From Planctomycetota bacterium (lineage in GTDB: Bacteria > Planctomycetota > Planctomycetia > Gemmatales > Gemmataceae): a stretch of DNA of 64,000 bases. Of this stretch, positions 1 through 64,000 are shown piece by piece. The DNA is taken from the NCBI GenBank assembly GCA_016191165.1, contig JACPPF010000169.1, positions 1 to 64,000 of the forward strand. Reading direction: 5' to 3'. Positions within the stretch are counted from its first letter, which is position 1, and each line of letters begins with the position of its first letter. The notes under the pieces are model-generated. The model saw only the letters and a program-made list of their open reading frames with translations. It did not search any database and was not told where the DNA came from. Position numbers and translations under genes: made by a program.

Positions 1-1
1 G

Positions 2-127
2 GTGCGCAACGCGCTGATCCACATCTTGGCGGGCGTCAACGCGTCGAGCAACGCCGCCGCCATCCGCCGGCTCAACGCTCGCCCCGAGGATGCGCTCGCC
101 CTTCTCGATCTGCCGCAGCTTCAATAA
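2..127 (+). CDS. C-terminal fragment of an unidentified protein
   Basis: The window opens inside a reading frame that ends with TAA at 125-127 and gives the last 41 residues of a protein whose start lies to the left. The peptide is Ala/Leu/Arg-rich (it contains RNALIHILAG and ends LDLPQLQ). Its general look recalls the tails of some DDE transposases, but no catalytic motif is present, so the identity stays open. The following 170 bases before the next start hold nothing I can name. Confidence 0.4.
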   Translation: MRNALIHILAGVNASSNAAAIRRLNARPEDALALLDLPQLQ

Positions 128-301
128 GCGAATAGCCCTGGCGTTGGGCAAGAATTCAGGCCCGACCCCTTGACGCAAATATTAAAATCTGGTGTGATAG
201 ACGCTACCCAGCACCGCGCGGCGCCATCCCGGCGTCTATGCACCCCCCCAGTAGTTCCCGGCTTAACCGTTCCCGGGCAGGCGTTTGAGGTAGCAGCAGC
301 C

Positions 302-1765
302 ATGTCAAGTTTGGACGCGGGAATGATGGCGGACAACGCCGTGCGATTGGGCCTGCTGGCCAACCACCAGGCCGAGGAGGCCTGGGAGGAGTTGGGCAAC
401 CGCAAGGGCTCACCTACCGAATTCCTCCGCGCCATGGAACGCAGGGGCTACCTCACCCCTTTCCAGAGCAGCAAACTCACCCGCGGCGATCGCGACGGGT
501 TTTTCCTCGGCGGCTACCGCATCCTCTACAAGATCGCTTCCGGCAGCTTTGGCCGTGTTTATCGCGCCGATGATCCTTCCTCGGGCCGCGTGGTGGCGAT
601 CAAGGTCTTGCGCAAGAAATGGTCGGAGGACAAACACAAAATCGAGCTGTTCATGCGCGAAGGCAAGATGGGCATGAGCCTTCGGCATCCCAACATCGTT
701 GAGATCTTGGCCGTCAATCAGGAAGCCAGCACCAACCAATACTACATCATCATGGAATTCGTGGAAGGCGGCAACCTCCGCGACTTCCTGCAGATTCGCA
801 AGAAACTGACGCCCCCCGATGTTTTACGCATTCTGGAAGACACCGCGGCAGGCCTGGCTCATGCTTTCGCGCAAGGAGTGACGCATCGCGACATGAAGTT
901 AACCAATGTGCTCCTGTCCAGTCAGGGGCCGGCCAAGCTGGTCGATTTTGGCCTCGCAGGGGCCAAGGTCGGGGCGGGGGGCAACATCGGCCGGGTGGGG
1001 GAGGAAAAGGAGGAAGTCAGCGTCGATCGCACCGTTGACTACGCCGGCCTGGAGCGCGTCACCGGCGCCCCGCATGGCGATCCACGCAGCGACATCTTCT
1101 TCCTCGGCTGCCTTGCCTATGAGCTTTTGACAGGCCGTACGCCGCTGGAGTACCCACGCAGCCAGCGCGAGCGCATGGCGCCGAAACGATTCGAGAATAT
1201 CGTTCCCCTCTCCCCGGCTGACGCGCCGGCACCCGTCGCACGCCTGGTTGAAAACATGATGATGTTGCAACCGGACCTGCGCATCCAGACCGCGGCCCAG
1301 CTTTTCGAGCGCATCCGCGAATGCCGCGCTGAACATGGCGGCGCCGGCGTCGGTACGGCGGCGAAGAAAGGCCAGGCCACCATCTTCCTGGCCGAAAGCG
1401 ACGAGAGCCTTCAGGACGTTTTGCGCACCAAGCTCAAGGAAGAAGGGTTTCGCATCCTGATCGCCGCGGACCCGACACGTGCCCTCGACCGTTTCCGGTT
1501 GCAACCGTTCGACCTCCTGATCGTCGATGCCGCCACCACGGGTGAGAGCGGCTATTACGTTTTTGAACGGATCATGGAGGACGCGATGCGCCAGGAAATC
1601 CCCTGTGGTGGGATTCTGATGCTCACCGAAAGCCAACTCGAATGGCAAAAACGCATTGCCGAATTCCCTGGCGCCACCGCCCTCATACAGCCTGTGAAAT
1701 ATCGGCAGTTGCTAAAATCAATTCGTGCCTATCTCGGTGATTCAGTCCAGCGGGCCGAGGCCTGA
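302..1765 (+). CDS. Ser/Thr protein kinase fused to a response-regulator receiver domain
   Basis: A cytoplasmic signalling protein of 487 residues. The Hanks-type kinase domain spans about residues 70-340 and shows the glycine loop (GSFGRVYRA), the VAIKVL lysine, the catalytic loop HRDMKLTN near 195 and DFGLAG near 214, so it should be active. A receiver-like domain follows at about 360-485, with a candidate phospho-accepting Asp in LLIVDAATTGESG. I saw no membrane segment. The frame is open back to 170, but I chose the ATG at 302: the extra 44 residues look non-protein-like and GAGG sits upstream of 302. A kinase with its own receiver suggests cross-talk between Ser/Thr and two-component signalling, in keeping with the sensor kinase and HD-GYP regulator downstream. 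The targets are unknown. Confidence 0.85.
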   Translation: MSSLDAGMMADNAVRLGLLANHQAEEAWEELGNRKGSPTEFLRAMERRGYLTPFQSSKLTRGDRDGFFLGGYRILYKIASGSFGRVYRADDPSSGRVVAIKVLRKKWSEDKHKIELFMREGKMGMSLRHPNIVEILAVNQEASTNQYYIIMEFVEGGNLRDFLQIRKKLTPPDVLRILEDTAAGLAHAFAQGVTHRDMKLTNVLLSSQGPAKLVDFGLAGAKVGAGGNIGRVGEEKEEVSVDRTVDYAGLERVTGAPHGDPRSDIFFLGCLAYELLTGRTPLEYPRSQRERMAPKRFENIVPLSPADAPAPVARLVENMMMLQPDLRIQTAAQLFERIRECRAEHGGAGVGTAAKKGQATIFLAESDESLQDVLRTKLKEEGFRILIAADPTRALDRFRLQPFDLLIVDAATTGESGYYVFERIMEDAMRQEIPCGGILMLTESQLEWQKRIAEFPGATALIQPVKYRQLLKSIRAYLGDSVQRAEA

Positions 1766-2275
1766 TCCGCCGGTTCAGGTCATGTCTTTGGGAGTTTTCC
1801 TGGCCCCATCCGGGAGTTTTACCCTATTCGTCCTGGCGGTTTATCCATTACCGTAACCTTTGGTTGTTTTTACGGAACAAAGAGGGGCCCCGCCGAATTC
1901 TGACACGGACATGTCATGTCAAGTCAACCGCACGAAGGCCAACTGGTTCTGTTTGCCGGGTGCGGAGCCCTCTGCACGAAACTCGAATCGACGCGCTGCG
2001 CTGGAAGCCGGCCTTTGACCGCGCGCTTGCGCGGCATGAGTGAACTTGGCTGCATCTGTCAATCCCTATTCTGCGAGCGTGGTTCCGCCCGGGCCTCGCA
2101 AAGAAAACCAAGGAGAAGCTCCGCGGCCGACAAGCCTGCTGATTGGGTCCGAATCCTGTCCGACAACTGAATAGCCTACCGGAGAACCGGATAAAGTACC
2201 ACGACAGGGGCCGTGCAGTAAGCACCGAGCACGGTATGACTGTTGTCCCACAGTTCAATGGAACCAAGTGCAAGC
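1766..2275. other. Intergenic region, 510 bases, no gene recognised
   Basis: This stretch separates the kinase-receiver gene from the hybrid histidine kinase. A plus-strand frame at 1916-2170 and antisense frames up to 124 codons exist, but none has a good ribosome site, a recognisable motif or protein-like composition. The promoter of the downstream two-gene signalling operon should lie here; I could not pick a convincing -35/-10 pair. Confidence 0.5.
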
Positions 2276-5158
2276 ATGACGAATCCACTCAAGCCCAATG
2301 TGCTCGTCGTTGATGATTCGCGCACGAACCGCCTCGCAGTCGAATACGCGCTGGCCGGGCTGGACATCAACCTGATCAAGGCCGAGTCCGGTGAGGACGC
2401 TCTGCGCCATGCCCGGCAGCGCGACTTTGCGCTGATCCTGATGGACATCGTGATGGGGGGAATCGACGGCTTCGAGACGGGGCAGTTACTTCGCAAGGAC
2501 CCGCGATTTGAGCTAACACCGTTGATCTATCTGACCGGCTCATACCAGGACGATGTAAGCCGGGCCAAGGCCTATTCCGTGGGGGCGGTCGATTTCCTGC
2601 TCAAGCCCGCCGATGCGGACGTTCTACGCGCCAAGGTGCAGGTCTTTGTCGAGTTGTGGAAGAAGTCCCAGGAGGTCAAGTACCAGACCGCCGAGTTGAC
2701 ACGACTTCACGACGAACTCGAACAGCGCGTCGTGGAACGGACCGCCGAGTTGCGCAAGAGTGAGGAACGCCTGCGAATTCTGCACCAGATCGACCGGGCC
2801 CTGATCGCGGCGGAAGGACCGGAAGCCATCGCAGCCGCGGCCTTGCCTCCCTTGCGCCAGCTCCTCGGCGTGAACCGGGTGGTCGTGAATCTTTTCAATC
2901 TGGCTACCGGCGAGGTTGAATGGCTCGCCGCGGCGGGGCGCCGACGCGTTCATGTTGGGCCAGGGGTTCGTTATTCGATCCGGCTCATGGGTGACGTGGA
3001 AGCGCTGCAAAGAGGTGAACCGCAGCTAGTCGATGTGAATTCGCTTCCGCCAGGTCCCGAGGTGGATGCGCTGTTCGCCTCCGGGGTTCACACCTATGCC
3101 GTGATACCCATGATCGCGGGCGGCGATTTGTTCGGCGCGCTTAGTTTTGGAGGGCCGTCGGGGTCCTATTCGAGCGACCAAATCAGCATCGCCCAGGGCG
3201 CGGCCGCCCAGTTCGCGATTGTGTTGATGCAGGCTCGCCTTCACGACCGCCTGAAACGCCAGGCGCGCGAGTTTCAGAGTGCCTTTGAAGATACCAATGT
3301 CCCCATGGGATTGACCGACATCAATCATCGCTTCGTGCGAGTCAACGCCGCCCTTGCGCGAATGTTTGGCTATTCCGTGGAGGAACTGCTTGGCAAGTCC
3401 ATGCCCGAGTTGACCCATCCCGATGATCTTGCGGAAAGCTTCGCCCAGCGCGAATTGCTGAACGCCGGCAAGGTCCCCTACTTTCAGATCGAAAAGCGAT
3501 ACCTGCGCAAGGACCGCCAGGTTCTCTGGGCCCTGGCCAACGTGTCCGTAATTCGCGACGCGGCAGGGAAACCGCTGCAGTACATCGGCCAGGTGCAAGA
3601 CATCACCGAGCGCAAGCAGGCGGAAGAAGCACTCCGCCAGTCCGAGATGCAATTCCGCCTGGTCTGGGAAAACTCCCTGGACGGCATGCGGTTGACCGAC
3701 TCGCACGGCATGGTGCGGCGAGTCAACGACGCCTTTTGCCGAATGGTCGGAATGCCCCGCGAGGCCCTGGAGGGGCACCCGTTCACGCTCATTTACCCGG
3801 AGGAGCAACGGGCGGAGCTCCTGGCGGCTTTTCAGAAGCGATTCACGGCCAGCACAACCGAGCCCTACTACACCAAGGAGATCGTGCTGAGAAATGGCCG
3901 GAAAGTGCATCTTGAAATTTCCAATTCCTTTCTGGAAATGACCGGCCAGCCGCCCCAACTTCTCAGCATCATCCGCGATGTCTCCGACCAGATCCAGATG
4001 GAAGCCAAGCTGCGGCAAGCGCAGAAACTGGAAGCGTTCGGCCAACTCGCCGGCGGAGTGGCTCACGATTTCAACAATTTGCTGACGATCATCACGGGTT
4101 ATAGCGAAATGATCCTCAGTGAAACAATCCCGGTCGACCAACACGCTGGTTTCATCCGGGAAATTCGCAAGGCAGGCAACCGCGCCGCGTCGCTTACGCG
4201 CCAGCTCCTGGCATTCAGCCGCAAGCAGATGTTGCAGCCCGTCGAGTTGGACCTTAACGCCCTGATAAGTGAGGCGGAAAAGATGCTCCGACGGCTGATC
4301 GGCGAGGACATCGACCTGGCTACCGCGCTGGACCCGGACCTGGGCCAGGTGAAAGCCGATCCGGGGCAAATCGAGCAGGTGATCATGAATTTGGTCGTCA
4401 ACGCCCGTGACGCCATGCCCGAGGGAGGCCATCTCACCATCGAGACCCGCAATGTCGAACTCGATCAAGAATACGCGCGGAGACACGCCGAGATCAAGCC
4501 GGGAAGGTTTGTGATGCTGGCCGTGGCCGATTCGGGCTGCGGCATGGACGAAGCAATCCGGGCCAACATCTTCGAGCCGTTCTTTACAACCAAGGAAGTC
4601 GGCAAGGGCACCGGACTGGGCCTCGCCACCGTTCACGGGATCGTCAAACAGAGCGGTGGGAGCATCGAGGTCTACAGCGAGGTAGGCCGCGGCACCACTT
4701 TCAAGATCTACCTGCCGCGCGTCAACGCCTCGCCGCCGTCAAGCAAGTCCTGGCCGGGCCTGTCGCCGACGCTGCCGGGAACGGAGACGATCTTGCTGGC
4801 CGAAGACGAGGAGGGAGTCCGAACCACGGTCCAACTGGCCCTCGAAGCACACGGCTATAAGGTCCTGTCCGCACGGAGCGGCCTGGAGGCGCTCGAACTT
4901 TGCCGACAGCATCCAGAAGCAATCCACCTGTTAATGACCGATGTCGTCATGCCCAAGATGAGCGGTCGGCAATTGGCTGACCAGGTGGTTGGGCTGCGGC
5001 CAAACATTCGCGTTCTCTACCTGTCAGGCTACACCGATGACGCGGTGGTTCGCCATGGCGTGCTCGAAGCCGGGGCCGCCTTCCTGCAAAAGCCGTTCAC
5101 CCCGCGGGCCTTGACCCGCAAGGTTCGTGACACCCTTGATGGGTCCAGCGCCCGGTAG
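2276..5158 (+). CDS. Hybrid sensor histidine kinase (REC-GAF-PAS-PAS-HisKA-HATPase-REC)
   Basis: A 960-residue soluble sensor kinase. The order is a receiver domain (about 8-125, Asp in LILMDIVM), a linker coiled coil, a GAF domain (about 165-320), two PAS domains (about 330-575), a HisKA dimerisation domain with the phospho-accepting His in [11 protein letters not shown] near 597, a HATPase domain (about 700-815, with [12 protein letters not shown]) and a second receiver (about 838-955, Asp in LLMTDVVMP). No transmembrane segment is visible, so it should sense cytoplasmic signals or be switched through its N-terminal receiver. The frame can be extended to a TTG at 2243, but the ATG at 2276 places the start just before the receiver domain (NVLVVDDS). 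The response regulator gene begins 21 bases downstream, which makes them a likely cognate pair. The ligand is unknown. Confidence 0.9.
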
Positions 5159-5179
5159 AAAAAAATGGAGAAAGCCCCC

Positions 5180-6160
5180 ATGAACCGACATCACATCCTG
5201 GTAATTGACGACGACGCGGCCGTCGCCGGCTTGCTTGAGCATTTGCTGGAAACCGCCGGCCACCAAGTGACCCTGGCCCGGGATGGTCGGGAGGGATTGG
5301 CCCTGGTCGGGACGAATAAGTTCGACCTGGTCCTTACGGACCTCGATATGCCCCACTTTGACGGCCATGACGTCTGTCACCGCATCAAGCAGGAACCGGC
5401 CACGAGATTGATTCCCGTCTTGATGATCACCGGCCGAAATGCGCAGGAGGCTAAATTGCGCGCCTGGGAACTGGGGGCCGACGATTATCTGACCAAGCCG
5501 TTCGACACGGTGGAAGTCCTGGCCCGATGTCGATCCCTGCTGCGCGTCAAACAACTGATGGACGAACTCGATTCGGCGGAAGCCGTCGTCTTCGCGTTCG
5601 CGCGGGCGGTCGAGGCCAAGTGTCGTTACACCTGGGGACATTCGGAGCGGGTCGCCGCCGGCGCGGTGGGCCTGGCTCAGCGCCTGGGGCTTCCCGAGGC
5701 GGACCAGGGGGTATTGCGAAAGGGGGCCATGCTCCATGACATCGGCAAAATCAACATTCCCGACGCCATCCTCAACAAGCCGGGCGCACTGACCGCCGCG
5801 GAGTATGAAATCGTCAAGCAGCATCCGACCCAGGGCGCCCGCATCGTTGAGCCGCTGCAGTCCATTCGCGATACCATTCCGCTGATCCGCTGGCACCACG
5901 AGCGGCTCGATGGGCAAGGTTACCCGGACGGCCTGTTCGGCGGGGCCATCCCTCTTATGGCTCGCATCCTCGCGGTCGCCGACGTATTCGACGCGATCTC
6001 GAGCGAACGGCCTTACCGGCCGGCCCTGTCGTTACCGGAAAGTTTCGCGATCCTCCGCACCAATGCCGCCGGTGGCGGCCTCGACCCGGAACTCGTCAAA
6101 TGCTTTTGCGGACCGTCGGCGACGTCCATGCTGGACCCGAAAAATGCCGTCTTGGTGTAG
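5180..6160 (+). CDS. Response regulator with HD-GYP cyclic-di-GMP phosphodiesterase output
   Basis: A 326-residue regulator. The receiver domain covers about residues 4-120, with the phospho-accepting Asp in LVLTDLDMPHFDG. The HD-GYP domain follows at about 130-310: HDIGK is the HD motif, and HHERLDGQGYPDGL is the GYP signature that marks cyclic-di-GMP phosphodiesterases. The metal-binding motifs look intact. I chose the ATG at 5180 because GGAG lies nine bases upstream; another ATG at 5165 would add five residues. The gene sits immediately after the hybrid kinase gene, so phosphorylation by that kinase is the simplest way it could be controlled. It would then link the kinase signal to cyclic-di-GMP turnover. 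Confidence 0.9.
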   Translation: MNRHHILVIDDDAAVAGLLEHLLETAGHQVTLARDGREGLALVGTNKFDLVLTDLDMPHFDGHDVCHRIKQEPATRLIPVLMITGRNAQEAKLRAWELGADDYLTKPFDTVEVLARCRSLLRVKQLMDELDSAEAVVFAFARAVEAKCRYTWGHSERVAAGAVGLAQRLGLPEADQGVLRKGAMLHDIGKINIPDAILNKPGALTAAEYEIVKQHPTQGARIVEPLQSIRDTIPLIRWHHERLDGQGYPDGLFGGAIPLMARILAVADVFDAISSERPYRPALSLPESFAILRTNAAGGGLDPELVKCFCGPSATSMLDPKNAVLV

Positions 6161-6413
6161 GGCGAGTGGCAGGAGGAAAGAAACCCGCCGGACCGGACTT
6201 CAGTCCACGCCACATCTCCAGGCGTCTGCCCGGCGGCCAAATCATGTCCTGTCGCTCGCTAAAGCAACGATGCCACCGCAACGCCTCATGCCTCAAATGG
6301 CAAAGCGCGGACGGGCATGGGTTCATCTCGCCAGGAGTTCCGCAATTCAAGAAACCAAATGCGCTTGCAAGGCGAAAAACAACAGCTAGAATGAGGGGGT
6401 TGGTTGAAAAAAT

Positions 6414-6485
6414 GCGGGCGTAATTCAGTGGTAGAATGCTAGCTTCCCAAGCTGGACGTCGCCGGTTCGAATCCGGTCGCCCGCT
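6414..6485 (+). tRNA. tRNA-Gly (anticodon CCC)
   Basis: The acceptor stem GCGGGCG (6414-6420) pairs fully with CGCCCGC (6478-6484). The anticodon stem CTAGC/GCTGG encloses the loop TTCCCAA, giving anticodon CCC. The T arm GCCGG-TTCGAAT-CCGGT is intact. The discriminator is T and CCA is not encoded. The integrase gene starts 113 bases downstream, the usual arrangement for an element inserted at a tRNA 3' end. Confidence 0.95.
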
Positions 6486-6559
6486 CTGACAGAAGTATCA
6501 AGCCGATAGCGACTTAACGCGATCCTCCCGATGTTCGGGATTGGCGGCTGAACCCGGTT

Positions 6560-6580
6560 ATCCAGTACGGTGTACTGGAT
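6560..6580. promoter_or_regulatory. Perfect 9-bp inverted repeat upstream of the integrase
   Basis: ATCCAGTAC and GTACTGGAT are perfect reverse complements separated by GGT, and end 18 bases before the integrase ATG. A structure with the same geometry (9-bp arms, 3-base gap, sharing ACTGG/CCAGT) precedes the DUF1580 gene at 8046-8066. They are candidate operators, excisionase sites or mRNA hairpins controlling the two genes. Confidence 0.5.
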
Positions 6581-6598
6581 TCTTTCGGAGTCAGCGCC

Positions 6599-7816
6599 AT
6601 GTCCCGCACCAAATCTGGCACTATCCCCACCTACCGCCACCACAAAGCCAGGAATCTCGCGGTCGTCACCGTTGACGGCCACGACTACTACCTTGGCACT
6701 TACGGCAGCCCCGACAGCCACAGAAGATACGAAGCTCTGGTCCGGTCGTGGCGCGAACGTCAGGATGACCCTGAGCCGTCCGCCAATCAGCTGCTGGTCC
6801 CCACCGACCGGCCGAGCGTGAACGAACTGATCCTCGCGTATCTCAAGTTCGTCAAGCAGCACTACAAGCTTTACCATGGCAGGAACAAGGAGGCTGCTTG
6901 CGTCTCCGACGCCCTCGCGGCGATTCAGGAATGCGGCTACGGCCCCGAGCCTGCCGATGCCTTTCGCCCCAAAGACCTGAAAAAGGTCCGAGACTGCATG
7001 ATCGCGAAAAACTGGTCTCGCGGCTACCTCAACCATCAGGTCATACGGATCAAGCGCATGTTCGCGTATGCCGTCGAGGAGGACATGGTGCCCGGTTCTG
7101 TCTATCACGGTCTCCTGGCGATCAAAGGCTTGCGAAAGGGAACACCAGGTGTCCGCGAGGCGGGCAAGGTCAAACCTGTTCCGACCGACGATGTCAAGGC
7201 CGTGCTGAAAAAGGCCAACAGGATGATCAAGGCGATGGTGCTTTTTGCTTGGTACACCGGAGCCAGACCCGGGGAAGTCTGCGCCTTGAAGCCGTGCTAT
7301 CTGGACACTGGCACGAGGGTGTGGACATTCAGCGTGCCTCCCGACAGCAACAAGACCGATGTCCACGATCAGGAGCGGACAATCTACGTCGGCCCGAAGG
7401 CACAGAAAGTACTGAAAGTCTGGCTGAAGAACATCGAACCTCACGAATATGTATTCAGCCCGATCCGTGAAGCACAGCTGAGGCAGGCAGCAAGGGCGGC
7501 AGCGCGAAAAACGAAACCGACGCCTTCGGAACTCCGAAAGAAAGAGGAGCGGAAAAGACGACTGCCGAAACGCTGCAAGCGCGACCATTACGACCCCAAC
7601 GCATTTCGGCAGGCAGTCGTCCGACTGTGTGACGCTGCCGGCGTGTCCCGCTGGTCGCCGAATCGCCTTCGGCACAACGCTGGCACAAGGTTCCGCAGGA
7701 AATACGGAATTGAGGTCGCCCGCATCCTGCTAGGACACAGCAGAGTATCCACGTCCGAGATCTACGCAGCGCCAAACGCAAAGAAGGCGATGAAGGCCGC
7801 GCTCGACATGGGATAA
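6599..7816 (+). CDS. Tyrosine recombinase / integrase
   Basis: A 405-residue phage-type site-specific recombinase. The N-terminal part has a SAM-like core-binding region (about 75-190). The catalytic domain shows box I TGARPGEV (Arg near 222), box II NRLRHNAGT near 357, LLGHSRVS near 376 and the probable nucleophilic Tyr in SEIYAAP near 388. The first His of the HxxR box is replaced by Asn (N-R-L-R), which is unusual; the other catalytic positions look present. The ATG at 6599 has CGGAG upstream. Lying directly 3' of a tRNA gene, it is the likely integrase of the accessory region to its right. A Lys/Arg-rich insertion at about 300-335 separates the boxes. I did not find a second copy of the tRNA 3' end in the window. 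Confidence 0.9.
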   Translation: MSRTKSGTIPTYRHHKARNLAVVTVDGHDYYLGTYGSPDSHRRYEALVRSWRERQDDPEPSANQLLVPTDRPSVNELILAYLKFVKQHYKLYHGRNKEAACVSDALAAIQECGYGPEPADAFRPKDLKKVRDCMIAKNWSRGYLNHQVIRIKRMFAYAVEEDMVPGSVYHGLLAIKGLRKGTPGVREAGKVKPVPTDDVKAVLKKANRMIKAMVLFAWYTGARPGEVCALKPCYLDTGTRVWTFSVPPDSNKTDVHDQERTIYVGPKAQKVLKVWLKNIEPHEYVFSPIREAQLRQAARAAARKTKPTPSELRKKEERKRRLPKRCKRDHYDPNAFRQAVVRLCDAAGVSRWSPNRLRHNAGTRFRRKYGIEVARILLGHSRVSTSEIYAAPNAKKAMKAALDMG

Positions 7817-8045
7817 ATGCTGAAATCACGGATTTATCGCGAGGGTGCGACAGGGACGTGAGAGATGTTTGCACGCGGGGGTTGACGGCAACGTCCCTCT
7901 CGCCTATGATTCTCTATCGTTCGGTTCTACCGCGGAGTCGGCTGGGAGAGCTTCCCGCAATTCGGAACCTTCGAGTATTCAGAAACCCGAAAGGGTTCAT
8001 TTCACACCTGGGACCTCCCACTCGACGGGTGATGTGAACCTCAAA

Positions 8046-8066
8046 GATAACTGGTTTCCAGTTATC
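8046..8066. promoter_or_regulatory. Perfect 9-bp inverted repeat before the DUF1580 gene
   Basis: GATAACTGG and CCAGTTATC are perfect reverse complements with a TTT gap. The ribosome site GGAGAGG begins at the next base (8067), so the hairpin touches the translation start region of the gene beginning at 8081. The rest of the 264-base gap after the integrase holds no gene I can support. Confidence 0.5.
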
Positions 8067-8080
8067 GGAGAGGTTCCGCC

Positions 8081-8788
8081 GTGCAACAGAACCGTCACCA
8101 AACCGCTCCCTCCACCGTTAATCAACAAGCCCAGCACAGCGAGACCGCTGGGGGATCAAGCCTGATCCGTCTGGCGGACATGCCTAATCATGTCCCCCCG
8201 GGCCGCAACGGGAAAAAGCGGCACAAGACAACGATCTTCCGATATGCCACACGTGGCGTGGCCGGTGTCCGACTTGAAGTCTGGCGACTCCCCGACGGGT
8301 GGTACTCCAGTCGCGAGGCGTGGGATCGTTTCGTGGAACAGCTGACGGCTGCGCGTCGCACTGGCCCGTCCACGCCGCGCGTATTGTCTCCCACGGCCGC
8401 CAAACGGCAAAACTCTGTCGAGGCAGAAATTGAGGCAGTGCGCGCTTCCATCGGAAGACAGGCCACAGCCTCCAAGGACGAGGGAGCCCCTGAACCTAGC
8501 GCGCCAAAGCCGCGCTGGGATGCCGACCGCGCTGAACTCTGGTTCGGAAATCGTCTCTGCAAGCGATTCCGTCAGAAGGCAAAGAACCAACGCATCATTC
8601 TCGCCACCTTCCAGGACGATGACTGGCCCAGCCGAATCGACGATCCGCTTTCCCCTGATCCAGACCCAGAAACTGACAACCGGCAACGGCTCGCTGACGC
8701 CGTGCGCCGATTGAACAAGAACCCTTGCATTCTTTTCGAGCTTGACGGAACGTCCGAAGGCATCCTGTGGGCGCCAAGGCAACCATGA
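8081..8788 (+). CDS. DUF1580-type putative DNA-binding protein (excisionase-like)
   Basis: A 235-residue protein. Residues about 27-90 (IRLADMPNHVPPGRNGKK, then RGVRLEVWRLPDGWYSSRE) match the pattern I know from DUF1580, a planctomycete-associated small helix-turn-helix or excisionase-like family. A second conserved-looking block sits at the C-terminus (WFGNRLCKRFRQKAKNQRIILATFQDDDW ending in a GILW segment), making it longer than the bare domain. The start is GTG at 8081, supported by GGAGAGG eight bases upstream. Its position right after the integrase, behind a perfect palindrome, suggests a recombination-directionality factor or an element regulator. DNA binding is inferred from the family resemblance, not shown. 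Confidence 0.65.
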   Translation: MQQNRHQTAPSTVNQQAQHSETAGGSSLIRLADMPNHVPPGRNGKKRHKTTIFRYATRGVAGVRLEVWRLPDGWYSSREAWDRFVEQLTAARRTGPSTPRVLSPTAAKRQNSVEAEIEAVRASIGRQATASKDEGAPEPSAPKPRWDADRAELWFGNRLCKRFRQKAKNQRIILATFQDDDWPSRIDDPLSPDPDPETDNRQRLADAVRRLNKNPCILFELDGTSEGILWAPRQP

Positions 8789-8993
8789 GTGCTGCTCCGC
8801 GCCCGGCGGCACCAGCGCCCGTGGAGCGCCCGGCAATGAAATGGCATACTTCCAATGACGCTTCGCGGTCCCGATATTGGTGACCACTGTAGCGCCGCCC
8901 GCCGCTCGGCATGCGAGAGCAGCATGCTGCGCGAAAGAGATGTGTGGAGTGTGTAGGGTGTGTCGCCATACTCATGCGCGCGAAAGGAATGAA

Positions 8994-10763
8994 ATGCCAC
9001 TGGACGCCGATCAACAGCCTGTCCCGGAAAAAGATGAGGAGCAGCGCAGCCCCGAGGCTGTAGTAACCGAACCGCCGATCAATGAGAACGTTGATGCGGT
9101 GGCCAATCACGGACCACCCCAAGATCATGATCCACCGCCCGGTGCGATTTACCCTCGCCCATCGGCGCTGGCGTTGAAGGAGGACTTCGTCTGGGACGAG
9201 AACAAGTCGGTGGTTGAACTCTACACGGCTCTCGGCCGTGCCTTGGCCACACCAGGCGACCTTTACCGCGCGCCTGCCTATGCAGGGGGATTGATCCTCG
9301 GCTCTCTTGCTCCTGGCATCCAACCACTGCCTGTGACGGAGCCAAAGCAACTTGCTGCCGTTGTCCTGGACCGCCTGCGCGTGAAACACGTCAAGGATGG
9401 GAAAACCAAAGGCCGTTTGATTCCTCCAGGACATTTGAATATTCTGCTTCGTTCCGAACTCTTCTTGCAGCAATTCCGACCGCTCGATGCGATTTGTCGG
9501 TCGCCTCGATACTTTGAAGATTTCAGTCTCCCAGAAGCCGGGTACAACGACCGCGGCGCAGGCCAACGACTCCTCTACTCCGGTAGCGACATCGAAATGG
9601 CCACCACGCTTGAGGCCATACCGAAGTTCCTGGATGTCATGGCCTTCGCGACAAATGCAGACCGGACGAACGCTGTAGCAGCGGCGCTGACAGCCCAGCC
9701 GTTGCGGCATTTCTGGCCAGGTGCCAAACCCTTGCTGGCGGTGAGCAGCACGAAATCGCACGGCGGCAAGGACTCGACGATCTTGTTCGCAGCGGGGGCG
9801 ACTCCGCGGGTCTCCATCTCATATCAAGCGACCGATTGGGCGCTCGAAAGAAGCTTCGTCGGTGCCATGAGGCACAGCCCCGACACGGGCGTTATCGTCA
9901 TTGAGAATGCCCGGCTGGCCAGGAAGCAGCCCTATATCGCCTCGTCATTCATCGAACGCTTGCTGACCGATCCCGAACCATTTCTTTGGAGCACTGGCAC
10001 CGGTGCGCCCGTACGACGGCGAAATGAATTCGTCATCGCCATTTCAACGAACTTCGGAACGCTCAGCGAAGACCTCGTCAACCGTAGCCTGCCCATTCGC
10101 TTGACACCTGTGGGCGATGTTCACGATCGCACAACGCCAATCGGCAATCCAAAGCTTGAGTTTCTGCCCGCCAACCGAGATCGGATCGAAGCCGAATTGC
10201 GAGGCATGGTTGAGAGGTGGAAACGCGCTGGTAGGCCACCAGATCTTTCGGTTAAGCACCCCTTCACACAATGGGCTCAAGTGGTCGGCGGCATTCTTCG
10301 CGTAAATGGCTTTACCAACTTCCTCGACAACTACACGACCAGCAAGACTACACAGGATCCTTTGCGCCAGGCACTAGGACTTCTGGGCGCAGCCACACCG
10401 GGGTCTTGCCTGACCGCAACGGAATGGACCACGCATGTCAAAAACCTCGGCTTGGCCCGCTCTATCGTTCCCGAAAATGATCGCGAGAACGATAAATCGC
10501 AAGCCCGGGCGATCGGCGTAATTCTCAGCAACCACCAAGGTGAAACCTTCATTGGGGAAACGGACAACGACCGCTTCGTCCTTCGCCTCGAAAAGTCTCG
10601 GCGGCGCATCGGGGGAAAACCGGCTACGCGGTACTGCTTCATTTGCATCGATCGAACCGAGCTGCCCACTGACCCTGATGAGAAGGAGCAGCAAACTCAG
10701 ACGCCCGCGCAGCCTGATGAGACTGGCATCGCGGTGCGGACGCCACAAGGGGAGGCAAATTGA
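8994..10763 (+). CDS. AAA-type ATPase / helicase-like protein of the element
   Basis: A 589-residue protein with an acidic, proline-rich N-terminal tail of about 60 residues. The central region (about 225-380) resembles a D5-type or other AAA+ helicase core. A degenerate P-loop-like segment STKSHGGKDS lies near 252, a Walker-B-like strand GVIVIENAR near 299, and a sensor-like EFVIAISTNF near 350. The C-terminal part resembles the regulatory domains of such ATPases. The P-loop is not canonical, so ATPase activity is uncertain. I chose ATG 8994 because AAGGAAT precedes it; the frame is open to 8877 but that extension is Cys/Arg-rich and implausible. The next gene overlaps its stop (TGATG). Given the clamp loader, clamp and primase genes downstream, a role as replicative helicase or initiator is the best guess. 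Confidence 0.55.
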   Translation: MPLDADQQPVPEKDEEQRSPEAVVTEPPINENVDAVANHGPPQDHDPPPGAIYPRPSALALKEDFVWDENKSVVELYTALGRALATPGDLYRAPAYAGGLILGSLAPGIQPLPVTEPKQLAAVVLDRLRVKHVKDGKTKGRLIPPGHLNILLRSELFLQQFRPLDAICRSPRYFEDFSLPEAGYNDRGAGQRLLYSGSDIEMATTLEAIPKFLDVMAFATNADRTNAVAAALTAQPLRHFWPGAKPLLAVSSTKSHGGKDSTILFAAGATPRVSISYQATDWALERSFVGAMRHSPDTGVIVIENARLARKQPYIASSFIERLLTDPEPFLWSTGTGAPVRRRNEFVIAISTNFGTLSEDLVNRSLPIRLTPVGDVHDRTTPIGNPKLEFLPANRDRIEAELRGMVERWKRAGRPPDLSVKHPFTQWAQVVGGILRVNGFTNFLDNYTTSKTTQDPLRQALGLLGAATPGSCLTATEWTTHVKNLGLARSIVPENDRENDKSQARAIGVILSNHQGETFIGETDNDRFVLRLEKSRRRIGGKPATRYCFICIDRTELPTDPDEKEQQTQTPAQPDETGIAVRTPQGEAN

Positions 10764-12115
10764 TGGCTGCCACGCGCGCTTACCAGACCCAGCTTGCGCT
10801 GCCCGACGAGATACTTTTCTGTCAATGGGCAATCGCGGCGGGATTGGCCGGCCACTCCCTACAACTGCGTTTTCAAGGTTTTCCGGCCCCAATTTTGCGC
10901 CGGTTGTTCCAGGTCTGCACAAGCTGGACCAGTGCTGACCGCGTTCATGCTGTGTACGGGTTAGCCGACTTCCGTACCCTGACGCAGGGTATCGTGAAGC
11001 CGCGTCTGATTCTTGTTTTCGATGCGCGGCTTGCCGTCAAGATCGCATGGCGGGTCGCCCTGCATCAGCGCGATGATAGCGAGTGGCACGATTCCTGCCC
11101 CGCTGTCTTCGTCTGCCAATCGCCTCGGCTCGGCGACGAAGACCCGGCAGCGACGCTCGTTTTGCATGGTCACCCCGCCAAAGTGGGCCTACTTACTGAC
11201 TGGTTGCGTCACTGCAGCGACGCCAACATCGGCAAGCTTCCGCGTGAACTACTCGCGCCGATCGACTTTGATGGGCGACTCGAGAATTTGCTTTGGCCCG
11301 CTGGTCCTGAGACACCCAAAGGGTTGCGGCGATATCGCGAGTGCCAAATCCTCCGCGGCCTGTTGGTCGGCGCCAGAATTCTCCGTGAAAGGTCTACCCC
11401 CGCAACGGCTGCGCCCAAGTTGACGGTAACTCTGGGCGACTATTCTGCCGTTTACGGACGGCTCCAAAGCGCCTCGCTCCAACCCGAAGATGCGCACTTC
11501 GACCCGCTCGCGGAGGCGATGGTCAATCGTGCAAACGCCCAACTCGCGATGCGGCATCAGAAAAACGCTGAGCCCGCAAAGGTGGCGCGTCTAGAAGGAA
11601 AGGCGGCCGCCGCGAACTCTGTCAGTTCCCGTGATCGACTGATTACGCGTCGAGAAATCTGGAACCTCGGTAACCCGAATGGATCCTCTCTTAAGCAACT
11701 CGTCAAATACCTGCTTGCAGTAGGAGAACAAGGCTACAAGACCTTCCGCACGCTTGGGACGATTCAGCCTCTGCCGAGGATAGGCTCCTGGCCGGAACAG
11801 GAGCCAGCGAGACTGGTAAAGTTGCTTATCCCTTGGTCAGACAAGCAGGTGCGCGATCACTTCCACAGGCTCTATGTGGAAGGACTCATCGAAGCGCTGC
11901 CCAGACCTGGAAATCAGCCGTGGGTGTATGTGCTTCCTGAGGTCGTCCGCGACCCCACATCTCCGTTTCTGCATCTTCCTGCCCCAGCAAGTGTTGCTGG
12001 CTTGCCCGAAGCAACGGCGCCAGCAACGCCTGGAATGACCATCGCCGGTCCCCAAGAGTGGGCAGGCGGAAATTGTGAACCTCCAGATATTAACGACGAA
12101 AATAAGGCCGATTGA
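10763..12115 (+). CDS. Unknown protein with C-terminal winged-helix-like region
   Basis: A 450-residue protein of unknown function. No catalytic motif is visible. Residues about 340-400 (WSDKQVRDHFHRLYVEGLIEALPRPG) look like a winged helix-turn-helix of the kind found in replication or partition proteins. The start ATG overlaps the upstream stop codon, so translation is probably coupled to the AAA-type ATPase, and the two products may act together. The clamp-loader gene follows after 36 bases. It could be an accessory helicase subunit or an initiator; I cannot tell which. Confidence 0.6.
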   Translation: MAATRAYQTQLALPDEILFCQWAIAAGLAGHSLQLRFQGFPAPILRRLFQVCTSWTSADRVHAVYGLADFRTLTQGIVKPRLILVFDARLAVKIAWRVALHQRDDSEWHDSCPAVFVCQSPRLGDEDPAATLVLHGHPAKVGLLTDWLRHCSDANIGKLPRELLAPIDFDGRLENLLWPAGPETPKGLRRYRECQILRGLLVGARILRERSTPATAAPKLTVTLGDYSAVYGRLQSASLQPEDAHFDPLAEAMVNRANAQLAMRHQKNAEPAKVARLEGKAAAANSVSSRDRLITRREIWNLGNPNGSSLKQLVKYLLAVGEQGYKTFRTLGTIQPLPRIGSWPEQEPARLVKLLIPWSDKQVRDHFHRLYVEGLIEALPRPGNQPWVYVLPEVVRDPTSPFLHLPAPASVAGLPEATAPATPGMTIAGPQEWAGGNCEPPDINDENKAD

Positions 12116-12151
12116 CCGCAGGTAATCTCTTTCACAAGAACAGGCAAACCC

Positions 12152-12982
12152 ATGAATGTTCGACCACGATATTGGCGCCCGGAACGATTTGACGAAATCG
12201 TCGGCAAGACCAATGAACCGGCGGTTCGCTGCGTGCAAGAATTCGCACTGCGCCGGGCTCCTTTTGCGGGGCTGTTCCTGGGACCGTTTGGCACTGCCAA
12301 AACGAGCGCGGCGCGAATCGTTCATCGGAGCTACTGCTGCAAATGCCCCGACCCGGTCACGGCAGACGCGTGCATGAAGTGCGACGGCTGCCGGTGCGTC
12401 GGCCCCGAATACAACGGGGACGTTCACGGGTACCGCCGCTGGGAGATCGATTGTACCATCAACACTCGACAAAAGATCATCGAAGTTCTCGAACAGGCAC
12501 GGCAAGAACCAAAAGCACTGCTCACGTTCGATGAAATTCATCGCCTCGACGAACACACCGCGCAGGAACCACTCCTCAAGTTTGCCGAGGACTTCACCAG
12601 CGGTGTCTTTCTCGCCGTGACGATGACTGATCCAGACGCGCCGCGCGAGCGCCCAGTCAACATTTCTCCTCCCTTGTACGACCGGCTGCAGAAGTTCTAT
12701 TTCGGGATCCCCACTGCGCCAGAAATGGTTGCCTTGTTCGAGAAAAAAGTTCCGATGTGGGGCGTAGATGCGGAGGAGGCCACTCTTTGCTATTTGGTCG
12801 AGAGGACTCAACTGAGTTTCCGCGCATGCTTGCACATGCTGGATGTAGCCGTGATGGTGAAGGGCGGAAAGCTGACTCGTGAACTCATCGATCAATACTT
12901 GGGCGCGCCGGAGGAAGACGCCAATGATGACCCACCGATCGATCCTTTTGAGGAACATCCCGAGGCTGACGAGAACCAATGA
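12152..12982 (+). CDS. DnaX-like clamp-loader ATPase
   Basis: A 276-residue relative of the DNA polymerase III gamma/tau subunit, which opens and loads the sliding clamp. Visible features are the P-loop GPFGTAKTSA (about 44-53), the four-Cys zinc module characteristic of DnaX (CCKCPDPVTADACMKCDGC, about 66-84), and Walker B with DEIH (LLTFDEIHRL, about 124-133). The N-terminus (YWRPERFDEIVGK) matches the DnaX opening. Domains I-II are present, but the C-terminal oligomerisation domain is short and the tail is acidic. The third glycine of the P-loop is alanine (GTAK in place of GTGK), which may alter ATP handling. It lies next to a clamp-like gene, so the element may bring its own clamp-loading pair. 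The host enzyme would still supply the polymerase. Confidence 0.8.
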   Translation: MNVRPRYWRPERFDEIVGKTNEPAVRCVQEFALRRAPFAGLFLGPFGTAKTSAARIVHRSYCCKCPDPVTADACMKCDGCRCVGPEYNGDVHGYRRWEIDCTINTRQKIIEVLEQARQEPKALLTFDEIHRLDEHTAQEPLLKFAEDFTSGVFLAVTMTDPDAPRERPVNISPPLYDRLQKFYFGIPTAPEMVALFEKKVPMWGVDAEEATLCYLVERTQLSFRACLHMLDVAVMVKGGKLTRELIDQYLGAPEEDANDDPPIDPFEEHPEADENQ

Positions 12983-13034
12983 GTGAGACGACACCTATTG
13001 CTGTCTTACGCTGTAATCACCAGGAGGAATCGCG

Positions 13035-14336
13035 ATGATCCGCATCAAACCAGAAATGCTCCAACTTGCGGGACGCCTTGCCGATGTTCGGCGCGAAGCG
13101 CTGAAAACCGATGGAGTGAAGAACTGGTCCCGCCACCATCTGATTTCCTATGAGGGTGGTGGCTACTTGACGTTCATGACATCGGACAACCGCATCGGCG
13201 TCGTGAGCCGTCTGCCTGTGGAGGGTGTGGACAGCCCTTGGTCGGCAACGATCGTGGCCCGGCCGTTCGACCACATCGCAAAGTACGTCAATGGCGGGGC
13301 GTACGAGCTGGATCCCTGTGACGCCAAGGTGATCGTTCTCCGTAAGGTGCCGTTCAAATATCCTTTGAGGCGCGGGGAGCCGGGTGGTCCATTCCCTCTT
13401 CTGACTGCGCCACCCGCTGATGAAGGCTCGGCATCGTTCGATCCCGCTGTCGTCGAACGGGCCCTTAGCCTGCTCATGGATAGCAACAAGAAACGCGACG
13501 ATGAAGGTGGGCTCGACTTTTGCAGCCTTTTTGAGGATGGTCTGATCGCCTATAGCGACGGCGGGGTGCTCTGGAAAGCGCGAGGGCCGGTGTTGCCATC
13601 CGCCATACACTTGCGTCGCGGAGACGCCTTTCGTGCCTGGGAATGGCTTAAGGCGCTTGAGGCAGCAGAAGTAACCACAACTATGCACATCGCGGCAGTG
13701 GAGAAGGATGGGCGGTGGAGCATTGTTTTCTGGAGTCATGATCGAGCGCATCTACTCCAGGTTCGGTCAGCGCCGCGGTCGTTTCCACGTCGCGCGGTTG
13801 ATGGGCCTGAGTACGAAGTACCGACAGTCTGCTGTGACGTAGATCGAGATACGCTTCGACGGAGAGCCGGCATGTCCTGTCAAGCGCCCTCGTGGAAACT
13901 CGATTGCGAGTTTGCCACTCTGGAGGATGGGAATCACGTCTTCAAGGCGCGGTTCGACGTCGCAGGAAAGAGCGGCGGCCGTGACCAACTTGAGATCGAA
14001 AACTGGCAGCAAGCTGAAGAAGCTCAACAGCTCAACAGCCGGTTTACTGTTGGCTCACGCAATCTCGAACGACTGCTTCACCGCCTCACCAGCAGCCGCG
14101 TCAAAATTGCATTTCATCAACGGGCACACTGCTTGTCAGTAACCCCAGTGCCCGACGACGGGAACGACTTGGATGCGGGCGCCGTGGTCGGCTTCTTGCG
14201 CACCGGCGTGCCCGAACAGGACCAAGATCGAACCACAGCCGCTCCAGCGGACGCGATCGACACCAAACTGCCGTCGGCCGGCGAGACCGGAACACTGGAA
14301 GCGCTGCCCGGACCGGCCCCAACACAAATATCATAA
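13035..14336 (+). CDS. Divergent sliding-clamp-like protein
   Basis: A 433-residue protein behind a good ribosome site (AGGAGG). The N-terminal block (LISYEGGGYLTFMTSDNRIG) and the repeated domain pattern resemble beta-clamp domains. Near 340-375, NSRFTVGSRNLERLLHRL followed by VKIAFHQRAHCLSVTPV matches the shape of the third domain of DnaN. Sequence identity to a canonical clamp is low, so the call leans on that pattern and on the adjacent clamp-loader gene. A canonical DnaN is encoded at 30154, so this would be a second, element-specific clamp. The C-terminal 50 residues are low-complexity and rich in Ala, Thr and Pro. An unrelated element-specific replication protein is the alternative. 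Confidence 0.5.
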   Translation: MIRIKPEMLQLAGRLADVRREALKTDGVKNWSRHHLISYEGGGYLTFMTSDNRIGVVSRLPVEGVDSPWSATIVARPFDHIAKYVNGGAYELDPCDAKVIVLRKVPFKYPLRRGEPGGPFPLLTAPPADEGSASFDPAVVERALSLLMDSNKKRDDEGGLDFCSLFEDGLIAYSDGGVLWKARGPVLPSAIHLRRGDAFRAWEWLKALEAAEVTTTMHIAAVEKDGRWSIVFWSHDRAHLLQVRSAPRSFPRRAVDGPEYEVPTVCCDVDRDTLRRRAGMSCQAPSWKLDCEFATLEDGNHVFKARFDVAGKSGGRDQLEIENWQQAEEAQQLNSRFTVGSRNLERLLHRLTSSRVKIAFHQRAHCLSVTPVPDDGNDLDAGAVVGFLRTGVPEQDQDRTTAAPADAIDTKLPSAGETGTLEALPGPAPTQIS

Positions 14337-14608
14337 CTTCGGCTCTGGTCTGCTCTCCTTGCCGTCGCAACAAATGCATCGTCGTTTCATCAGGTAGCGC
14401 TTGCCCAACATCCTTGCAGAATTTGATTCGCGAGGCGTCAAGACTGACACTTGATGAAGAGGCCGGATTTGGTCCTCCCGCAGGCAGGCGATCACCGATC
14501 ATGTCCGTTCTCTTGAAACCCTTCTCATTTTCATTTCTGCCTTGAATTCTTTCAGTCTCATTCGACATGTCTGGGTAGACAAAGCAGACAACCTGGACGG
14601 GTTTCACA
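14337..14608. other. Gap between clamp-like and primase genes
   Basis: These 272 bases separate the clamp-like gene from the primase gene. The frames crossing them are short or run antisense into neighbours. No repeat, hairpin with a T-tract or clear promoter was recognised. A promoter for the primase gene could lie here. Confidence 0.4.
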
Positions 14609-17086
14609 ATGTCTACCAATATCGCATCAGCCGAACTGCGCACAACGCTGGAGGGAACGACGCCGACACAGATCAACGGCGTATCGCTCTTCAACCAGAA
14701 GGGCAAGCTGAAGAGTCGGTACTCGTGGGACGAAAAACTCCGGATGCTCGGCTGCACTGAAATCCAGTTCCACGCATTTGGTGACCTTCTCGCACCACGC
14801 AAAAGCCCTTTCGGCATGCGCCGGGCCAGTGCTACCGACACCGGACACTGGTTCACGGTAAAACGAGAGCTGACCCTCGACCTGATTGTGTGGCATCTTC
14901 TTGGCGCTCGTATCCCGAATCGTCTTCCATTATGGATCGGGCCCAGAGCCTGGGATTGGACCAGGTTCGTCGCGATTGACGTGGATCTCCGCAACGGCAA
15001 TGAGACTGATTTCCGGCGCCGCTGTCGAGAAGTCGAAGAAGCATTTCGGCTGCTGGAAGTTCCTCCTGAATCGTGGCTCATCGTTCCGACTCCATCCGGC
15101 GGGCGACATTACTACTTCTTCACCTCGGATAGAATCAGAACGGCGGAGATCGCGCCGACCATGGCCCAGGCCGGCATTGTCGCAAGCAAGGGCAAGTTCG
15201 AGATTTTTCCTTCGACAGTTCAGATCCTGCGACTTCCCTTTGGACATATTCCGAACCATCCGCATCAACCGGACGAATGGATTCGGTTCATCGACAACTA
15301 CCAAACTGGCCGTCTCCCAACGATAAACTGGGAAATGTGCAAACATGTCGCCAAAAAACATGCCAGTAGCCGGGAAACAACCACTCCCCTCTTTCTCCCC
15401 GAGCAAAAGGAATCGCCAGCAACAGACCGCAAGCGCCAGGGGAAACGAAAGCCCACCATTCGCTCTCCCGAGTACTCGCCAGTGGCCGGCATGTCAAAAG
15501 TCGATCGGCAAAAACTGCAACGCTACGACAAGCTCCTCTCGAGTCCTGTGGAATCTCCGGCTGACATTGAGCAGTTGCTCGACCTCGGCATTCGCTGCGA
15601 AGGCACCAGGCATGAGGCGATCATGAGGTTGGCTTGGAACTTTGTCTTTGTACGTGGTTGCAAAGAAGAGGATGCCATCTGCGAAATCACCGACTGGGCC
15701 TATCGAACCGGAGAGGGCATATCCAAAGATGTTGACGCGGACCTGACAAAGGGTAGCCATAAGGTCGAAGATGATGTCAAGGACCTAGTCCAGCACTTTG
15801 TGCGAATTCGAGATAATCAGGGCAGCGTCTCTGTCTGCCTCTTTGCCGAGGAGGAATTGGATGCGATCAAAAATGCGACGATCGGTGCCGAACCTCGGCT
15901 GTGTTTCGCCCGAGGCAGGTTCTTGGTCGAATTCCTGCAGTTTGCCAAAACAAACGGCCGGCTCACAAAGGATGGCTGGGAATGCTGTCCGGCCGCTGAG
16001 GGAATCATCCGAAAATGGCGGGGATGCAGCGGTCAGCGTTACAAGCCACACTTGGATTGGGCCCAGGAACAGGGCATCGTGGTCATGACGAAGGAGAAAC
16101 GTCAGACCCAAGATCGAACCGGCTGTACCCGGACCTTTCTGCTGCGAATACCGACCGCGGCGAGGATGGCGTGGAAGTTGACACGAGACGACGTGCTTGC
16201 TCGATTGAAGCAGTTCAGCTTTGCTCCCAAGAACGCACCGAAAAGCACAGGTAGCCCGTGCGAAAAAAGTGACAGGTATCTTGTTGGTTTTCCGACGAAG
16301 GAGGAAAACTCTCCCGAGAAAGAAAAGGCAAGCGATCTGACACCGGAAACGGTAAGGAAGGAGACTGAGGAGACGGTTGAGCAAACGAAGGCAAATCCAT
16401 TTCCTGGCAATGGCCCCTTTGGCCCAGCCATCACACTTCCAACAAGGAACGAAAATCATGCCGAACGATCTCTTGGCCCTGCCCACGCCGCTGGCGCCGG
16501 CGGCCCAGACGATGCTCCTGCAGCACCCACAACCAACCGGGATGGACCCGGAAACCAGAGGGGTGAATATCAGGGGCGTGCCATTTGCCATCTGGCAACG
16601 GGCACGCCAGAATGCCCTCCTATCGGGTCTACCCTTCAAGGCATACGTGATCCGTCTGCTGGCCCAATCCGAACCATTTTCAACCGACGGAACAACCGAC
16701 GGTTCAGAATAACGATCCTGCAGAAGCCTGCTGAACCCGAAACGATCGACGCGGCCACCGTCCAGCGACAGATCGCCGAGGTCAAACAGGCCCTGGTCGC
16801 GGACCACCCAGACAAGAGAGCGTATGTGGAAGCCCACCCAACCTGGCCGCTCATCGAGGCCATGGCTCTGGATCCAGCCTACTCCGTTAGGCAACGGTCC
16901 GTTCTTCTGGCGAATCCGCAACACCTGGCACCCTCCGAACTGAAATACCGAAAGGAACTGATTCGGGAATACCGGGATCAAGAAACAATCAACTCTCCAC
17001 CCGCAAAAGGTCCATCGGCGCCTATCGATCCTCGGAGCCACATTTCGCAAACGATTCCCACAGAATCCCTTCAATTATCCGGGTAA
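14609..17086 (+). CDS. AEP-superfamily primase-like protein
   Basis: An 825-residue protein. Three archaeo-eukaryotic primase motifs can be seen in order: FVAIDVDLRNG near 119 (metal-binding D-x-D), VPTPSGGRHYYFF near 158-170 (the PxGGxH element), and FEIFP followed by QILRLPFG near 206 (the Q-x-R-L-P-G element). This pattern is typical of primase-polymerases in plasmids, phages and conflict elements. Residues about 300-420 are helical and may form the primase C-terminal domain. From about 540 onward the protein is rich in Lys, Glu, Pro and Thr and looks disordered, apart from a charged C-terminal helical region. No helicase P-loop was found, so the helicase would be a separate protein, possibly the product of 8994-10763. 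The function is primer synthesis for element replication by inference. Confidence 0.7.
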   Translation: MSTNIASAELRTTLEGTTPTQINGVSLFNQKGKLKSRYSWDEKLRMLGCTEIQFHAFGDLLAPRKSPFGMRRASATDTGHWFTVKRELTLDLIVWHLLGARIPNRLPLWIGPRAWDWTRFVAIDVDLRNGNETDFRRRCREVEEAFRLLEVPPESWLIVPTPSGGRHYYFFTSDRIRTAEIAPTMAQAGIVASKGKFEIFPSTVQILRLPFGHIPNHPHQPDEWIRFIDNYQTGRLPTINWEMCKHVAKKHASSRETTTPLFLPEQKESPATDRKRQGKRKPTIRSPEYSPVAGMSKVDRQKLQRYDKLLSSPVESPADIEQLLDLGIRCEGTRHEAIMRLAWNFVFVRGCKEEDAICEITDWAYRTGEGISKDVDADLTKGSHKVEDDVKDLVQHFVRIRDNQGSVSVCLFAEEELDAIKNATIGAEPRLCFARGRFLVEFLQFAKTNGRLTKDGWECCPAAEGIIRKWRGCSGQRYKPHLDWAQEQGIVVMTKEKRQTQDRTGCTRTFLLRIPTAARMAWKLTRDDVLARLKQFSFAPKNAPKSTGSPCEKSDRYLVGFPTKEENSPEKEKASDLTPETVRKETEETVEQTKANPFPGNGPFGPAITLPTRNENHAERSLGPAHAAGAGGPDDAPAAPTTNRDGPGNQRGEYQGRAICHLATGTPECPPIGSTLQGIRDPSAGPIRTIFNRRNNRRFRITILQKPAEPETIDAATVQRQIAEVKQALVADHPDKRAYVEAHPTWPLIEAMALDPAYSVRQRSVLLANPQHLAPSELKYRKELIREYRDQETINSPPAKGPSAPIDPRSHISQTIPTESLQLSG

Positions 17087-17156
17087 GAGCAGACAGAGCA
17101 GACAACCGCATATGGTGGTTCCCGGTTTACTGTTCCTCTCAAGAAAGGACAAATTC

Positions 17157-18125
17157 ATGAACTCCGACAATGAGAGCCTCCCAGAGGTGTATTTTACGTT
17201 TGTAAAAACCGCCGTGGAAAACAGTTACTCTGTTCTCGACATCGCTGACACCGACCCACTCCGATACGTGGGAGCGAATCATTATTGTTTGTCACACACC
17301 ATCCACCCTTATCAAGCCTTCGACCTCTTCAAGAACGTCACTCAATGGAAAACAGATTTGTCGGCATCTGGCTACAAGGCACACGAACGCTTTGCGTTAG
17401 GTACGCTGTCGATTATTCGTGACGAGCTTAACCGACTGGAAGCAGAGCGATTCTCCTCGACCACCGGCCTACCCGATCGGAATGGAACCATTCGGTCCTT
17501 GTCGATAGCAATGGCGGTCCTGCTTAGTACGGCTGATCGGATCAGAAGTGTGACAGCGTTTCTGAAGGATGCACTTCCCTCACCTCCTGAAGAGGACGAC
17601 CAGAATCTGCTAAACGACCTGGATGCGTTTGTTTCGACAGTGGACTGCACACCGTTCAGGAAACAGTTCGGGTTAACCGTTTCTCAGAAACCTCCCCTGG
17701 CACAGCTACGTTCAAGACGGACCAAGTCCAATACCGGAAGGTCCAATCCTTGCCAATCACCATCGGAAAGCCACCCCCGGACTGTTGCTTTCAGCTTCCA
17801 TGACATTGAAGCCATTCAGGACTTGGCTCTTTTTCACTACCTTCAGGTGAAGCAACGGTGGTACTCAGTCGTGAATCAGTCACAGCATTTCAGTCGAGAC
17901 GACCTTGGAATGCTGCGTCTCTTCTTCCAGGATGAGATTAGGAAGGCAAAGGAAACGCCTCCATCGACCGACGACCCCACTGTACTCGTCGATTTCGACC
18001 AGTACTTCGAACGCCTCCTTAAGCGAGCTCCTGTCAGCTTTCAAGGAACGTTAGTCTCCATAGGAATCAAAGATGAAGGCGACAACGTGACGTTTCAGAT
18101 TGAGTCTCCATACGCCCCGGAATAG
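17157..18125 (+). CDS. Protein of unknown function
   Basis: A 322-residue acidic, soluble protein with no motif I recognise. The start ATG at 17157 is supported by AAAGGAC upstream; the frame is open 45 bases further but that extension lacks a ribosome site. Residues 30-170 and 215-320 look helical, joined by a Ser/Arg-rich linker. It follows the primase gene by 70 bases on the same strand, so it may belong to the same transcription unit. Confidence 0.6.
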   Translation: MNSDNESLPEVYFTFVKTAVENSYSVLDIADTDPLRYVGANHYCLSHTIHPYQAFDLFKNVTQWKTDLSASGYKAHERFALGTLSIIRDELNRLEAERFSSTTGLPDRNGTIRSLSIAMAVLLSTADRIRSVTAFLKDALPSPPEEDDQNLLNDLDAFVSTVDCTPFRKQFGLTVSQKPPLAQLRSRRTKSNTGRSNPCQSPSESHPRTVAFSFHDIEAIQDLALFHYLQVKQRWYSVVNQSQHFSRDDLGMLRLFFQDEIRKAKETPPSTDDPTVLVDFDQYFERLLKRAPVSFQGTLVSIGIKDEGDNVTFQIESPYAPE

Positions 18126-18288
18126 CTGGCCTCTTCAAAGCTATGTTTAGGGACGACGTAGTCTGGCACCCTGCCGACCACGGACTCCAACAGACACCAG
18201 CAGTTACAAGTAATCGTCTCAACATGAACAGCCGCTCCTTCTTTAAGGCTGCTCGACGTTTCAACAAATGGAGATGGAGGTAAATGGA

Positions 18289-19536
18289 ATGTCTCGGAAG
18301 ACTCGTCGATACTTCGGAGTTCACTCTTCTCGTCGGGGCCTTCTTGACAGAAAGTGTTTTGCACGTTTTCGAGGATTATGCCTGGGCAGGTACAAAACAC
18401 CAGAAGAAGCTGCGATCGCATACAATCACGCCGCGATGTTGGTAGGCGGCGCAACGTTACCGCACAACATTATCCCACCGGAGAAACTCCCCTCTCCCGA
18501 ACGACAGGCTGAAATCACATCAGAGGTCCAATGTTGCCTGCATCAGCATGGGCCTCTTGGAAAGCCAACAGAAACCCGAGGAATGAACACCCTGTCCCAG
18601 CTAACAGCCCAAGGCGTAAGTAGCACAAGCGGCTATATCGGCGTGCGCTCGGACGCTGACAAAAAGTGGCGTGCGGAAGTTAATTGGGAATGCCGGCCGC
18701 TTTCTCTGGGCAGCTACGACTCTAAACACGAAGGGGCATATGCCCACAATTACGCCGTGCAACTGTTGGGGGGTGGTGAGCCGTTCACTAACGTCATCCC
18801 ACCAGAGTTGCTTCCGCCGGCCGAACGCTGTGTTCAGATCCAGGGGTTCGTGGAACAGCGGCTTCAGCAGTATGGATTTCCTGGAATGGATAGCGGCATT
18901 CAACAACACTGTGTATCCCTACAGCGGGTGAACGCAAAAACCGGCTATAGAGGGGTCGACGAAGTCAACGGAGGACGCCGATGGAGTGCCAAAGTTAGAG
19001 TGTCATACAATGGTCGCTCGTACTCTTTAGGCAGGTATCTAACGCGTCACGAAGCCGCACTGGCCTTCAATCGTGCCATTCTCGTGTTGTGTGCCGATTA
19101 CATCCCCCTCAACCAAATCGCGGATGAAGATCTTCCTACCCCAGAACGGCAGGAAGTTGTTCGGCTCAGTGTCGAACATAGGCTTTGGAAGCATGGAGTG
19201 ATCGAACAGCCACCTCTCACGCATGAGGATGCCTGTTACCTTGTGTGGATCAACTTGCACGAGGGATACCACGGAATAGCGTGGCACAAGGCCAGCAAAT
19301 CCTGGCAGGTGCGCTTCCCCTACCGAGGATCGACTTTGTGCCTTGGATACTGCAAAACTGGGTCCGAGAGTGCATTCGCATTCAACCACGCTGTCCGCGT
19401 TCTCGGCCTTCCCCCGTTCATTCTGAATGTGATCCCTGAGGAAGACATGCCTGACGTGGCTTCCCAACATCGTATTCGTGCCAAGGTAAATGCCCGGCTA
19501 GCAAGGCTGAAGATTGGTGGCGACGTGACCGCTTGA
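18289..19536 (+). CDS. Four-fold AP2/ERF-like DNA-binding protein
   Basis: A 415-residue protein made of four tandem AP2-like units of about 55-60 residues, each with a linker helix. The units begin at RRYFGV (about 6), SGYIGV (about 107), TGYRGV (about 215) and EGYHGI (about 325). Each has the three-stranded-sheet signature with LG.Y, then an A..YN.A or A..FN.A helix, then a conserved N.IP or N.I turn. Bacterial AP2 domains usually accompany HNH homing endonucleases; no HNH motif is visible here, so this is an AP2-only array. Four units would suit a long or repeated DNA site. The start follows GGAGG by about eight bases. It probably binds element DNA as a regulator or structural protein. Confidence 0.75.
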   Translation: MSRKTRRYFGVHSSRRGLLDRKCFARFRGLCLGRYKTPEEAAIAYNHAAMLVGGATLPHNIIPPEKLPSPERQAEITSEVQCCLHQHGPLGKPTETRGMNTLSQLTAQGVSSTSGYIGVRSDADKKWRAEVNWECRPLSLGSYDSKHEGAYAHNYAVQLLGGGEPFTNVIPPELLPPAERCVQIQGFVEQRLQQYGFPGMDSGIQQHCVSLQRVNAKTGYRGVDEVNGGRRWSAKVRVSYNGRSYSLGRYLTRHEAALAFNRAILVLCADYIPLNQIADEDLPTPERQEVVRLSVEHRLWKHGVIEQPPLTHEDACYLVWINLHEGYHGIAWHKASKSWQVRFPYRGSTLCLGYCKTGSESAFAFNHAVRVLGLPPFILNVIPEEDMPDVASQHRIRAKVNARLARLKIGGDVTA

Positions 19537-19562
19537 GATCAACGTGATGTTGAAAAACGAGG

Positions 19563-20012
19563 ATGGCCATGACCTTTAACAGATTGCGTGTAACTGACAA
19601 GCACGGTCACGAACTCGAAATCTTGTTCCGGAAGCTGATGGATCCGCTGCCATTCGGATGGAAAGCTGGATGGCACTGGGCGGTAGAGGCCTACGAAGCG
19701 GGATTAGAGCAGCCGCCGATTGGCTTCTGTTGGGTGTACGCCGCGGGAAGGCAAATGCTTGCCGCCCGAAGGCGGTACACGCCTGCACCGCTTGTTGAAT
19801 ACGTCCGCGTCTGCCATACCTACGAACGAAACGGCGTAGCGACTGCTCTTCTCGATGCCGCCCGAAAACGATGGCCAAACCTCGAATTGACGCCGGCTGC
19901 GACACCGCACGGAGAAGCGTTCCTGGCTGCATATCTGGCTCATGCCGAACAGGATGGCGATGACGGACGAGAGTTCGTGCGCCGTTTTCGAGAATACGAA
20001 GTCCGGTACTAA
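19563..20012 (+). CDS. GNAT-like acetyltransferase
   Basis: A 149-residue protein. The middle segment VEYVRVCHTYERNGVATALLDAARKRW (about residues 77-103) matches the acetyl-CoA-binding R/Q-x-x-G-x-A loop and following helix of GNAT N-acetyltransferases. The N-terminal strand region is short. A second in-frame ATG lies six bases downstream. The substrate is unknown. It sits between the AP2 array and a DNA methylase gene, so it may be cargo, or might modify an element or host protein. Confidence 0.6.
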   Translation: MAMTFNRLRVTDKHGHELEILFRKLMDPLPFGWKAGWHWAVEAYEAGLEQPPIGFCWVYAAGRQMLAARRRYTPAPLVEYVRVCHTYERNGVATALLDAARKRWPNLELTPAATPHGEAFLAAYLAHAEQDGDDGREFVRRFREYEVRY

Positions 20013-20060
20013 AGAGTAGTTTACTCGCAATCGACCTGCCCCTGGGATGAAGGAATGCAC

Positions 20061-20939
20061 ATGACTGACGGTCAACCCAACCTGGAGGAATCTGTTGCCG
20101 ATTCGGCCCACCACGCCTGGCACAACCGGAAGGGTCCTGACGCACCGATTGCCTGGTACGGCGGGAAATACTACCTGGCCGAATGGATCATCGGCCAGTT
20201 CCCCCCGCACCGGGTCTACGTCGAGCCGTTCGGCGGTATGGCCAACGTGATGCTCAAGAAGCATCCCAGCGAGGTAGAGATCTTCAACGATTTGGATGGC
20301 AGGGTGGTGAATTTCTTCCGTGTGCTGCGGGATCCAGCCATGCTCGTCGAGTTGAAACGGCGGTGCGAGCTGACTCCGTACAGCCGGGAAGAATTCAACG
20401 ACCTCATCGACACGCCCGACCCGCAAGACCCCATGGACCGAGCCTGGTGGTTCTTCGTCCGGTGCCGACAGGCCAGGGGCGGCATCGGCATGTCGGCCCT
20501 CACGAAGAACGCTTGGGCGGCCAGCACCCGGACCCGGCGACAGATGCCGGAGCCGGTGTCCAAGTACCTCGCCGCCATCGATGGCCTGGACGGCGTGGCC
20601 GCTCGTTTCCGTCACGTGATGATCGAACACCTGCCCGCCCTGGAGCTGATCCCGAAGTACGACGGCCCTGATGTATTGTTCTACTGCGACCCGCCGTACC
20701 CGGGTTCGACGCGCTCCGGCGGTAAGGCGGCAACCTACGGGATCGAGATGGATCAGCAAGATCACCACAATCTTTTGACCGTCCTCCGCCAGTGCCGCGG
20801 CCGAGTGCTGCTCAGCAGCTACGACTCGACCCACTACCGCACCATCCTGCACGACTGGCACTGCTTGGAAAAGGACACGCACGTACAGTTCTCCAACTCC
20901 GGCGGCCATCGCCGCGAGCTGTTGTGGAAGAACTGGTGA
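20061..20939 (+). CDS. D12-class DNA adenine methyltransferase (Dam-like)
   Basis: A 292-residue N6-adenine methylase. Motif I of the alpha class is seen in APIAWYGGKYYLAEWI and VYVEPFGGM; the catalytic motif IV is DPPY in FYCDPPYPGSTR near 207. The order motif X/I, target-recognition region, then DPPY fits the Dam/D12 family, and the length is normal. ATG 20061 is preferred because AAGGA precedes it; another ATG lies at 20055. No restriction endonuclease gene is adjacent, so it may be an orphan methylase protecting the element or regulating it. The target sequence cannot be read from the protein. Confidence 0.85.
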   Translation: MTDGQPNLEESVADSAHHAWHNRKGPDAPIAWYGGKYYLAEWIIGQFPPHRVYVEPFGGMANVMLKKHPSEVEIFNDLDGRVVNFFRVLRDPAMLVELKRRCELTPYSREEFNDLIDTPDPQDPMDRAWWFFVRCRQARGGIGMSALTKNAWAASTRTRRQMPEPVSKYLAAIDGLDGVAARFRHVMIEHLPALELIPKYDGPDVLFYCDPPYPGSTRSGGKAATYGIEMDQQDHHNLLTVLRQCRGRVLLSSYDSTHYRTILHDWHCLEKDTHVQFSNSGGHRRELLWKNW

Positions 20940-20969
20940 ACCGTCACACCCACGTATGAGGGAGATTAC

Positions 20970-21392
20970 ATGTTGAACAGCCCTGATTTATCCGAGGCTA
21001 CCAACGAATGTCGCTCGGTGACCCACTGTCTGACCGACCTGATTCGCACTGGCAAAGACGCTCAAATGATTCTGGAGCCAATCCGTTCATTTTGCAGGTT
21101 CGTCGGCTACGACGAAGATGCAGTTCGTCAGGGCGTGTGCGACGAAAGTAGCACGTTCGCCGCTCTGGTGAAACACGTTGACGCCCTGCACCATTTGTTC
21201 GAGCACTGGAATGAGCCTGCTTTCCCTGATCTCGTTCCCGAGGCCTTGATGCACCTCAAAAGGATCCACAAAGTCGTAGACAACGGAATCTTCTGCGAGC
21301 ATGTCGGCACATGGAACATCGCCTGGACCGGTCTCTATAACGCGGTGGCCAGCAAGAAATGCTCTGCGGCTCATACAAGCCAAAACGAATGA
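20970..21392 (+). CDS. Protein of unknown function
   Basis: A 140-residue helical, slightly acidic protein with a strong ribosome site (GAGGGAG) before ATG 20970. It follows the methylase gene by 30 bases. It contains several Cys and His residues, but not in a recognisable metal-binding spacing. Nothing indicates a function. Confidence 0.6.
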   Translation: MLNSPDLSEATNECRSVTHCLTDLIRTGKDAQMILEPIRSFCRFVGYDEDAVRQGVCDESSTFAALVKHVDALHHLFEHWNEPAFPDLVPEALMHLKRIHKVVDNGIFCEHVGTWNIAWTGLYNAVASKKCSAAHTSQNE

Positions 21393-21438
21393 ACCTGTCG
21401 TCATGATCGTGCAACCAGAAATCGAACTCGGACGCACC

Positions 21439-21678
21439 ATGAGCAAGAATCTGCCTCTGACGAATTCAGACAAACAGGCCATCGTAGACGATGAGGACTA
21501 CGAGTGGGCATCGAAGTACGCCTGGCGGCTCAACGACGACGGGCATGTCGTGCGAGATTGCAGCGACGACGACGGCAATCCAAAGATCATCTACCTTTGC
21601 AACGAGGTGATGAGCCGGGCGACGGGCACACCGCTCGAACGGTTCCGACCACCGAAGCCGCTGAAGCTACCGTCGTGA
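21439..21678 (+). CDS. Small protein resembling the N-terminal part of HNH/AP2 nucleases
   Basis: The 79-residue product begins MSKNLPLTNSDKQAIVDDED and continues YEWASKYAWRL. That block is like the opening segment of bacterial HNH-AP2 homing endonucleases (D-x-x-D-Y-E-W-x-x-x-x-x-W). The nuclease and AP2 parts are missing, so this is either a stand-alone domain or a remnant. Upstream in-frame starts at 21301 and 21403 exist; I preferred 21439 because the conserved part begins there. Its proximity to the AP2 array at 18289 is notable. Confidence 0.45.
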   Translation: MSKNLPLTNSDKQAIVDDEDYEWASKYAWRLNDDGHVVRDCSDDDGNPKIIYLCNEVMSRATGTPLERFRPPKPLKLPS

Positions 21679-21759
21679 GCTGCTTCCGACAGAGTGGTAA
21701 GACCTCCTGGCTTGGCATCCTTGAGAATCCAGCCTTCACCGCGAATGAGGAACCGACCT

Positions 21760-22275
21760 ATGAACCTCGCTACGTTTCTGCTTGCCGCCTACGGCACCCG
21801 TGTACACCGAACATCGTTCGGCGACGGATTGAGCATCAGGATCGACGACCAGAGCCAAGGAGACGTTCATTTGGGCTTTTGTCAGATCCATCTCTCCGCC
21901 CAAAGGTCCGACGACACATCCGTCCTCCTTGAGTTGTCACCAGCCCCGCACGACGCGGAGGTCGAAGAAATGGTGAATCGGCACGGTGGCCACATCACTC
22001 ATGGCTCAATCGGGGCCACCATCCAGCTCCCTCTCGGCCCAAGGGACGCTCGTCGCGTCCGCGACCTAGCCAGGGCCATCCGCCGGGTGACCCGCCGTGG
22101 GCAACGCTACCCAGACCCGAACTGGAAGTGGATTTGTCCCCGCACGGCGGACTCCCTGGAGCGGTTTGCCGAGTTGCTGGCACGGGCCAGGCGTCAACCG
22201 GCCAACCAATCCGCCAATGCTGAGCCCGGCCCGGCGTGCTCGGGCCGATCGAGTCACGAACCAAAGCGAGGCTGA
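21760..22275 (+). CDS. Protein of unknown function
   Basis: A 171-residue protein with a clear ribosome site (GAGGAACC) ahead of ATG 21760. The first 110 residues alternate strands and helices; the C-terminus is basic. No motif was recognised. The next gene starts three bases after its stop, so the two are probably translated together. Confidence 0.6.
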   Translation: MNLATFLLAAYGTRVHRTSFGDGLSIRIDDQSQGDVHLGFCQIHLSAQRSDDTSVLLELSPAPHDAEVEEMVNRHGGHITHGSIGATIQLPLGPRDARRVRDLARAIRRVTRRGQRYPDPNWKWICPRTADSLERFAELLARARRQPANQSANAEPGPACSGRSSHEPKRG

Positions 22276-22278
22276 ACC

Positions 22279-23250
22279 ATGCTCAACTACACGCTCGATC
22301 CCTACCAGCGGCAATACACGCCCGAAGCATTCGCTGCTTTGCAGGCGGCGTGGCTGCAACACCATCGGCACCAGCCGGTGACCACTGCCGCCATGCCCGC
22401 AGCCCTACCGCCCGAACTGGCACCACTCTCTGCTGATGAGCTGGAACCGTTGCACGACCGCCAGGTTGCCCTCCTTGGACGGATTGTCGCGGTGTACCAG
22501 AATCTGTGCGAAGTCTTTCACACGGCGGTCGGACTCGAGCTGGGGACCAACGAAGACCATGCCCTGCCGCCAAAGCCCACCCATGCCGCTGTGGTGTCTG
22601 ACGTTGGTCGCCGCGTTGATGAGCTTGTCCGGACCGCTGTCGTCGAGAACGCCTGGCGGATTCTCCACTACGGCAGCCTCCGCGAACTCATCACGAAAGA
22701 GCCCAAAAACCCCACCGCCACAAACCTGGGTCCGGAACCGGGCAAGGCCGCCGGCGAAAGGCTTTCCAGGGAATTCCACTTCGGCACTCCGTCACCCGAA
22801 ATGCGAAAACGTTACCGGATGCCGAATATAGACGAACCGTTTGAGCAATATCGCAAATATCTGGACGGGCTTCGGCCCAATCCCGACGGCACCACCACCG
22901 TCCACCGCATCCCCACCGCCATCCGCCCGCGGCCTTATCCCGAGGCCCTTGCCGTCATCAGCGGCCAGGGACAGGAGGCTGTGCGATTTGCTAGCGAGCT
23001 GTCCCCGCAGATCACAGACATCTTTTGCATGGCAGTCCGGATCGACCTCGGCCTGGCGGCCGAAGGGGAAAACGTGGACCACCTCGTCGGCGGACTCGAT
23101 CATCTCGGCGAGGCTGTAGCCATTCTCTTCGACCAGATCCTGGAGGCAACTGCAAACATGGCCCGCTTCGTCACGATCGCTCCCGTGAAAGCCATGGTGA
23201 TGGCAAACATGCTACGCACACCGCCGCGGCGACAGAAGCGTCGGCGTTAG
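22279..23250 (+). CDS. Protein of unknown function
   Basis: A 323-residue protein, mostly helical, starting three bases after the previous stop. A proline-rich segment with HRIPTAIRPRPYPEALAV lies in the centre, and the last ten residues are strongly basic (RRQKRRR). No catalytic motif is seen. It belongs to a compact three-gene run with its upstream neighbour and the TPR gene. Confidence 0.6.
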   Translation: MLNYTLDPYQRQYTPEAFAALQAAWLQHHRHQPVTTAAMPAALPPELAPLSADELEPLHDRQVALLGRIVAVYQNLCEVFHTAVGLELGTNEDHALPPKPTHAAVVSDVGRRVDELVRTAVVENAWRILHYGSLRELITKEPKNPTATNLGPEPGKAAGERLSREFHFGTPSPEMRKRYRMPNIDEPFEQYRKYLDGLRPNPDGTTTVHRIPTAIRPRPYPEALAVISGQGQEAVRFASELSPQITDIFCMAVRIDLGLAAEGENVDHLVGGLDHLGEAVAILFDQILEATANMARFVTIAPVKAMVMANMLRTPPRRQKRRR

Positions 23251-23269
23251 CCTCATTCAAGGAGCTGCC

Positions 23270-24217
23270 ATGACCGCCGATGACCTACCTGTACCGATCC
23301 GAAAAGCAGCTGCCGAGACCGCTTTCCGCCGTTGCGAGGAGGCCCGCGAGCACGCCCGGGAGGGCCGCTGGGAAGAGGCTGTTGCCGCCGCCACCCGCGC
23401 CATCGAGGCGGACCCGGACTGCCTTGAGGCGTACCAATTTCGCGCCAGCCTGCATCTACCCCAATGCGATTGGCCGCCGGTGATCCGCGACTTGACCGAG
23501 GTTCTTCGCCTGAAACCCGACCACGCGGAAGCCCACGGCAATCGGGCGTTCGCCTACCTCCGAACCGGGCAGCTCGAGCGGGCGATCCTGGATTGTGAGC
23601 GGGCTGTCGAACTCAACAGCCTCGACCCCCGACCGTACGAGACGCGGGCATTCGCCTTGCGGAAGCTCGGACGGGCAGCCGAAGCAGCGGCCGATCTGCG
23701 ACGATCCCTGCTGCTGCGCTCCACGCCTGAGGAGATCGTAGCGACGGATTGCCGCGAGCGGCTCGTGACGCTAATGCACCGAGGCGACCGGTTCTTGAAA
23801 GCGGGCCAAATCGAGGAGTCGATCCAGGCCTTCAGTGCCGTTTTGGTCGAATGCCCCAATCATGTCCGAGCCCGATACCGAAGGGGACTGGCCTACCGCC
23901 GGGCCCGCCGGTTTCAAGAAGCCAGTCAGGACCTCGCCGAAGCGTGGCGGCTCAAGCGGGAACGGGACCGCATCGGTCGCGGCTACCTGGTGGCGATCGA
24001 GGGCACTCGCGGCGAGGCTCCGTGGGCCACCTTTCCAGACGACGCCGCGGGCAAGTACGCTGCAATCAGCCTCGCCGAAAATCTCGTGAACGATGCGTCT
24101 CCGATGGAAGGACTGCGGGATCGCCTCGGCGGCTTCCAGCGGGTCAAGGTGTATCACTTCCAGGGTGACTCGTTCCAAGTGATCGACTCGGTCTGGTCCG
24201 AAGAGCATCAAGACTAG
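23270..24217 (+). CDS. TPR-repeat protein
   Basis: A 315-residue protein behind AAGGAG. At least four tetratricopeptide units are visible: EGRWEEAVAAATRAIEADPD (about 37), a second ending LRLKPDHAEAHGNRAF, then GQLERAILDCERAVELN (about 102) and GQIEESIQAFSAVLVECPNH (about 185). TPR arrays mediate protein-protein contacts. The C-terminal 80 residues do not repeat and end in an acidic strand-rich segment. No signal peptide is seen, so it is probably cytoplasmic. The partner is unknown. Confidence 0.75.
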   Translation: MTADDLPVPIRKAAAETAFRRCEEAREHAREGRWEEAVAAATRAIEADPDCLEAYQFRASLHLPQCDWPPVIRDLTEVLRLKPDHAEAHGNRAFAYLRTGQLERAILDCERAVELNSLDPRPYETRAFALRKLGRAAEAAADLRRSLLLRSTPEEIVATDCRERLVTLMHRGDRFLKAGQIEESIQAFSAVLVECPNHVRARYRRGLAYRRARRFQEASQDLAEAWRLKRERDRIGRGYLVAIEGTRGEAPWATFPDDAAGKYAAISLAENLVNDASPMEGLRDRLGGFQRVKVYHFQGDSFQVIDSVWSEEHQD

Positions 24218-24400
24218 ACCAGCGACCATCGTTCGCATCGATGACATCTCACAAGCACCCGATCGTTCGTGACCGATAATCCGCGGTCATCATCATGGCC
24301 TCATCCGCCCAATGCCAGTGCCGTGGGTAGCTTGAAGACGCGGTGCCCACACACCTGGTCCTTTCAGGCCACGCCTCGCGTTACCTAACACGGAAATGCC

Positions 24401-24634
24401 ATGGGACTCGGGAACAGGAACTCATTCATGACCAGCGACACGGTTGAGTCCGGCCAAACCACTGTGGTTTCGAAGAAATGCGTCGAATCGCAAGCAGGGG
24501 CGAGCGAAAGTCGACCACAAAAAGGGAAAACTCCTGCCCCGCCCCACGGACTCGTCCCGGGGCCGCCGCCACCCGTTCCCTTGCACATCCTCTTTCCGCC
24601 AGGTCATCCGCTGCACGATCCCAGTTGGAATTGA
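24401..24634 (+). CDS. Possible small proline-rich protein
   Basis: A 77-residue frame from ATG 24401 with a Ser/Thr-rich first half and a Pro-rich second half (PGPPPPVPLHILFPPGHP). The ribosome site is weak. It lies in the 468-base gap between the TPR gene and the GHKL ATPase gene, on the same strand. It may be spurious; the rest of the gap holds nothing recognisable. Confidence 0.25.
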   Translation: MGLGNRNSFMTSDTVESGQTTVVSKKCVESQAGASESRPQKGKTPAPPHGLVPGPPPPVPLHILFPPGHPLHDPSWN

Positions 24635-24685
24635 GGGGATTGTTGACTGCCGCCGTGTGCGGCCAAGCGTCGCAAAGGAGCTCCT

Positions 24686-26149
24686 GTGAAAAATCGCTGG
24701 TTTGAAGTGGACAAACAAGGTTTGCGCAATCTTGTCGAACGACAGGGCATTGGCCGGCTGATCGCCGAACTGGTGCAAAACGCCCTGGACGAGGACGTGA
24801 CCATCGTGGCCGTTCAATTGTTGCCCTTGCCAGGCCGGCCCCTGGTGGCGCTCGCGGTTGAAGACGATGCGCCGGAGGGATTCCGCAACCTAGACCATGC
24901 CTTTACCCTTTTCGCCGACAGCTACAAGAAAAGCCTGCCGGAGAAGCGGGGCCGATTCAACCTTGGCGAAAAGCTCATTCTCGCCATGTGCCAAGAAGCC
25001 ACCATCGCCACGACGACCGGCTCCGTCATGTTCGGCGCCGACGGCGACCGACACGTCCGTCCGCGTTCCCGGCGAGAGCGCGGCTCCATGTTCCAGGCGG
25101 ACCTACGCATGAGCCGCGCCGAGTGTGACGAGACCTGCATCTATCTCCACTCATTGTTGATCCCGAACGGTGTCACCGTGACGTTGAACGGTGTCACGCT
25201 TTCGCCGCGACAGCCGATCCACACGTTCGACGCCAATCTGGAAACGGAGATTGCCGACGACGAACGCGTTCTGAGACGGCGAATGCGGAAGACCAGCATC
25301 GAACTTTACGAACCCCTTGTCGGGGAGACCGCGACGCTGTACGAACTCGGATTGCCCGTGGTCGAAACCGGGGACCGCTGGCACCTCAACGTCGCCCAGA
25401 AAGTGCCGCTCACGCTGAGCCGAGACAACGTGCCACCGGCCTACTTGCGCAACCTCCGGACATTCGTGCTGAATGAAATGCACGACCGGCTCACTACCGA
25501 GGATGTCAACACGGTTTGGGTCCAGCAAGCCACGTGCGACGACGCTTGTTCCCCGGAAGCCATCCGGACATTCCTGGACCGGCGGTTCGGTGATCACCGT
25601 GCCGCCTACGATCCGACCGACCCGGAGGCAAACAAAGCCATCCAGGCAGACGGCGGCACGATCATCACCAGCAGGATGCTGAAGAAGGAGCAATGGCAGA
25701 AAGCCAAGGAAGCCGGCGCGATTCACCCGGCCGGCAAGATCAAGCCGACGGCCAAGCCTTACAGCCTCGATCCAAACGCCCCGTCTGCCGACGTGATCTT
25801 GCCAGCGGACTGGACGAACGCCATGCGGACCATCGCGAGCTATGCCGTGTTTTTGGCCAAAGAATTGATGGATGTGGATCTCATCGTCATGATGGTCCGC
25901 ACGACGAACAACTTCGCAGCGTGCTACGGACAAGGCCGCCTCGACCTAAACCTATTTCGGCTCGGACATCGCTGGTTCGAGCAGGGAGCCAGCGAATCGG
26001 TCGATGCCCTGCTCCTGCATGAATTCGGCCACGAATTTTCTGGCGATCATTTGAGCAGCGACTTTCACGACGCCCTTTGCCGACTTGGCGCCAGGTTGAA
26101 GCGGCTTGCCTTGGAGAAACCCGAAGCCTTTCGCGCATTCACGCGGTGA
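24686..26149 (+). CDS. GHKL-type ATPase with C-terminal HEFGH metallopeptidase-like motif
   Basis: A 487-residue protein starting at GTG, placed eight bases after AAAGGAG. The N-terminal third has the ATP-binding Bergerat fold of the GHKL group (Hsp90, MutL, histidine kinases): the N-box in LIAELVQNALDED (about 26-38), the D-containing G1 strand ALAVEDDAPEG, and GRFNLGEKLIL as G2. There is no HisKA domain. Near residue 445 the segment LLLHEFGHEFSGDHLSSDFH contains HExxH, the zinc-binding signature of zincin peptidases, with a further His and Asp downstream. An ATPase with a protease-like C-terminus could be a chaperone-protease or an abortive-infection sensor. Both activities are inferred from motifs. 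The nearest plus-strand gene downstream is 4 kb away, so it is the last gene of this run. Confidence 0.65.
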   Translation: MKNRWFEVDKQGLRNLVERQGIGRLIAELVQNALDEDVTIVAVQLLPLPGRPLVALAVEDDAPEGFRNLDHAFTLFADSYKKSLPEKRGRFNLGEKLILAMCQEATIATTTGSVMFGADGDRHVRPRSRRERGSMFQADLRMSRAECDETCIYLHSLLIPNGVTVTLNGVTLSPRQPIHTFDANLETEIADDERVLRRRMRKTSIELYEPLVGETATLYELGLPVVETGDRWHLNVAQKVPLTLSRDNVPPAYLRNLRTFVLNEMHDRLTTEDVNTVWVQQATCDDACSPEAIRTFLDRRFGDHRAAYDPTDPEANKAIQADGGTIITSRMLKKEQWQKAKEAGAIHPAGKIKPTAKPYSLDPNAPSADVILPADWTNAMRTIASYAVFLAKELMDVDLIVMMVRTTNNFAACYGQGRLDLNLFRLGHRWFEQGASESVDALLLHEFGHEFSGDHLSSDFHDALCRLGARLKRLALEKPEAFRAFTR

Positions 26150-26452
26150 GCCCCTTCCTCACGGCAGGGAGCTTCATCGCGAAGAATAATCCCATGTTCG
26201 TCAAGAACGCGACTCGCCGACCGAGACCAATTGCAAACTTCGGTTCATGTAACGTTGATGTGACCGAAGCGAGCAATGATCCGGCCCCGGAACACCGGGA
26301 TCAATGAACCCGAGCTCAACGACTCGCAAAAATGGCAGGTAACCTGTTTTCGTGGAGTACGTCGAACCGACATCGATTCCACCGGTAGCTGCTGGTCCAG
26401 AAAGCGGTGCTAAAGCGATTTGTCGCGAATGGTCAGGCGACAGGCCGACCTG
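26150..26452. other. Convergent intergenic region
   Basis: These 303 bases lie between the plus-strand ATPase gene and the 3' end of the minus-strand operon. They contain no open frame that looks real. A strong 8-bp hairpin (26459-26479) sits just inside the last codons of the minus-strand gene, with no T-tract on either side. No other structure was recognised. Confidence 0.45.
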
Positions 26453-27226
26453 TTAGAGCGCGGCGGCGAATCCGCCGCGTGACCATCTCCACAAAGCGGA
26501 GTGCATTTCACCAGGCACAATGCCGGTCGTTTTCAGGATTGCCCTCCAAATCCTCTCGACTTCCTTGGGATGAACTCCCTCATCGGCTAGGCCGAGCCGA
26601 ACCGTGCTTTTCACGATGTGCGTATCTGGAATGATTGAGATGTTACCGGTGTTTGACAGATGCGCGTCGGTGAAGCTGGTTACGATGAACAGCCAGTAGT
26701 TCGACAGCTTGATGCCGCCGAGATAAGGGAAGCGATCTTTCTTGTCGACTTGGAGGGTACGGATGATGACATCGACATCGTGCTGCCCCTCCTCCAAGAT
26801 CTTGCGAGGGTCGCCGTCGTAATGGTCGCAGAGCGTCCGGCAAATCCGCATCCAGATCTCCGGGTGCCGATTCGTTTGCAACGCAAGCCTGTGCTTGATG
26901 AGGTCTTTTGCGACTCGGCCGCGATCCCGCGCGCAAACATTCTCGGGAGAGAAGAGGTAAGCTGTGTCCGGATCATTAAAGGTTCGTAGGGCGCTCTGCC
27001 ACATTGCCGGGGAACTGCGCTGGAAGTTCACGCAGCAAGGGAGCGTGAAGTACAGATAATTCTCTCTGCTTCCGCGTGGAAGGTCGGGATGCACCTCGTG
27101 CTGCTCAGGCCCTTCGATCGCTCCTGCAAGAAATAAGGCGTGCAGCTTTCTGATTCTTCGGATCACATCTGCGGTCGGCAGGACCGCAGAGCGTGCTCGC
27201 CGAGGATGACGCTCGTGGTTGTTCAC
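26453..27226 (-). CDS. Protein with HhH-GPD-like features (possible DNA glycosylase)
   Basis: A 257-residue protein, last gene of the MarR-led operon. The segment IIPDTHIVKSTVRLGL near 205 resembles the PVDTHVxRVxxRLGL block of HhH-GPD DNA glycosylases, which carries the catalytic Asp. The preceding GGIKLSNYWLFIV could stand for the helix-hairpin-helix. The rest does not resemble well-known glycosylases, and no iron-sulfur cysteines are seen at the end. The start is GTG, with AAAGGA/AAGGAT upstream. Alternatively it may be an unrelated all-helical protein. In this operon it would fit base removal or release from modified nucleic acid, together with the kinase and methyltransferase. Confidence 0.4.
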   Translation of the reverse strand: MNNHERHPRRARSAVLPTADVIRRIRKLHALFLAGAIEGPEQHEVHPDLPRGSRENYLYFTLPCCVNFQRSSPAMWQSALRTFNDPDTAYLFSPENVCARDRGRVAKDLIKHRLALQTNRHPEIWMRICRTLCDHYDGDPRKILEEGQHDVDVIIRTLQVDKKDRFPYLGGIKLSNYWLFIVTSFTDAHLSNTGNISIIPDTHIVKSTVRLGLADEGVHPKEVERIWRAILKTTGIVPGEMHSALWRWSRGGFAAAL

Positions 27227-27281
27227 AGATTCATCCTTTCCTTTCTGCTTTGCCTATGGCTCGGATTATGCCGGCACCGGT

Positions 27282-27977
27282 CTACTCCCACCAGTAAATG
27301 GGCTCATCGGACAAACGGAGCGGTTTCAGATAGCGGGCGGCTTTAAATGGGTGCGTCACGAGCGTCACCTCATACGTGAATCCACCGTTGAGAAATAGCC
27401 GTGCGATGTCTGCGGTGAGCTGTTTTCTGTTGGGATTGCGGCTGCTGATCCTTCTTCTCTTGAAACTGCCGTCGCCTTGGAACACAAGGTACGCAGAGCC
27501 GGGTACATGGGAGTATCGCGGATGGTTCGCGGAGTAGAACGGCGCGAACACTGGGACAAAGAGGCGCTCACCCCGATACACGAAGTCCCACTCCTTTGTC
27601 GTTATTCCCTCGGTGAGCTGCTCAACGCGGGCAGGGTCCGCCTGCGACAGCGTCCCGAGGATTCGGTACAGTACCTGCGCCATGGCCCCGATGTCGCCAA
27701 CGGCGGGATCGTTACGCACTTCCATGACGAACAAGTCCAAGCAGAGGGTTGCGCTGTGCGCAACGAACAGATCCAGGAAAGGAACGGCGCGGGCCGTGTT
27801 CTCCTCGACGGACAACTGCGGCTCCCACGGCGGGGCATATATGATGCGCGCATTGCGAGCATACGGACAAGCAGTGCGGTGGACGAGGCGCGAGAACCGG
27901 CGTCGAACCGGGCACTCACTTGCGCTTAAGGCTGGACCGTCGAGTTGCAGTTCCTGGAAGCGGTACGTGGTCATCAT
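27282..27977 (-). CDS. YqcI/YcgG-like protein
   Basis: A 231-residue soluble protein. The motifs CPYARNARIIYAP near the N-terminus and FVPVFAPFYSANHPRY in the middle recall the YqcI/YcgG family, whose function is not settled. I chose the tandem ATG at 27977/27974, preceded by GGAG. This makes it overlap the upstream kinase-like gene by 62 bases in another frame, which is long but compatible with coupling. The longer frame to 28046 would overlap more. It is the fourth gene of a five-gene unit. Confidence 0.5.
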   Translation of the reverse strand: MMTTYRFQELQLDGPALSASECPVRRRFSRLVHRTACPYARNARIIYAPPWEPQLSVEENTARAVPFLDLFVAHSATLCLDLFVMEVRNDPAVGDIGAMAQVLYRILGTLSQADPARVEQLTEGITTKEWDFVYRGERLFVPVFAPFYSANHPRYSHVPGSAYLVFQGDGSFKRRRISSRNPNRKQLTADIARLFLNGGFTYEVTLVTHPFKAARYLKPLRLSDEPIYWWE

Positions 27978-28629
27978 AGTTCTGCTCCACTGTGCGAGAA
28001 ATGCCGATGCCCGCGAGACACTTGAGTGCATGTTCAAGGACGACATCCGGCCCAGGAGCGCTGTCGATCACGAATAAGGAGCAGCCCGCGGTGCAACTGT
28101 AGAGGAGAGCCGCCTGCTCCTGGAGGCGCGCCAGATGTTCGGCGCCGTTGACCGACTGAATCCTGCGACCGGACGATTGCGCGGCAAGTCGCCGCCGAAG
28201 GTCCTTGGGTCGCGCCGTCAGGTGAACCACGCCGTCGGGTCGCATTCTTCGGAGAACAACAGGGCGAAACGGCGTCGCGCGGAATCCATGTTCGGTGACC
28301 GTGACCGTGTGGAGTTCAAGCAGGATGACGCGCACGATCGTCCGCAGCCGGCAAATGTGTCGCGCCACCAACAGATCGGCGGCCGCAATGTCGGCTGGAG
28401 CGACGATGCGGCTCGCACTCTCACGGAATTGTGCATAGGTGAGTTGCGGATCCTCGGCACGTTGGCATTCAAAGAGCACGTTTCCGTAGCTGATGATGTC
28501 CGCCGATGGCAGAGTGTTCGCGAGACCGGCAGCGAGCGTGGATTTGCCGACGCCCGAAGGCCCGGTGAGAAGCACCACTCTGCCGGGTATCGCCACAGAC
28601 GCAGACTTGACGTGATGAGATTTTCTCAC
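27916..28629 (-). CDS. P-loop nucleotide/nucleoside kinase-like protein
   Basis: A 237-residue protein with a perfect Walker A motif near the N-terminus (LLTGPSGVGKSTLA). The layout after it resembles adenylate- and guanylate-type kinases: DIISYGNVLFE, VRVILLELHTVT as a Walker-B-like strand, and VVHLTARPKDLRRRL as a possible LID/Arg region. The substrate cannot be deduced. Translation starts at GTG 28629, overlapping the upstream methyltransferase stop by four bases (GTGA), so the two are coupled. It may phosphorylate a modified nucleotide or an antibiotic. Confidence 0.6.
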   Translation of the reverse strand: MRKSHHVKSASVAIPGRVVLLTGPSGVGKSTLAAGLANTLPSADIISYGNVLFECQRAEDPQLTYAQFRESASRIVAPADIAAADLLVARHICRLRTIVRVILLELHTVTVTEHGFRATPFRPVVLRRMRPDGVVHLTARPKDLRRRLAAQSSGRRIQSVNGAEHLARLQEQAALLYSCTAGCSLFVIDSAPGPDVVLEHALKCLAGIGISRTVEQNYDDHVPLPGTATRRSSLKRK

Positions 28630-29375
28630 GGTCCACCTCGCCGATCTGAGCGGGGGCGACGCGCCGGAGAGACCTGGCGCCGGGCCAGCAGGTGACCCCA
28701 GTGGTGAAAATGATCCACCGGATTATCGACGTGGGCTTTCTCCAATAGGGGCGGCAAAACGCGGTCGTAGAGCACATGCCACTCGGTGGCGGGAAATAAC
28801 GCGTGCAATGCCCCGCGGGCGAAGAAGTTCTCCCTTTCACGATGCTTCTGCTCCATCGGGAGCATGTAGTCGATGTACAAGTAGCCGCGCGGCCGCACGA
28901 AGGACTGGATGCTGGCCACGATCGCGCGCACGGAGTGCTGGAGGTTGCGCGAGTATTGGATCGAACCGCTCGTCACAGCTAAGTGAGCCGCGCGCTGCGC
29001 AGGCTTTCCTTCCACGAAGTCGGCCTGGACAACGTCCACGCGATGGTGGAGCTTCTCTTGCTGCAACCGGGCGACAAGGCCAGGCATCCACACCTCTCCG
29101 CCGATGCCAGGCTTCTTGCCGCCGAACAAGGCGACCTGGTCGATGTCAATGGCCAACACTTGGTGGCCGCGACGTGCTGCCGGGAGGACGAATTTTCCGT
29201 CAGAGCAGCCGAGAATTGCAATCGAAAGTGAACGTGCCGGAAACGCGGCTTCGACGTTGCGAAGAAGCCGGTAGAATCGCGACGGGGGAACCCCCCACAT
29301 ACTTTTCGTTCGCATGATCCGCCCCGTAGTCAGCCGGCCCTGGCCATGTTGATCGGCGGCTATTCGGACATCCAT
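28626..29375 (-). CDS. Class I SAM-dependent methyltransferase
   Basis: A 249-residue protein with Rossmann methyltransferase features: SIAILGCSDGKFVLPAARRG (motif I, glycine-rich loop) followed by VLAIDIDQVAL (the acidic end of strand 2), VDVVQADFVEG (motif III region), and RPRGYLYIDYMLP (post-motif strand). The ending is Arg-rich. The frame is open back to 29471, but the ATG at 29375, with GGAG directly before it and AAGGAT further upstream, seems best; ATG 29315 is another choice. The acceptor is unknown. It is the second gene of the MarR-led unit. Confidence 0.7.
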   Translation of the reverse strand: MDVRIAADQHGQGRLTTGRIMRTKSMWGVPPSRFYRLLRNVEAAFPARSLSIAILGCSDGKFVLPAARRGHQVLAIDIDQVALFGGKKPGIGGEVWMPGLVARLQQEKLHHRVDVVQADFVEGKPAQRAAHLAVTSGSIQYSRNLQHSVRAIVASIQSFVRPRGYLYIDYMLPMEQKHRERENFFARGALHALFPATEWHVLYDRVLPPLLEKAHVDNPVDHFHHWGHLLARRQVSPARRPRSDRRGGP

Positions 29376-29421
29376 CTCCTTTGCATCCTTGTCAGCCGGA
29401 TTGCGCCTTATTGCGTCACCT

Positions 29422-29901
29422 CTACTCCCGTGTCTTCTCGTGCGGTTCCCGGACTCTCTCCAGCAACCCAATGAGGAGGTCCTTTTCAGCCGCTGTCAGA
29501 TGCCCCAGTTGGCGGCGATGCATCTCCAGGAGGGGGTCATCCAATCTCTCAAGAAGGTCCAAACCCTTCTTTGTGATTGCCACCAAGACCGTGCGCCGAT
29601 TCGACTGAGGCCGTTCACGGCTCACGAAACCTCCTCGCCCAAGCCGATCGATCAGCCGTGTCACGTCTGGACAACGGGCAATCAATCGCTTGCGGATCTC
29701 CTTCACCGGCAACTTTGAAGGGTACTCGCCCCGCAGAATTCGTAGAGCGTTGTACTGATGCGGGGTGAGCCCATACGTGGCAAAAAAATCATCGTGGAGC
29801 ATTCCGAGGAGGTCAGCGGCCCGCCACAGGCTGAGGTACGCTTCCTGCTCCGGCAATGAAAACAGCTTTTTCTTCTTGATGAGCCGGCCAAGCTTCGCCA
29901 T
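29422..29901 (-). CDS. MarR-family transcriptional regulator
   Basis: A 159-residue winged-helix repressor. GLTPHQYNALRIL begins the DNA-binding region, CPDVTRLIDRLGRGGFVSRE forms the recognition helix and wing start, and NRRTVLVAITKKGLDLLERL is the wing and dimer helix. The ATG at 29901 gives the family's usual length; the longer frame to 30075 would run through the promoter. The promoter at 29909-29937 contains a palindrome suited to a MarR dimer, so the protein probably represses its own operon and responds to a small ligand. Four genes follow on the same strand. Confidence 0.9.
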   Translation of the reverse strand: MAKLGRLIKKKKLFSLPEQEAYLSLWRAADLLGMLHDDFFATYGLTPHQYNALRILRGEYPSKLPVKEIRKRLIARCPDVTRLIDRLGRGGFVSRERPQSNRRTVLVAITKKGLDLLERLDDPLLEMHRRQLGHLTAAEKDLLIGLLERVREPHEKTRE

Positions 29902-29908
29902 GGGAATA

Positions 29909-29940
29909 ATTATGTTGTCAACAACTGTTGTTGTCAACAT
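29909..29940 (-). promoter_or_regulatory. MarR-operon promoter with overlapping palindrome
   Basis: On the minus strand, TTGACA (29937-29932) and CATAAT (29914-29909) are separated by 17 bases, a near-consensus sigma-70 promoter. An imperfect inverted repeat built on GTTGTC/GACAAC covers about 29912-29940, across the spacer and -35. The -10 ends only seven bases from the ATG at 29901, so the transcript should be leaderless or nearly so. Confidence 0.7.
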
Positions 29941-30153
29941 CAGTTTCCGTTTGGATAATGAAATCAAGACTGGCCTGGTTAACGCGGCACGCCGTCGACG
30001 TGATTGCAGTTCGCGTTCCCAGACTTGCGCCTTTCTCCGCAGCATCGAGCGCAAAGTAATCTCGTGCTGCCACATGGCGAGCGAGACCGCGACCGCTCCG
30101 TCAGCAGGGTAGTCTCCTGAGCAATCTTCGAGCCGCGTTTCTAGGAACCACCA

Positions 30154-31257
30154 ATGCGAATCCTCTGCCGTCGCGACGGATTGTTATCCGCCTTCCAACT
30201 GGCGAGTACTGCCATCGCGGGTCATGACCACAAGCCGGTGTTGCAGAACGTGAAGGCAACCGCCGGCATGGACCGATGCACATTGCAGGCGACGAACCTG
30301 GAGCTGGGCATCCGCCTGAACTTCAACAGCACGATCGTCGAAGAACCAGGCGAAGTCCTGCTGCCCGCTGCCCGAACGCTGGCGATCATGCGCGAAGGGG
30401 CTGACGAGGAGTGGGCCGTGGAGACCAGGGACAATACTTGCCACGTCCGGGGCCAATCGAGCGAGTTCGAGTTTTCCACCGAAGAACCGACGCACTTCCC
30501 CGATGTACCGGAGTTTGACGCCGACAAATACCACGAAATCCAGGCCGGCGTACTTCGGGAAATGATCCGTCGAACGCTTTTCGCGGTTGCATCCGAAAGC
30601 AACCGATACGCCATTACCGGTGTGCTCTGGGAACTGGAGGGTAAGTCGGCACGTCTGATCGGCACCGATGGCCGGCGGCTCGCGTTCGCCCAGGGCGCCG
30701 CCATCGCCCATGCCGAGCACAGCGCCAGCGGCCTGACCAGCATCGTCCCGGCCAAGGCAATGCAGCTCCTGAACCGAAACCTGCACAACCCGGACGAAAC
30801 GGTGTGGATCAACTTCAAGGCCAACGAAGCACACTTCAAAACCGAGAATGTCACGGTTTACGCGCGGCTCGTGGAGGGGCGCTTTCCGCGGTATCGCGAC
30901 ATTCTTCCGAAAAAGGCAAACGTCAAGATTCCCTTGATCGTCGGCCCCTTCTTCACCGCCCTCCGCCAGGCCGCCATCATGGCCGATGACGATAACCGCA
31001 AGGTAATTCTCCATTTCGCCAAGCAAAAGCTTACCATGGAGGCGTGCGGCGCCGACACCGGGCGATCCAAAGTCGAGCTACCCATCGACTTCAGTGGCAA
31101 AAGCGCCGAGATCGCGTTCGACCCGAAGTCGCTGATTGACATGCTGAACGTGCTTCCCGCTGACGCTACCATCGTCCTGGAAATGGCCGATGACAAGACC
31201 CCTGCGACGTTCAGATGCGGCGACGATTTTTCATACATTGTCGTGCCACTGGTATGA
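30154..31257 (+). CDS. dnaN: DNA polymerase III beta sliding clamp
   Basis: A 367-residue protein of normal length for the clamp that tethers the replicative polymerase to DNA. The opening MRILCRRDGLLSAFQLAS and the three-domain pattern are canonical: VKATAGMDRCTLQATNLELGI in domain 1, FAVASESNRYAITGVLWEL and LIGTDGRRLAFA in domain 2, and the C-terminal DFSYIVVPLV. AGGAAC precedes the ATG. In most bacteria dnaN lies near dnaA at the origin; no such neighbours exist here. It stands alone between accessory operons, so it is likely an additional clamp copy. The divergent clamp at 13035 is a separate protein. The neighbour to the right is convergent. Confidence 0.9.
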   Translation: MRILCRRDGLLSAFQLASTAIAGHDHKPVLQNVKATAGMDRCTLQATNLELGIRLNFNSTIVEEPGEVLLPAARTLAIMREGADEEWAVETRDNTCHVRGQSSEFEFSTEEPTHFPDVPEFDADKYHEIQAGVLREMIRRTLFAVASESNRYAITGVLWELEGKSARLIGTDGRRLAFAQGAAIAHAEHSASGLTSIVPAKAMQLLNRNLHNPDETVWINFKANEAHFKTENVTVYARLVEGRFPRYRDILPKKANVKIPLIVGPFFTALRQAAIMADDDNRKVILHFAKQKLTMEACGADTGRSKVELPIDFSGKSAEIAFDPKSLIDMLNVLPADATIVLEMADDKTPATFRCGDDFSYIVVPLV

Positions 31258-31300
31258 AACCCCTTCCAGGATTTTGATCCAGGCATCGACGTGGAATCGA

Positions 31301-32767
31301 TTATTTCGGAGCTGATGGTAATGACACAAGGACATGTCCTTGTACGGCGAAGCCTCGTTCGCGGAGTCGGGCCTCCCAACCGTCGCGATTCCCGATCATC
31401 CTCGAATCATCGAGAAGACCATTCTCTTCTTCTTGCCGTGTAAGGTCGGCGAAATGCTGAAACGACGCATGATCCGGATGTAAAAACCTTTCCTTACGAT
31501 GGAGAATGGGCGGGTTCTCGCTTCTCGTGTAGTCATAGCATTCCAGCTGCCTAGCCCGCAACGAGAGCTTCACGCTTCGAAAAAGGGCCGGATGCGGATC
31601 GTTCTCGAAGTCGGGGTACACGAGGTAAGACACTTTTCCAGAAAACCGGTGCAGCTTGATGATATTTGCACCCTCTATTTCACCGAGGAAGCTTCGGGCG
31701 CAACCTTCGTAGATGCGAAGAAGAGGTTCGACGTGTTCCAAGGCACTTCGATGAAGGTATAGCGCGTTCGGCAACAGTTTCCCCACCGTCGACCTCTGGC
31801 ACGCTTCGTCGATGGCAGCCGCATCGCCTGCCCTGAATAGCAATAGGTCTGCCTGCGTGCACGCCTTCATGTACGTCCCGAAGAACGCTCGGAAATCGCG
31901 CTGCATGGTCGGCGGATAGCCGGAAAGCTTGGGGCGCTTCCGAAATCGGGCGAGAGCCAAGAAGACGAGAAGATCTTCCGTTCTTCGCCGGCGAATGGTG
32001 TCCCAGGCGTCCTCGCCCGTGACGCGGCGTACAAGAGCAAAGGCGCGCTTGAGCGATCCAAATCGGCTGATGATCTCTGGGCATTGACGAAACTCTTCGG
32101 GATCTGGTAGCCGCCCAAGAAGGGCGAGGGTGTTCATGAACGGATGCAGCACTTCCCGGTGTTCCTCGAATCGCCGTTCTGAAACTCTCTGCCGTGGCAC
32201 GGCTGGGCCACGCCGAACACGGCTTGCGAGAAACTGCTGACGATGGGCGTCGTCTTTGAACAAATAGAAGACGCCAACTGTCGCCGGAATTGCCTCCGTC
32301 TTTAATTCAGCTTCGAGGTACTCCCTGAGTTCAGCTTGCTCAAAAAACTTCTGAAACGTCCCACGGCTCGTCAAGACACCATCGCCGAACTCCGTAAATG
32401 CATTCCCACGGCCCGGAATGCGCACCAAGGTTGAGACGACCAATAGCCGTCGAGCAATTCGCCACGCATGCCGGAGTGTCGAACTTCGCTCGGCGGGGTC
32501 CTCAATGACGTTAAGAACATAGCCAAGATTGACGACATCCGCCTCGGATACAGGCTCGTTTGGACGGAACACGGGGTCCCAGCCTTTGCCTGAAATCCCT
32601 TGAGCACCGAGGAGGTCGATGTCCTCACCGTGGCCACAGCCGAAGTCGAAGAAGGTCACCAACGGACTAAGCAAACCATCCGCAAGAGCACATTTCACCG
32701 GCCGTGAGATGTCGTGGCGACGGATCGCCGTCTTGAACCGGAGAATCGGGGATTGATCGGCATCCAT
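31301..32767 (-). CDS. Phosphorothioation-associated putative methyltransferase
   Basis: A 488-residue protein. Residues about 10-120 form a SAM-binding domain: RFKTAIRRHDISRPVKCAL, then FFDFGCGHGEDIDLL as motif I, GWDPVFRPN, and NLGYVLNVIEDPAER. This block fits the family annotated as DNA phosphorothioation-associated putative methyltransferase. The long C-terminal part is helical and has no clear motif. I chose the ATG at 32767; the frame is open to a TTG at 32836, directly after the upstream stop. It is the final gene of the operon with the second DndD-like ATPase and the DndE-HerA fusion. Its substrate is unknown, possibly DNA, and no target-recognition domain is obvious. Confidence 0.75.
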   Translation of the reverse strand: MDADQSPILRFKTAIRRHDISRPVKCALADGLLSPLVTFFDFGCGHGEDIDLLGAQGISGKGWDPVFRPNEPVSEADVVNLGYVLNVIEDPAERSSTLRHAWRIARRLLVVSTLVRIPGRGNAFTEFGDGVLTSRGTFQKFFEQAELREYLEAELKTEAIPATVGVFYLFKDDAHRQQFLASRVRRGPAVPRQRVSERRFEEHREVLHPFMNTLALLGRLPDPEEFRQCPEIISRFGSLKRAFALVRRVTGEDAWDTIRRRRTEDLLVFLALARFRKRPKLSGYPPTMQRDFRAFFGTYMKACTQADLLLFRAGDAAAIDEACQRSTVGKLLPNALYLHRSALEHVEPLLRIYEGCARSFLGEIEGANIIKLHRFSGKVSYLVYPDFENDPHPALFRSVKLSLRARQLECYDYTRSENPPILHRKERFLHPDHASFQHFADLTRQEEENGLLDDSRMIGNRDGWEARLRERGFAVQGHVLVSLPSAPK

Positions 32768-32839
32768 CGTGTTTCCCAGATGGTCAAGTCCACGCGATCC
32801 CGCTGTCTCACTTGCTCCTGGAGGCGCCCTCGTCAAAGC

Positions 32840-34507
32840 TCAAGTTCGACCTGCCGGGAAGAGTTCAAAGAATGGAACAACGCGAAATTTCTTTATCGGC
32901 TGATCTCGCCCGCCCGAACCGCGACCAAGACCCGACAGCGGTTCCATCTTGCCCAACTCAGTGGCCAATCGTCTTGCTTCCGGAGGGCTGCACCCAAGCA
33001 GCCGCTGCACGGCCTTCGGCTCTGTTTTGCAGGCGAGCATGAACGTGAACTCAAGCTGTTCCGTGTAGTCAAAATCGCTCTGGTCGAAATCATCCGGCGA
33101 TTGGCAGAGCAGAACGACCGCGAAACCCTTGCTGCGCCCTTCACGGATTATCCCCTGAAGGAACCGGTTTTTCTTGCTGAGATAGTATTGGGCCTCATCA
33201 ATGAACAGCAGGCAGCGCACGTGCCGGAAGCCACTTTGCGGGTCCACTGTTGATTCAGGCAGAATGCGCATTTCATGGTACAGCTGTTCGATTAGTGTGA
33301 AAGCGGTGACCTCTTTCAGTCCCCCAAGCTCGTGAATGTCCACAATCCACCGCTGCGTATGGAGCGGCGAGATCGGCGGACTGTTTTCGGCACGCGTCCA
33401 AAACAACTTATAGGCGTTAAGGCGACGAAACAGCTCGATGAGGGAATCTGGTTGCAGGCCCTCGGCCTCGTAAATATCCCGCAAGACGGTAAACACGAAG
33501 CCGAAGTCGGGCGCAGGAATCGGATCTTCTGCCAGCATCTTGTAGCTGGTACGAATGGCCTGCACGAGCCGCCCCTCTTGTTTGGGGCCCAGATTGCGGA
33601 AGAGGTTCGTGTAGACCTCACGCTTCTCCTCCGCGGCCAGCACTACGGCATCCTGCGAATAGTCACGGAGGTGAAACGGTCCAATCGGCAATGTGGTGCT
33701 GGGCAGATTGAATACCTTGGCCCCGACAGTCTCGACGAAGGCCTGGTTGGAAGCAACGTCCCCCTTGGCGAAGTCGATGAAGATCATGCCAGTGGCTGGA
33801 TCGGCCGCGCGCAATGCGGATGCTGCCAACTGCATGGCAAGCTGGGTCTTCCCGCTGCCGCTCATGCCGCTGACGGCGAGATGGCAGTTGCTATGTTTTC
33901 GGGCGTCATTCAGTGTAAGCGTGAAAGGAGCCTCGCCTTCCTTGAACCGGCCGATCGGAACGGTCAGCCCGGGAACATGGCCAGCTAGAGCCGGGATCAC
34001 GTCTCTCGGCTGAGTGCCCTGACCGGTAGCGCCGACAGCGGTGTCAGCCGCCTTGCGGGCGAGTGACACGATGAATTCGACAACGCCTTTTGCCTCGTCT
34101 AGGTCTGTAACAAGGAGGTCCAACCCCCGGTGCCAGTGGGCCAGGATCAGATCAAAGGCTTCTTCATCAGACTGCAGGGCTTTTCCATGGTGTTCCGCCA
34201 GCAGCGCCACGAACCACGGCAGGATGGCCGGGTCACGGCGCGGTTGAGAATCGTGGCGCTGTTGAGCACCGTGCCGTTGCTGAGTCTCGTGTCCATAACG
34301 AAACAGCGTTTCTCCCCGAAGCTCCTTCCCTTTGCGCGCTGCTTCGACCCTGGGGGGAGCTGCCGGCTCACGCAGAGATCTGGCAATCGCCAGTCTGCTG
34401 AGGAGGTCATCCCGCCAACTGGTAGCTTGAGCAAGTCGACTCAGCTTGGCGTTTGCTTCTTCGGTGCTCTTGTAACGTCGCACCAGGAGTTGGCTAGTAA
34501 TACCCAT
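32840..34507 (-). CDS. DndE-like domain fused to HerA/FtsK-type ATPase
   Basis: A 555-residue protein. The first 150 residues resemble DndE: STEEANAKLSRLAQATSW, LLSRLAIARSLREPAAPP and GKELRGETLFRYG align with the DndE encoded at 59250-59627 (LSNEASERLKHLKARTGM, LSRLGFCLSLSDPAIP, FNRYTLLGE), and ILAHWHRGLDLL with AHLNRGVLSLF. A P-loop ATPase follows, with Walker A SGMSGSGKTQLA near 212 and Walker B RCLLFIDEAQYYL near 432, as in HerA/FtsK DNA motors. A low-complexity His/Gln/Arg stretch lies around 80-95. DndE binds DNA, so the fusion could be a DNA translocase recruited to modified or nicked DNA. It sits 37 bases after the DndD-like gene. The start has AAAGGGAAA upstream. Confidence 0.8.
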   Translation of the reverse strand: MGITSQLLVRRYKSTEEANAKLSRLAQATSWRDDLLSRLAIARSLREPAAPPRVEAARKGKELRGETLFRYGHETQQRHGAQQRHDSQPRRDPAILPWFVALLAEHHGKALQSDEEAFDLILAHWHRGLDLLVTDLDEAKGVVEFIVSLARKAADTAVGATGQGTQPRDVIPALAGHVPGLTVPIGRFKEGEAPFTLTLNDARKHSNCHLAVSGMSGSGKTQLAMQLAASALRAADPATGMIFIDFAKGDVASNQAFVETVGAKVFNLPSTTLPIGPFHLRDYSQDAVVLAAEEKREVYTNLFRNLGPKQEGRLVQAIRTSYKMLAEDPIPAPDFGFVFTVLRDIYEAEGLQPDSLIELFRRLNAYKLFWTRAENSPPISPLHTQRWIVDIHELGGLKEVTAFTLIEQLYHEMRILPESTVDPQSGFRHVRCLLFIDEAQYYLSKKNRFLQGIIREGRSKGFAVVLLCQSPDDFDQSDFDYTEQLEFTFMLACKTEPKAVQRLLGCSPPEARRLATELGKMEPLSGLGRGSGGRDQPIKKFRVVPFFELFPAGRT

Positions 34508-34544
34508 GATTTCCCTTTCTCATGATCCTGAGATGCCGCTAAAG

Positions 34545-36587
34545 CTAAAGGATGTCGAAATAACCTTCCTCGATGCTGGTTCGCTCGTTTTCCGTGTCGA
34601 AAACCAAGTGTAACGTTTTATCCACGCAGCCGCGCACCTTGTTGAAGTACTGATGATCCAGTTCGGTGTCGGTCGAAAGCACCAAGACTTGAGGCCCGGC
34701 GGCGGGCAGATACTGCGTTACGATGTTGGTCCGGTGCTTGCTATCAAGGCGGCCGAGCGGAGTATCGATCACCACGGGCACCTCACGGCGCGAGGTCTTG
34801 GCCAAGCCCCACAGTAGGGCCAGGGCAAAAATTTCCTTTTCGCCGGCCGAGAACTCATCGATCGGAATGGAGTTACCCTGACGATCCAGAAGTCGTGGGT
34901 CATATGTCTGTTCATCCAGGTCAATGTCTTGGACAACGTCCTCCTTGCGTGCGAGGCGACGGTACATAGCCCTGAGGTTTTTACGCAGCTCATCCCGTTT
35001 TCGGGGGCGGAGTTCTTCCTGATACCGCTGGACCGCGCGACGCACATTGCGAGCCAGGGCAGCCAGTTCGCCGGACTTTCCGCTGCGGGCGAGATCGTCC
35101 TCCTTGCGCTGCCTCTGACGTCGCTTCTCCCCCAGTTCATGTTCTTTGTCGTCGGTCTGCCGGCGCTTCATGTCAAAAGCCTCTTCGGCCTGACCGCGTT
35201 CCCGACTCAGCCGGCTTTTTGTTTCGATCAGCTTTTCAATCTCTTCGCCCTCACCTACTTGTTGGAGGGTCGCCTTCAAATGATTTGCCCGTCTCTCAGC
35301 CGTTTCGAGGCGGTCCAGAAGGACACGCAAGTCAGGTGCCTGTCGACGAACGACTTCCGAGCACTTCGCCCGCACTTGGCTCACTTCCTCGGGGCTCAAA
35401 CAGTCGTGCCTGAGTTCCTTTGCCGCGCCTTCGGGAGGAGGATAGAAGAGGTTGTTCCATCGGTCTCGAAGCATGGTGGAGTAGAAGTCACGTTGATTCG
35501 GAACCAGCGGTGGGTCTGACTGTGGCGCTGCTGGGCTGAAAATCTCGGCCACAAGCCGTTCGAGTTGAGGCTGCACGCGGCGGCGCCCTTCGTCCCAGGT
35601 TCGAAAGAGTTCCTCACCGTGCAACTGTTGGACAAGCGAGTGAATTGGCTGCATCGGTAGCGCGAGCACGACAAATTCCTCGATCATTCCCTCGATTTGC
35701 TTTCGCAGTCCTTCGCTTTCCGCTTGAAGCTTTTCCTGTTCAGCTCGCAACTCCGCTGGCCGCTTCCCCTCTGGTCCGAGCATGCGATCAAGTCGCGCGT
35801 CGATCTTGCTGAGCTGTTCGTGGATTCCCGCGATCCGTTCCTCGAGGTCTTGTCGTTCGTGACTCAGTTCCTCAATCTGGCTTTCAAGCTGTTGCTCTTC
35901 AGCGGCTAGTCTTGTCAGCTCTACTTCTTGGTCGCTCCGTTTCTTGCTTTCCCGGCGATACCGGTTGTGCAATTCGTCGAGGTCGGTTTCGAGCTGCTGA
36001 AGCACCTGAAAGCCGAGCAACATATCGATGCCGTTGCGCACTTCCTCGTTGGGGTTGGCCTCGGCGATTCGTCGGATCTCTTCTCCATCGAACATGAAAA
36101 ACCGTCCGATATGGGGAGGGATCGTGTGCTTCAAATAATCTCGCTGTTCCTGGTCCGGATCCTGATCGAACTTAAGGGGCTCGCCGTCAAAGAGAATGTC
36201 AAGTCTTTCGTCCTTCATGCGCAGGGCATCATCGAAAGCCCACTCCCTGCGAACCTCGATCGTATGGCCTTTATCCAGCAAGTGAAGAGTTACAGCCGCT
36301 TGTCGCTTGCCCTCCCGATACGCGGCCCGATTGAGAAGGCTTGCCAGGATACGGTCGCGCTGGGACTTGCCTTCTCCAGCCCTCGCTAGTCCTTTGATGT
36401 ACAGAAAGGCGTCGTCATATCCGAACAGAGCAAACGTGATTGCATTGAGTAACGTGGTCTTGCCAGCGCCGTTCAGGCCGCCGATGACAACAAGATTCTT
36501 GCCGCTGCCTGGCACCACACTCAGGTCTGCTTGCTGGTGACCGTAGTAGCAGCCAAAATCTTCAAGTTCGACGCGTTGGATGATCAT
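34545..36587 (-). CDS. Second DndD-like SMC-type ATPase
   Basis: A 680-residue ABC/SMC ATPase related to the DndD encoded at 57203-59263. Walker A is GGLNGAGKTTLLNA (about 36-49). A long coiled coil spans about 200-480. The signature motif is FSAGEKEIFALALLWGLA near 577 and Walker B is VPVVIDTPLGRLDSKH near 605, followed by VLVLSTDTELDHQYF. These C-terminal blocks are nearly the same as in the canonical DndD (SAGEKQIFAISMLWALAQ, PIVIDTPLGRLDSDH). DndD is the DNA-nicking ATPase of phosphorothioation. This copy has its own partner set (DndC-tail protein and DndE-HerA) and no sulfur enzyme. AGGAGAAC precedes the ATG. It should be an active ATPase. Confidence 0.85.
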   Translation of the reverse strand: MIIQRVELEDFGCYYGHQQADLSVVPGSGKNLVVIGGLNGAGKTTLLNAITFALFGYDDAFLYIKGLARAGEGKSQRDRILASLLNRAAYREGKRQAAVTLHLLDKGHTIEVRREWAFDDALRMKDERLDILFDGEPLKFDQDPDQEQRDYLKHTIPPHIGRFFMFDGEEIRRIAEANPNEEVRNGIDMLLGFQVLQQLETDLDELHNRYRRESKKRSDQEVELTRLAAEEQQLESQIEELSHERQDLEERIAGIHEQLSKIDARLDRMLGPEGKRPAELRAEQEKLQAESEGLRKQIEGMIEEFVVLALPMQPIHSLVQQLHGEELFRTWDEGRRRVQPQLERLVAEIFSPAAPQSDPPLVPNQRDFYSTMLRDRWNNLFYPPPEGAAKELRHDCLSPEEVSQVRAKCSEVVRRQAPDLRVLLDRLETAERRANHLKATLQQVGEGEEIEKLIETKSRLSRERGQAEEAFDMKRRQTDDKEHELGEKRRQRQRKEDDLARSGKSGELAALARNVRRAVQRYQEELRPRKRDELRKNLRAMYRRLARKEDVVQDIDLDEQTYDPRLLDRQGNSIPIDEFSAGEKEIFALALLWGLAKTSRREVPVVIDTPLGRLDSKHRTNIVTQYLPAAGPQVLVLSTDTELDHQYFNKVRGCVDKTLHLVFDTENERTSIEEGYFDIL

Positions 36588-36630
36588 TGATTGTTCTCCT
36601 GCCAGGCCATCGATGTCCGCGTGATGGGCG

Positions 36631-36852
36631 TCACTTGTCCTCCTTGTCGTTTGAAGTGACGAACTCCCTGAACAGGGAATCCAGCTGGGTCCAGATCAAG
36701 TGGCGGCGCCCCATCCCGAACACCTTCGTCTCTTCCTCAATTAGCGCCGCCACGAGACGCGGCGGAACGCCAATTTCGTCACACACGGATTCCAATACCG
36801 CGCGTTCATCGTCCGACAGGGATGGACTGCTCACCGTATCATCTGTTGACAT
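36631..36852 (-). CDS. Small stand-alone DndC C-terminal-domain-like protein
   Basis: A 73-residue protein. Residues 13-67 (DDERAVLESVCDEIGVPPRL, then VAALIEEETKVFGMGRR, IWTQLDSLFREF) align along their length with the last part of DndC at 55759-57201 (AKDQVILKDVCKKHGTPAEL, VARLIDVERQTQGMSRR, IYDRIEALFRQDW). The spacing is equal with almost no gaps, so it is a detached copy of the DndC tail. It contains no PP-loop. It is encoded directly upstream of the second DndD-like gene, the same order as dndC-dndD. The simplest reading is that it is the docking domain for DndD. GAGGGAGAG precedes the ATG. Confidence 0.75.
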   Translation of the reverse strand: MSTDDTVSSPSLSDDERAVLESVCDEIGVPPRLVAALIEEETKVFGMGRRHLIWTQLDSLFREFVTSNDKEDK

Positions 36853-36882
36853 TTGACTCTCCCTCGCATGTTGCGGTTCATG

Positions 36883-37533
36883 TTACGGAACAAGGCGCCT
36901 TTCCAGGGCGGATTGGAATTCACTCTTGAATGCGGGCCAAATCGAATGCCGGCGAAGATAATCTAGTTCGCTGGGTAGGTCATCAGCCTGAGCCAGCGTC
37001 CGAAGGTTATCCGCTGTCGCGGTTTCAGGTGGAAGCCGCCGAACGAGTTCGTTGACGAGGTCATCGATCGAATGCAGAATCTTACGCAGATACCAAAGGA
37101 CGAGGGCAATGCACTTCGCGATGGCATTCTTGCGCCGGAAGCATGGCAGCGACAGCGATCGGGCGGTAGCGACCAGGCTCGCCACAAGGATCTCATGTAA
37201 TTCCCGGATCACCGTGCTCGCATCCGTGTCCGGCGGGTCATGTTCGCCAATGGATGAGGGAGCAGCTGCCAATTGACGACGGCGACGGCGAATTTTGTTT
37301 CTGGTGATCGTGCAAAGCCAACCGGCAAACGAGTCGCCAGGGCGGTCGAGCCGCAAATTCGTAATGCCTTTAATCGTGGCCAAGAAAACCTGCTGGGCCA
37401 CGTCATCCGCGTCAGCCGGCTGCAGCCCTGCATGCCGGCACCAATCAAGGATGGCCGGACCATATTGCTCAACCACCTGCTGCCATGCGTCTTCCGGATC
37501 TGTCGATCCGCGCACGATATCTGTCACCAGCAT
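36883..37533 (-). CDS. Sigma-70 region 2-like protein without recognisable region 4
   Basis: A 216-residue protein. The first 90 residues look like the core of an ECF sigma factor: WQQVVEQYGPAILDWCRHAG, DADDVAQQVFLATIKGI, then DSFAGWLCTITRNKIRRRRR. After this the expected region 4 helix-turn-helix is missing; the remainder is a different helical segment with PCFRRKNAIAKCIALVLWY in the middle. It may be an adapted regulator that no longer acts as a standard sigma factor, or a divergent one. AGGAG precedes the ATG. The gap to the gene upstream is 18 bases and to the DndC-tail gene 30 bases, so it belongs to the six-gene operon. Confidence 0.6.
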   Translation of the reverse strand: MLVTDIVRGSTDPEDAWQQVVEQYGPAILDWCRHAGLQPADADDVAQQVFLATIKGITNLRLDRPGDSFAGWLCTITRNKIRRRRRQLAAAPSSIGEHDPPDTDASTVIRELHEILVASLVATARSLSLPCFRRKNAIAKCIALVLWYLRKILHSIDDLVNELVRRLPPETATADNLRTLAQADDLPSELDYLRRHSIWPAFKSEFQSALERRLVP

Positions 37534-37551
37534 GCCTGCGTCTCCTGGATG

Positions 37552-37989
37552 TCATCGCATACGTGCCATCTCCCACCAACTATCTGCTGCGGCATCCCAC
37601 TCGGGTGAGATCGCGGCGCCGCCAATGATGATGGCGATCTCGGCAAGGAATCGTTGCGGATCTTGGCATCGGAACGCCAGCCGCAAAACAGAAGGATCCA
37701 GGTCGCGGGGCTGCAACCGAATCTTTCTGCGCATGTCATCGGCTTCCGCCTGCCCTCGGCAGATGTCGTACAAGATCAACAAGCCCACTCCCACGAGACC
37801 CCGACGGAGCCGATCCGGCGCCATCGCACCGGCCAACCGCCTAATTGCTCGGGCGACGACAGGATCTTTGCGGCGAAGTTCAGCCAGCCTCCGCGCGTAG
37901 ATTCCTCGTTCGTCTGGCCACTCGTTGTGGCCAAATCGCTCAAACCATGACGCACGGGTGGCGTGGAGCACCTCTTGGTGCACGCGCAT
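37552..37989 (-). CDS. Protein of unknown function, first gene of the six-gene operon
   Basis: A 145-residue protein starting at ATG 37989 behind a strong ribosome site (GGAGGGAGG). The composition is basic in the first half (LAELRRKDPVVARAIRRLAG), with a hydrophobic segment GLVGVGLLILYDI and an Ile-rich stretch AEIAIIIGGAAI. No motif is recognised. The longer frame to 38025 adds 12 residues without support. It is followed closely by the sigma-like gene and may regulate it or act with it, in the manner of an anti-sigma pair; that is only a positional inference. Confidence 0.55.
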   Translation of the reverse strand: MRVHQEVLHATRASWFERFGHNEWPDERGIYARRLAELRRKDPVVARAIRRLAGAMAPDRLRRGLVGVGLLILYDICRGQAEADDMRRKIRLQPRDLDPSVLRLAFRCQDPQRFLAEIAIIIGGAAISPEWDAAADSWWEMARMR

Positions 37990-38044
37990 GATTTTCCTCC
38001 CTCCAGCCAACGAATCCGCGCGCAACGACAGCGCAAACTCGCGT

Positions 38045-38098
38045 TCACGGCAAAAAGTCGAATGTTGCTACGGCAGCCACTACATGGATATCCTCCTT
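38045..38098 (-). promoter_or_regulatory. Strong ribosome site before a start-stop or 11-codon leader frame
   Basis: On the minus strand AAGGAGGA (38098-38091) lies five bases before ATG-TAG (38085-38080), a start codon immediately followed by a stop. A GTG overlapping that stop opens an 11-codon frame ending at 38045. It lies in the leader of the six-gene operon. It could be an attenuator-like leader or the remnant of a lost gene. Confidence 0.3.
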
Positions 38099-38110
38099 TT
38101 CAAAATCGAC

Positions 38111-38130
38111 CTATAATCCTCCTATTATAG
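38111..38130. promoter_or_regulatory. Palindromic promoter region of the six-gene operon
   Basis: CTATAAT and ATTATAG form a perfect 7-bp inverted repeat with a six-base centre. Each arm contains TATAAT, reading outward on opposite strands. The minus-strand copy (38129-38124) is a plausible -10 for the operon starting at 37989; the -35 is weak. The region further up to 38395 contains no gene that I can support. Confidence 0.4.
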
Positions 38131-38395
38131 TAAGCCCGGAAGTTGACCAGGTGGGCGCGCGAAAAATAAAATACGTGTCCTATGTTTGCTGCGCGAGGTC
38201 AGTTTGAAGTACTCGCCACCATCGGCAAAATAAAACATGGAGATTATTTTCCGATCCCAGGCTCTAGCAAATGTCATGCCAAATAGCCGTGAGCGTGTCC
38301 AAAAAGTCCGCACGACACCCGGACAGATTGTGTTTCAAAGGGTCCACGGCGGCTGGCGGGGCCCAGGGCGATTCCGACTGCAGCACGAAGTTAGA

Positions 38396-39955
38396 TCAGC
38401 GGCGATGGGTATTTCCTGGGCCAGCGTCGCTCGCCGGGCGAGGGATCCCCAACCGAAACACAGCCCAGACAATGGTGTAGAGCAGCACGCTCACCAGCGG
38501 CATACCCAGGGACACTAGGACGAGCCAGCGGGGCCAGTTGTGGACCCAGGGGTCGAAAAACGCGACGGCATCGGCATCCTGGCGGTCGGTGAGGTCGTTG
38601 AGCATGGCATGAACGCCCCAGCCCCCGCCCCCCGCTGCGTAATAACCGAAGGCCCAGGCTCCCAGTGCGACCACGCCCAGGGCCAGACCGCCGAAGGCCA
38701 GCGTGCCGACTGCCAGACCTCCCACCGCCAGCACCAGGCCGACGGCCAATCCGCCCAACGATACCAGCCCCACGGGTACACCGCCAACGGCAACTCCGCC
38801 GATGGCGACTCCTCCGAATGCAAAAACCCCGATGGCAACGTCGCCCATCGCAACTATCCCCTTCGCGACCCGCCGACGCCCGGTCTTGGGATCGAGGCCG
38901 AATGCGATGTGCAAGAACGGTATGCCAAACAAACTGAGCCTGGACCGAAACTCTCTACCAAGCGCGGCTTGGAGGGCGGCGGGGGCTACACCGCTGATTC
39001 CTTCCACTTCCGTCTTCAACTCGCTGACGTGCTGGTAGCGACTCTCAGGTTCCTTCGCCAAGGCGCGCAGCACGATCTCGTCCAGGCGAACGTCGATCTG
39101 CACTTTCGTTGAAGGCAAGGCGAATCGGCCCAACGGCAACTCGCCTGTCAGTAATTCGTAGAATACGACGCCCAACGAATAAATGTCGGCACGGTGATCG
39201 ATCTCCCGAGCCCCTTCCATCTGCTCGGGCGCCATGTAACGCACAGTGCCCATCACCTGGTTCGTTCCGGTCAGCGATACATCGCCGGCTTCTTGCCCAA
39301 GCAGCTTGGCCAGGCCGAAATCGGCAATCTTCACACGGCCCTTTTTGTCGAGGAGAATGTTCTCCGGCTTGATGTCGCGATGGACGATCCCTTCGTCATG
39401 GGCGAATTGCAAGGCGTCGCAGATTTGCGGCACGATCTTGAGCGCTTCGGCCGAGGTCAGATCGCCCGCGCGGATTGCCTGGCGCAAATTGATTCCATCC
39501 AGGTATTCCATGACGAAGTAGCAGAAGCCGTCCACCTGCCCGAAATCATAAACGGGCACAATGTTCGGATGGCTGAGCTTGGCGAGGGCGCGGGCTTCGC
39601 GCGTGAAGCGTTCGATAAACGCATGATCCTGGCTGATTTCGGGAGGCAGAATCTTGACGGCGACCAGGCGATCCAGCGCCGATTGCCGTGCCTTGTACAC
39701 GGCCCCCATGCCCCCATGGCCCAGCAGTTCGAGAATCTGGAGGTGAGGAAAACGAGGAGCCAGCTCGGCGGGTGTGGGCGGAATGAAGCCAGAAGACGAG
39801 GCCCGTGGAGGCTGCGCTTCGGTGGGCGCCGCACCTGCACCCACGCCGGATCGACCTTTCCTGCCTTCATCGAGCAAGCACCTGGGACAGAGTCCAGCCG
39901 GGGCACGGGCCGAGATTTCCATGCCGCACGCCGGACAAGATCGAGGAGCACTCAT
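38396..39955 (-). CDS. Membrane-anchored Ser/Thr kinase with zinc ribbon and glycine-rich repeats
   Basis: A 519-residue planctomycete-type kinase. An N-terminal zinc ribbon CPACGMEISARAPAGLCPRC (about 8-27) precedes a Hanks kinase domain (about 75-335) with LLGHGGMGAVYKARQ, VAVKIL, HRDIKPENILL and DFGLAK, all catalytic residues intact. After the kinase comes a run of short repeats of the type GGVAIGGVAVGG (about 370-450), then a membrane segment (WLVLVSLGMPLVSVLLYTIV) near 480-500. The upstream DUF2306 membrane protein gene overlaps its start by four bases (ATGA), and an ECF sigma gene lies further upstream. It is likely part of a membrane signalling unit; the signal is unknown. Confidence 0.85.
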   Translation of the reverse strand: MSAPRSCPACGMEISARAPAGLCPRCLLDEGRKGRSGVGAGAAPTEAQPPRASSSGFIPPTPAELAPRFPHLQILELLGHGGMGAVYKARQSALDRLVAVKILPPEISQDHAFIERFTREARALAKLSHPNIVPVYDFGQVDGFCYFVMEYLDGINLRQAIRAGDLTSAEALKIVPQICDALQFAHDEGIVHRDIKPENILLDKKGRVKIADFGLAKLLGQEAGDVSLTGTNQVMGTVRYMAPEQMEGAREIDHRADIYSLGVVFYELLTGELPLGRFALPSTKVQIDVRLDEIVLRALAKEPESRYQHVSELKTEVEGISGVAPAALQAALGREFRSRLSLFGIPFLHIAFGLDPKTGRRRVAKGIVAMGDVAIGVFAFGGVAIGGVAVGGVPVGLVSLGGLAVGLVLAVGGLAVGTLAFGGLALGVVALGAWAFGYYAAGGGGWGVHAMLNDLTDRQDADAVAFFDPWVHNWPRWLVLVSLGMPLVSVLLYTIVWAVFRLGIPRPASDAGPGNTHRR

Positions 39956-40461
39956 GATGGAGACCTATAACCTGTCAGTCTTTCCCGGTTCCGCTGCATC
40001 AGAAAAAGGCCGACGTAGACCACCGCGAATGAGACTATCCCCACAATTACCCAAAACCAGCCAAATGAGCGAATGCCATGGTAGTCATGAAGATATGGCA
40101 TTACAACCCGTGTGGCGCTCTCGGCGACGAGTGCTGCGCAGAGACCCATATAGGAATAAGATATCCACCGATAATGCGCGTCCAACCATGCACCCTTCGG
40201 CCTACGTGAGATGGCATGGTAAAGACCCCGCCCCAATTGGATCGTGCTGACGACAGCGAAACCGTGCAGGAGATTTATGGAGCCGGTCAATTGATAGATC
40301 AAGAAAGCGGTGATGATCATCGCGAACATCGAAACTACATACACATATCCAAGAACCCGGTGCAGCGTGCCACCTTTCGGGCGAAGAAAGATCCACAGTC
40401 CAACCAGCAACGCCACTACGGCCGAAATCACATGGACCAGTCCGATCTCATTGTGAATCAT
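39952..40461 (-). CDS. DUF2306-like integral membrane protein
   Basis: A 169-residue membrane protein with about four helices: GLVHVISAVVALLVGLWIFL, YVYVVSMFAMIITAFLIYQL, a third around ISYSYMGLCAALVAES, and a C-terminal WFWVIVGIVSFAVVYVGLFL. The H-R-V-L-G-Y pattern after the first helix and G-F-A in the middle match the DUF2306 group of predicted membrane proteins, whose function is unknown. Its stop overlaps the kinase start (ATGA), so both are made together. It may serve as partner of the kinase in the membrane. Confidence 0.7.
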   Translation of the reverse strand: MIHNEIGLVHVISAVVALLVGLWIFLRPKGGTLHRVLGYVYVVSMFAMIITAFLIYQLTGSINLLHGFAVVSTIQLGRGLYHAISRRPKGAWLDAHYRWISYSYMGLCAALVAESATRVVMPYLHDYHGIRSFGWFWVIVGIVSFAVVYVGLFLMQRNRERLTGYRSPS

Positions 40462-40570
40462 GAAGGCGCTCCCAAGCTCTGACTTCTGCCGAGGTTGGCG
40501 GTGTCTACTCCTCTCTAAAGCAATTCTCGCTTCTTGTGACAGGGACTTCGGAGGAATTTTGCGTTATGTT

Positions 40571-41320
40571 CTACGTGGCGAATGTCTCAAAAAGACGCCG
40601 AATCTCGTCCTCAACGTCGTCTGGGCCGGCAACTGTCTGGGCAACTTCGGCACGCAGCAAGTCGCGATATCGTTGCCGTAGCCGGTGGGCCGCCTGCCGA
40701 GCCGCTTCTTCGGATAGGCCCAGTTCGGCTGCGATCTCGGTGTAGGGCAAACCGCCGCGCTCGCCAGTCAATGCGTCCTTGAGCAACTCGAAATGGCGAG
40801 GTTTGCCGGCCGCCGCGAACTCGGCCTCCAATCGGGCAACCACCAGTTCCAGCAACGTCATGGCCCACTGCCGTTCGAACAGATGTTCGGGAGTCAGCTC
40901 ATGTGCAGGTTCCAGGCTCATGCGGGACTCGCCGGACGCCAGATCGAGTGTCAACCGTTTGCTTCGGCCGCCGCGTTTCTGCGTGTTCGCTCGATCCCAT
41001 TCGTTGGTCAGAAAATTCTTGAGCGAGGCCAACAGAAAGCTGCGGAATCGGCCTCGCTCGGGAGCAGCGTTGTCAAGTACGTTCTTTTCCAAGAGCCGGA
41101 CGAAAAACTCCTGGGTCAGATCCTGTGCTTCGGTCACGTCCACGACGCGCCGACGGACGAATGCATAAAGCGGGAACCAATATTGTTCGCACAACGAAGC
41201 CAGCGCCTCCTCCGCTTGGCTATCTCCGCGCTTTCCCGCACGCAACACTAAACTCCAACGAGTCGTCGCAAATTCCTCGCGGGCTCTGTCATGCGAAACA
41301 TGTTGGTGGTCCAAGTTCAT
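40571..41320 (-). CDS. ECF-type RNA polymerase sigma factor
   Basis: A 249-residue sigma factor of the planctomycete kind that pairs with kinases. The opening REEFATTRWSLVLRAG is typical. Region 2 spans about 35-110 (LCEQYWFPLYAFVRRRVVD, AQDLTQEFFVRLLEK, RGRFRSFLLASLKNFLTNEW) and region 4 about 185-245 (LPYTEIAAELGLSEEAARQA, HRLRQRYRDLLR). No anti-sigma gene is obvious nearby; the DUF2306 protein and kinase genes follow on the same strand 109 bases on. Control may come through the kinase by phosphorylation, an inference from known planctomycete pairs. Confidence 0.9.
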   Translation of the reverse strand: MNLDHQHVSHDRAREEFATTRWSLVLRAGKRGDSQAEEALASLCEQYWFPLYAFVRRRVVDVTEAQDLTQEFFVRLLEKNVLDNAAPERGRFRSFLLASLKNFLTNEWDRANTQKRGGRSKRLTLDLASGESRMSLEPAHELTPEHLFERQWAMTLLELVVARLEAEFAAAGKPRHFELLKDALTGERGGLPYTEIAAELGLSEEAARQAAHRLRQRYRDLLRAEVAQTVAGPDDVEDEIRRLFETFAT

Positions 41321-41394
41321 GCAGCCATTCTATCGGCGAACACTGAAACGTCGGGTGAAAGGCAAGGCAGTGCCAATCGGCCCGTGGTTCTTCC

Positions 41395-41576
41395 GCTTCA
41401 ATGGGTCCACGGTCTGATAACCGTGGTTATGTTCGTACCAATGTGCAAACGGCGTTTTCCGATGGGGCTTCAATGGGTCCACGGTCTGATAACCGTGGTT
41501 ATGTGTGTGCAAGGAGGCCAAGAAAGAACCAATCTTCGAGCTTCAATGGGTCCACGGTCTGATAACCGTGGTTATG
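41395..41576 (-). CRISPR. Type I-G CRISPR array, three repeats and two spacers
   Basis: Three identical 37-base repeats lie at 41395-41431, 41467-41503 and 41540-41576 with spacers of 35 and 36 bases. Read on the minus strand, in the direction of the cas genes, each repeat contains the inverted arms ACCACGGTTAT and ACCGTGG and ends in ATTGAAGC, close to the ATTGAAAC end common in type I repeats. On the plus strand each repeat begins GCTTCAATGGG and ends CCGTGGTTATG. All three are intact, so the array looks short rather than decayed. The ECF sigma gene ends it at the other side. Confidence 0.95.
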
Positions 41577-41836
41577 GCTCGCTGTCGTAAAACACGAAAC
41601 GCATGGGGTTTCTGTGCCCTCAAGCGAGAGGATAGTGACATTGGTATGTCAATCGAATTGCGAGTCAGTGGGGTCACACTATAAACTCCTTGTGTATGCG
41701 GACTTGTAATCCGCGAGAGGCTTCCGCTGAGCGAAATCAAAGATAACCTCCAATTGTCAAAGAACTTTTGGCTTCAAAGAAGCTACACGGCGAGTTCACC
41801 ACGTCTAAGCTCGCGGGCGCAATGGCAACAAGAATC
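41577..41836 (-). promoter_or_regulatory. Probable CRISPR leader
   Basis: The 260 bases between the end of csb2 and the first repeat contain no gene and are more AT-rich than the cas genes. In minus-strand orientation this is the leader side of the array, where the array promoter and new-spacer insertion would be expected. No exact boxes were assigned. Confidence 0.45.
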
Positions 41837-44005
41837 CTAAGTCACAGCATCGTGATCTCCTTCCTCTTTCTCCTCGACTGGAATGAAAAGCCCGAGCCCG
41901 AAATGACATTGATCCCCGATTGCGAACGGGCGTCGTGATATTCGTTTGTGGAATATCAAACAGAACATGCGGCCTGGCCCTCGCACTTCGTGATTTCGGC
42001 GACGCCGGCAGAATTCCAAGGATCGCACAAAGCGTTTGCCTCCCTGAACACGCAGGCCGCTAGAAGCACCGAACGTAAAAGCAGCGTCAGGCTCCTTCTG
42101 AAAACACCCTTGGTAACGGCTGCTTTGGGTCCCTAGACTGGCGAAGTGTGGGAGTTGCGCATACTCGATTGGCGGATCTATCACGGGAAAGTATTGGCGC
42201 GGGGGAATAGGCTGATGAAGCTCACCATTGGCGACCGAACGCTGAACAGCCACTAACTCTGCTGGCGCGTGATCGAATACAAGCTCCTGGATCACCACGT
42301 CGTCGTCTTGTTCAATGAGTTGCTGTTGCCGCAGTCGTTTGCGAATATCCTTCTTGATGCTGTGCGGACGCGATGAACGAGAGTTCCTGCCGCGAGACAG
42401 AGAAACGGGACAGAAGTATGGCGTTGCCGAAACGAACAGTTTCGAACATTCGCCATTGCTTGATGACTGCCACAATTGGTAGTCGCAATCTCGTCCGACA
42501 TAAATCGGCGTGACCAGAAGATCCGGGCGACCGCCGCGTTGGCGGAGCCGGGTCAGTCGTCGCATGGCGTCGATTTCGTGTCGTTCAAATCCCGCGCGTG
42601 CATAGACGGTCACATGGTCGAGCAGGCCGTCATTGTCTTCGTCCGTAGGCCACCAGAATGCGTGGTCGTGATTACGGCAGGGTTCCCCGTTCATCTCGTG
42701 CCCGCTCACTGCTCGGCCCGGGTGGCGCGCCAGTGCCATGACAGCCGAGCGGAAACGATCCGCGACGAACAAGGTGTCGGTGAGTGGCGGCAGAACCGGA
42801 CAGTGGACAGTGGCCGTATTCAGCGCATACACGACAAGATTGACAGACTCGGGTGTGCGGGACCGCACTTGTGGTCCAGGGCACGGGATATCAAACACAG
42901 CACGAGGAACGGCAAAGTGAACCCAGCGAGAACCGATGGGACGATCCAGACCATCTTTGAAGTCCTCACCCGATTCCCGAAGCAGACAGCGGAGAAGCGA
43001 GTACCGGGCGGGCTCACCCTTGAGGAGTTCCCGAAAATCGGCGTCTGGTGGGCGGGCCTCCGTGGCGACGGGTTTGGTGCGAGGTAGCAGATCGGTTACT
43101 TGAGCTTGCAGATCCTTGTCCCCACACGGAGCGAGACGGCGTTCGAGGTTGTAGTCTCGGTACTCCTTGCCATCCACCCTGCCGGTATCCTCGATGCAGG
43201 TGCAGCGCCAATGGGTTTGTGTTGTCCCTTCGATTACCACGTCCGGGAGTTCCGGCATATTGCCAACACGCGCGTTAGCGCGACACCACGACTCCGCCCG
43301 CCCGAAGTATGTCATCCGGCCGAGGACCAACTTGAGGTCCGCGAGTGATTGCGGATCGAGGTTAACATCAGGCCAGTGGAAAACGAGTGGTTGGTCCTTT
43401 CGCACCGTCACGAAGGTGTCGAAAACCGTAGAGCCGGAATTCCTGACGATGCCGCCTTCGTGAATTGGAAAGTATTGCCTCGTGTGACCACCGGCGACTT
43501 TGGGAAGCCAGATGGTCGTCGTTGTAGATAGTGCGTGAAGTAGGGTCGAAAGGCGCGAGAGTGGAATCTCGTCTGCTTCGATATCTGCAAGAGCGCGTGG
43601 GGGTACGGCTGCAATTAGGTTACGTAACTGCTCCAGCGCCCTCGCGAACGCATCGCCGGGGTTCGCGGCCTTCCAAGCGTCAACCTCCGCATCGGTCAGT
43701 GGCTCGTTCAGTCTCAACGTTTGCTTCGCCTTCGAGAATGACAACTTTTTCTTCGCTTCCGGTGGAACGCCGCGTTCCCTCGGTTTCGCCATTCCTGGGA
43801 CGGTAACGACGGGCTCCGGCTTCGGCGGTGGACCTTCATCTGGATAGGGCAGGGTCGTGAGCCCCCGCCCGGTGACGGCGACCAGGGCGCGGAGCAACCG
43901 CCAATGTGAAGGCGGCCACTCGACTCGGCCTTCGTTGTGGTGCGTCTGCCACGGGTGCAAGTGCGCTCGGCCAGTCAGGAAATGAAAGGAGATTGCGAGG
44001 CTCAT
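41837..44005 (-). CDS. csb2: Type I-G Cas5-Cas6-like protein Csb2
   Basis: A 722-residue Cascade subunit of the I-G (former I-U) system. Csb2 combines a Cas5-like part and a Cas6-like part in one protein, so it should both process crRNA and cap its 5' end. The N-terminal RAMP fold starts MSLAISFHFLTGRAHLHPW; a Cas5-type LGRMTYFGRAESWCRA block is near 245. The C-terminal third is rich in Arg/Ser with strand-turn patterns suited to Cas6. The start ATG at 44005 overlaps the csb1 stop by four bases. The frame continues upstream to 44071 but that part is unlike the family. The CRISPR array follows directly downstream. The catalytic residues of the Cas6 part could not be assigned. Confidence 0.85.
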   Translation of the reverse strand: MSLAISFHFLTGRAHLHPWQTHHNEGRVEWPPSHWRLLRALVAVTGRGLTTLPYPDEGPPPKPEPVVTVPGMAKPRERGVPPEAKKKLSFSKAKQTLRLNEPLTDAEVDAWKAANPGDAFARALEQLRNLIAAVPPRALADIEADEIPLSRLSTLLHALSTTTTIWLPKVAGGHTRQYFPIHEGGIVRNSGSTVFDTFVTVRKDQPLVFHWPDVNLDPQSLADLKLVLGRMTYFGRAESWCRANARVGNMPELPDVVIEGTTQTHWRCTCIEDTGRVDGKEYRDYNLERRLAPCGDKDLQAQVTDLLPRTKPVATEARPPDADFRELLKGEPARYSLLRCLLRESGEDFKDGLDRPIGSRWVHFAVPRAVFDIPCPGPQVRSRTPESVNLVVYALNTATVHCPVLPPLTDTLFVADRFRSAVMALARHPGRAVSGHEMNGEPCRNHDHAFWWPTDEDNDGLLDHVTVYARAGFERHEIDAMRRLTRLRQRGGRPDLLVTPIYVGRDCDYQLWQSSSNGECSKLFVSATPYFCPVSLSRGRNSRSSRPHSIKKDIRKRLRQQQLIEQDDDVVIQELVFDHAPAELVAVQRSVANGELHQPIPPRQYFPVIDPPIEYAQLPHFASLGTQSSRYQGCFQKEPDAAFTFGASSGLRVQGGKRFVRSLEFCRRRRNHEVRGPGRMFCLIFHKRISRRPFAIGDQCHFGLGLFIPVEEKEEGDHDAVT

Positions 44006-45351
44006 TCTTGGTCCTCGGCTTCTTCGGCGCCAGCCGTTTTCTTCTGTACCTTCTTCCACGCGTCGTTCCACTTCTTCAGGGCTTTCTTGATGACATCATG
44101 GGCGGGGTTGTCAACCTCTTCACCCTCGTTGTTATCCTTCTTCACCGGGTTCTTGTCCAATAGAGCCTGTTGGTCCTCTTCGGGCCATTCACCCGTGATG
44201 ACCAGCGCCTGGAACGTCTTCCTGTTGTTTCCTTTGCCTTCAATGAGCTGCTTCACCTCGGCTCGATCTGTGAAGCCTTCCAGAACAAAGTTCTCGGCGG
44301 AAAGCCCCTCGGTCAATGCCTCCTTGCCGACGATGTCCAATGCATATGTAACGACCACAACCCGCCGCCGGGCCCATTCGTCACCTTCGTTGTGACGGGG
44401 GAAACACCTGTCTCGGGCAGCAGAGAACGCATTCAGGATGTCTGGCGAGCATGGCCATTTGCCATTGCCGTCGCCAAGGTCCTGAGACTGGCCTTCTGGG
44501 CCGTCAAGCGTAACCTTCATGCCCAGGACTTGGAACTCGCAAGCCGTCCTCAGCCGAAGATGCTGGTGAAGGAACCGGTCGATCTTGTACAAAGCCCACG
44601 CCTGCAGGAACCGACTCTTATGGTCGTCAAGGCCGTACCCTTTCAGCGTTGACAGGTGGAGGATGAACGATGCGGTGATGCTCGACGATGTGAACTCTTG
44701 CCGGGGATAGGGGATATTGTCCTTCGCTGTCACCTCGCCCCGATACACGCCGCCGGAGTTTGCCTGGTTGGGCGAGCATGCTTCGATGTATGCCGAGACG
44801 AGCCGAGGTAGTCGAATGCGACCATCGATCTCTTCCAGGAAAACGCCGTGCAACACGCAGCCAGGATCGCGATCAAAGATGGTTGGGACCATGCGCCAAA
44901 TGTGAACTGGGCGCTGCTTGTTGGACCCGAGTGCTGTCTTCAGTTCTTCGCGATACACAGCACCGTCTCGCTTGGCGGCCAGAACGTACGGGGAAGCCAA
45001 GCGATGCGGCTCGCGCACGGACGATGTGAGGAATGTGTTGCCATTATGGCCGTCAAGGACGCGCACATACGGGACACCCAGGCAATCAGGGTTATAGTCC
45101 TCGCCTTGAAGGCAGACGTCCTCCAAGCGGTTGGCCATCGACTGAACGGATTCGACGAGCAGCATATCCACGGTTTCCGTAACCGGGGGCTGGTCACCGT
45201 TCGGAGCGGCGCGAACTCCTTTGTAGAGTGCCGGGCCGAGGTCCGGGAAGCCCGTCGGCTGGAAGCGGCCACCGCCGCCGGTGGCGACCTTGAGTTCGGC
45301 TTCGACGAGCAGCCGCGAGGCGGTATCGAGCGGGGTGAAATCAATCGGCAT
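44002..45351 (-). CDS. csb1: Type I-G Cas7-like protein Csb1
   Basis: A 449-residue backbone subunit that should polymerise along the crRNA. Family features include LLVESVQSMANRLEDVCL near 85-102, the block QANSGGVYRGEVTAKDNIPY near 195-215 with the following SSSITASFILHLSTLKGYG, and an acidic-basic C-terminal tail rich in Lys and Glu. The gene begins 14 bases after csx17 ends and overlaps csb2 (ATGA). Its size is at the upper end for Csb1 because of that charged tail of about 60 residues. Confidence 0.85.
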   Translation of the reverse strand: MPIDFTPLDTASRLLVEAELKVATGGGGRFQPTGFPDLGPALYKGVRAAPNGDQPPVTETVDMLLVESVQSMANRLEDVCLQGEDYNPDCLGVPYVRVLDGHNGNTFLTSSVREPHRLASPYVLAAKRDGAVYREELKTALGSNKQRPVHIWRMVPTIFDRDPGCVLHGVFLEEIDGRIRLPRLVSAYIEACSPNQANSGGVYRGEVTAKDNIPYPRQEFTSSSITASFILHLSTLKGYGLDDHKSRFLQAWALYKIDRFLHQHLRLRTACEFQVLGMKVTLDGPEGQSQDLGDGNGKWPCSPDILNAFSAARDRCFPRHNEGDEWARRRVVVVTYALDIVGKEALTEGLSAENFVLEGFTDRAEVKQLIEGKGNNRKTFQALVITGEWPEEDQQALLDKNPVKKDNNEGEEVDNPAHDVIKKALKKWNDAWKKVQKKTAGAEEAEDQE

Positions 45352-45365
45352 GGGCAGTCCTCCAG

Positions 45366-47834
45366 TTATGCAGTGATGGATTCGGGTCTGATGGCCAGTG
45401 CAGCCGAAACGCCGGGGTGTTCAACAGGAATCAGCATCATGGAAGCCAGACGCCGGCAATCAAGCCGCATGGGGAGCAATGCAATGTCCATATGGCGGAG
45501 AATTGCTGGGTAACCCTTCGCTCGGAGTCGGCGACCGGCCAATTGAGCGGCGTCAGCCAGCCGCTCGGCCTCCAGCAACGACAGAATGTCCAGGCAGTCT
45601 GGCGGGAAGGGCTCCTTGCCGGTTCTTCGTGCGCTTTCGCCTTCGACCGGCCGACGAGGTAACTTGCTGCCAACGAAACAGAGCTTCATCAGATGGTACA
45701 CCCGCGGAAGTTCGCAAGCCGCATCGAAGTCAGATTCCAACCACTGTGGAACTCGCAGTTTCCCCTTCGGGATGTCGTCGACGAAGTAGATTTGGGACGT
45801 GTCGATATCCGGTGTTTCGCATCGTTCCGGCTGCTTTTGTTGCCAGTCATCGACACGATCCTGATCCCATGGCCCGGGGTCGAGGAGCGCGAGGCCGTGA
45901 ATCAGCTCCCCGAGTCGCCCCTCGTCAACCTTTCCGTTCCAGTACGCGACAAGGTCGGAGAATGGTGCCCCATGCTGGCTCCAGAGCGGCAAGCCTTCGC
46001 CCTTTCCACGTTGCGCGTCGATGAGCCGGCGACGAAGTACGCTGGTCAGGTTGGCGCTCAGCGATGCTCCTCGCGACCACACGGCGCCGCGGTTGGTCTC
46101 GTCCCACTTCCAGGCTCGGCCACGGCGCCGCACCGGCAGCAGGTTCGACCGGATGGCCTCAACGGCGGGCCGATTTGGCTCGGACGACTCGCCCCAGGCC
46201 GCGATGCCCGCAATGGCCCGTGCAACTCGGAAATGAATGGCTTCGGAATCGGACAAGCTATCCAATCGGCTTGGAGCAGCGCTTCGGCACCAGCCGGGAT
46301 CGAGTGAGGGAACAGTCGGAATCACCCGCTCGACCGTGTTTTCGCCTTGCTTGAGTTTGACGATGCCGGGCTTGGCAGAGTTGGCGCCAAGTTCGGACAT
46401 CAGGCGGCCTGCGGTCACCAGGAGTTCCAGCAACGCGGCACGACAGTCGCTTCGCTGTGATGTCGCCCCGTACCACGCCCGCTCGAAAGCGATTCGAGCA
46501 TTGAGGAGACGACGAGGTTGCTGTCCGTTGTCGCATAGGTAGTTTGTTACCTCTTCAGCGAACGACCGCAGCTCGGCGACGAGGTGTAGCACTGGCTCGT
46601 TCTCAGGAACAAATTTGCCGCTCGGCACCGCGAGCAACGTTGTTTGCCTTCCCGAGCCACTGCGCTCGAGAAGGGAGTACCGAAAGAACGCTCGGATTCC
46701 CCTATCAATGCCGAGGCCGCGCATCGCCAGAGCGAAATCGAGTGAGCGAGTAGCAGGCCGGTCGCTGACTTGAATCCTGCCCTCACCAAAGATCCGCTCG
46801 ATTTCCGCCAGAGTGCATGGGCCATCCCAAATCGGGCACCACAGTTCCCCGTTTGCGATAGATTTTTCCGCGCCTTCCACCTCCTTTGGCCCGATCGTTG
46901 GTGATCCGCCGAACGACCCCCGGCAGTAGAACGGGAACGACGCGCGTTCCTTCGTTACGCCGTTGCGTTTCGTCGCCGCCAGGGACCAGACCAGGGTGCC
47001 TTCGAGAAGGAGGATGAAATCCCACGGATTGACGAATCGCTGGCCGTCCGGGAGAAAGTTTTGAGACGAGTTCCAATTCTTGACATATGCCGGGTAGTAC
47101 ATTGCCGACAGAACACCGATCTGCAAGGCTCCGGCTCGATTCTCCGCGAAGAGGCTTGCTTCCAACTGCCTCTTGCTCTGGTCCTGGTCATCGAGAAGCG
47201 CAGACTTCAGCCGCTGCTGATGGTTCACGATGTATTGCCCGCTCGCCTCCCCACCACCGCTGGCAAGGATCGGGAACCACTTGGGAACGTCGTCGGTCGT
47301 CGAACGCGAGGCCGACAGGCCCACCGCGTCAAGCCATTTCAAGCCGACGGCTGAAGTCATTCGGTTCCGCAGGATGCGCAGAAGGTGGGCGTCGGAAAGA
47401 TCGGTACGTGCGGTCTGCATCTGATCCGGCCACTTGCTCGCATCCTCGCCAAGGCCAATCCCGAGCGCAGCGGCGAAACAGCGAAACACGTCACGGAAGT
47501 ACTCGGTGCCATTGTGTGTCGCGCCGAGCAACTCCCGGAGGGCAACGCCACCGGCCACCCGCTTGCCGATCGGCAGGTAACCCGTCCCCTTCTGCCAAGG
47601 AGCGATCAACGGCGTAAATCGGCATGCCTTCAACAGCCAGCAAGCGAGTTCCACATTCGCAGACGTTTTGTCCAGCCACTTGTGTTGAAGGATGTGGAGC
47701 ACCCCATTCTTCCACCAGGCTCGCGCTAGGGGGTCGGCTTGTTCGGCGATCAGCCGGAAAACGCCCAGGCCTTTGAGATAGTTGCCGAGTGGTTCTGGGG
47801 TGCAGCCGCGGAGTTCGAGGGTGTGCACGACCAT
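45366..47834 (-). CDS. csx17: Type I-G large subunit Csx17 (Cas8-like)
   Basis: An 822-residue protein fitting Csx17, the large subunit of type I-G effector complexes, which presumably recognises the PAM and recruits Cas3. The N-terminus HTLELRGCTPEPLGNYLKGL followed by GVFRLIAEQADPLARAWW is the characteristic opening. The ATG overlaps the cas3 stop by one base (TGATG). No nuclease motif is seen, as expected. Position between cas3 and csb1 and the intact length support a working locus. Confidence 0.9.
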   Translation of the reverse strand: MVVHTLELRGCTPEPLGNYLKGLGVFRLIAEQADPLARAWWKNGVLHILQHKWLDKTSANVELACWLLKACRFTPLIAPWQKGTGYLPIGKRVAGGVALRELLGATHNGTEYFRDVFRCFAAALGIGLGEDASKWPDQMQTARTDLSDAHLLRILRNRMTSAVGLKWLDAVGLSASRSTTDDVPKWFPILASGGGEASGQYIVNHQQRLKSALLDDQDQSKRQLEASLFAENRAGALQIGVLSAMYYPAYVKNWNSSQNFLPDGQRFVNPWDFILLLEGTLVWSLAATKRNGVTKERASFPFYCRGSFGGSPTIGPKEVEGAEKSIANGELWCPIWDGPCTLAEIERIFGEGRIQVSDRPATRSLDFALAMRGLGIDRGIRAFFRYSLLERSGSGRQTTLLAVPSGKFVPENEPVLHLVAELRSFAEEVTNYLCDNGQQPRRLLNARIAFERAWYGATSQRSDCRAALLELLVTAGRLMSELGANSAKPGIVKLKQGENTVERVIPTVPSLDPGWCRSAAPSRLDSLSDSEAIHFRVARAIAGIAAWGESSEPNRPAVEAIRSNLLPVRRRGRAWKWDETNRGAVWSRGASLSANLTSVLRRRLIDAQRGKGEGLPLWSQHGAPFSDLVAYWNGKVDEGRLGELIHGLALLDPGPWDQDRVDDWQQKQPERCETPDIDTSQIYFVDDIPKGKLRVPQWLESDFDAACELPRVYHLMKLCFVGSKLPRRPVEGESARRTGKEPFPPDCLDILSLLEAERLADAAQLAGRRLRAKGYPAILRHMDIALLPMRLDCRRLASMMLIPVEHPGVSAALAIRPESITA

Positions 47835-50794
47835 CAGTTGACCTCCTTTCCGCGCTCATCTTCCTCGGCGCTGGCCCTACAGTCTGCAGCCCGAAGCAAG
47901 GCTTCGAGATAGCTCAACTGGAACGGACCGAGGCGTTCAAGGAGCAGTTGAGTCCGTTCTCGCCACGACGCACCGTACCGGGGCGACAACCCAAGTTCCA
48001 TCGGGTCGAGCGAGATCGCCACCGCTGGCGTCTCGCCGTTCGGGATCTTGCACGCCGGCACCTCGTCACCATCCCGGACGCCGCGAGCTTGGCGTTTGCC
48101 GCTCGGGCAGGGATCGGGCACGTCGTCGCGGTCGTCATCCTGTGAACTCCGCAGCGACATTCGCACCTTGCCGTGGTGCGCCGCGACGAGGTAGACGAGC
48201 AAGTCGAAGTCGTCGGCGCTGAGCGCGATGACTTCCTTCATCAGCGGGTCGTCGGCCAAGGCGGGTACCGGTGCGTTATTCGGCACCTCGCGAAAGTCGC
48301 CTTTGTCGAGGCTATCGGGCCACGCGAACGCATCGTGATCGAGCTTGGCTCGGTAAAGGGCTTCCAGGATGGCCAGAGCGCTCGCCAACTCGTGGCGGAA
48401 ACCGGGGCGTCGTCGGTCGCGATCGGCTTCGGGTGTGCCACGGGGTTGATGCCGGATCTTGTCCGTTCGCCAGGCAGGATCAGGAGCCTTGGCCGCCGGT
48501 TGCCCCGCCAGTTTCGACGCCACCTGCGGATCGTGGAGCCGTTCTGCATCCAACTTCGCGGCGAATGCAGCGTGAGCCTTTCCCCAGTCGTGAAGCCTGG
48601 CGGCGAGTCGGAGGATCTTTACGTAGCCCTTGATCTCCACGGAACAATCGTCTTGTGCCCATCCGAGATGCTTGAGAAGTGCTTCCAACTTGGCGCACAC
48701 GTCGCGGGTGTGTTCTTCAACCGTCAGCCAAGCGTTGATCTGGGAAAGGTCGTCCGCGTCTTCTTCGTCGTCCTGAGCTGTCGCCTTTGTTGGATCGGTC
48801 GGAGGGAGCAGGTCGAAATTGCGATCGGTGGCAACCCCAGTCCAGCCAAGGTTGCGATTGTAACCGCCGCACGACTTCTCCAGCATGAAGACCTGACCGG
48901 GATAGACCTGCTCGCTGTCGCGCTGGTCGATGAGTTCCCAGCCCCGCCGGTAACTCCGCCGCCAGATGCTACCGGCCTTCCGGAGTGCCGGCAGCAGTTC
49001 GCGGAAGCGGTGAAACGGGACCGGACAGAGTTCGCGCCGGTGCGGGCGATCCTTCTTCAGTGGCGTCACGCCGCTTGGCGACTCGCGCCAGAAAACGTGA
49101 ACGTCGAGTTCCTCGCCGTCGCGGATGAACCGCGAGATGTCCACATCGGCACCGGTGAGGTCCGGCGTGGTGTCAAACAAGTCGAAGAGATCCTTGTCGT
49201 GTGGCACGAACCGCGGCTCGTAGGGGAACAGCGTCGTGGACTTCTCGTCGATCTCAGAACGCCGATTCTTTAGAGCTTGTAGGCCAACGCCATCGTTGGC
49301 CATCACTTCGAGTTGTTCCTTCGCAGCTTTCAACTCTTCAACCGAGTAGGGCAATGCCGCTCGCTCGTTCGCGGCAATATCCATCCAATAGACGCGGCCG
49401 TGTTCGTTGATGACCTTGCCTTGGTCATCGAACGCGATGAACCGGGCGCATCGACCAAATCGCTGGACGAGCGATGCCCAAGGGGCAAGTTCGGTGAAGA
49501 GGACTTTGGCCGACAGATCGACGCCGGCCTCGACGACCTGGGTTGACACGACGATTCGTGGCTTATCGTCCTTCTGGTTGAGGAACGCCGACCAGCGCTC
49601 TCGCTCCATCGGTCGAAACCGCGAGTGAATCAGGAAGACCTCCGTGTCGTTCGCTTTTTTCTTCAGTTGGCGGTAGATTCCCACAGCTCGATCAACGGTG
49701 TTCACGATGACGAGGGTCAGCGCGTCAGCGGCCTTATGCTGCGAAATCTGCGGAACTAGCCTGTCGAGATAGCCGGTCACGTCCGGCTTGCTGTCCTTCC
49801 CTTTGGGTACGGTCAGCGTAGCAACGGGATTCTTCTCCAACGCTTTCTTGTTGGCGAACAGGCCCCGCACCCGTTCTGAATCGTCATCGGAAACGGTGTG
49901 CCCGCCTGGCAGTTGGTGCAGGCCGAGCTGAACTCTATGGGACCATGCGTCCGTGACACAAGGAGACCAGTCCACTGCGCGTTCCAGCCAATGTTTCGCC
50001 ATCGTGGCGCTCATCCATAGCGACTGGCAGGGCTTCGGAAGGTGATTCTCGTTATCTGTTGGAAATGCATCGCGGCTCGGTCGAAGCCGCAGGCTCTGCC
50101 TCCAGGCATCCAACTGCAAGCTGGTCGCGAGACTGGTGTCCATGATCTGGATTTCGTCAAACACCCAGAGGCAGTCAGTATTTAGCAGCCCAAACTCCAA
50201 CGGCCAGCGTGCGCGACCAGCTGCGTAGCCACGGTTGAGCGCACGCGAAATCAGCATGTCCTGGGTGCCGATTAGTATGGCGTCCCGTTCGGGCCACAAT
50301 GCCCAGTCGGAGTTTTCTTCGCCACCCAATAGAAGGTGAACGGCGATTGGGTACTGTCCGAGATCGCCGTTGGTTGCCGCCCAGCCGTTCTTTTCGTATG
50401 CCGCAGCTGGTTCGGGCAGGTAACCTCGAAGGTGCCCGTTTGCGCTGCGCTGAAGCTGCGCCCGTTTGATTGGTAGGCCGTCTGGTCCCCGTTCCGTCCA
50501 CTCGGCTGATCCTGCCAGCAAGCTGAGTCGATCCAGCCATTTCACCGCTTCGGTGAAGGTCTGCTCGACGAGCACTCGCATGGGCAGACAGTAAACAAGG
50601 CGGCGAGGCGTATCTTTATGAGCGAACCGGCGTCGCCATAACCAAGCCAAGATCGCCGCGGCCGTTTTACCAAGACCGGTCGGGACATCGAGCAGCGTGG
50701 GATAGGGATCGACGATGGCGAGCCGTTCCTGGTACGGGAGGGACTTCGGCGTCTCAGTCGCACGTTGAAACAGGTTGTCGAAAGTTAGATTCAT
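47834..50794 (-). CDS. cas3: Cas3 helicase-nuclease with C-terminal HD domain
   Basis: A 986-residue interference enzyme that unwinds and cuts target DNA. The SF2 helicase comes first: Walker A DVPTGLGKTAAAILAW (about 38-53), a DEIQ box in LWVFDEIQIMDTSLA near 210, VVEAGVDLSAKVLFTELAPW and motif VI QRFGRCARF near 440. The HD nuclease lies at the C-terminus: ARLHDWGKAHAAF near 735, FRHELASAL, and LVAAHHGKVRMSLR near 873. This helicase-then-HD order, the reverse of most Cas3 proteins, is a known feature of type I-G. All motifs are intact. It overlaps cas2 upstream and csx17 downstream by single bases. Confidence 0.95.
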   Translation of the reverse strand: MNLTFDNLFQRATETPKSLPYQERLAIVDPYPTLLDVPTGLGKTAAAILAWLWRRRFAHKDTPRRLVYCLPMRVLVEQTFTEAVKWLDRLSLLAGSAEWTERGPDGLPIKRAQLQRSANGHLRGYLPEPAAAYEKNGWAATNGDLGQYPIAVHLLLGGEENSDWALWPERDAILIGTQDMLISRALNRGYAAGRARWPLEFGLLNTDCLWVFDEIQIMDTSLATSLQLDAWRQSLRLRPSRDAFPTDNENHLPKPCQSLWMSATMAKHWLERAVDWSPCVTDAWSHRVQLGLHQLPGGHTVSDDDSERVRGLFANKKALEKNPVATLTVPKGKDSKPDVTGYLDRLVPQISQHKAADALTLVIVNTVDRAVGIYRQLKKKANDTEVFLIHSRFRPMERERWSAFLNQKDDKPRIVVSTQVVEAGVDLSAKVLFTELAPWASLVQRFGRCARFIAFDDQGKVINEHGRVYWMDIAANERAALPYSVEELKAAKEQLEVMANDGVGLQALKNRRSEIDEKSTTLFPYEPRFVPHDKDLFDLFDTTPDLTGADVDISRFIRDGEELDVHVFWRESPSGVTPLKKDRPHRRELCPVPFHRFRELLPALRKAGSIWRRSYRRGWELIDQRDSEQVYPGQVFMLEKSCGGYNRNLGWTGVATDRNFDLLPPTDPTKATAQDDEEDADDLSQINAWLTVEEHTRDVCAKLEALLKHLGWAQDDCSVEIKGYVKILRLAARLHDWGKAHAAFAAKLDAERLHDPQVASKLAGQPAAKAPDPAWRTDKIRHQPRGTPEADRDRRRPGFRHELASALAILEALYRAKLDHDAFAWPDSLDKGDFREVPNNAPVPALADDPLMKEVIALSADDFDLLVYLVAAHHGKVRMSLRSSQDDDRDDVPDPCPSGKRQARGVRDGDEVPACKIPNGETPAVAISLDPMELGLSPRYGASWRERTQLLLERLGPFQLSYLEALLRAADCRASAEEDERGKEVN

Positions 50795-51078
50795 CAGGTC
50801 ACAATCACCACATCCTTAGCATCGTGCTTCTCCACCGGCCGGCCCAAGGCCTCAATTCCTTCAGCGCAGCGGTTGCACAGCGGGATGAACAGAACCTGGT
50901 CTTCCTGAAGGTTGATAATGTCATACAGCCGGCTCTTGAGTCGCACAAGGTCCGTTGTAGACAGGCGGCACAGGAACACCGAATACTGGCGACGAAAGCC
51001 GAAGTCTTCGCAAGTGCGGGCGACCTTGCGAAGACGCTTCGGATGGCAGATGTCGTAGGCCACCAAGTAGGTGTCCAT
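50794..51078 (-). CDS. cas2: Cas2 adaptation protein
   Basis: A 94-residue protein, normal size for Cas2. It begins MDTYLVAYDICHPKRLRKVA, with the ferredoxin-like first strand ending in the conserved Asp, followed by FRRQYSVFLCRLS and VLFIPLCNRC. The ATG at 51078 gives the standard start; the frame runs further to 51153 without family support. The cas3 start overlaps its stop by one base. With the Cas4-Cas1 fusion it forms the spacer-acquisition complex. Confidence 0.93.
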   Translation of the reverse strand: MDTYLVAYDICHPKRLRKVARTCEDFGFRRQYSVFLCRLSTTDLVRLKSRLYDIINLQEDQVLFIPLCNRCAEGIEALGRPVEKHDAKDVVIVT

Positions 51079-51112
51079 TGCGTTCGCCGGGAATCGTCGC
51101 GGCGCCTCCAGG

Positions 51113-52849
51113 TCACCGCACGGTGAAGCCAGTGTACTCCGGGATGTCACCACGTACGTGTGCAGCCAGCATACGGGCCTGGACTTCGAGCATGCGGCCG
51201 TAGCTCATCTTGTATCCAAAGACCGGGTGCGTTACCACGGTGGACTTCCGTTGTTCATATCCCTCGAAGAACCGCTTACGACCTTCCTCGGTCAACTGGC
51301 ACGATTCACGCCAGATCATGAAGTCCTTGGCCGTAAGCGTCTCGTTGTTGATCAAGGTCAGCACCACGGAATCGGCGATGATCGCGCGGAATTCCTCCAT
51401 CAGATCCAGCGCGAGCGACGGCTTGCCGTGCCGGCCGACGTGAAAAAAGCCGTGATACGGATCGAAGCCGACCGTGCAGAGCGCCGAGAAACAATCCTTC
51501 AGCAAGATGGCGTAGGCGAATGAGAGCAGCGCGTTGACAGGATCCTTCGGGGGGCGTCGGTTGCGCGTCTTGAAGTCGAAACCGCGCCCGGGTGCGGCCG
51601 CCTTCAGCATGCGGCTGAATTGGCTGAAGTAGAGTGCCGCCGCCTGGCCTTCGGTGCCGAGAAGGACGGCAGGATCGCAGATGCGATCGACGCGGCTCAA
51701 CAATTCGGCCATTTCTCGCGCCGCCGGCTCATCACTGCCACGACCGTTTTCACTGCCGTTGGTTGATTCATCTGGCGAACGGGACCGCAGGCTTCGCATC
51801 AACAAGGTGCGCTGGTTGCTGATCTTGGCCTTGACGACGGCTTTGGCCAGAGTGAGCGCCCGTTGGGGGTCTGCGAATAGCTTGAACTGGTTGACGCGCA
51901 AGAGCACGTTCTTGGCGATCGTGGGCGTCGTTGCCGCGACGAATCGCCCGTACATGGTCAAGAAAATCAAGGGAACGCCGAGGGTTGCCAGTGTGCCGAG
52001 AGCCTGCGTCGAAATCTGCACGTTACCGAAGATGACGACTTGCTGGACGCCGACAATCGGCACGCGTTGAATCTCCTCGCCATGCTTCCTGACGATGAGG
52101 TGTTCGCTCCGTTTGCTGACGTAGGCGCCTTGTTCCTGAAGGTAAAGGACGGCCCCTTCACTTCCTTGCGGTAACACACGAGTGATGCCGGCAGTGGATT
52201 CCTCAGCCGGCGTCAAGTTGCGTCGTTCGAGGCAATAGAGCGTTTCTTCCGGCTGACAGATGGTGGCAAGGGAACAACCGAAGCAGCGATGTCGCAAATC
52301 AGCCGGCAACGGCTCCGGCGGAGCGTCGAGAAGTGAAAGCTCACGGATCGACCGAATGGCTTGCAGAGTCTTGGCCCGCAGCTCGTCGTTAAGCGGCACT
52401 TCGACGCGGCGTTTGCTGCCAATATAGTAGAGCACGCCGAAGGGAATCGCAATGCCCCGTTCGTCTTCGAGCAGCATCGCCTGGGCGCAAACCTGCACTG
52501 CGTCGTTGTCCCAGAAGTCAGGCCGGCCGTTGTCGCCGCCGGGGCCGTCGCCGCGTTTGTATTCGACAGGGTAGATGCTGCCATCTTTTTCTTCCACGAG
52601 GTCGAGCTTGCCCGTGAGCCCGAGGCGCTCAGAGCTGAGCTGGACGCTCCGCGTCTGGATCGTGTCGCCGTCTTTCCGTGGCCGATTCTGCAAATCAGGA
52701 TCATCGACGCGGCGGTGCTGGAAGATTCCGTCCTCGACATGTTCGTTGATCGGCATCACCGATTCCACGTATTCGAGGTAGTAGAGGCGCGGGCAATACG
52801 TTACCTGGTTGAGGGCACGGACAGGGATAAGGTCTTGTTGCTCGGACAT
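51113..52849 (-). CDS. cas4-cas1: Cas4-Cas1 fusion, spacer acquisition
   Basis: A 578-residue fusion. The N-terminal Cas4 nuclease (about 1-205) has ALNQVTYCPRLYYLEYVES, a PVEYKRGDG nuclease motif near 85, and the Fe-S cysteines in RCFGCSLATICQ plus the early Cys of TYCPR. Cas1 follows (about 215-575), with VVIFGNVQISTQAL, NALLSFAYAILLKDCFSAL, the catalytic region GFDPYHGFFHVGRHGKPSLA and LDLMEEFRAIIADSV. Cas4-Cas1 fusions are typical of type I-G and help choose PAM-adjacent spacers. AAGGAA precedes the ATG. The gap to cas2 is 34 bases. Confidence 0.95.
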   Translation of the reverse strand: MSEQQDLIPVRALNQVTYCPRLYYLEYVESVMPINEHVEDGIFQHRRVDDPDLQNRPRKDGDTIQTRSVQLSSERLGLTGKLDLVEEKDGSIYPVEYKRGDGPGGDNGRPDFWDNDAVQVCAQAMLLEDERGIAIPFGVLYYIGSKRRVEVPLNDELRAKTLQAIRSIRELSLLDAPPEPLPADLRHRCFGCSLATICQPEETLYCLERRNLTPAEESTAGITRVLPQGSEGAVLYLQEQGAYVSKRSEHLIVRKHGEEIQRVPIVGVQQVVIFGNVQISTQALGTLATLGVPLIFLTMYGRFVAATTPTIAKNVLLRVNQFKLFADPQRALTLAKAVVKAKISNQRTLLMRSLRSRSPDESTNGSENGRGSDEPAAREMAELLSRVDRICDPAVLLGTEGQAAALYFSQFSRMLKAAAPGRGFDFKTRNRRPPKDPVNALLSFAYAILLKDCFSALCTVGFDPYHGFFHVGRHGKPSLALDLMEEFRAIIADSVVLTLINNETLTAKDFMIWRESCQLTEEGRKRFFEGYEQRKSTVVTHPVFGYKMSYGRMLEVQARMLAAHVRGDIPEYTGFTVR

Positions 52850-52890
52850 TTGAGGTTCCTTTCGATGATGAGGTCGAATCCAGATCGTGT

Positions 52891-54162
52891 TCAGTTCCAC
52901 GGCGCTTTCTCGACGACGGTCTCTTCGGCATCGAAGGGGATGTGCGTCAGTTCAAGGCAGCCGATTTGGGGCAGACTCGTACCGAGAATGCTGGTCAGGT
53001 CACCGTACAGGCCCGACGTGTTGATCATGGCGCGATCGATCTGCTTTTCACGTTTGGCCCACAAACGCTGGATCGCCCGACGTTCGGAATCCAGGTCCTC
53101 CTTCATCGTGGCGAACGCCTCGATGATTCCTTCGACGCGCTGCTGGAATTCCGGCCCTACCAGGAACTGGTAGAGAAACTCCATTTTCGTTTGCTGGCCC
53201 TGCATGGACCGACGCGCTCGGGCAACTTCGAGCAAGCCCGATCGGAGCGCGATGGCCAGACCAACAACGTATTCGCGCTTCGTGACCCAGACGCCGTCGA
53301 TGCAACCGAAAGCGGCAAGCCCCTTCGGCATTTCCTCGGTCACCAAGATCGCAACGTGCGCCTTGGCCGCACGCTGATCGTCGCGCAGCTTCGGCAACCA
53401 TGCGTCGCTCCAGGCTTTGGTGCGTTTGGATTCCCAGAGGATCTTGCCGCACTCTTCGCCGGTCGCGTCGAAGGTGCAGTGAATGAGATCACCGCCATGC
53501 ACGCCAACCGGAACCTCCTCGATGCCATCCAGAGGGAAGTACTGCCGGAGCAGATCCTCTAGGAGCACCTCCATGACCTCGCCCTGGGCCTGCTGGGAAC
53601 CTTGTTCGGATTTGCGTTTCAGCTCGTCAATCTGATGCCGCAGGTCGCCAATCAGTTTTTCCTTGTCAGCGTCTTTCAATCGATGAGCCTCGTCCGCCTC
53701 ATTCTTCGCGTCGCCCCGGATTCTGGCCCGTTCCTCATCGAGAGTGCGACTGACGGTCAATTCCAGCGTCTGTTTTTCGTCCTCCAGTTGCCGCCGTTCC
53801 TTGCGGAGTTGCAGTTCCGTTCTCCGAACATCCGTGAGTTGTGTCCGCGTGGTCGCGAGTTGTTCTTGCAAATCGCGAAACTCTGTGGCGATCGATTCCT
53901 GCGCCCTGGACTTTGCCTCTTGCATGAGGCGATCTTGCTCTTGCGCGACCCGGCCGGCGACCTCCTTCTCGATTGCCGCGCGTGATTCTTCCAGGGCCTT
54001 TTCGCGATGCCGGATTTCGTCCAGGCGTTTTGCGAGTTCACCGTCCTTTCGCCGAACTTCTGCGTCAAACTCCTGACGCAAATGTTGGCGAATCTGTGCG
54101 GTCAGCGTCTCCGATACCGTGATTTCGCAACCGCAACTCGGGCAATGAATGATGTCTTGCAT
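52891..54162 (-). CDS. DUF2130 coiled-coil protein with PD-(D/E)xK-like block
   Basis: A 423-residue protein encoded 41 bases upstream of cas4-cas1 on the same strand. The N-terminus has a zinc-ribbon-like pair HCPSCGCEITVSE. A coiled coil rich in Glu, Arg and Gln covers about 30-210. The conserved DUF2130 core follows, with DLIHCTFDATGEECGKILWE and SKRTKAWSD, then LRDDQRAAKAHVAILVTEE. The D...E-x-K arrangement (WESKRT) looks like a restriction-type nuclease core, which I infer from the pattern. DUF2130 proteins occur alone in many genomes. Here the gene heads the cas transcription unit, facing dndB across a 192-base gap. The start ATG 54162 places the cysteine pair at the N-terminus. Confidence 0.75.
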   Translation of the reverse strand: MQDIIHCPSCGCEITVSETLTAQIRQHLRQEFDAEVRRKDGELAKRLDEIRHREKALEESRAAIEKEVAGRVAQEQDRLMQEAKSRAQESIATEFRDLQEQLATTRTQLTDVRRTELQLRKERRQLEDEKQTLELTVSRTLDEERARIRGDAKNEADEAHRLKDADKEKLIGDLRHQIDELKRKSEQGSQQAQGEVMEVLLEDLLRQYFPLDGIEEVPVGVHGGDLIHCTFDATGEECGKILWESKRTKAWSDAWLPKLRDDQRAAKAHVAILVTEEMPKGLAAFGCIDGVWVTKREYVVGLAIALRSGLLEVARARRSMQGQQTKMEFLYQFLVGPEFQQRVEGIIEAFATMKEDLDSERRAIQRLWAKREKQIDRAMINTSGLYGDLTSILGTSLPQIGCLELTHIPFDAEETVVEKAPWN

Positions 54163-54354
54163 ACGGATCCTCGCATTCTGGGGGTTGAAGATGGAACAAG
54201 TGTTTGGTTTCCCGAATAATCCCGCGCGGCGCGGCAATCAGCAGCCTCGCGTGCTGCTAGCGGTTGGAATTCCAATCGATACTGGTTATGCCACTTCGAT
54301 CGTTGCTCACGCCTTCACTCTAATAAGCCAGGGAAAACAAAAAGTGGGCGCGCA
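54163..54354. promoter_or_regulatory. Divergent control region between cas and dnd operons
   Basis: The 192 bases separate the DUF2130-cas unit (minus) from dndBCDE (plus), so the promoters of both must lie here or inside the first genes. No convincing -35/-10 pair or palindrome was found. A 100-codon frame through it (54149-54451) is judged spurious. Confidence 0.4.
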
Positions 54355-55617
54355 ATGGATCAAGTTTTCCGACGGGATCGAGTTTCAGGGACGCCAGGGC
54401 ATGACTTCAAGAATGGAATCGAAAGCAACCGTTTTCTGCGCTACTGGTTGACCGAAAAAATAGATGACGCCAAGCTGTTCACGCGGGTATTGCGGTCAAG
54501 GAGGGCCGAGCTGGTGGATAATGCGCACACTTTTTCTGCAATTCGTGGGGTTCAAGGTGGCCGCGACTATTACGTTGCCATGGTCCCGCTGAAAGTCGTC
54601 CCAAAGCTCTTCCTTTTCGACGACGCCGAGCTGCCGCCTGATCTACGCGCGCAACGAACGCTGAACCGCGCGCGTGTGCCGGACATTGCCCGTTACTTGA
54701 TCGACAATCCGAAGAACTACACGTTCTCTTCGTTGACGGCGTCGGTGGACGGTCGAGTTCATTTCGAGCCCTCCGGGGACGCCGGGTATGCCGGGAGCAT
54801 CGGCCGTTTACTGGTGCCCATGACCGCGAGATTCCTCATCAACGATGGCCAGCACCGCCGGGCGGCCATTGAGGAGGCGCTGAGGGAACGGCCCGAACTG
54901 GGAGAAGAAACCCTTTCGGTCATTTTTTTCATCGACGCCGGCCTGAAACGCAGCCAGCAGATGTTTGCTGACCTGAACCGGCATGTAGTACGGCCGCCGC
55001 AATCGCTCGGTGTTCTGTATGACCACCGCGATCCGTTTGCCCAACTCGTCTGCCGACTCGTTGGTCGCGTGAGCGTCTTCAAGAATCTGACCGAGATGGA
55101 GAAGACTTCGGTCCCCACCCAGGCGAACAAGCTCTTTTCCTTGAGCGGGGTGCATCAAGCGACCCGAACACTCCTCGCGCTGGGTAAGAAGCGGCGGGTC
55201 ACGCAAGAGCAGGAAGACCTTGCCTGGGATTACTGGCAGGAAGTCGGACGGTGTATCCCTGACTGGCAGCTGGCGGCAGAGAAAAAAGTCAGCTGCGTTG
55301 AGTTGCGGCGGGATTATGTTCATGCCCACGGTGTAACATTGCTCGCCTTCGGGTTCCTCGGATCTTCCCTTCTGGCCAAAGAGCCTACGACCTGGAAAGG
55401 GACGCTCAAGCCACTTCGGAAGCTGGATTGGGCACGCTCCAATGCCGAGACCTGGGAGGGACGAGCCCTCGTGGGAGGCCGCATCAGCAAGGCACACATC
55501 AACGTCTTGTTGACCACGAACCTGCTGAAACAGTGCGTGGGCGTTCCTCTCTCCGACACGGAACGCCAGGTCGAAACGGATTTTGTGCACCGGCGGACTG
55601 CTCGAAACGCAGGTTAA
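54355..55617 (+). CDS. dndB: DndB, regulator of DNA phosphorothioation
   Basis: A 420-residue protein with the DGQHR motif that defines the DndB group: FLINDGQHRRAAIEEAL near 160-176, followed by VIFFIDAGLKRSQQMFADLN. DndB is not needed for sulfur transfer but modulates the modification and represses dnd expression in studied systems. It is encoded upstream of dndC in the same direction, 141 bases apart. The N-terminal 20 residues before HDFKNGIESNRFLRYW are poorly conserved, so the start could lie slightly downstream. Confidence 0.88.
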   Translation: MDQVFRRDRVSGTPGHDFKNGIESNRFLRYWLTEKIDDAKLFTRVLRSRRAELVDNAHTFSAIRGVQGGRDYYVAMVPLKVVPKLFLFDDAELPPDLRAQRTLNRARVPDIARYLIDNPKNYTFSSLTASVDGRVHFEPSGDAGYAGSIGRLLVPMTARFLINDGQHRRAAIEEALRERPELGEETLSVIFFIDAGLKRSQQMFADLNRHVVRPPQSLGVLYDHRDPFAQLVCRLVGRVSVFKNLTEMEKTSVPTQANKLFSLSGVHQATRTLLALGKKRRVTQEQEDLAWDYWQEVGRCIPDWQLAAEKKVSCVELRRDYVHAHGVTLLAFGFLGSSLLAKEPTTWKGTLKPLRKLDWARSNAETWEGRALVGGRISKAHINVLLTTNLLKQCVGVPLSDTERQVETDFVHRRTARNAG

Positions 55618-55758
55618 TCCACCCGAGATATCGAAGGAAACGCCGGCGGGCCGTGGCATCGCTTTTGTCATCGCGCCAATCCAGTTGTAGAATCAGCCTT
55701 GTTGGGCCGGTGCCCGAAGGGGACCGGCGTCGGTGCCACGTACTCGAGGATAGGGACA

Positions 55759-57201
55759 ATGGCAGTGTCATTGCCGCTAGTTGAGCGAAAGGAGCCTTCC
55801 GCCTTCGAGCGAAAGTCCGTTAAGGCTTTTCAAGAGGAGGTGCAAGGGATCTACCTTGCCGACAATCGTCCGTGGGTTGTGGGCTATAGCGGCGGGAAGG
55901 ACTCGACCGCGACGCTGCAGCTCGTCTGGTATGCGGTGGCTGGACTTCCTCCCGAGCAGCGAAAAAAGCCGGTCTACGTGATCGCCTCTGATACCTTCGT
56001 CGAGACCCCGGTCATTGTTGACTACATCGACGACAACCTCGAAGCGATCAACCGCGCCGCCAAGGAACAGGGCATGCCCTTCGAGGCGCACAAGGTAACG
56101 CCCGAGATCAAGGATACCTTCTGGGTGAACCTGATCGGCCGAGGCTACCCGCCACCTTCGACCAAGTTCCGATGGTGCACCGACCGCATGAAGATCCAGC
56201 CGGCGAACAAGTTCATCCTTGATCGCGTGGCCGAGTTCGGCGAGGTCATCATGGTCCTTGGCTCTCGCCAGGGCGAGAGCGCCAGTCGCGACCAGGTGCT
56301 CAAGGCCCATGCGATCAAAGGTTCCCGCCTTCGACGCCACAGCACACTCGCGAACGCGTTCGTCCTGGCACCCATTGAAGAGTTCACGACCGATGACGTT
56401 TGGACTTACATCCTTCAAGTCAAGTGTCCCTGGGGCACCAACAACAACCGCCTCGTGACCATGTACCGCAACGCGGGGGCCGGCGAATGCCCCCTTGTGG
56501 TGGACACGAGCACGCCATCGTGCGGCAACAGCCGGTTCGGCTGCTGGGTCTGCACCGTCGTCGAACAAGACCACTCCATGGAATCGATGGTGGACAGCGG
56601 CGAAGAGTGGATGGAGGCGCTGCTCGATTTCCGCAACCTGCTCAAGTCCCACCACGATCCGGAAGTGAAACGCAAAGTGCGCCGACTGAAGCGCCGCGAT
56701 GGCAAGATCAGGCTCAAGAAAGACGGCACGCCGTCCCCTGGTCCGTACGAGCTTGAAGAACGCAAGAAACTGCTGCGAACCCTTCTCGAAGTTCAACAGC
56801 AGGTAAGGCGAGAAGGTCCCGATCCTGACAACCGGCTCATCTCGGCCGGGGAACTGCATGAAATCCGCAGCATCTGGCGAACCGAGGAGTCGGATTGGGA
56901 AGATTCTGTTCCCGTCATCTACCGGCAGGTCGTGGGAGAGGATCTGGATTGGGTGCATGACGACGTAACCGCTCTCACCGCGAAGGACCAAGTAATCCTG
57001 AAGGACGTTTGCAAGAAGCACGGCACGCCCGCCGAACTGGTTGCCAGGCTGATCGACGTGGAACGCCAGACCCAAGGCATGAGCCGGCGTGCGGGTATCT
57101 ACGACCGTATTGAAGCGCTATTCCGCCAGGACTGGCCGGACGAGGCAGCCAGAGAGGCTTTTCGCTTGGGGCCGGACAAAACAGGGGAGGAAGACAACTG
57201 A
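55759..57201 (+). CDS. dndC: DndC, sulfurtransferase-type PP-loop enzyme of DNA phosphorothioation
   Basis: A 480-residue enzyme of the PAPS-reductase fold. The ATP-pyrophosphatase PP-loop is GYSGGKDSTATLQ (about 43-55). Cysteines able to hold the Fe-S cluster appear in FRWCTDRMK near 141 and in ECPLV, PSCGNSRFGCWVC near 244-264. It should activate DNA phosphate with ATP and accept sulfur supplied by a cysteine desulfurase. The C-terminal domain (about 410-465) is the part duplicated as a separate protein at 36631. The ATG at 55759 follows AGGATAGGGAC; the frame is open to 55699. dndD starts one base after its stop. No dndA gene is in the window. Confidence 0.95.
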   Translation: MAVSLPLVERKEPSAFERKSVKAFQEEVQGIYLADNRPWVVGYSGGKDSTATLQLVWYAVAGLPPEQRKKPVYVIASDTFVETPVIVDYIDDNLEAINRAAKEQGMPFEAHKVTPEIKDTFWVNLIGRGYPPPSTKFRWCTDRMKIQPANKFILDRVAEFGEVIMVLGSRQGESASRDQVLKAHAIKGSRLRRHSTLANAFVLAPIEEFTTDDVWTYILQVKCPWGTNNNRLVTMYRNAGAGECPLVVDTSTPSCGNSRFGCWVCTVVEQDHSMESMVDSGEEWMEALLDFRNLLKSHHDPEVKRKVRRLKRRDGKIRLKKDGTPSPGPYELEERKKLLRTLLEVQQQVRREGPDPDNRLISAGELHEIRSIWRTEESDWEDSVPVIYRQVVGEDLDWVHDDVTALTAKDQVILKDVCKKHGTPAELVARLIDVERQTQGMSRRAGIYDRIEALFRQDWPDEAAREAFRLGPDKTGEEDN

Positions 57202-57202
57202 C

Positions 57203-59263
57203 ATGTTACTCCACCGCCTCGTTGTCCAGGACTTCGGGCTCTTTCGTGGCCGCAATGAATTAGATTTGGCCCCGCGCATCCGCTACCGACAGCGGCGTCC
57301 GGTCGTTCTGATCGGCGGGAAAAATGGCTCCGGAAAGACAACATTGCTCGATGCCGTCCGTCTCTGCCTTTACGGTCCTCTGGCCCTGGGACCGAGGGTG
57401 AGCGTTCGGGAATACGAAGCCTACCTCAACGACCGCATCCACCGGGCCAATGGGCGACTCATTTCGCCGGAAGGGGCCTCGGTGGGGGTGGAATTCCTTT
57501 ATGCCCAGGCCGGCGTCCAACACACCTATTCGGTTGAACGCCGCTGGGAGCGGCGCGGCAGCGGCAGCGTCCGGACGGAAACAACAGTTCTCTGCGATGG
57601 GAAGCCTCTCGGCGAGCTTGAGCGCACGCAGGCGGATGAATTCCTGCGCGACCTAATCCCGCCTGGCGTGTCGCAGTTGTTTTTCTTCGACGGGGAGAAA
57701 ATCCAGCAGCTCGCAGAAACGGCCCATGACCAGACCGCACTGGCGGAAGCCGTGCGTGGCCTCACCGGGCTTGAATTGCTGGAGCGTCTTCAGGCGGACC
57801 TGCGCACCTACGCCGCGAAAAACCGTGACGCAGCCGAGGAGCAACCGCTACGACGGCAACAAGTGGCGCTCGTGGAGGAGCGGCGGCAGCTCGACGAGCG
57901 ACTCCGAGTTGCCACCCGAGATGTCGACGAAGCTCAGAGTGCGGAAGATGGATGTAGGCAAGAGATCGAACGCGAGAAACAGCGCTTGGCGCGCATGGGC
58001 GGGAGTTTTGCAGCAAAGCGCGAATCCTACGAAGCAGAACGGGCCCACCTGAAACAGGCCATCATTGAAGTTGAAGCCGAACTCCGTGAATCGTGCGAGG
58101 GGCTACTTCCATTCGTGCTTTGCTCCGCCCAGTGTCGCTCGCTCGGCCAACAGTTAGCGGAGGAAGACAAGGTTCAACAGTGGGTGGCGCACGAGGCGGC
58201 AATCAAGGGCCGGCTTGCCGACCTGAAGCAAGGTGCCAAGGACGCGCTTTTTCCGGCCAACGATTCACTGGATGTTTCTGCACGCGTCCGCAAGACGCTC
58301 GTTCAACGTGTTGGTCTTTTACTAGACCGTTTGGCGGAGCCTCCAGAGGATCTGCCGACTGTGACCACACTCCACAAGGTGTCGGAAGATGACCGCCAGC
58401 GGTTGCTCAGCGCGATCGACCGGATCTCGCACGACATGCCAAAACTGCTGAGCAAACTTCAGAAACGACTCGAACGGTCTACGCGCCGGCTGCAGGAGGT
58501 GGAGGTGGCGCTGGAGAAGATCCCCGCCGACGAGATTATTCAGCCGGTCGTTGAGCGTTTGCAGACACTTTATCAAGAACTGGGCAGCGCCGAGGCAGCA
58601 ACCAAACGAGCCGACCTGAGCAAGCGCGAGGTCGAGCTGCACCTTGAGGACCTGGGACGCCGCGAGCGCAAACTCGCCGAACGGCTCGCAGACCTCGGCC
58701 GAATGGCGGATCGGCGTGTGCAGCTGGGCAAGGTCCAGATCGTGGTGGACGAGTTCACCGAAGCGCTAACCACAGCCAAGATTCAAGAACTTCGTGACGC
58801 GGTCGTTCGCTGTTTTGGGCAGCTGTGGCGGAAGGGCGACCTGATCCGGCGAATCGAAATCGATCCCAAGACTTTCCAGGTCACGCTCTTTGACGCGCAT
58901 GACCGGCCGGCGCCGAAGGATCAATTGTCGGCTGGCGAGAAACAAATCTTCGCCATTTCGATGCTTTGGGCGCTCGCGCAGCTCTCCGGGCGGCCCTTGC
59001 CGATCGTTATCGACACGCCTTTGGGCAGGCTTGACAGCGACCACCGCGGCTACCTTGTGGACCGGTATTTTCCCAACGCCAGCCACCAGGTAATCGTGCT
59101 CTCCACGGACACCGAAATCGACCAGGCGTCCTTCAAGGCGCTGAGTCCTTCGGTGAGCCACGCCTACCACCTGCGTTATGATGAGCTGGAGCAATGCTGC
59201 ATGGTGGAGCCGGGTTATTTTTGGGGCAGAACCGAAACGGAGACGCTCGATGCAGCTAAATAA
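57203..59263 (+). CDS. dndD: DndD, SMC-type ATPase of DNA phosphorothioation
   Basis: A 686-residue ABC/SMC-like ATPase thought to nick and remodel DNA for sulfur insertion. Walker A is GGKNGSGKTTLLDAV near 36-50; a coiled coil spans about 215-540; the signature SAGEKQIFAISMLWALA lies near 575, followed by Walker B PIVIDTPLGRLDSDH and VIVLSTDTEIDQA. The start is one base after the dndC stop, and the end overlaps dndE by 14 bases, so the three are one translation unit. A paralogue lies at 34545-36587. The protein has normal length. Confidence 0.93.
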   Translation: MLLHRLVVQDFGLFRGRNELDLAPRIRYRQRRPVVLIGGKNGSGKTTLLDAVRLCLYGPLALGPRVSVREYEAYLNDRIHRANGRLISPEGASVGVEFLYAQAGVQHTYSVERRWERRGSGSVRTETTVLCDGKPLGELERTQADEFLRDLIPPGVSQLFFFDGEKIQQLAETAHDQTALAEAVRGLTGLELLERLQADLRTYAAKNRDAAEEQPLRRQQVALVEERRQLDERLRVATRDVDEAQSAEDGCRQEIEREKQRLARMGGSFAAKRESYEAERAHLKQAIIEVEAELRESCEGLLPFVLCSAQCRSLGQQLAEEDKVQQWVAHEAAIKGRLADLKQGAKDALFPANDSLDVSARVRKTLVQRVGLLLDRLAEPPEDLPTVTTLHKVSEDDRQRLLSAIDRISHDMPKLLSKLQKRLERSTRRLQEVEVALEKIPADEIIQPVVERLQTLYQELGSAEAATKRADLSKREVELHLEDLGRRERKLAERLADLGRMADRRVQLGKVQIVVDEFTEALTTAKIQELRDAVVRCFGQLWRKGDLIRRIEIDPKTFQVTLFDAHDRPAPKDQLSAGEKQIFAISMLWALAQLSGRPLPIVIDTPLGRLDSDHRGYLVDRYFPNASHQVIVLSTDTEIDQASFKALSPSVSHAYHLRYDELEQCCMVEPGYFWGRTETETLDAAK

Positions 59264-59627
59264 AATCCGTCTCTCGAACGAGGCGTCTGAGCGCCTCAAA
59301 CACCTGAAGGCTCGGACGGGCATGACGCCCAACATCCTCAGCCGGCTCGGGTTTTGCCTTTCTCTGTCGGACCCGGCGATACCGAACTCGGAGAGCTACC
59401 CGGAAGAAGACCGTGAGTTCAACCGCTACACGCTGCTCGGCGAGTGGGACGACCTGTTCGTGGCGCTCTTGCGTCAACGCCTGGCCCAAGACAACCTCTC
59501 CGAGGATCTCCTGGAAGCCCAGTTCCGCGCGCATCTGAACAGGGGCGTGCTGTCCCTATTCGGGCTCGTCAAGAGTATGTCTGACCTGGCCGTCCTCTGC
59601 GAACGAGCCGCAAGCCGACATGAATAG
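59250..59627 (+). CDS. dndE: DndE, DNA-binding protein of phosphorothioation
   Basis: A 125-residue protein of typical DndE size. It begins MQLNKIRLSNEASERLKHLK and contains LSRLGFCLSLSDPAIP and AHLNRGVLSLFGLVKS, the latter near the C-terminus. DndE is a small DNA-binding protein that prefers nicked DNA in studied systems. The gene overlaps dndD by 14 bases; the frame is open upstream but ATG 59250 matches the family. No further dnd gene follows. Its paralogous domain is fused to a HerA motor at 32840-34507. Confidence 0.92.
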   Translation: MQLNKIRLSNEASERLKHLKARTGMTPNILSRLGFCLSLSDPAIPNSESYPEEDREFNRYTLLGEWDDLFVALLRQRLAQDNLSEDLLEAQFRAHLNRGVLSLFGLVKSMSDLAVLCERAASRHE

Positions 59628-59735
59628 ACTTCAACGTGTCCATCGCTCAACACCTTTCATTCCGGTCGGTTCGCCGGGGTACTCCTTGGTGGAGATCCGC
59701 ATGTCTTTGAGCGGCCGTGCCGAGGAATCCTTACC

Positions 59736-59978
59736 ATGTCCCGCAGAAGCAAAAGCAAAAAGAAAACTGGTTGGGAAGGAAAGGTCGTCAAGGAGCTGAG
59801 GTTCCTGAGCGAAGCCGAACTCGCCTGCGAGGCATGGCAAGGTTCTCAGAAGGTAGCCGCCGTGGAGTTCACCGACGGCTCGCTGGTGTATGCGGCATGT
59901 GACCCAGAAGGAAATGGTCCTGGAGCACTCTTTGGCGTAACGTCTGACGGTCAAACCGTGTGGGTGAATCCAGCGTGA
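59736..59978 (+). CDS. Small basic protein of unknown function
   Basis: An 80-residue frame from ATG 59736 preceded by GAGGAAT. The first 15 residues are strongly basic (SRRSKSKKKTGWEGK); the rest alternates strands (AAVEFTDGSLVYAACDPEG) and ends at 59978. It lies 108 bases after dndE on the same strand and could be part of that transcript. No family recognised. Confidence 0.45.
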   Translation: MSRRSKSKKKTGWEGKVVKELRFLSEAELACEAWQGSQKVAAVEFTDGSLVYAACDPEGNGPGALFGVTSDGQTVWVNPA

Positions 59979-60141
59979 CCCCGCCGCCCGCGCCGCAGAA
60001 CATTCAAAACGACTGGCGATGCCATCGCGCCTCCTGTCAGTGTTTTCACGCTCGTGCGACCTGCCGGATTACAATGCCAGGAGACGGGATACCAATTGCC
60101 GCACTTGCCAAACCGGTGCGAGTAATAGAGTAGGCCCGCAG

Positions 60142-60351
60142 CTACCCTTGCCCGTCTTGGTCCTGAGAATCATCATCAAGTTTCTCGTGTTCCAAAGGAT
60201 GAATGGCGCGTTGCCAATTACCTTTGTCATCCTCCGGCAGGTCGTCCCAGCAGCGGGTGCAAACTGCCGGATAAGGGTGGCTCTCCGCGAACGGTAGATG
60301 ACACATCGCGCAGATTTCGCCGTTGACAACGCCATCAGTCAATTCGCCCAT
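60142..60351 (-). CDS. Small CxxC-pair protein, possible zinc-binding
   Basis: A 69-residue acidic protein starting at ATG 60351 with GAGGAC upstream. Two Cys pairs (ICAMCHLPF near 13-19 and VCTRCWDDL near 31-38) could hold one zinc ion. The tail is Asp-rich (LDDDSQDQDGQG). Function unknown. Confidence 0.5.
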   Translation of the reverse strand: MGELTDGVVNGEICAMCHLPFAESHPYPAVCTRCWDDLPEDDKGNWQRAIHPLEHEKLDDDSQDQDGQG

Positions 60352-60481
60352 TTTGTCCTCATTTTCTATTAGGATAGAAAAGCGAGGCAGTCATTGCCGA
60401 CAATAAATGAGGTGCCTGTCCTGAAGGGCACCTGCCACAACTGGGCCAAACATGGCGGCAATCGTGTACATCGAGCCAACG

Positions 60482-60973
60482 TCAGTTGTTTTGAGTGAGC
60501 TGCTGACCTTCGGCGTATGCATCCGGTGGAGCTACCTCGGGCCTGATACGATAGCTGCTAATCAGCAGTCCCTCAATGCGGACGACCACTTCCCTCTCCG
60601 GGTCATAATCAGTACACATGCGCCGTTCATCCTCGCCTTCAGGCCCAGCGGGGAGTGATGCGACCGGCCAATACTCCACTCGAGGCGTGTCCGTACCGTC
60701 CTTCCAGATTACAAGAACACCGCGACCAACCAATCGGAAGTTCTGCCAAGCCGTAGCAGCGATCGACAGTTCTTGTTCGCCGAGCCACGCCTTTTCTGTG
60801 CAACGATTTCGTCGCGTGTTCCAGCCCGCGGGGCTTTCCTCGGCACGCCCGTCTGGGGCACTCCGCACAATTCAGCCCTTGGGGACGGCGAACTCTTGGG
60901 CCTCATGCAACAACTGCTTGAACTTCTTGCCACTGCCACATGGGCATGGTGCATTCCGGTTGATTTTGCCCAT
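60482..60973 (-). pseudogene. Broken SEC-C-motif gene
   Basis: From ATG 60973 the frame reads MGKINRNAPCPCGSGKKFKQ, the opening of an SEC-C zinc motif (usually CPCGSGKKYKxCC), but loses the last Cys pair and stops at TGA 60874-60872. The +1 frame continues instead with SSCCMRPK at the expected place, so a frameshift right after the lysines is likely. Downstream, the original frame is open again from 60868 to 60482 (WQNFRLVGRGVLVIWKDG). The gene appears to have been damaged at least once, or twice if both frames were originally joined. Confidence 0.45.
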
Positions 60974-61014
60974 AATCGCTCCCTTCCGCTGGTGGCCGCA
61001 CCTCTAGTGCTCGT

Positions 61015-61128
61015 TCACCGGTAAACGATACGATTGGCGACCTTCTGGCAAGTCCGACAGAATCCCTTGCCGCAAAAGTAGTTACGTGACGACCTGCGCA
61101 GCCGAACCGAATCGGACGGCCCGGTCAT
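61015..61128 (-). CDS. Possible 37-residue Cys-rich peptide
   Basis: A short frame from ATG 61128 with a C-terminal CGKGFCRTC cluster and basic residues. It is too short and weakly supported for a firm call, but the cysteine spacing looks like a zinc ribbon half. The rest of 60974-61229 holds nothing recognised. Confidence 0.15.
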   Translation of the reverse strand: MTGPSDSVRLRRSSRNYFCGKGFCRTCQKVANRIVYR

Positions 61129-61229
61129 ATGACACCCTGGCAGAATGCGGAACCCGTTCTACGTTCACCTTCCCGGTGCTGGACGGCTGAACGTTAGCAC
61201 GGCCCGAATGCGGGGTTTTTCAGGCAAGG

Positions 61230-62138
61230 TCAAATGCCTCCATAGTCGTGGCGACCTTTGAGCATCGTGATGAGTCCTGCGAGCCTTTCAAGATCGTCGG
61301 TCTCCTGATCCATCTCGACGCGCAGAACGTTGGCTGACTCCTCCATGCCCGTTCTCGCAATTCGCGCCAGAACCTCCTTGCCGTACATCAAGAATTCGTG
61401 GCCGTCCTCGCGGCTGACGCCAAGGATAACGTCGGCCGAGTTGATAAGATCGGTAGGGTCAAAATCCGCATCCCGGTTGCATCCAGTTCCGGACTCGTCA
61501 AATAGTGCGTCAATGGGAACTCGATTCGGTCCCGGAAGCTCTTCTCCTTGGATCAGCTTTCGGAGCCCCTCCCGTCGTGCGTTTTTCCCTCGCGCGCGTT
61601 CGTCCGCGAACATCCACTTTGCGATTTCACGAATTCGGCCGCTGCTCAACGTCCTCAAGCCATCGACCGTAGCACGGCCTTTCCGAATGGCATCAAGGTT
61701 GTCTGCGGGAGTACGACTCAAAAGCAACACGAGACTTGCTACGTCTTTTCGCTTTTCATGGGTAGCAGAGTCCGTGCCGGTGAGATGTGTGGTGAACCGT
61801 TCGACGGTATCGGCCCACCACTCCCAAATAGCGATTTCTCCCCAAGGTCGCCTGTCATACCTGAAGCCGTCTTCCCATTCCTCAACAGTCCGCGGGTACA
61901 CCTGGTCAAAAACCCGTTCAAACCGACGAAAGATCTCGCGAACTTCTGGCGGAAATTCTGGATGAACGTATTCGTCGCGCTGCTTGATCGTCTTCAGCAT
62001 TTCGGGCGACGCATAAAACTCGCCGTGATCCCTAATGTGGAGTGGCAGGTAACCTGCCGGCACCTTTGTCGCCAGGACTGTGTAGAACTCGATCTCCGGC
62101 TTAAGCCTGACAAGAATCCGCACTTGTTCAGATGACAT
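61230..62138 (-). CDS. Protein of unknown function
   Basis: A 302-residue acidic protein starting at ATG 62138; the frame is open to 62288 but that extension is unlikely. It contains Trp/Arg-rich segments (WGEIAIWEWWADTVERF near 100) and a helical C-terminus. No motif or transmembrane segment is visible. The gene stands alone at the right end of the island, in the same direction as the small genes around it. Confidence 0.6.
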   Translation of the reverse strand: MSSEQVRILVRLKPEIEFYTVLATKVPAGYLPLHIRDHGEFYASPEMLKTIKQRDEYVHPEFPPEVREIFRRFERVFDQVYPRTVEEWEDGFRYDRRPWGEIAIWEWWADTVERFTTHLTGTDSATHEKRKDVASLVLLLSRTPADNLDAIRKGRATVDGLRTLSSGRIREIAKWMFADERARGKNARREGLRKLIQGEELPGPNRVPIDALFDESGTGCNRDADFDPTDLINSADVILGVSREDGHEFLMYGKEVLARIARTGMEESANVLRVEMDQETDDLERLAGLITMLKGRHDYGGI

Positions 62139-62435
62139 TGCTAGGCACCTCCCGATTCCTCGCGGTAACCTTCGCTTATGCCCGTGGCATCCCGAATTCC
62201 CTGCCAGAATGTACTGTTCGATCAATATCCACCGGTGTTTCCGGCTTGTCAAATGGCCCAAGACAAGCCATGAACCCTCGCTGGACACGTCGTCCCGGCA
62301 TGGCTCTTCCCAATCATGATTCTGCCTGCGGAGTGATTATACCGCGGTGCCTGCAAACTGGCCTGGCGCCGATGGGCCGTTTCCGGACAATCCGTGTCCG
62401 GTAGCGGCTGATTCAGTGCTTCCGGGGCGGCTTGC
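62139..62435. other. Gap with no recognised gene
   Basis: About 300 bases upstream of the 302-residue gene. Open frames are short and overlap on both strands. No repeat or promoter could be assigned. Confidence 0.4.
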
Positions 62436-62678
62436 TTACGCGTGTTGTGTGAAATTATGCCCGCATGTCCTGCACATGCTGTTGGGGCCGGACACGTACC
62501 CGCCGCAACCGGGTTTCCGGCCTTCCCTTTGGCAGGCATGGCACCGCCCGTACCCAGCCACAATTTCATCGTCGTCGTCCCAAGCGATCGATGCTGGCAC
62601 TTCATCCACGAGGTTCCCTTGTTGCGTCTGACCGCGGAATCCCACGGCTTCAAGAACGGCATTGTTGAGACTTGCCAT
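62436..62678 (-). CDS. Small Cys-rich protein, possible zinc ribbon
   Basis: An 80-residue frame from ATG 62678; the frame is open to 62750. It contains RCHACQREGRKPGCGGY and MCRTCGHNFTQH, two Cys clusters with the spacing of a zinc ribbon. The first half is acidic (DDDDEIV). The ribosome site is weak. Function unknown. Confidence 0.4.
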   Translation of the reverse strand: MASLNNAVLEAVGFRGQTQQGNLVDEVPASIAWDDDDEIVAGYGRCHACQREGRKPGCGGYVSGPNSMCRTCGHNFTQHA

Positions 62679-62704
62679 TGAAACCCTGCCGGTTGCCTTG
62701 GCGA

Positions 62705-62902
62705 TTACTCTTGGCTGCTGGGTCTGAAGATTGATCCCACAACACGACACGGAAGATAAATGCCGGCGAATACTACGATTACCAGCACTGCAAACTGGGC
62801 CAAGGCCAACCTAGCCGCATTCGGATCCCCAATTGTATGGGCAAGGACGAAACCGATGATGCCAAGGATGGGCGGCCCTGCATAGAAAAGGCACCCGGCC
62901 AA
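62705..62902 (-). CDS. Possible small membrane protein
   Basis: A 65-residue frame starting at TTG 62902 with two hydrophobic segments (PPILGIIGFVLAHTIG and LAQFAVLVIVVFAGIYLP). Only the non-ATG start and modest length weigh against it. It could be a real two-helix membrane protein. Confidence 0.3.
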   Translation of the reverse strand: MAGCLFYAGPPILGIIGFVLAHTIGDPNAARLALAQFAVLVIVVFAGIYLPCRVVGSIFRPSSQE

Positions 62903-62943
62903 GCAGCCATTTTCGGATGCGTCTCTCGGGCAGGGCTAACGCC

Positions 62944-63816
62944 TCACTGGCTCCCCAGATTCGCCGAACCTCGGATGACTTCTTCGAGAAACTCCGTATT
63001 CCAGGCAGCCTGGAGACGTTTGCAGGTGATGCTCTCCTTGTCAGGGTGATGCTTCAACAGGGTCACGGCGAGGCGGCGTAGCAGAGCCAGGTTTTGTGCC
63101 GCCGTGCGTTCCTTGGTGCGGTTGTAGTCTTCGCCGAAGTTGACGTCCAACTGCCAATGCAAGTTGTTTTCAATACTCCAATGACGCCGCAATGCTTTGC
63201 CGTAATACCGGGCACTCGCCTTTTTGCTGCCGATGAAGAATCGGACCTCCGTGCTGGTTTCGCCTTTCACAGTTCGCTCGCTGCCGCACATGCCAATGAC
63301 GCACAGATCCTGCCAGGCATCGTGATTGCGAATGCCACGTGGATTACGAATGATGGTATAACAACGCACTTCCTCACGCCCGTGACCTTTTTCCTCAGTT
63401 GTATAAGTATCGTGGTCGAGACCCACAAAATCCGTTTCGCACGCTTGCTCGAAGCAGTTCTGAATATCGGTCAGCAACCGTTCCTGATTGGCCTTGACCG
63501 TCAGGACATAGTGGCCGCCTTTGGCCCGGATCTTGGCGGCGATCTGCTTTTGGCAGCCGATGGCATCAATGCTCACGAGGGCGCCGTGGAGGTCGAGCAG
63601 TTCCAGGAGCTTGGGAATGGCCGCGATTTCGTTGGATTTTTCGTCCACGGCGACCTGGCCCAAGCTGAGATGGTTCTTGGTGGCCCAGGCGCTGACCAAG
63701 TGCAACGGACCCAGATCAGCGGTCCCGGAACGACGGACCGTCTTGCCGTCGATGGCAATCTGTTCGATGCCGACACTTCCAGCAAGGGCCAGCATCCAAT
63801 CCCGGAAGGTAACCGT
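62944..63816 (-). mobile_element. ISAs1-family transposase, 5'-truncated
   Basis: The frame encodes the catalytic part of an ISAs1-type DDE transposase. The first Asp is in EQIAIDGKTVRRSG, the second in ALVSIDAIGCQKQIA, and the Glu in HWSIENNLHWQLDVNFGED. The normal C-terminus follows. A TGA at 63817-63819 blocks the frame just upstream, and the N-terminal region of about 80-100 residues expected for this family is missing, so the gene is truncated at its 5' end. The coding part from 63795 alone is 283 residues. It marks the edge of the island and is probably inactive. Confidence 0.8.
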
Positions 63817-63905
63817 TCACACGGAGTAATCGCTGGGCGCGCACAGATGACGTGCAACGGTCGAGCGATGTGCATTTTATTGAATGGGTTGCAGGCAGAG
63901 AACGA

Positions 63906-64000
63906 TCACGTCGGCTTGGGCAACAGGTCTGGAGGACGTTGGTCGGCAAAGTAGGCGGACAGGGAGTCGTGCAGAAACGTGAAGACGCTGCGGCCCGTTT
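63906..64000 (-). CDS. C-terminal fragment, probable IS66-type transposase tail
   Basis: A minus-strand frame enters from the right edge and stops at 63906, giving 30 residues including FTFLHDSLSAYFADQRPPDL then LPKPT. This resembles the tail of IS66-type transposases (L-x-x-x-x-x-A-x-F, ending PxLLP). The identification is tentative because the body is outside the window. It adds to the transposase debris at this end. Confidence 0.35.
   Translation of the reverse strand, partial: TGRSVFTFLHDSLSAYFADQRPPDLLPKPT

Follow-up and report, generated by a model that had tools for sequence, protein, structure and literature searches.

Does a mobile element integrated at a planctomycete tRNA gene bring its own clamp and clamp loader together with a primase, and what would such a set of genes do? 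The question is raised by a block at 6,414 to 17,086 of a 64,000-nucleotide stretch of DNA (the window), which comprises positions 1-64000 of contig C157 (94,814 bases) in a draft genome of 7.2 Mb and 183 contigs. The initial annotation read the block as a replicative integrative element with a partial replisome. The mobile element at a tRNA gene and its replication module stand up to closer analysis; a clamp and loader of its own are less secure, as the loader-like ATPase has no collar domain and the clamp resemblance is confined to one domain of a protein that is absent from sister loci. We consider it fairly probable that the locus holds all or the left part of an integrative mobile element, lodged at the 3′ end of tRNA-Gly(CCC), with a replication module that would be used after excision and whose family we encountered only in planctomycetes.

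The annotated gene positions and order within 6414-17086 are correct, and every gene is on the + strand. The features of this block and of the genes that follow it are:

6414-6486, + strand: tRNA-Gly(CCC), the presumed integration site (3′ half), found with ARAGORN
6599-7816, + strand: tyrosine integrase (PF00589, E 3e-16; phrog_1, 1e-35)
8081-8788, + strand: DUF1580-like gene (PF07618, 0.004, below cut-off)
8877-10763, + strand: phage primase/polymerase-type AAA+ helicase-like protein (phrog_10537, 5e-5)
10760-12115, + strand: P4, possibly with a winged helix at its C-terminus; upstream partner of the DnaX-like ATPase (homolog in L098)
12152-12982, + strand: short DnaX-like AAA+ ATPase with a zinc-type cysteine cluster and no collar domain (TIGR02397, 4e-20, below the equivalog cut-off)
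13035-14336, + strand: 433-aa orphan, possible divergent DnaN-like clamp (alignment to domain I only)
14609-17086, + strand: Prim-Pol of the archaeo-eukaryotic primase (AEP) superfamily (phrog_21866 primase, 5e-5; motifs; fold)
17112-18125, + strand: gene 25 bp after Prim-Pol, with no significant family match
18268-19536, + strand: protein with AP2 / HNH-endonuclease-associated repeats (PF00847, 1e-9; phrog_99, 2e-25)
20055-20939, + strand: D12-class adenine DNA methyltransferase (PF02086, 2e-16)
21694-22275, + strand: shared element gene (40% identity over 149 aa to L098 14694-15191, E 3e-28)

The P4 gene and the AAA+ gene overlap by 4 bases and an AGGAGG lies upstream of the 433-aa gene, so that much of the gene set reads as an operon; the widest gap after the DUF1580-like gene is the 272 bp before Prim-Pol.

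An integrase adjoins the tRNA gene, as is characteristic of a tRNA-linked integrative element, and the tRNA, the integrase and the co-directional genes are all as first described. The same tRNA-Gly(CCC) is occupied differently in genus mates. One (L091) has another integrase there, with 32% identity to that of the window over 407 columns, the whole protein, and followed by a DUF1580 gene as in the window; another locus (L093) has an integrase-like gene 3′ of the tRNA without clear similarity to the window's integrase, and in the genome of a genus mate (G061) the 3′ half of the tRNA recurs as a perfect copy of 46 bp (window 6442-6487). Neither the clamp-like gene nor Prim-Pol was found in the genus mates, where the block is missing. 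Because other integrases and a half copy of the tRNA occur in these close relatives while the module does not, tRNA-Gly(CCC) is very probably a used integration site. BLAST relatives of the DUF1580-like gene are found after the integrase in L091 (2e-10), in L176 (3e-11) and in L102 (3e-6), and its product is likely to be an excisionase or regulator; a literature search on DUF1580 returned nothing.

The right end of the element is not apparent in the assembly. No repeat of 12 or more bases of the tRNA 3′ end occurs in the 88 kb downstream on contig C157, and elsewhere only other tRNAs or short matches were found. No empty site could be demonstrated in the genus mates, with which the left flank is not shared, and a repeat scan found scattered 2- or 3-copy repeats and neither iterons nor another clear origin. 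The missing right repeat would fit a decayed and immobile remnant, an old insertion that has lost its right end and whose genes are drifting, and so would the Walker A motif of the ATPase, which is GTAKT where relatives mostly have GxGKT/S, and the altered Walker A of the helicase-like protein. We nevertheless regard such a remnant as unlikely: all genes are intact, in frame and coding-like in composition, the catalytic residues of Prim-Pol are preserved, the altered helicase Walker A is also present in relatives, and in a draft of 183 contigs the far end may simply be missing from the assembly.

Relatives of the module were sought in 102 genomes of the order, 392 of the phylum and 84,980 species genomes, and those of the Prim-Pol module occur in Planctomycetota metagenome-assembled genomes only; the scan of the 84,980 species used two short peptide patterns, and absence outside the Planctomycetota is therefore weak evidence. 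Viral contigs yielded no relatives of the loader, the clamp-like protein, the AAA protein or Prim-Pol at the sensitivity used. The order P4-type gene, DnaX-like ATPase, Prim-Pol is found in all four Prim-Pol loci that have upstream sequence – the window, L098, L099 (on the same contig as L053) and L101 – and the contigs of L097 and L100 start too close to the gene for upstream genes to be seen. A profile search of the 392 genomes with the ATPase gave three further loci (L175, L176 and L177) with the P4-type and DnaX-like pair and no Prim-Pol noticed. Serine recombinases adjoin the module in L098, and recombinase-type genes do so in L175 and L176. Since some of these loci adjoin other recombinases, the module is that of a modular family of mobile elements and not a fixed chromosomal block; a fixed context in all relatives, named at the outset as an outcome that would speak against mobility, is not seen among them or in the genus mates.

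The AAA+ protein was correctly recognized as an AAA-type ATPase and shows a relationship to the helicase portion of phage DNA polymerase/primases. It has relatives with 47-52% identity in L045, L046 and L047, of which the L045 copy (52% identity) lies beside an integrase and tRNA-Glu and matches phrog_19930, a primase/polymerase, at 1.6e-8. Its altered Walker A (STKSHGGKDS) is common to these relatives. Because the AAA-gene relatives in L045-L047 occur without the rest of the module, this gene is outside the conserved core.

The AEP primase motifs reported for Prim-Pol hold. It is laid out as a Prim-Pol domain, a helical domain and a winged-helix domain, and D124-x-D126, SGGRH (163-167, with H167), E198 and RLPFG (208-212) are invariant in six family members, which thus carry all three motifs. 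The motif II histidine, invariant in the family, on its own neither includes nor excludes the PrimPol-PV1 supergroup, which is marked by a motif IV arginine conserved in the flange and by a relaxed motif II histidine. A model built from six sequences has a mean pLDDT of 65.5, with much of the core at 70-90, and predicts an AEP fold: residues 51-256 match the CRISPR-associated Prim-Pol (CAPP) of Marinitoga at a Z of 12.6, with 174 residues and 17% identity, far ahead of the next AEP entries at about 7 (Foldseek gives the same match prob 1.00 and E 2.7e-4), and residues of about 411-516 of the model have winged-helix matches with Z under 8.

In another explanation, in whose favour the CRISPR-associated nearest fold can be counted, the module would serve defence or the control of DNA uptake instead of replication, as part of one defence island with the Dnd and type I-G CRISPR genes located some 9-37 kb downstream from the gene at 21694-22275 that is shared with other elements. 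Such a function has been proposed for the Prim-Pol of the integrative element ICETh2 of Thermus thermophilus, which, like that of the window, lies beside a helicase gene (Ppol-Hel); there it seems to act in defence against DNA from the environment, and the abstract of that report mentions no clamp loader or clamp (PMC7693054). Around the sister modules, however, no Dnd or Cas genes were noticed in the stretches that were read, and we think a defence role quite improbable. A further observation on ICETh2, which we count against a replication module in the window, is that its Prim-Pol is reported to be dispensable for replication of the element (PMC7693054).

The gene at 12152-12982 is a DnaX relative with the DnaX cysteine cluster, as proposed. 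Besides TIGR02397 it matches phrog_5846, annotated as 'clamp loader' (2e-14), and E. coli gamma/tau in the PDB (4e-12), the latter over residues 3-256 only and ending at gamma/tau residue 247. Seven copies of the element ATPase share invariant G44, K50, C63, C74, C77, C80, E128 and R178, and so have the AAA+ core with Walker A and B (K50 and E128), the four DnaX zinc cysteines, and the arginine finger (R178), which stands in contexts such as DRL, NRL and ERF and not SRC. All seven are 252-300 aa long and end without the C-terminal collar (domain III). The collar is needed in clamp loaders, where it serves assembly of the pentamer. With this defining feature missing, it does not follow that the protein is a clamp loader; judged from its sequence it departs from the standard clamp-loader subunit, and clamp-loader-like action is possible. 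In a tree with long branches the element ATPases group apart from eight host DnaX proteins.

The partner of this ATPase, P4, has a clear homolog in L098 alone (7587-8894; 28% identity over 432 aa, E 4e-28), and its counterparts in L099, L101, L175, L176 and L177 are positional only. It was first described as a winged-helix protein, to which the positional counterpart in L176 lends a weak winged-HTH match (0.007), whereas P4 itself has no Pfam match.

The pair could also be understood as an initiator and an ATPase that load the helicase or Prim-Pol rather than clamps, in the manner of other AAA+ initiator-loader pairs, with the 433-aa orphan being no functional clamp. The seven collarless copies invite this interpretation, six of the seven loci have no adjacent clamp gene and three have no Prim-Pol, and the coding sequences of the P4-type gene and the ATPase overlap in L176 and L177. 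Yet the best matches of the ATPase are to clamp-loader families, its zinc cysteines and arginine-finger residue are kept, the gene directly after it in the window has a signal of DnaN domain I, and a collarless ATPase could work on the clamp or loader of the host; we hold an initiator and ATPase pair to be a tentative possibility, short of an even chance. If the collarless ATPase does load a clamp, clamp loading can work with a smaller machine, which would make a simple system for study; if its task is another, a descendant of DnaX has taken on a new function. In both cases the integrated element brings together a Prim-Pol, a relative of DnaX and possibly a clamp.

The protein at 13035-14336, announced as clamp-like, stands alone in the sequence searches. 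Nothing in Pfam, PHROGs, NCBIfam or the PDB sequences matches it convincingly, and it has no relatives in the 102 order genomes, the 392 phylum genomes or the viral contigs, and none among phages and plasmids at E up to 1. The best weak match (L005/L057) was rejected as a low-complexity reading. The DnaN families (PF00712/02767/02768 and TIGR00663) do not match it at E up to 1, so that it falls outside them, and hhalign and hmmsearch against DnaN alignments gave chance-level results, the hmmsearch score lying inside the range of shuffled sequences. A true second DnaN, encoded at 30154-31257, passes the same family test easily.

Individual domains were compared with a profile of 32 DnaN sequences against backgrounds of 959 and 4998 protein segments. 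Residues 1-122 align to DnaN domain I with a Z of 4.8, above all 959 segments from other window proteins, and with a Z of 4.3, above all but one of 4998 segments from other loci, at a cut that was picked post hoc, after the FP motif had been seen, and whose neighbours score lower. For domains II and III the Z is about 1 or less and not significant. Alignment over the whole length is borderline and changes with the gap costs chosen (z 3.1-3.3 at 10/1 and about 1 at 8/0.5), and we therefore use the domain I result alone. By eye, TSDNRIGV, PFPLL, SDGGVL and SFPRR follow the order of DnaN motifs. An AF2 prediction from the single sequence, with no relatives to deepen the alignment, has a pLDDT of 32 and a pTM of 0.20, values too low for the model to be informative about a ring fold. 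The gene is present in one of the seven loci, the space between loader and Prim-Pol being too short for it in the three sister Prim-Pol loci, and no canonical clamp-binding motif was found in the element proteins examined. The domain I signal is support for a clamp and not proof of one, and we lean, with modest assurance, towards the protein being a clamp.

From these parts we infer excision, autonomous replication and a set of protein-protein interactions for an integrative element with a replication module. The integrase would excise the element, with the DUF1580-like protein helping, and P4 and the winged-helix domain of Prim-Pol would recognize its DNA. The AAA+ helicase-like protein would then open the duplex, and Prim-Pol would make primers or short tracts. 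The DnaX-like ATPase, paired with P4, would remodel or load a replication factor, plausibly a clamp, and bulk synthesis would fall to the host polymerase; in the window copy alone, the divergent DnaN-like protein may stand in for the clamp of the host. A bolder form of this scheme seems to us improbable: a family of planctomycete integrative elements with a reduced replisome, in which the collarless DnaX-derived ATPase assembles with P4 as a substitute for the collar and so loads a clamp for Prim-Pol, the window copy bringing a highly diverged clamp of its own. Counted against the preferred element with a replication module are the lack of a right repeat, an empty site, an origin and a clamp-binding motif, and the collarless loader.

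Mobile elements that carry both a clamp and a loader are of a known kind, and the rarity at first ascribed to them has to be tempered. The conjugative plasmid pOSC7112.02 of Oscillatoria nigro-viridis is likewise a mobile replicon with a clamp gene beside clamp-loader genes (dnaN-dnaX-holA), and dnaN or dnaX genes turn up in numerous plasmid records and also in phage records, some of them of chromosome size or fragmentary and perhaps misfiled. The plasmid has long, annotated dnaN, dnaX and holA genes and no Prim-Pol annotated nearby, whereas the element in the window has a collarless loader, a barely recognizable clamp and no holA seen, and is integrated and accompanied by a Prim-Pol. Bacterial DnaX (gamma/tau) and the phage clamp loaders (phrog_5846 and phrog_168) share with the window ATPase the AAA+ core, the zinc cysteines and the arginine finger, and differ from it in the collar; host DnaX differs also in its place in the tree. 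The PrimPol-PV1 supergroup (Kazlauskas et al. 2018, PMC5862659) resembles the present case in that AEP prim-pols are carried by integrated bacterial elements, and the main text of that survey does not mention DnaX, clamps or planctomycetes (PMC5862659). The nearest solved fold is that of CAPP, which is CRISPR-associated, the window Prim-Pol being fused to other domains and lying beside a DnaX-like ATPase. What is new here is the combination with Prim-Pol, the missing collar and, as far as searched, the restriction to planctomycetes; in the papers searched we found no description of a Prim-Pol, a DnaX relative and a possible clamp in one integrated element.

Downstream of Prim-Pol, the element probably reaches to at least 22.3 kb, because the gene at 21694-22275 is common to the sister element L098. 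Within this reach, the AP2/HNH-repeat protein at 18268-19536 is likely a passenger. Proteins that resemble the shared element gene product by eye are encoded in L101 (8237-8827) and L176 (12664-13260).

Genes of the tRNA-Gly-linked element have relatives at loci in other planctomycete genomes. At 5599-8944 of one such locus, L045, a relative of the window's AAA helicase-like gene adjoins an integrase gene whose 3′ end overlaps a tRNA-Glu gene; the AAA gene is therefore also carried by another tRNA-linked element. Genome G474 has two loci with the DnaX-like loader, L175 and L176, and because the genes downstream of the loader (12171-13187, reverse, in L175 and 10554-11540 in L176) are very similar, their sequences suggest that this genome holds two related elements. 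In genus mate G061, the 3′ half of tRNA-Gly is present as a perfect 46-bp copy without the 5′ half (contig C197; 5712-5757 of locus L092), and this is likely to be an attachment scar left by another element.

The window also contains the following features:

30154-31257, a second DnaN of ordinary type, whose TIGR00663 score exceeds the cut-off
31301-36587 and 54355-59263, genes for DNA phosphorothioation (Dnd) in two sets: the minus-strand genes encode DndD, a DndH/HerA-like ATPase and a dnd-associated methyltransferase, and the plus-strand genes encode DndB, DndC and another DndD
41395-52900, type I-G CRISPR-Cas: Csb2, Csb1/Cas7, Csx17/Cas8, Cas3 and a Cas4-Cas1 fusion
62944-63795, ISAs1-family transposase gene, start partial

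The DnaN at 30154-31257 looks like an accessory clamp, because the score of the copy on another contig of the same genome (C82) is similar to that of the only DnaN in genus mates. Dnd-related genes adjoin the window's copy. Within the type I-G region, three copies of a 38-bp repeat (41395-41577), spaced 72-73 bp apart, resemble a CRISPR array.

What the first reader, a model, noticed from the sequence alone, without database searches (positions are those of the whole stretch)
31301..38130. Six-gene operon built from DndC-tail, DndD and DndE paralogues without sulfur chemistry
Seen: six co-directional minus-strand genes with gaps of 18 to about 73 bases encode, in order, an unknown protein, a sigma-like protein, a DndC C-terminal-domain-like protein, a DndD-like ATPase, a DndE domain fused to a HerA motor, and a phosphorothioation-associated methyltransferase-like protein. 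The canonical dndBCDE lies in the same window, so the paralogy is visible directly. Known: Dnd systems are often paired with DptFGH-type restriction modules; none is present here. Inference: this is a partner or effector module that recognises or acts on phosphorothioate DNA, or an independent defence system derived from dnd.
Basis: partly seen in the sequence, partly recalled or inferred. Interest (0 to 1): 0.92.

Follow-up and report, generated by a model that had tools for sequence, protein, structure and literature searches.

The report
Dnd-like DNA motor module lacking DndC
A planctomycete operon keeps the DNA-scanning and DNA-pumping parts of a bacterial DNA-sulfur-tagging system but lacks the sulfur-adding enzyme and carries a methyltransferase instead; its core was already known, but this sulfur-free arrangement is a new variant that can be tested.

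Summary
The six ORFs lie as described; all six look coding. Profile searches confirm DndD (TIGR03185, 382 bits, cut-off 246), a DndE domain fused to a DndH-type HerA motor, a stand-alone DndC C-terminal segment (Sp-DndD) and TIGR04096 (584 bits, cut-off 150). The sigma-like protein has only region 2; the first gene is an orphan.

Only three genes form a recurring module. In 25 other loci the DndE-HerA gene lies in a cluster with a DndC sulfurtransferase, mostly as DndC-SP-DndD-DndE/HerA. The window operon is that PT-modification operon minus DndC; the only DndC found in this genome is in the canonical dndBCDE 18 kb away. No other locus has all six genes, or TIGR04096 next to DndE-HerA. The DndD/DndE-HerA pair was already reported (Rakesh 2024). 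Not previously reported in the papers I could search: DndC-free versions (here; a single-contig acidobacterium without any DndC, coupled to a type I methylase; probably a third), and the assignment of SP to the segment with which DndC docks on DndD. TIGR04096 accompanies both Dnd and Ssp systems.

Best reading: an SP-DndD-DndE/HerA scanning and translocating complex whose writer was replaced, working with PT made by dndBCDE. New variant of a known kind.

The parts
31301..32836 (-). PT-associated putative methyltransferase (TIGR04096); class I Rossmann domain about residues 28-200 with motif I DFGCGHGE, no [DNS]PP[YFW] or PCQ/PCN DNA-methylase motif; helical middle and conserved C-terminal domain of unknown function
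32840..34507 (-). DndE domain (N-terminal ~150 residues) fused to a HerA/FtsK motor of the DndH C-domain type; Walker A GMSGSGKT and Walker B LFIDEA intact
34545..36587 (-). DndD-like coiled-coil ABC ATPase (D2); Walker A, SAGE signature and Walker B intact; no CxC zinc hook
36631..36852 (-). SP: small protein like the C-terminal DndD-docking segment of DndC (Pfam Sp-DndD)
   Evidence: docking segment from PMC12193691
36883..37533 (-). sigma-70 region 2-like protein without region 4; not part of the recurring module
37552..38025 (-). U1: orphan protein, no family match, no relative in 101 genomes of the order; coding by codon usage
54355..55617 (+). canonical DndB (in trans)
55699..57201 (+). 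canonical full-length DndC with its own C-terminal segment; the only DndC found in the genome (in trans)
57203..59263 (+). canonical DndD (in trans); a lineage apart from D2
59250..59627 (+). canonical stand-alone DndE (in trans)

Best explanation
The operon is a DndC-free derivative of a dndC-SP-dndD-dndE/herA phosphorothioation operon. Shown: SP resembles the C-terminal segment of DndC, D2 is a DndD, EH is DndE joined to a DndH-type translocase, their ATPase motifs are intact, and MT belongs to a family found beside both PT machineries. Inferred mechanism: SP sits on the head of D2 where DndC would dock, which stabilises the D2-EH complex without a sulfurtransferase; D2-EH encircles and scans duplex DNA, and the HerA ring moves along it or pumps it; MT is the remaining chemistry of the operon and acts on, or in response to, the PT marks that dndBCDE, 18 kb away, puts on self DNA. 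The net role would be a PT-linked accessory defence module beside the PT writer where DndFGH is missing. How it stops an invader (blocking replication, pumping, methylation, or recruiting a nuclease from elsewhere) is not shown; no nuclease is recognised in the operon.
For: Domain identities. 25 other DndE-HerA loci have DndC in the cluster, and 18 have SP as a separate ORF directly before DndD. Own genome: one DndC only, and no DndC remnant in the operon or the rest of the contig apart from SP itself. DndC-free relatives exist: G742 (single contig) with type I-like methylase - S subunit - SP - 220-aa protein - DndD - DndE/HerA, and G423; neither genome has any DndC match. The window EH groups with exactly these plus acidobacterial EHs (100/99). 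SP corresponds in position to DndC residues 433-482 that bind the DndD head, and mutations there break binding (PMC12193691; strain B7A DndC was not aligned here); DndD-DndE without DndC precipitates within an hour (PMC4611135). MT lies next to Dnd genes (L032, L035, L038, L039, L153, L155) or Ssp genes (L130, L159, L030, L031, L148, L149, L152, L154).
Against: No locus elsewhere has EH next to MT, so this pairing rests on one genome. G742 and G423 show that a DndC-free core need not depend on PT. The assembly is a 95%-complete draft, so a second DndC could be missing. All relatives are at or below about 35-40% identity, so selection on the operon could not be measured. The catalytic role of TIGR04096 is untested anywhere I could find.
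Confidence: 0.45

Rival explanations
1. Second PT writer with borrowed chemistry: SP-D2-EH uses the canonical DndC in trans to write PT at a second motif or by a processive, motor-driven route.
For: The family normally carries DndC; DndC is present once in the genome with intact SGGKD and cysteines; a cysteine desulfurase lies on the same contig at about 76.35-77.49 kb; MT is PT-linked.
Against: Canonical DndC already has its own fused docking segment, so SP would compete with it; D2 and canonical DndD are separate lineages; DndC-free relatives exist in genomes without any DndC.
Confidence: 0.22
2. Independent, methylation-based defence system: the DndD/DndE-HerA core has switched from sulfur to methyl chemistry and does not depend on PT, as suggested for some DndDE cores in PMC10853773.
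For: G742 couples the same core to an N6-methylase and S subunit and has no DndC; the window operon carries an MTase as its last gene; published precedent for CxC systems with cytosine methylases.
Against: TIGR04096 lacks [DNS]PP[YFW] and PCQ/PCN motifs and resembles small-molecule and tRNA methylases; most MT loci with readable flanks sit beside PT genes.
Confidence: 0.2
3. Decaying remnant: a dndC-SP-dndD-dndE/herA operon that lost dndC and is kept only by chance, with MT, U1 and the sigma-like gene as accidental neighbours.
For: The exact gene set is unique to this genome; no relative of EH in the six same-genus genomes searched; U1 is an orphan; broken relatives occur elsewhere (L046, L051).
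Against: All open frames intact with coding-type codon usage, tight spacing and intact ATPase and SAM motifs; SP, useless without a partner, is kept.
Confidence: 0.13

Closest known systems
DndE-HerA (clade-3 HerA/FtsK) next to a DndD-related ABC ATPase in Dnd PT-modification systems (Rakesh, Aravind and Krishnan 2024, PMC10853773)
   Same: HerA/FtsK domain of DndH kinship fused to DndE, adjacent DndD-type ATPase
   Different: Here there is no DndC in the operon; a TIGR04096 methyltransferase follows; SP is kept as a stand-alone DndC tail
Canonical dndBCDE phosphorothioation system
   Same: DndD, DndE and the DndC docking segment are homologous; a full canonical set lies in the same window
   Different: No PP-loop sulfurtransferase in the operon; DndE carries a DNA motor; D2 and DndD are separate lineages
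PbeABCD (PMC6459918; CxC ABC ATPase systems)
   Same: Small protein, DndD-like ATPase and DndE-like protein in a row; second module beside a PT writer
   Different: D2 has no CxC hook; no PbeA SF2 helicase/nuclease; DndE is fused to HerA
DndFGH restriction module
   Same: The motor of EH is closest in structure to the DndH C-domain (7es4, Z 40.8)
   Different: No DndF or DndG and none of the nuclease or target-recognition parts of DndH
TIGR04096 DNA phosphorothioation-associated putative methyltransferase
   Same: Full-length member, 584 bits
   Different: Elsewhere placed with canonical dndBCDE or sspABCD; here in a DndE-HerA operon

Membership tests
DndCDE phosphorothioation writer | DndC PP-loop sulfurtransferase in the operon | tested here: not met
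   None in the operon; the only one in the genome is at 55699-57201
DndCDE phosphorothioation writer | DndD ABC ATPase | tested here: met
   TIGR03185 382 bits, cut-off 246, full length
DndCDE phosphorothioation writer | DndE DNA-binding protein | tested here: met
   As a domain: hhalign 98.7%, E 2e-16; profile to 7x4e 2e-10. The window protein alone scores PF08870 22.6 bits, just under the cut-off of 25
DndE-HerA/DndD pair (clade 3 of PMC10853773) | HerA fused to DndE in one polypeptide, next to a DndD-type ATPase | tested here: met
   the clade-3 label itself was not tested by a tree with that paper's data
DndE-HerA/DndD pair (clade 3 of PMC10853773) | located in a PT-modification gene set | tested here: not met
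   No dndC in the operon; dndBCDE is 18 kb away with a CRISPR-Cas locus between
PbeABCD | CxC-type ABC ATPase | tested here: not met
   D2 cysteines 13, 396, 409, 654 form no CxC or CxxC; two control PbeC proteins have CIC or CMLC near residue 340
PbeABCD | PbeA, HKD nuclease fused to SF2 helicase | tested here: not met
   No such protein among the six genes
PbeABCD | PbeB small protein | tested here: inconclusive
   SP matches PADLOC PbeB at 1.8e-5 but DndC tails better; alignment with two PbeB proteins is weak
DndFGH | DndF, DndG and multidomain DndH | tested here: not met
   Only a DndH-type motor domain; none in the genes examined on the contig
TIGR04096 | score above the curated cut-off | tested here: met
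   584 bits against 150
DNA base methyltransferase (N6/N4/C5) | catalytic [DNS]PP[YFW] or PCQ/PCN motif | tested here: not met
   Neither motif in MT; fold search ranks small-molecule and tRNA methylases first
ECF sigma factor | regions 2 and 4 | tested here: not met
   Region 2 at 1.6e-12; no region 4 match

The most novel reading that the evidence does not exclude
SP-DndD-DndE/motor is a general DNA-scanning chassis in which the DndC docking segment has become a stand-alone adaptor, so that the chemistry can be exchanged: sulfur (DndC), base methylation (G742) or, here, a TIGR04096 methyltransferase that acts on phosphorothioated DNA itself, possibly on its sulfur. This would be a PT-reading rather than PT-writing Dnd complex.
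Probability: 0.13. Interest if true: 0.85.

Novelty: new variant of a known kind. Interest (0 to 1): 0.5.

Why it matters
DndD and DndE have been studied as parts of a sulfur writer. Complexes that keep DndD, a motorised DndE and the DndC docking segment but drop the sulfurtransferase would separate the scanning function from the chemistry and make it testable on its own. They also give TIGR04096, a PT-linked family without known function that spans both Dnd and Ssp systems, a concrete partner set, and suggest what may stand in for DndFGH in genomes that have PT but no recognised restriction module.

Tried and rejected
Pbe membership was rejected (no CxC, no PbeA). A DndFGH derivative was rejected beyond the motor domain. 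Six-gene conservation was rejected. A hidden or broken DndC near the operon was looked for with six DndC queries over the contig without the canonical dnd genes: only SP itself matched. DndE in L083 turned out to be fused to a RuvB-like ATPase, not HerA, so L083 was left out of the HerA counts. The viral scan with the diverse EH alignment failed; with A1 it gave one more standard DndC-containing locus, L135. The HerA part fills the EH fold-search list, so the DndE part was tested by profiles instead. The C-terminal part of MT gave no fold assignment because the MTase domain fills the list; this does not show a new fold. The 2020 ABC ATPase paper (gkaa726) is not held, and the MADS paper was not found. 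DndD and EH trees contain long branches; the placement of the window EH is robust only at the level of the six-member group.

Full report
What is there. Six minus-strand ORFs at 38025-31301 were confirmed. Each is the best-scoring coding frame by codon usage trained on nine other window genes, with Shine-Dalgarno-like sequence before the sigma-like, SP, D2 and EH genes by eye. The methyltransferase most likely starts at the ATG at 32767 rather than at TTG 32836, because the family alignment begins near residue 31.

What the proteins are. MT is TIGR04096 (584 bits), D2 is DndD (TIGR03185, 382 bits), EH has a DndE N-terminus and a HerA C-terminus, SP matches Pfam Sp-DndD and the end of DndC, the sigma-like protein has sigma-70 region 2 only, and U1 matches nothing. 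The weaker likenesses were tested by profiles. The EH N-terminus against canonical DndE: 98.7%, E 1.9e-16, and solved DndE 7x4e at 2e-10. SP alignment against fused DndC tails: 97.9%, E 4.4e-13. The AlphaFold2 model of EH (mean pLDDT 83) has the DndH C-domain 7es4 as its best PDB match (Z 40.8, 356 residues, rmsd 2.3), well above VirB4 (28.9) and HerA (24.1).

The recurring module. A scan of 84,980 species genomes with an EH alignment returned 29 loci. Together with loci from plasmids, viral contigs and genome searches, 25 DndE-HerA loci have a DndC sulfurtransferase in the cluster; 18 have a separate 65-93-residue SP ORF directly before DndD. The usual order is DndC (about 385 residues, without its C-terminal segment), SP, DndD, DndE-HerA; KSB1 and some acidobacterial loci have full-length DndC instead. 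So SP is the DndC C-terminal segment as a separate gene. In E. coli B7A, DndC residues 433-482 are predicted to bind the DndD head and point mutations there abolish binding (PMC12193691), and DndD-DndE without DndC precipitates (PMC4611135). That SP caps or adapts the DndC site on DndD is my inference from these facts; the B7A sequence was not aligned here.

What is unusual here. The operon has no DndC, and the genome has one DndC only, in the canonical dndBCDE. No DndC remnant other than SP lies on the contig outside dndBCDE. A cysteine desulfurase lies further along the contig (about 76.35-77.49 kb). MT follows EH only here. U1 has no relative in 101 genomes of the order, and neither U1 nor the sigma-like gene recurs with the module (a distant generic sigma hit in L051 lies outside the cluster). 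The six-gene unit is therefore not conserved; three genes are.

DndC-free relatives. In the phylogeny the window EH groups (100/99) with G423, G742 and three acidobacterial proteins, apart from the large DndC-SP-DndD-EH group; D2 and the canonical DndD of the same window fall apart. G742, a single-contig genome of the Acidobacteriota sample, carries a type I-like N6-methylase, an S subunit, SP (PF20306, 52 bits), a 220-residue protein, DndD (389 bits) and DndE-HerA, and no DndC match in the genome. G423 has DndD-DndE/HerA on a 3-kb contig and no DndC match in a 99%-complete genome. So DndC-free forms occur more than once; in the two whose neighbours are readable, the accompanying methylases differ. 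PMC10853773 had noted DndDE cores without PT genes and suggested other modifications.

What MT says. TIGR04096 genes were found beside Dnd genes in six loci and beside Ssp genes in eight, several others standing alone. Ssp and Dnd share the product (PT) but not the DndD/DndE machinery, which ties MT to PT rather than to DndDE. Its Rossmann domain resembles small-molecule and tRNA methylases (Z 11.8-14.3) and lacks the DNA-methylase motifs searched. Its substrate is unknown.

Reading. The most likely mechanism is a PT-linked accessory module: SP-capped D2-EH scans and moves along DNA, and MT does chemistry on or near PT-marked DNA supplied by dndBCDE. The rivals are a second writer that borrows DndC, an independent methyl-based system as in G742, and a remnant. 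Computation cannot separate these; the steps listed can.

Novelty. The DndD plus DndE-HerA pair, Sp-DndD and TIGR04096 are each known (PMC10853773, Pfam, NCBIfam). New in what I could search: the DndC-free SP-DndD-DndE/HerA arrangement with TIGR04096, a DndC-free genome with a type I-like methylase, the mapping of SP to the DndD-docking segment of DndC, and TIGR04096 spanning Dnd and Ssp. Subscription literature was not searchable, so prior mention cannot be excluded.

Noticed in passing
L083 (G280:C405) 1792-3225, 713-6661: DndE fused to a RuvB-like ATPase (PF08870 and RuvB_C both over cut-off) in the order desulfurase - SP - DndD - DndE-RuvB - DndC: a second kind of motor captured by DndE.
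   Followed up: partly
L143 (G742:C1:2346000-2365900) 2281-10788: Type I-like N6-methylase, S subunit, SP, 220-residue protein (weak Mrr_N match), DndD and DndE-HerA in a genome with no DndC match.
   Followed up: partly
L141 5691-10743 and L142: Phosphorothioated-DNA-binding HNH restriction enzyme (NF045808 match, below its cut-off) beside DndE-HerA; in L141 it sits where DndD would be, after DndC.
   Followed up: partly
L130, L159, L149, L154, L031, L148, L152, L030: TIGR04096 lies beside sspABCD genes, so the family spans both phosphorothioation machineries; long forms (L129, L159, L008, L040) repeat the C-terminal domain at the N-terminus.
   Followed up: partly
L131, L132, L133: Viral contigs encode only the MTase domain of TIGR04096 (46% identity to residues 31-218), directly after an 800-residue ORF in L133; possibly a phage counter-measure or own modification.
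   Followed up: no
window 41395-52900: Type I-G CRISPR-Cas locus (Csb2, Csb1, Csx17, Cas3) with three 38-nt repeats at 41395-41577; the 595-aa ORF at 51113-52900 reads like a Cas4-Cas1 fusion (by eye).
   Followed up: partly
window 30154-31257: DNA polymerase III beta clamp gene convergent with the operon, 43 bases from the end of MT; whether it is the only clamp gene was not tested.
   Followed up: no
window contig G000:C157 76350-77489: Cysteine desulfurase (38% to the DndA of L083) about 17 kb beyond dndBCDE, a likely DndA.
   Followed up: partly
L073 6482-14065: Phyllobacterium locus with DndC followed by what looks like two DndD plus DndE-fusion pairs in tandem.
   Followed up: no

Follow-up and report, generated by a model that had tools for sequence, protein, structure and literature searches.

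The operon described here raises the question of what a DndE domain joined to a DNA motor may do when it is encoded with a second DndD and a small protein, and with no DndC, on the same contig as a dndBCDE operon. It was studied within a window, that is, the whole stretch of 64,000 nucleotides analysed, from a Planctomycetota bacterium of the Gemmataceae (assembly GCA_016191165.1, contig JACPPF010000169.1, positions 1 to 64,000). The fusion is a known architecture because it is described in PMC10853773 (Rakesh, Aravind and Krishnan, 2024), in passages of which HerA/FtsK motors of clade 3 form fusions with DndE and have a DndD-related ABC ATPase as neighbour, the DndE-HerA/FtsK fusions are placed in phosphorothioate (PT)-modification systems and the DndE-HerA fusion is credited to reference 24 of that paper. 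The protein of the window likewise carries HerA/FtsK and DndE in one polypeptide next to a DndD-related ABC ATPase, and was likened to the clade 3 fusions by architecture and neighbour. The same passages regard the small protein as mostly disordered and a possible negative regulator and report a diversity of DndE; the main-text passages, figures and supplements aside, mention neither a DndC-tail small protein in fusion systems nor a DndC-less arrangement with a methyltransferase. No DndE fusions were found in passages of PMC8569181 or PMC11662687. What is new is the DndC-less, tail-bearing, motor-DndE operon, the fusion itself being already known. In passages of PMC6459918 (Xiong, 2019), pbeB, pbeC and pbeD, forming a module next to dndCDEA, were each required for defence and the function of pbeB was left unknown.

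Domain Architecture of the Fusion Protein

The 555-residue protein is well supported, by family profiles and predicted fold, as an N-terminal DndE domain followed by a HerA/FtsK motor, which is the architecture that an earlier note had read from the letters alone. That note also held that the N-terminal 150 residues align to the stand-alone DndE of the window; a similarity does exist, but it is weak and confined to residues 9–69 (BLASTP, 26.2 bits, E 4e-4). Pfam DndE (PF08870) spans residues 13–136 with 22.6 bits, under its cut-off of 25, TIGR03184 gave 23 bits, far under its cut-off of 71.85, and the DndE score of the protein in the genome search was 28 bits. The assignment was considered settled because eight of the nine fusion-family members match Pfam DndE (best E 3.2e-9), the window protein alone being below the cut-off. 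The N-terminus appears, on these profiles, to be a divergent member of DndE and not an equivalog. Structure prediction, which the note had named as a check, gave a DndE-like fold for residues 1–160: the first 17 PDB matches were all crystal DndEs, and comparison with 7x4e (VIA) gave a Z of 13.8 and an rmsd of 2.6 over 112 residues. This test is not fully independent, because the alignment consists mostly of other DndEs. The elements of the AF2 model (E11-13, H16-29, H33-45 and E62-64, H95-107, H114-138) are supportive of two ribbon-helix-helix (strand-helix-helix) units and a C-terminal helix in one chain. The full-length protein folded without an alignment reached a pLDDT of 36.9, and that model was discarded.

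In the motor, Walker A (GMSGSGKTQ) starts at residue 214 and Walker B (LLFIDEAQ) at 433, agreeing with the HerA-style motifs noted earlier near 212 and 432. GRSKG was also found, within a stretch that starts at 453, as was CQSPDD, starting at about 468. The two Walker motifs and the arginine and glutamine conserved after them are all present, and these motifs are conserved across the nine-row family alignment. DUF87, the HerA central domain, was detected in 9/9 and HerA_C in 8/9 of the family members. Residues 182–483 were matched by the PADLOC DndH models (best E 1.3e-25); the best match begins at model position 1342/1715, and the models cover the fusion only from about position 1240 of about 1390–1715. 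A profile of the nine family members matched the solved DptH motor 7es4 with an E of 9.9e-33. By both comparisons the motor is nearest to the one in the restriction protein DndH/DptH. Domain-profile scans found no nuclease domain in the fusion or in the rest of its operon.

Operon Organization and Comparison with Known Systems

The operon runs on one strand in the order 73-residue small protein, DndD2, DndE-HerA and TIGR04096 methyltransferase (Table 1). Its reading frames are separated by 43, 37 and 72 bp, DndE-HerA standing 37 bp downstream of the second DndD. The small protein, and the joining of DndD2 and the methyltransferase in one operon, go beyond the earlier note. The methyltransferase was taken to start at the ATG at 32767, a TTG at 32836 being possible, and its family has a single copy in the genome. 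DndD2 has the ABC motifs and no C-x-C in its sequence, and hence is without a CxC hook. Profile scans of the operon reading frames found no DndC, and therefore the operon does not amount to a complete PT writer (DndCDE). The sole DndC detected in the genome is that of the separate dndBCDE operon (54355–59627), which lies on the opposite strand, 17.5 kb away. Consensus promoter and terminator scans gave results no better than chance.

Table 1. Coordinates of the features of the two dnd operons in the window.
Feature	Position	Strand	Remarks
TIGR04096 DNA phosphorothioation-associated putative methyltransferase, last operon gene	31301..32767	minus	584 bits, cut-off 150
DndE-HerA fusion	32840..34507	minus	ATG start, 555 aa
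HerA/FtsK motor domain, about residues 181–555	32840..33967	minus	PADLOC DndH C-terminal part; 7es4 DptH; Walker A/B
DndE domain, residues 1–160	34028..34507	minus	AF2 pLDDT 85.2 (19-row alignment); Foldseek and VIA matches 7x4e, 4lrv, 5wtu
Second DndD (DndD2), 680 aa, ABC ATPase and coiled coil	34545..36587	minus	TIGR03185 382 bits, cut-off 245.85
Small protein, 73 aa, operon gene 1	36631..36852	minus	Probable C-terminal DndC tail; same kind as PbeB / 'DNA modification system-associated small protein'
DndB, canonical operon	54355..55617	plus	TIGR03233 473 bits
DndC, canonical operon, 500 aa	55699..57201	plus	TIGR03183 580 bits
Tail of the DndC of the window, residues 425–477	about 56971-57129	plus	BLASTP
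DndD, canonical operon	57089..59263	plus	TIGR03185 513 bits
Stand-alone DndE, canonical operon	59178..59627	plus	TIGR03184 90 bits, cut-off 71.85

Three known systems were compared with this unit. Like canonical DndBCDE, it has a DndD-DndE pair, and the DndC tail of the canonical system is homologous to its small protein; the canonical system differs in having a stand-alone DndE and one full-length DndC. As in PbeABCD, a small protein, an ABC ATPase and a DndE occur with no DndC of their own near a separate writer operon, and the PADLOC PbeB model matches the small protein (E 1.8e-5). Unlike PbeABCD, DndD2 is without the CxC hook, the operon is without PbeA and a motor is fused to DndE; assignment to a true PbeABCD system was rejected for the first two of these differences. 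TIGR04095 we take to be the model of PbeA (HKD nuclease and SF2 helicase). No PbeA-type nuclease above the family cut-off was found in the operon or anywhere in the genome, the best TIGR04095 match being one of 125 bits against a cut-off of 600, on another contig, and sub-cut-off matches to this model also occur in 7 of 14 control genomes. The fusion shares with DndFGH its C-terminal HerA/FtsK motor of the DndH/DptH kind, whereas DndF, DndG and the N-terminal and nuclease parts of DndH are missing from the operon and DndE takes their place; neither DndF nor DndG was found among the 9 + 8 window reading frames scanned with PADLOC. A truncated DndH was rejected as an explanation, given that DndE stands where the long DndH N-terminal part would be and that at other loci the fusion occupies the DndE place.

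The Small Protein and the C-Terminal Tail of DndC

The small protein matched residues 425–477 of the DndC of the window with 43.9 bits (BLASTP, E 4e-11 for a single comparison, 38% identity over 53 residues). With PADLOC models it matched positions 400–457/468 of DndC (E 4.4e-7) and positions 15–61/65 of PbeB, and with TIGR03183 positions 391–445/447 (E 0.0048). A blind tail HMM, built solely from 17 canonical DndC tails and run on 4561 reading frames from 16 loci, gave it 30.5 bits (E 9e-8). At E ≤ 0.5 this HMM had 15 matches, namely the DndC of the window itself and 14 small reading frames, the weakest of the latter with an E of 0.15 (L117); every assessable motor-DndE locus (14/14) has one such frame immediately 5' of its DndD. 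None of 17980 shuffled small reading frames reached 10 bits or more. Similarly, hhalign of the small proteins against the DndC tail gave 96.8% with an E of 2.2e-10 and 38% identity, and PADLOC applied to 8 of the 14 small proteins matched the C-terminal end of DndC in 7/8 (E ≤ 0.1) and PbeB in 3/8. The DndC proteins of the motor loci, in turn, end before the canonical tail in 11/11 aligned.

A site for such a tail is suggested by passages of PMC12193691, in which the globular domain of DndD binds E. coli DndC 433–482 in an AlphaFold3 model, the DndC substitutions L458D/E462A/R471A abolish DndC-DndD binding in a pull-down, and DndE is bound by coiled coil 2 of DndD, a ring around DNA being modelled. 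At 458, 462 and 471, the DndC of E. coli strain H240 carries L, E and R. It is to the stretch 433–482 that the small proteins are homologous, and in the small protein of the window L, E and R likewise occupy the three docking positions. Over the 14 tails these positions hold L in 13/14, E in 7/14 and R in 6/14 (K in 3/14), so that the exact docking contacts are not strictly kept. Taken together, these homology searches identify the small protein as what appears to be the severed C-terminal tail of DndC, the DndD-docking segment, and it would be expected to dock on DndD2. No statement of the small protein as a DndC tail was found in the main-text passages of the literature searched, figures and supplements aside. 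If PbeB-like proteins are detached DndC tails, their role would be to occupy or to bridge the DndC-docking site of DndD, which is directly testable. Of all the results, the identity of the small protein as a tail most deserves testing.

Tail-like small reading frames were also observed 5' of CxC-type ABC ATPase genes, at L026 (4059–4334), L038 (11830–12135) and L056 (188–403), in a search of nine loci, some of uncertain CxC type. Scores were 8.9 bits (L038) and 7.8 bits (L026) with the tail HMM and 7.1 bits with the small-protein HMM (L056), with E values of 0.25–0.57, so that tail likeness at the CxC loci is suggestive only. Such frames are as expected if PbeB too is a severed tail.

Relatives of DndE-HerA

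The search for further DndE-HerA fusions, which the earlier note had called for, yielded 10 loci including the window. The other nine are in G388 (L017), the M. extorquens AM1 megaplasmid (L106), G529 (L117), G714 (L118), G920 (L132), G900 (L133), G858 (L134), G808 (L135) and an IMG/VR contig (L152). At 7/10 (L106, L117, L132, L133, L134, L135 and L152) the order is DndC, DndD, DndE-HerA, with the fusion in the place of DndE; the remaining three are the window itself and L017 and L118, which are cut by contig ends inside DndD. The fusion is the sole Pfam-detectable DndE in G920, G900, G858 and G529, each with a DndC beside it. In G808 and G388 the absence of a second DndE is less sure, because their fused DndE parts escape Pfam. 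Related operons that have the same set with a tail-less DndC look like complete PT writers in which the fusion would serve as DndE.

DndE-HerA was rare in the samples examined. A single-protein search of the phylum sample gave a long match in 2/392 genomes, that of the window included, plus one remnant, and a profile search of the class sample gave 5/248, the genome of the window counted and motor-only matches and the remnant excluded. The alphaproteobacterial sample contained DndE-HerA in 2/385 genomes and the family of G388 in 1/39, i.e., G388 itself. No relative was found when genome contigs were scanned with the fusion protein, or viral contigs with single-protein queries, searches that reach close relatives only.

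A Second Motor Fusion, DndE-FtsK

DndE was also found fused to an FtsK-type motor at six plasmid or viral-contig loci: Mesorhizobium (L108), Rhizobium RCAM05350 (L107, frame-broken), Aureimonas (L111), R. phaseoli (L112), B. glumae (L113) and an IMG/VR contig (L153). Four of these proteins were scanned, matching FtsK_SpoIIIE in 4/4, DndE in 3/4 and FtsK_alpha in 3/4. The order dndC, small protein, dndD, DndE-FtsK was present at 4/6 loci. The nearest parallel to the operon of the window is seen in Mesorhizobium and Rhizobium, where small protein, second DndD and DndE-FtsK form a set without DndC behind an operon that has its own stand-alone DndE. A DndE-FtsK profile matched 0/385 genomes of the alphaproteobacterial sample at 1e-120, a limit too strict to signify absence. 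The only literature found on DndE, FtsK and phosphorothioate was PMC10853773, the passages of which (figures and supplements aside) do not mention DndE fused to an alpha-domain FtsK. DndE is thus joined to two DNA motors, HerA-type and FtsK-type, with the fusion standing in for DndE in operons. The two motor fusions raise the possibility of powered travel of the sulfur-writing complex itself along DNA which, if true, would alter the picture of target scanning by DndCDE.

Phylogenetic Placement

The DndD tree comprised 30 rows, 11 of the 41 rows of a quick tree having been dropped as short, very long-branched or redundant. The DndD partners of fused DndE form a clade supported at 100/99, in which a single partner of a stand-alone DndE, from Mesorhizobium, is also included. 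DndD2 of the window joins this motor clade weakly (79/70 in the 30-row tree; 87 SH-aLRT in the quick tree), and the canonical DndD of the window groups with the partners of stand-alone DndEs (92/91, 30-row tree). Seven CxC-type proteins form a clade of their own, apart from DndD2, in the quick tree, and DndD2 is accordingly placed in the DndD clade and not with the CxC type. The DndE trees agree weakly, placing the fused DndE of the window with the motor group at a support of 61; the DndE of L017, whose branch is very long, groups with the stand-alone DndEs.

Proposed Function and Alternative Readings

The reading preferred here, with a probability of roughly one half, is that the operon encodes a motor-equipped, DndCDE-like ring, tail-docked and without a sulfur-inserting enzyme of its own, that would act beside the dndBCDE writer as PbeBCD does. 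The fused DndE domain would clamp the coiled coil of DndD2 and DNA, the HerA/FtsK ring would move duplex DNA by pumping or sliding, and the DndC seat of the ring would be filled by the 73-residue tail alone, docked on DndD2. Such a ring might scan DNA beside the separate writer, in the manner of PbeBCD and in a defence role, and it is proposed without a sulfur-inserting step because the set of the window has no DndC of its own; the methyltransferase may take some part in this. The wider formulation, that the small protein of Dnd/Pbe-type loci is the severed DndC docking tail and that the window encodes a non-writing, DNA-pumping surveillance complex beside an intact writer, is put forward a little more tentatively. 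Counting against the preferred reading are the weak placement of DndD2 with the motor clade, the loosely kept docking contacts, the possibility that the DndC of the other operon could act in trans, the failure to find in this genome any PbeA-type nuclease over the family cut-off as an effector, and the methyltransferase, which is not tied to the fusion outside the window (0/80 loci, fetched from the best 80 of 443 TIGR04096 relatives). PMC9239217 reports, in the passages concerned, that DndE prefers nicked DNA for binding, and the earlier note had supposed that this binding targets a translocase, perhaps to PT sites. DndE tethering the motor is a fair reading of the protein, but self-targeting to PT sites is unsupported, because the fusion has the make-up of a DndE subunit in a complex centred on DndD, and at seven of the ten loci it holds the DndE position.

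Three other explanations were weighed. The small protein, DndD2 and DndE-HerA might form a second writer that borrows the DndC of dndBCDE in trans and places PT at a second motif, the motor aiding its travel. The same gene set with DndC forms apparent complete writers elsewhere, the genome of the window has one DndC, and two DndD/DndE pairs could give two specificities, which would fit the DndE diversity reported in passages of PMC10853773. Nevertheless, this is held to be somewhat unlikely: the DndC of the window bears its own tail (residues 425–477), which would compete with the separate one, the DndC of all 11 aligned motor loci is tail-less, and G388, a DndE-HerA genome that is 99% complete, has no detectable DndC, its contig being cut. 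Loss of dndC could instead have left a decaying, non-functional remnant of a complete DndC-small protein-DndD-DndE-HerA operon, and related loci do decay, as seen in G350, where besides the ten loci a remnant, a 241-residue piece of DndE-HerA, is overlapped by a transposase-like reading frame, and in G900, where neither dndC nor dndD remains in one frame (DndC being in two). Such an origin was considered quite improbable, since all four genes of the window are open, the ATPase motifs are kept in DndD2 and the fusion, the genes lie close together, the tail persists as a separate gene and has a plausible candidate ribosome site (GAGGGAGAG) ahead of its ATG, and a similar DndC-less unit of small protein, DndD2 and DndE-FtsK lies in Mesorhizobium behind a complete dndACDE.

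A DndH-like restriction component, in which the motor would serve a DNA-cutting complex as effector arm and DndE would be no more than its DNA anchor, would fit the resemblance of the motor to that of DndH/DptH. It was judged very unlikely, as the profile scans detected no nuclease domain in fusion or operon, the long N-terminal part of DndH is missing and the fusion replaces DndE in writer-type operons of other genomes.

Accessory and Neighbouring Genes

In the window, a 216-residue sigma-70 region 2 protein (36883–37533) is encoded on the same strand 30 bp upstream of the small protein; its second half has no Pfam family and no region 4 match. This protein may have a regulatory role, or its gene may have been cut at the border of the inserted operon. 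A type I-G CRISPR-Cas system (41837–52900) with Csb2 (744 aa), Csb1, Csx17, Cas3, Cas2 and a Cas4-Cas1 fusion lies between the two dnd operons. The transposase-like frame of G350 occupies 8320–9732 of L018, where it overlaps the 5' side of the truncated DndE-HerA. Candidate effectors were observed at two DndE-HerA loci, namely a HATPase_c_3 gene behind the fusion in G858 (L134, 10626–12278) and, in G808, AAA_21 and DUF3226 genes that precede DndC (L135, 15287–17439). After DndE-FtsK, a gene annotated as a TusA-family sulfurtransferase, a possible sulfur donor, occurs in Aureimonas (L111, 9410–9646) and R. phaseoli (L112, 10533–10736).

The TIGR04096 family was surveyed through the best 80 of its 443 relatives and was dropped as a marker of DndE-HerA, with the fusion at none of these 80 loci and a DndE directly upstream in 28/80 and apart in 52/80, some flanks being short. 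TIGR04096 proteins often have a second copy of their own C-terminal part (about query residues 295–387 to 486), which is N-terminal in L057, L070, L065, L012 and L011 and weakly C-terminal in L035 and L047. In the TIGR04096 protein of Rhizobium L107, a frame-broken locus, the order looks permuted.

Follow-up and report, generated by a model that had tools for sequence, protein, structure and literature searches.

A free-standing homologue of the DndD-docking segment of DndC is encoded before a second dndD gene in a planctomycete

The 64,000-nucleotide stretch of planctomycete DNA analysed here (the window) encodes a 73-residue small protein (SP) that directly precedes a second DndD-family gene and is homologous to the C-terminal tail of DndC, the part of the sulfurtransferase predicted to dock on DndD. 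Our data suggest that SP is a free-standing docking segment whose most likely binding site is the ATPase head of DndD2, encoded next to it; it would serve as a clip in sister operons and as the head-binding subunit of an SP-DndD2-(DndE-HerA) machine in the window. We consider this reading, taken as a whole, probable.

The SP operon and the canonical dnd cluster

An earlier note, made from the sequence alone, had placed the 73-residue product at 36631-36852 without naming a strand. The ORF exists and lies on the minus strand; the plus strand is interrupted by stops over this interval and is not open. Translation starts at an ATG preceded by the Shine-Dalgarno-like, ribosome-binding-like sequence AGGGAGAG. 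SP belongs to a compact four-gene minus-strand run consisting of SP, DndD2, DndE-HerA, and a TIGR04096 gene, while a canonical dndB-dndC-dndD-dndE cluster (54355-59627, plus strand) is found about 18 kb away. The features are as follows.

36631..36852, minus strand (36852 to 36631): SP, ATG start, 73 aa; counterpart, as a separate protein, of the DndD-docking segment at the C-terminus of DndC, by homology, profile, triad, and fold prediction
34545..36587, minus strand: DndD2, 680 aa, DndD-family ABC ATPase
32840..34507, minus strand: DndE-HerA fusion, 555 aa, N-terminal DndE-like domain and C-terminal HerA/FtsK-type ATPase
31301..32767, minus strand: putative methyltransferase associated with DNA phosphorothioation (TIGR04096, 584 bits), closing the run
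54355..55617, plus strand: DndB of the canonical cluster
55759..57201, plus strand: canonical DndC of full length (480 aa), carrying a docking tail of its own
56959..57135, plus strand: docking tail of the canonical DndC, SP homologue, PF20306 over the gathering score
57203..59263, plus strand: canonical DndD1, 686 aa
59250..59627, plus strand: DndE of the canonical cluster

As the earlier note had also observed, SP lies just before a second dndD-like gene on the same strand (36587-34545). The product of this gene, DndD2, is a full-length DndD homologue (TIGR03185, 382 bits versus a curated cut-off of 245.85). Its Walker A, signature, and Walker B motifs are intact, and it lacks a CxC hook. 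In the DndE-HerA fusion, the DndE-like domain falls below the Pfam cut-off in the window and above it in relatives. The C-terminal ATPase of the fusion has intact HerA motifs and resembles the end of DndH; this is the only DndH-like part of the window operon, which has no DndF, DndG, or full-length DndH. The TIGR04096 gene has a likely Met start at 32767. We considered this gene as a marker of the SP-DndD2 operon type and rejected it, because it is found next to canonical clusters, and on its own, as well.

With 73 residues and a match to the tail only, SP has no PP-loop domain with Fe-S cysteines and is not itself a DndC sulfurtransferase. A search of the genome for a second DndC found none (assembly 95% complete). 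As the only DndC belongs to the canonical cluster, the SP-DndD2 operon is without a sulfurtransferase of its own. One explanation is that the operon is a relic, derived from a dndC-SP-dndD-dndE::HerA ancestor by loss of the sulfurtransferase, and that the remaining genes, SP included, have no joint function and are decaying. The single DndC within the other cluster fits such a history, as does a sister operon (L109) that retains a tail-less DndC. However, all four ORFs are intact, as are the ATPase motifs of DndD2 and HerA, and SP keeps both its Shine-Dalgarno-like site and the interface triad described below. We regard a decaying operon as improbable. A search for a close relative of the window genome, for measuring selection, found none.

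Immediately upstream of SP and on its strand, an ORF at 36883-37533 encodes a sigma-70 region 2 (ECF-like) with no recognisable region 4. A CRISPR-Cas locus (41395-52900) separates the two Dnd loci. By eye, its translations include Csb2/Csb1/Csx17-like proteins, Cas3, Cas2, and a fused Cas4-Cas1, and it carries three 38-nt repeats at 41395, 41467, and 41540, spaced 72-73 nt. With this locus between the two Dnd loci, the region is a defence island.

Homology of SP to the docking tail of DndC

The alignment that the earlier note had reported between the product and the end of the DndC at 55759-57201 is real. SP residues 11-63 pair with DndC residues 405-457 without a gap over 53 residues (36% identity between SP and the tail; BLOSUM62 score 100). 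The note had named scores no better than chance as grounds against its reading; none of 2,000 shuffles scored as high as the observed alignment (mean 30, sd 4.8, maximum 58), and the second-best window ORF compared with SP reached 41. NCBIfam models of DndC matched SP at their C-terminal ends, including NF005316 (positions 399-464 of 505, E 5.9e-6) and TIGR03183 (391-445 of 447, E 0.005), and the PADLOC DndC model matched at 400-457 of 468 (E 4e-7).

A profile built from 15 canonical DndC tails only was searched against 9,292 ORFs from 52 loci and recovered the window SP with an E of 2.1e-12. All matches with E below 0.05 were DndC or SP, and the next match had an E of 0.93. The reverse profile, built from SPs only, recovered the DndC tails (window DndC, E 7e-11). 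In a set of 10,078 ORFs from 58 loci, the DndC-tail profile recovered solely DndC tails and SP-like small proteins. All 18 SPs and 16 of the 17 DndC tails in this set stood directly before a same-strand DndD-family ORF. What stays constant is thus proximity to DndD, not to the sulfurtransferase.

The tail is also the part of DndC implicated in binding DndD. Residues 433-482 of E. coli B7A DndC are predicted by AlphaFold3 to pack on the globular head of DndD, and in pull-downs the combined mutation L458D/E462A/R471A abolished binding to DndD; DndD without both coiled coils retained DndC binding (PMC12193691). This interface is a prediction backed by pull-down; direct 1:1 binding of DndC and DndD had already been shown by co-purification (PMC4611135). 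For our comparison we used DndC of E. coli H240 (544 aa) rather than that of B7A. The H240 protein has L458, E462, and R471 inside 433-482, in the numbering used for B7A. Residues L37, E41, and R50 of SP correspond to this triad with equal spacing. Each of the three sites is invariant across the 15 DndC tails (15/15/15). Across 13 SPs, L is found in 11, E in 10, and R or K in 11, with R50 or E41 lost in some of the other SPs. SP thus resembles the B7A segment by homology, by triad and spacing, and by its position before dndD, but it stands alone, lacking both the PP-loop domain and the extreme C-terminal helix, which makes the second DndC-DndD contact.

The earlier note had called the product a DndD-docking module. 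The match to the published segment and the complete triad agree with this name, although their support for it is indirect. At the level of sequence, SP is well supported as the counterpart of the DndC segment that is predicted to bind the DndD head, and from this we infer physical binding of SP to DndD2 and its site on the DndD2 head.

AlphaFold2, given the window SP with nine related rows, predicted three helices (14-27, 31-45, and 52-72) with only moderate pLDDT (mean 67.6, core 74-80). A natural in-frame SP-DndD2 pair (L049), folded as a single chain with the stop read as Trp, gave the same three helices (pTM 0.54, SP pLDDT about 70); this model is informative for pLDDT and secondary structure only. 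Foldseek on this chain returned Rad50/SMC heads, as expected, and nothing for SP, and a structure search found no solved structures related to DndC or SP. The three predicted helices of the window SP contrast with the SPs of CxC-ATPase systems, which were described as rapidly evolving and "mostly disordered" (PMC10853773).

Split operons and the order of free and fused forms

In 13 operons, the SP gene lies between a tail-less dndC and dndD. These are found in planctomycetes (L031-L033, L099, L100, and L108), on viral-filed contigs (L049, L117, and L119), in Methylorubrum extorquens AM1 (L035), and on closed plasmids of Burkholderia glumae, Rhizobium phaseoli, and Aureimonas (L124-L126). Beyond the catalytic domain, 14 canonical DndCs extend for a further 83-142 residues, and ten tail-less ones for only 7-20; dndC is frameshift-broken in L033 and L108. 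A DndE-ATPase fusion follows dndD in nearly all split operons where the sequence continues (L108 was read only to dndD2, and L119 ends within dndD2). Those of R. phaseoli, Aureimonas AU20, B. glumae, and M. extorquens AM1 share with the window SP, DndD2, and the DndE-ATPase fusion, in the same order. They differ in having a tail-less dndC ahead of SP, whereas the window operon has no dndC and ends with the TIGR04096 gene. In L109, the tail-less dndC stands at the far end of the operon, and SP still adjoins dndD.

These operons bear on the proposal of the earlier note that the domain was preserved where the PP-loop enzyme had been lost. The window operon indeed has no dndC, but SP is also free where dndC is encoded adjacent to it (the 13 operons) or elsewhere in the operon (L109), so enzyme loss is not why SP is free. 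The word "detached", used there for the domain, may even have the direction wrong, with the free form being the older one. We also considered a frameshift or assembly artefact of a single dndC. This was rejected, as no dndC fragment lies upstream of SP, 13 other operons have the free form, and the dndC of L109 is located elsewhere.

Phylogenetic analysis placed the DndDs that have a free SP in one clade (99/97), which includes the window DndD2, with the DndD of L109 closest to it. Canonical DndDs form its sister clade (95/86), and the CxC (Pbe) ATPases form a separate clade (100/97). The CxC motif is present in all 13 Pbe ATPases and in 0 of 27 others. Because a free small protein also accompanies outlying relatives of DndD, the free form perhaps came first and was captured as the DndC tail later, an order that depends on the root of the tree, which was placed at midpoint only. 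By extension, free SP could be the ancestral head-binding subunit of the DndD/CxC ATPases, in a role like that of a kleisin or of the Rad50-binding element of Mre11, captured as a DndC tail only in canonical Dnd. It would then be an exchangeable adaptor that chooses the enzyme on a DndD-DndE DNA-scanning core. We hold this idea tentatively and consider it somewhat unlikely. If true, the window operon would be such a core, running with a HerA motor and carrying a methyltransferase-like enzyme in place of a sulfurtransferase.

The clade structure and the split operons also bear on whether free SP acts in trans, occupying the head of DndD1 and limiting docking of DndC as a switch on sulfur modification. 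In its favour, SP and the DndC tail are 36% identical with common interface residues, and both clusters reside in one genome. However, SP is encoded with DndD2, itself a member of the free-SP clade, and the 13 split operons have SP beside their own DndD. We judge competition for DndD1 highly improbable.

Relation to known small proteins and proposed role

SP is in or near a known small-protein family (Pfam Sp-DndD, PbeB-like). Against PF20306 (Sp-DndD), the window SP scored 22.0 bits (E 1.8e-4), below the gathering score of 27.2, while the sister SP of L109 scored 30.6 bits and the SPs of Rhizobium and Aureimonas 48-56 bits. SP shares its size and its position before dndD with this family, which NCBI names "DNA modification system-associated small protein" and which the DndC tail matches too. 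It differs in its score. The Pfam name refers to small proteins of Dnd systems but assigns them no function and does not connect them with the docking of DndC.

Like PbeB of PbeABCD (PMC6459918) and the SP of CxC-ATPase systems (PMC10853773), the window SP is a small protein directly before a DndD-related ATPase. Here, however, the partner is a DndD-clade ATPase. Assignment of the window operon as PbeABCD was rejected, as DndD2 has no CxC hook and belongs to a different clade, and the PbeA helicase-nuclease is absent. The PADLOC PbeB model matched SP at 1.8e-5, and DndC models scored better. The DndC tail profile does not pick up most CxC-type SPs. The SPs of L041, L042, L043, L045, L046, and Halorubrum had no significant match, and those of L044 and L038 had a significant but weak one. 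Extension of the docking claim to all PbeB is unsupported.

For the SP/PbeB of CxC-ATPase systems, a role as negative regulator or sensor has been proposed, in which a mostly disordered SP holds the ATPase in check or detects a viral trigger (PMC10853773). The matches to PbeB and, below the cut-off, to Sp-DndD place the window SP in or near that family. However, three helices are predicted for it, it is homologous to the published DndD-binding segment of DndC, and defence is lost, not unleashed, when pbeB is deleted (PMC6459918). As CxC-type SPs mostly miss the tail profile, the proposal may concern a different set of proteins, and regulation or sensing by the window SP seems very improbable to us.

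Our preferred reading is that SP would be an obligatory small subunit of DndD2, attached to its ATPase head much as the DndC tail attaches to DndD1. In sister operons, it would be a clip coupling the separately encoded, tail-less sulfurtransferase to DndD. In the window genome, where the sulfurtransferase gene is missing from the operon, SP would persist as the subunit on the DndD2 head in a DNA machine made up of SP, DndD2, and DndE-HerA, and this machine would act alongside the canonical DndBCDE cluster. For this complex without its own DndC, we infer that the machine most likely either recognises phosphorothioate marks made by the canonical cluster or brings in another chemistry through the TIGR04096 protein. 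It has already been argued that a DndD-DndE core lacking DndC may rely on a different modification (PMC10853773).

The small-protein families and the DndC-DndD interface are each known already, separately. An earlier ABC-ATPase classification paper is reportedly where the small protein was first described. Among the papers we searched, none identified SP with the DndC docking segment or described a split DndC. pbeB is indispensable for defence (PMC6459918), and the role of SP/PbeB was guessed to be regulatory (PMC10853773). On our reading, the DndD-clade SPs at least would correspond to the one DndC segment with a mutationally tested DndD interface. This turns an unexplained gene into a precise experiment, and it offers a specific function that can be tested for small proteins of anti-virus systems that had been an orphan family. 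In one entire branch of Dnd systems, DndC is split over two genes, and its docking half may be overlooked by surveys that judge DndC by its length or in studies of the purified protein by itself. The same arrangement suggests how a DndD-DndE core could swap its enzyme.

Several further arrangements were observed among the related loci. The sister operon L109:716-6661 encodes a cysteine desulfurase, SP, DndD2 (broken frame), a DndE-AAA-type ATPase fusion, the tail-less DndC, and an HNH-type protein. In Mesorhizobium (L039), the C-terminal half of SP is fused to the N-terminus of DndD, with 0 of 3,000 shuffles as good in a targeted test; such Rhizobiales N-terminal fusions were not significant in the open profile search (E 1.5), and the fusion in Rhizobium L040 is weaker. 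Two DndD systems stand in a row at L039:7369-11923, a tail-less DndC, the DndD with the fused tail half, and DndE being followed by SP, a divergent DndD, and an FtsK-type protein. Viral contigs carry short tail-less DndC homologues of 346-418 aa (L055:5959-7017, L057:5947-7200, L058:5962-7035, L059:5968-7005, and L060:1352-2389), beside which no DndD was found. Allochromatium warmingii has an orphan DndE-HerA fusion (L034:9890-11404); 21 kb of its sequence revealed neither DndC nor DndD nor SP. Finally, the split operons of R. phaseoli (L125:7620-7823) and Aureimonas (L126:7581-7817) end with a TusA-family sulfurtransferase gene, whose product is possibly a dedicated sulfur carrier.
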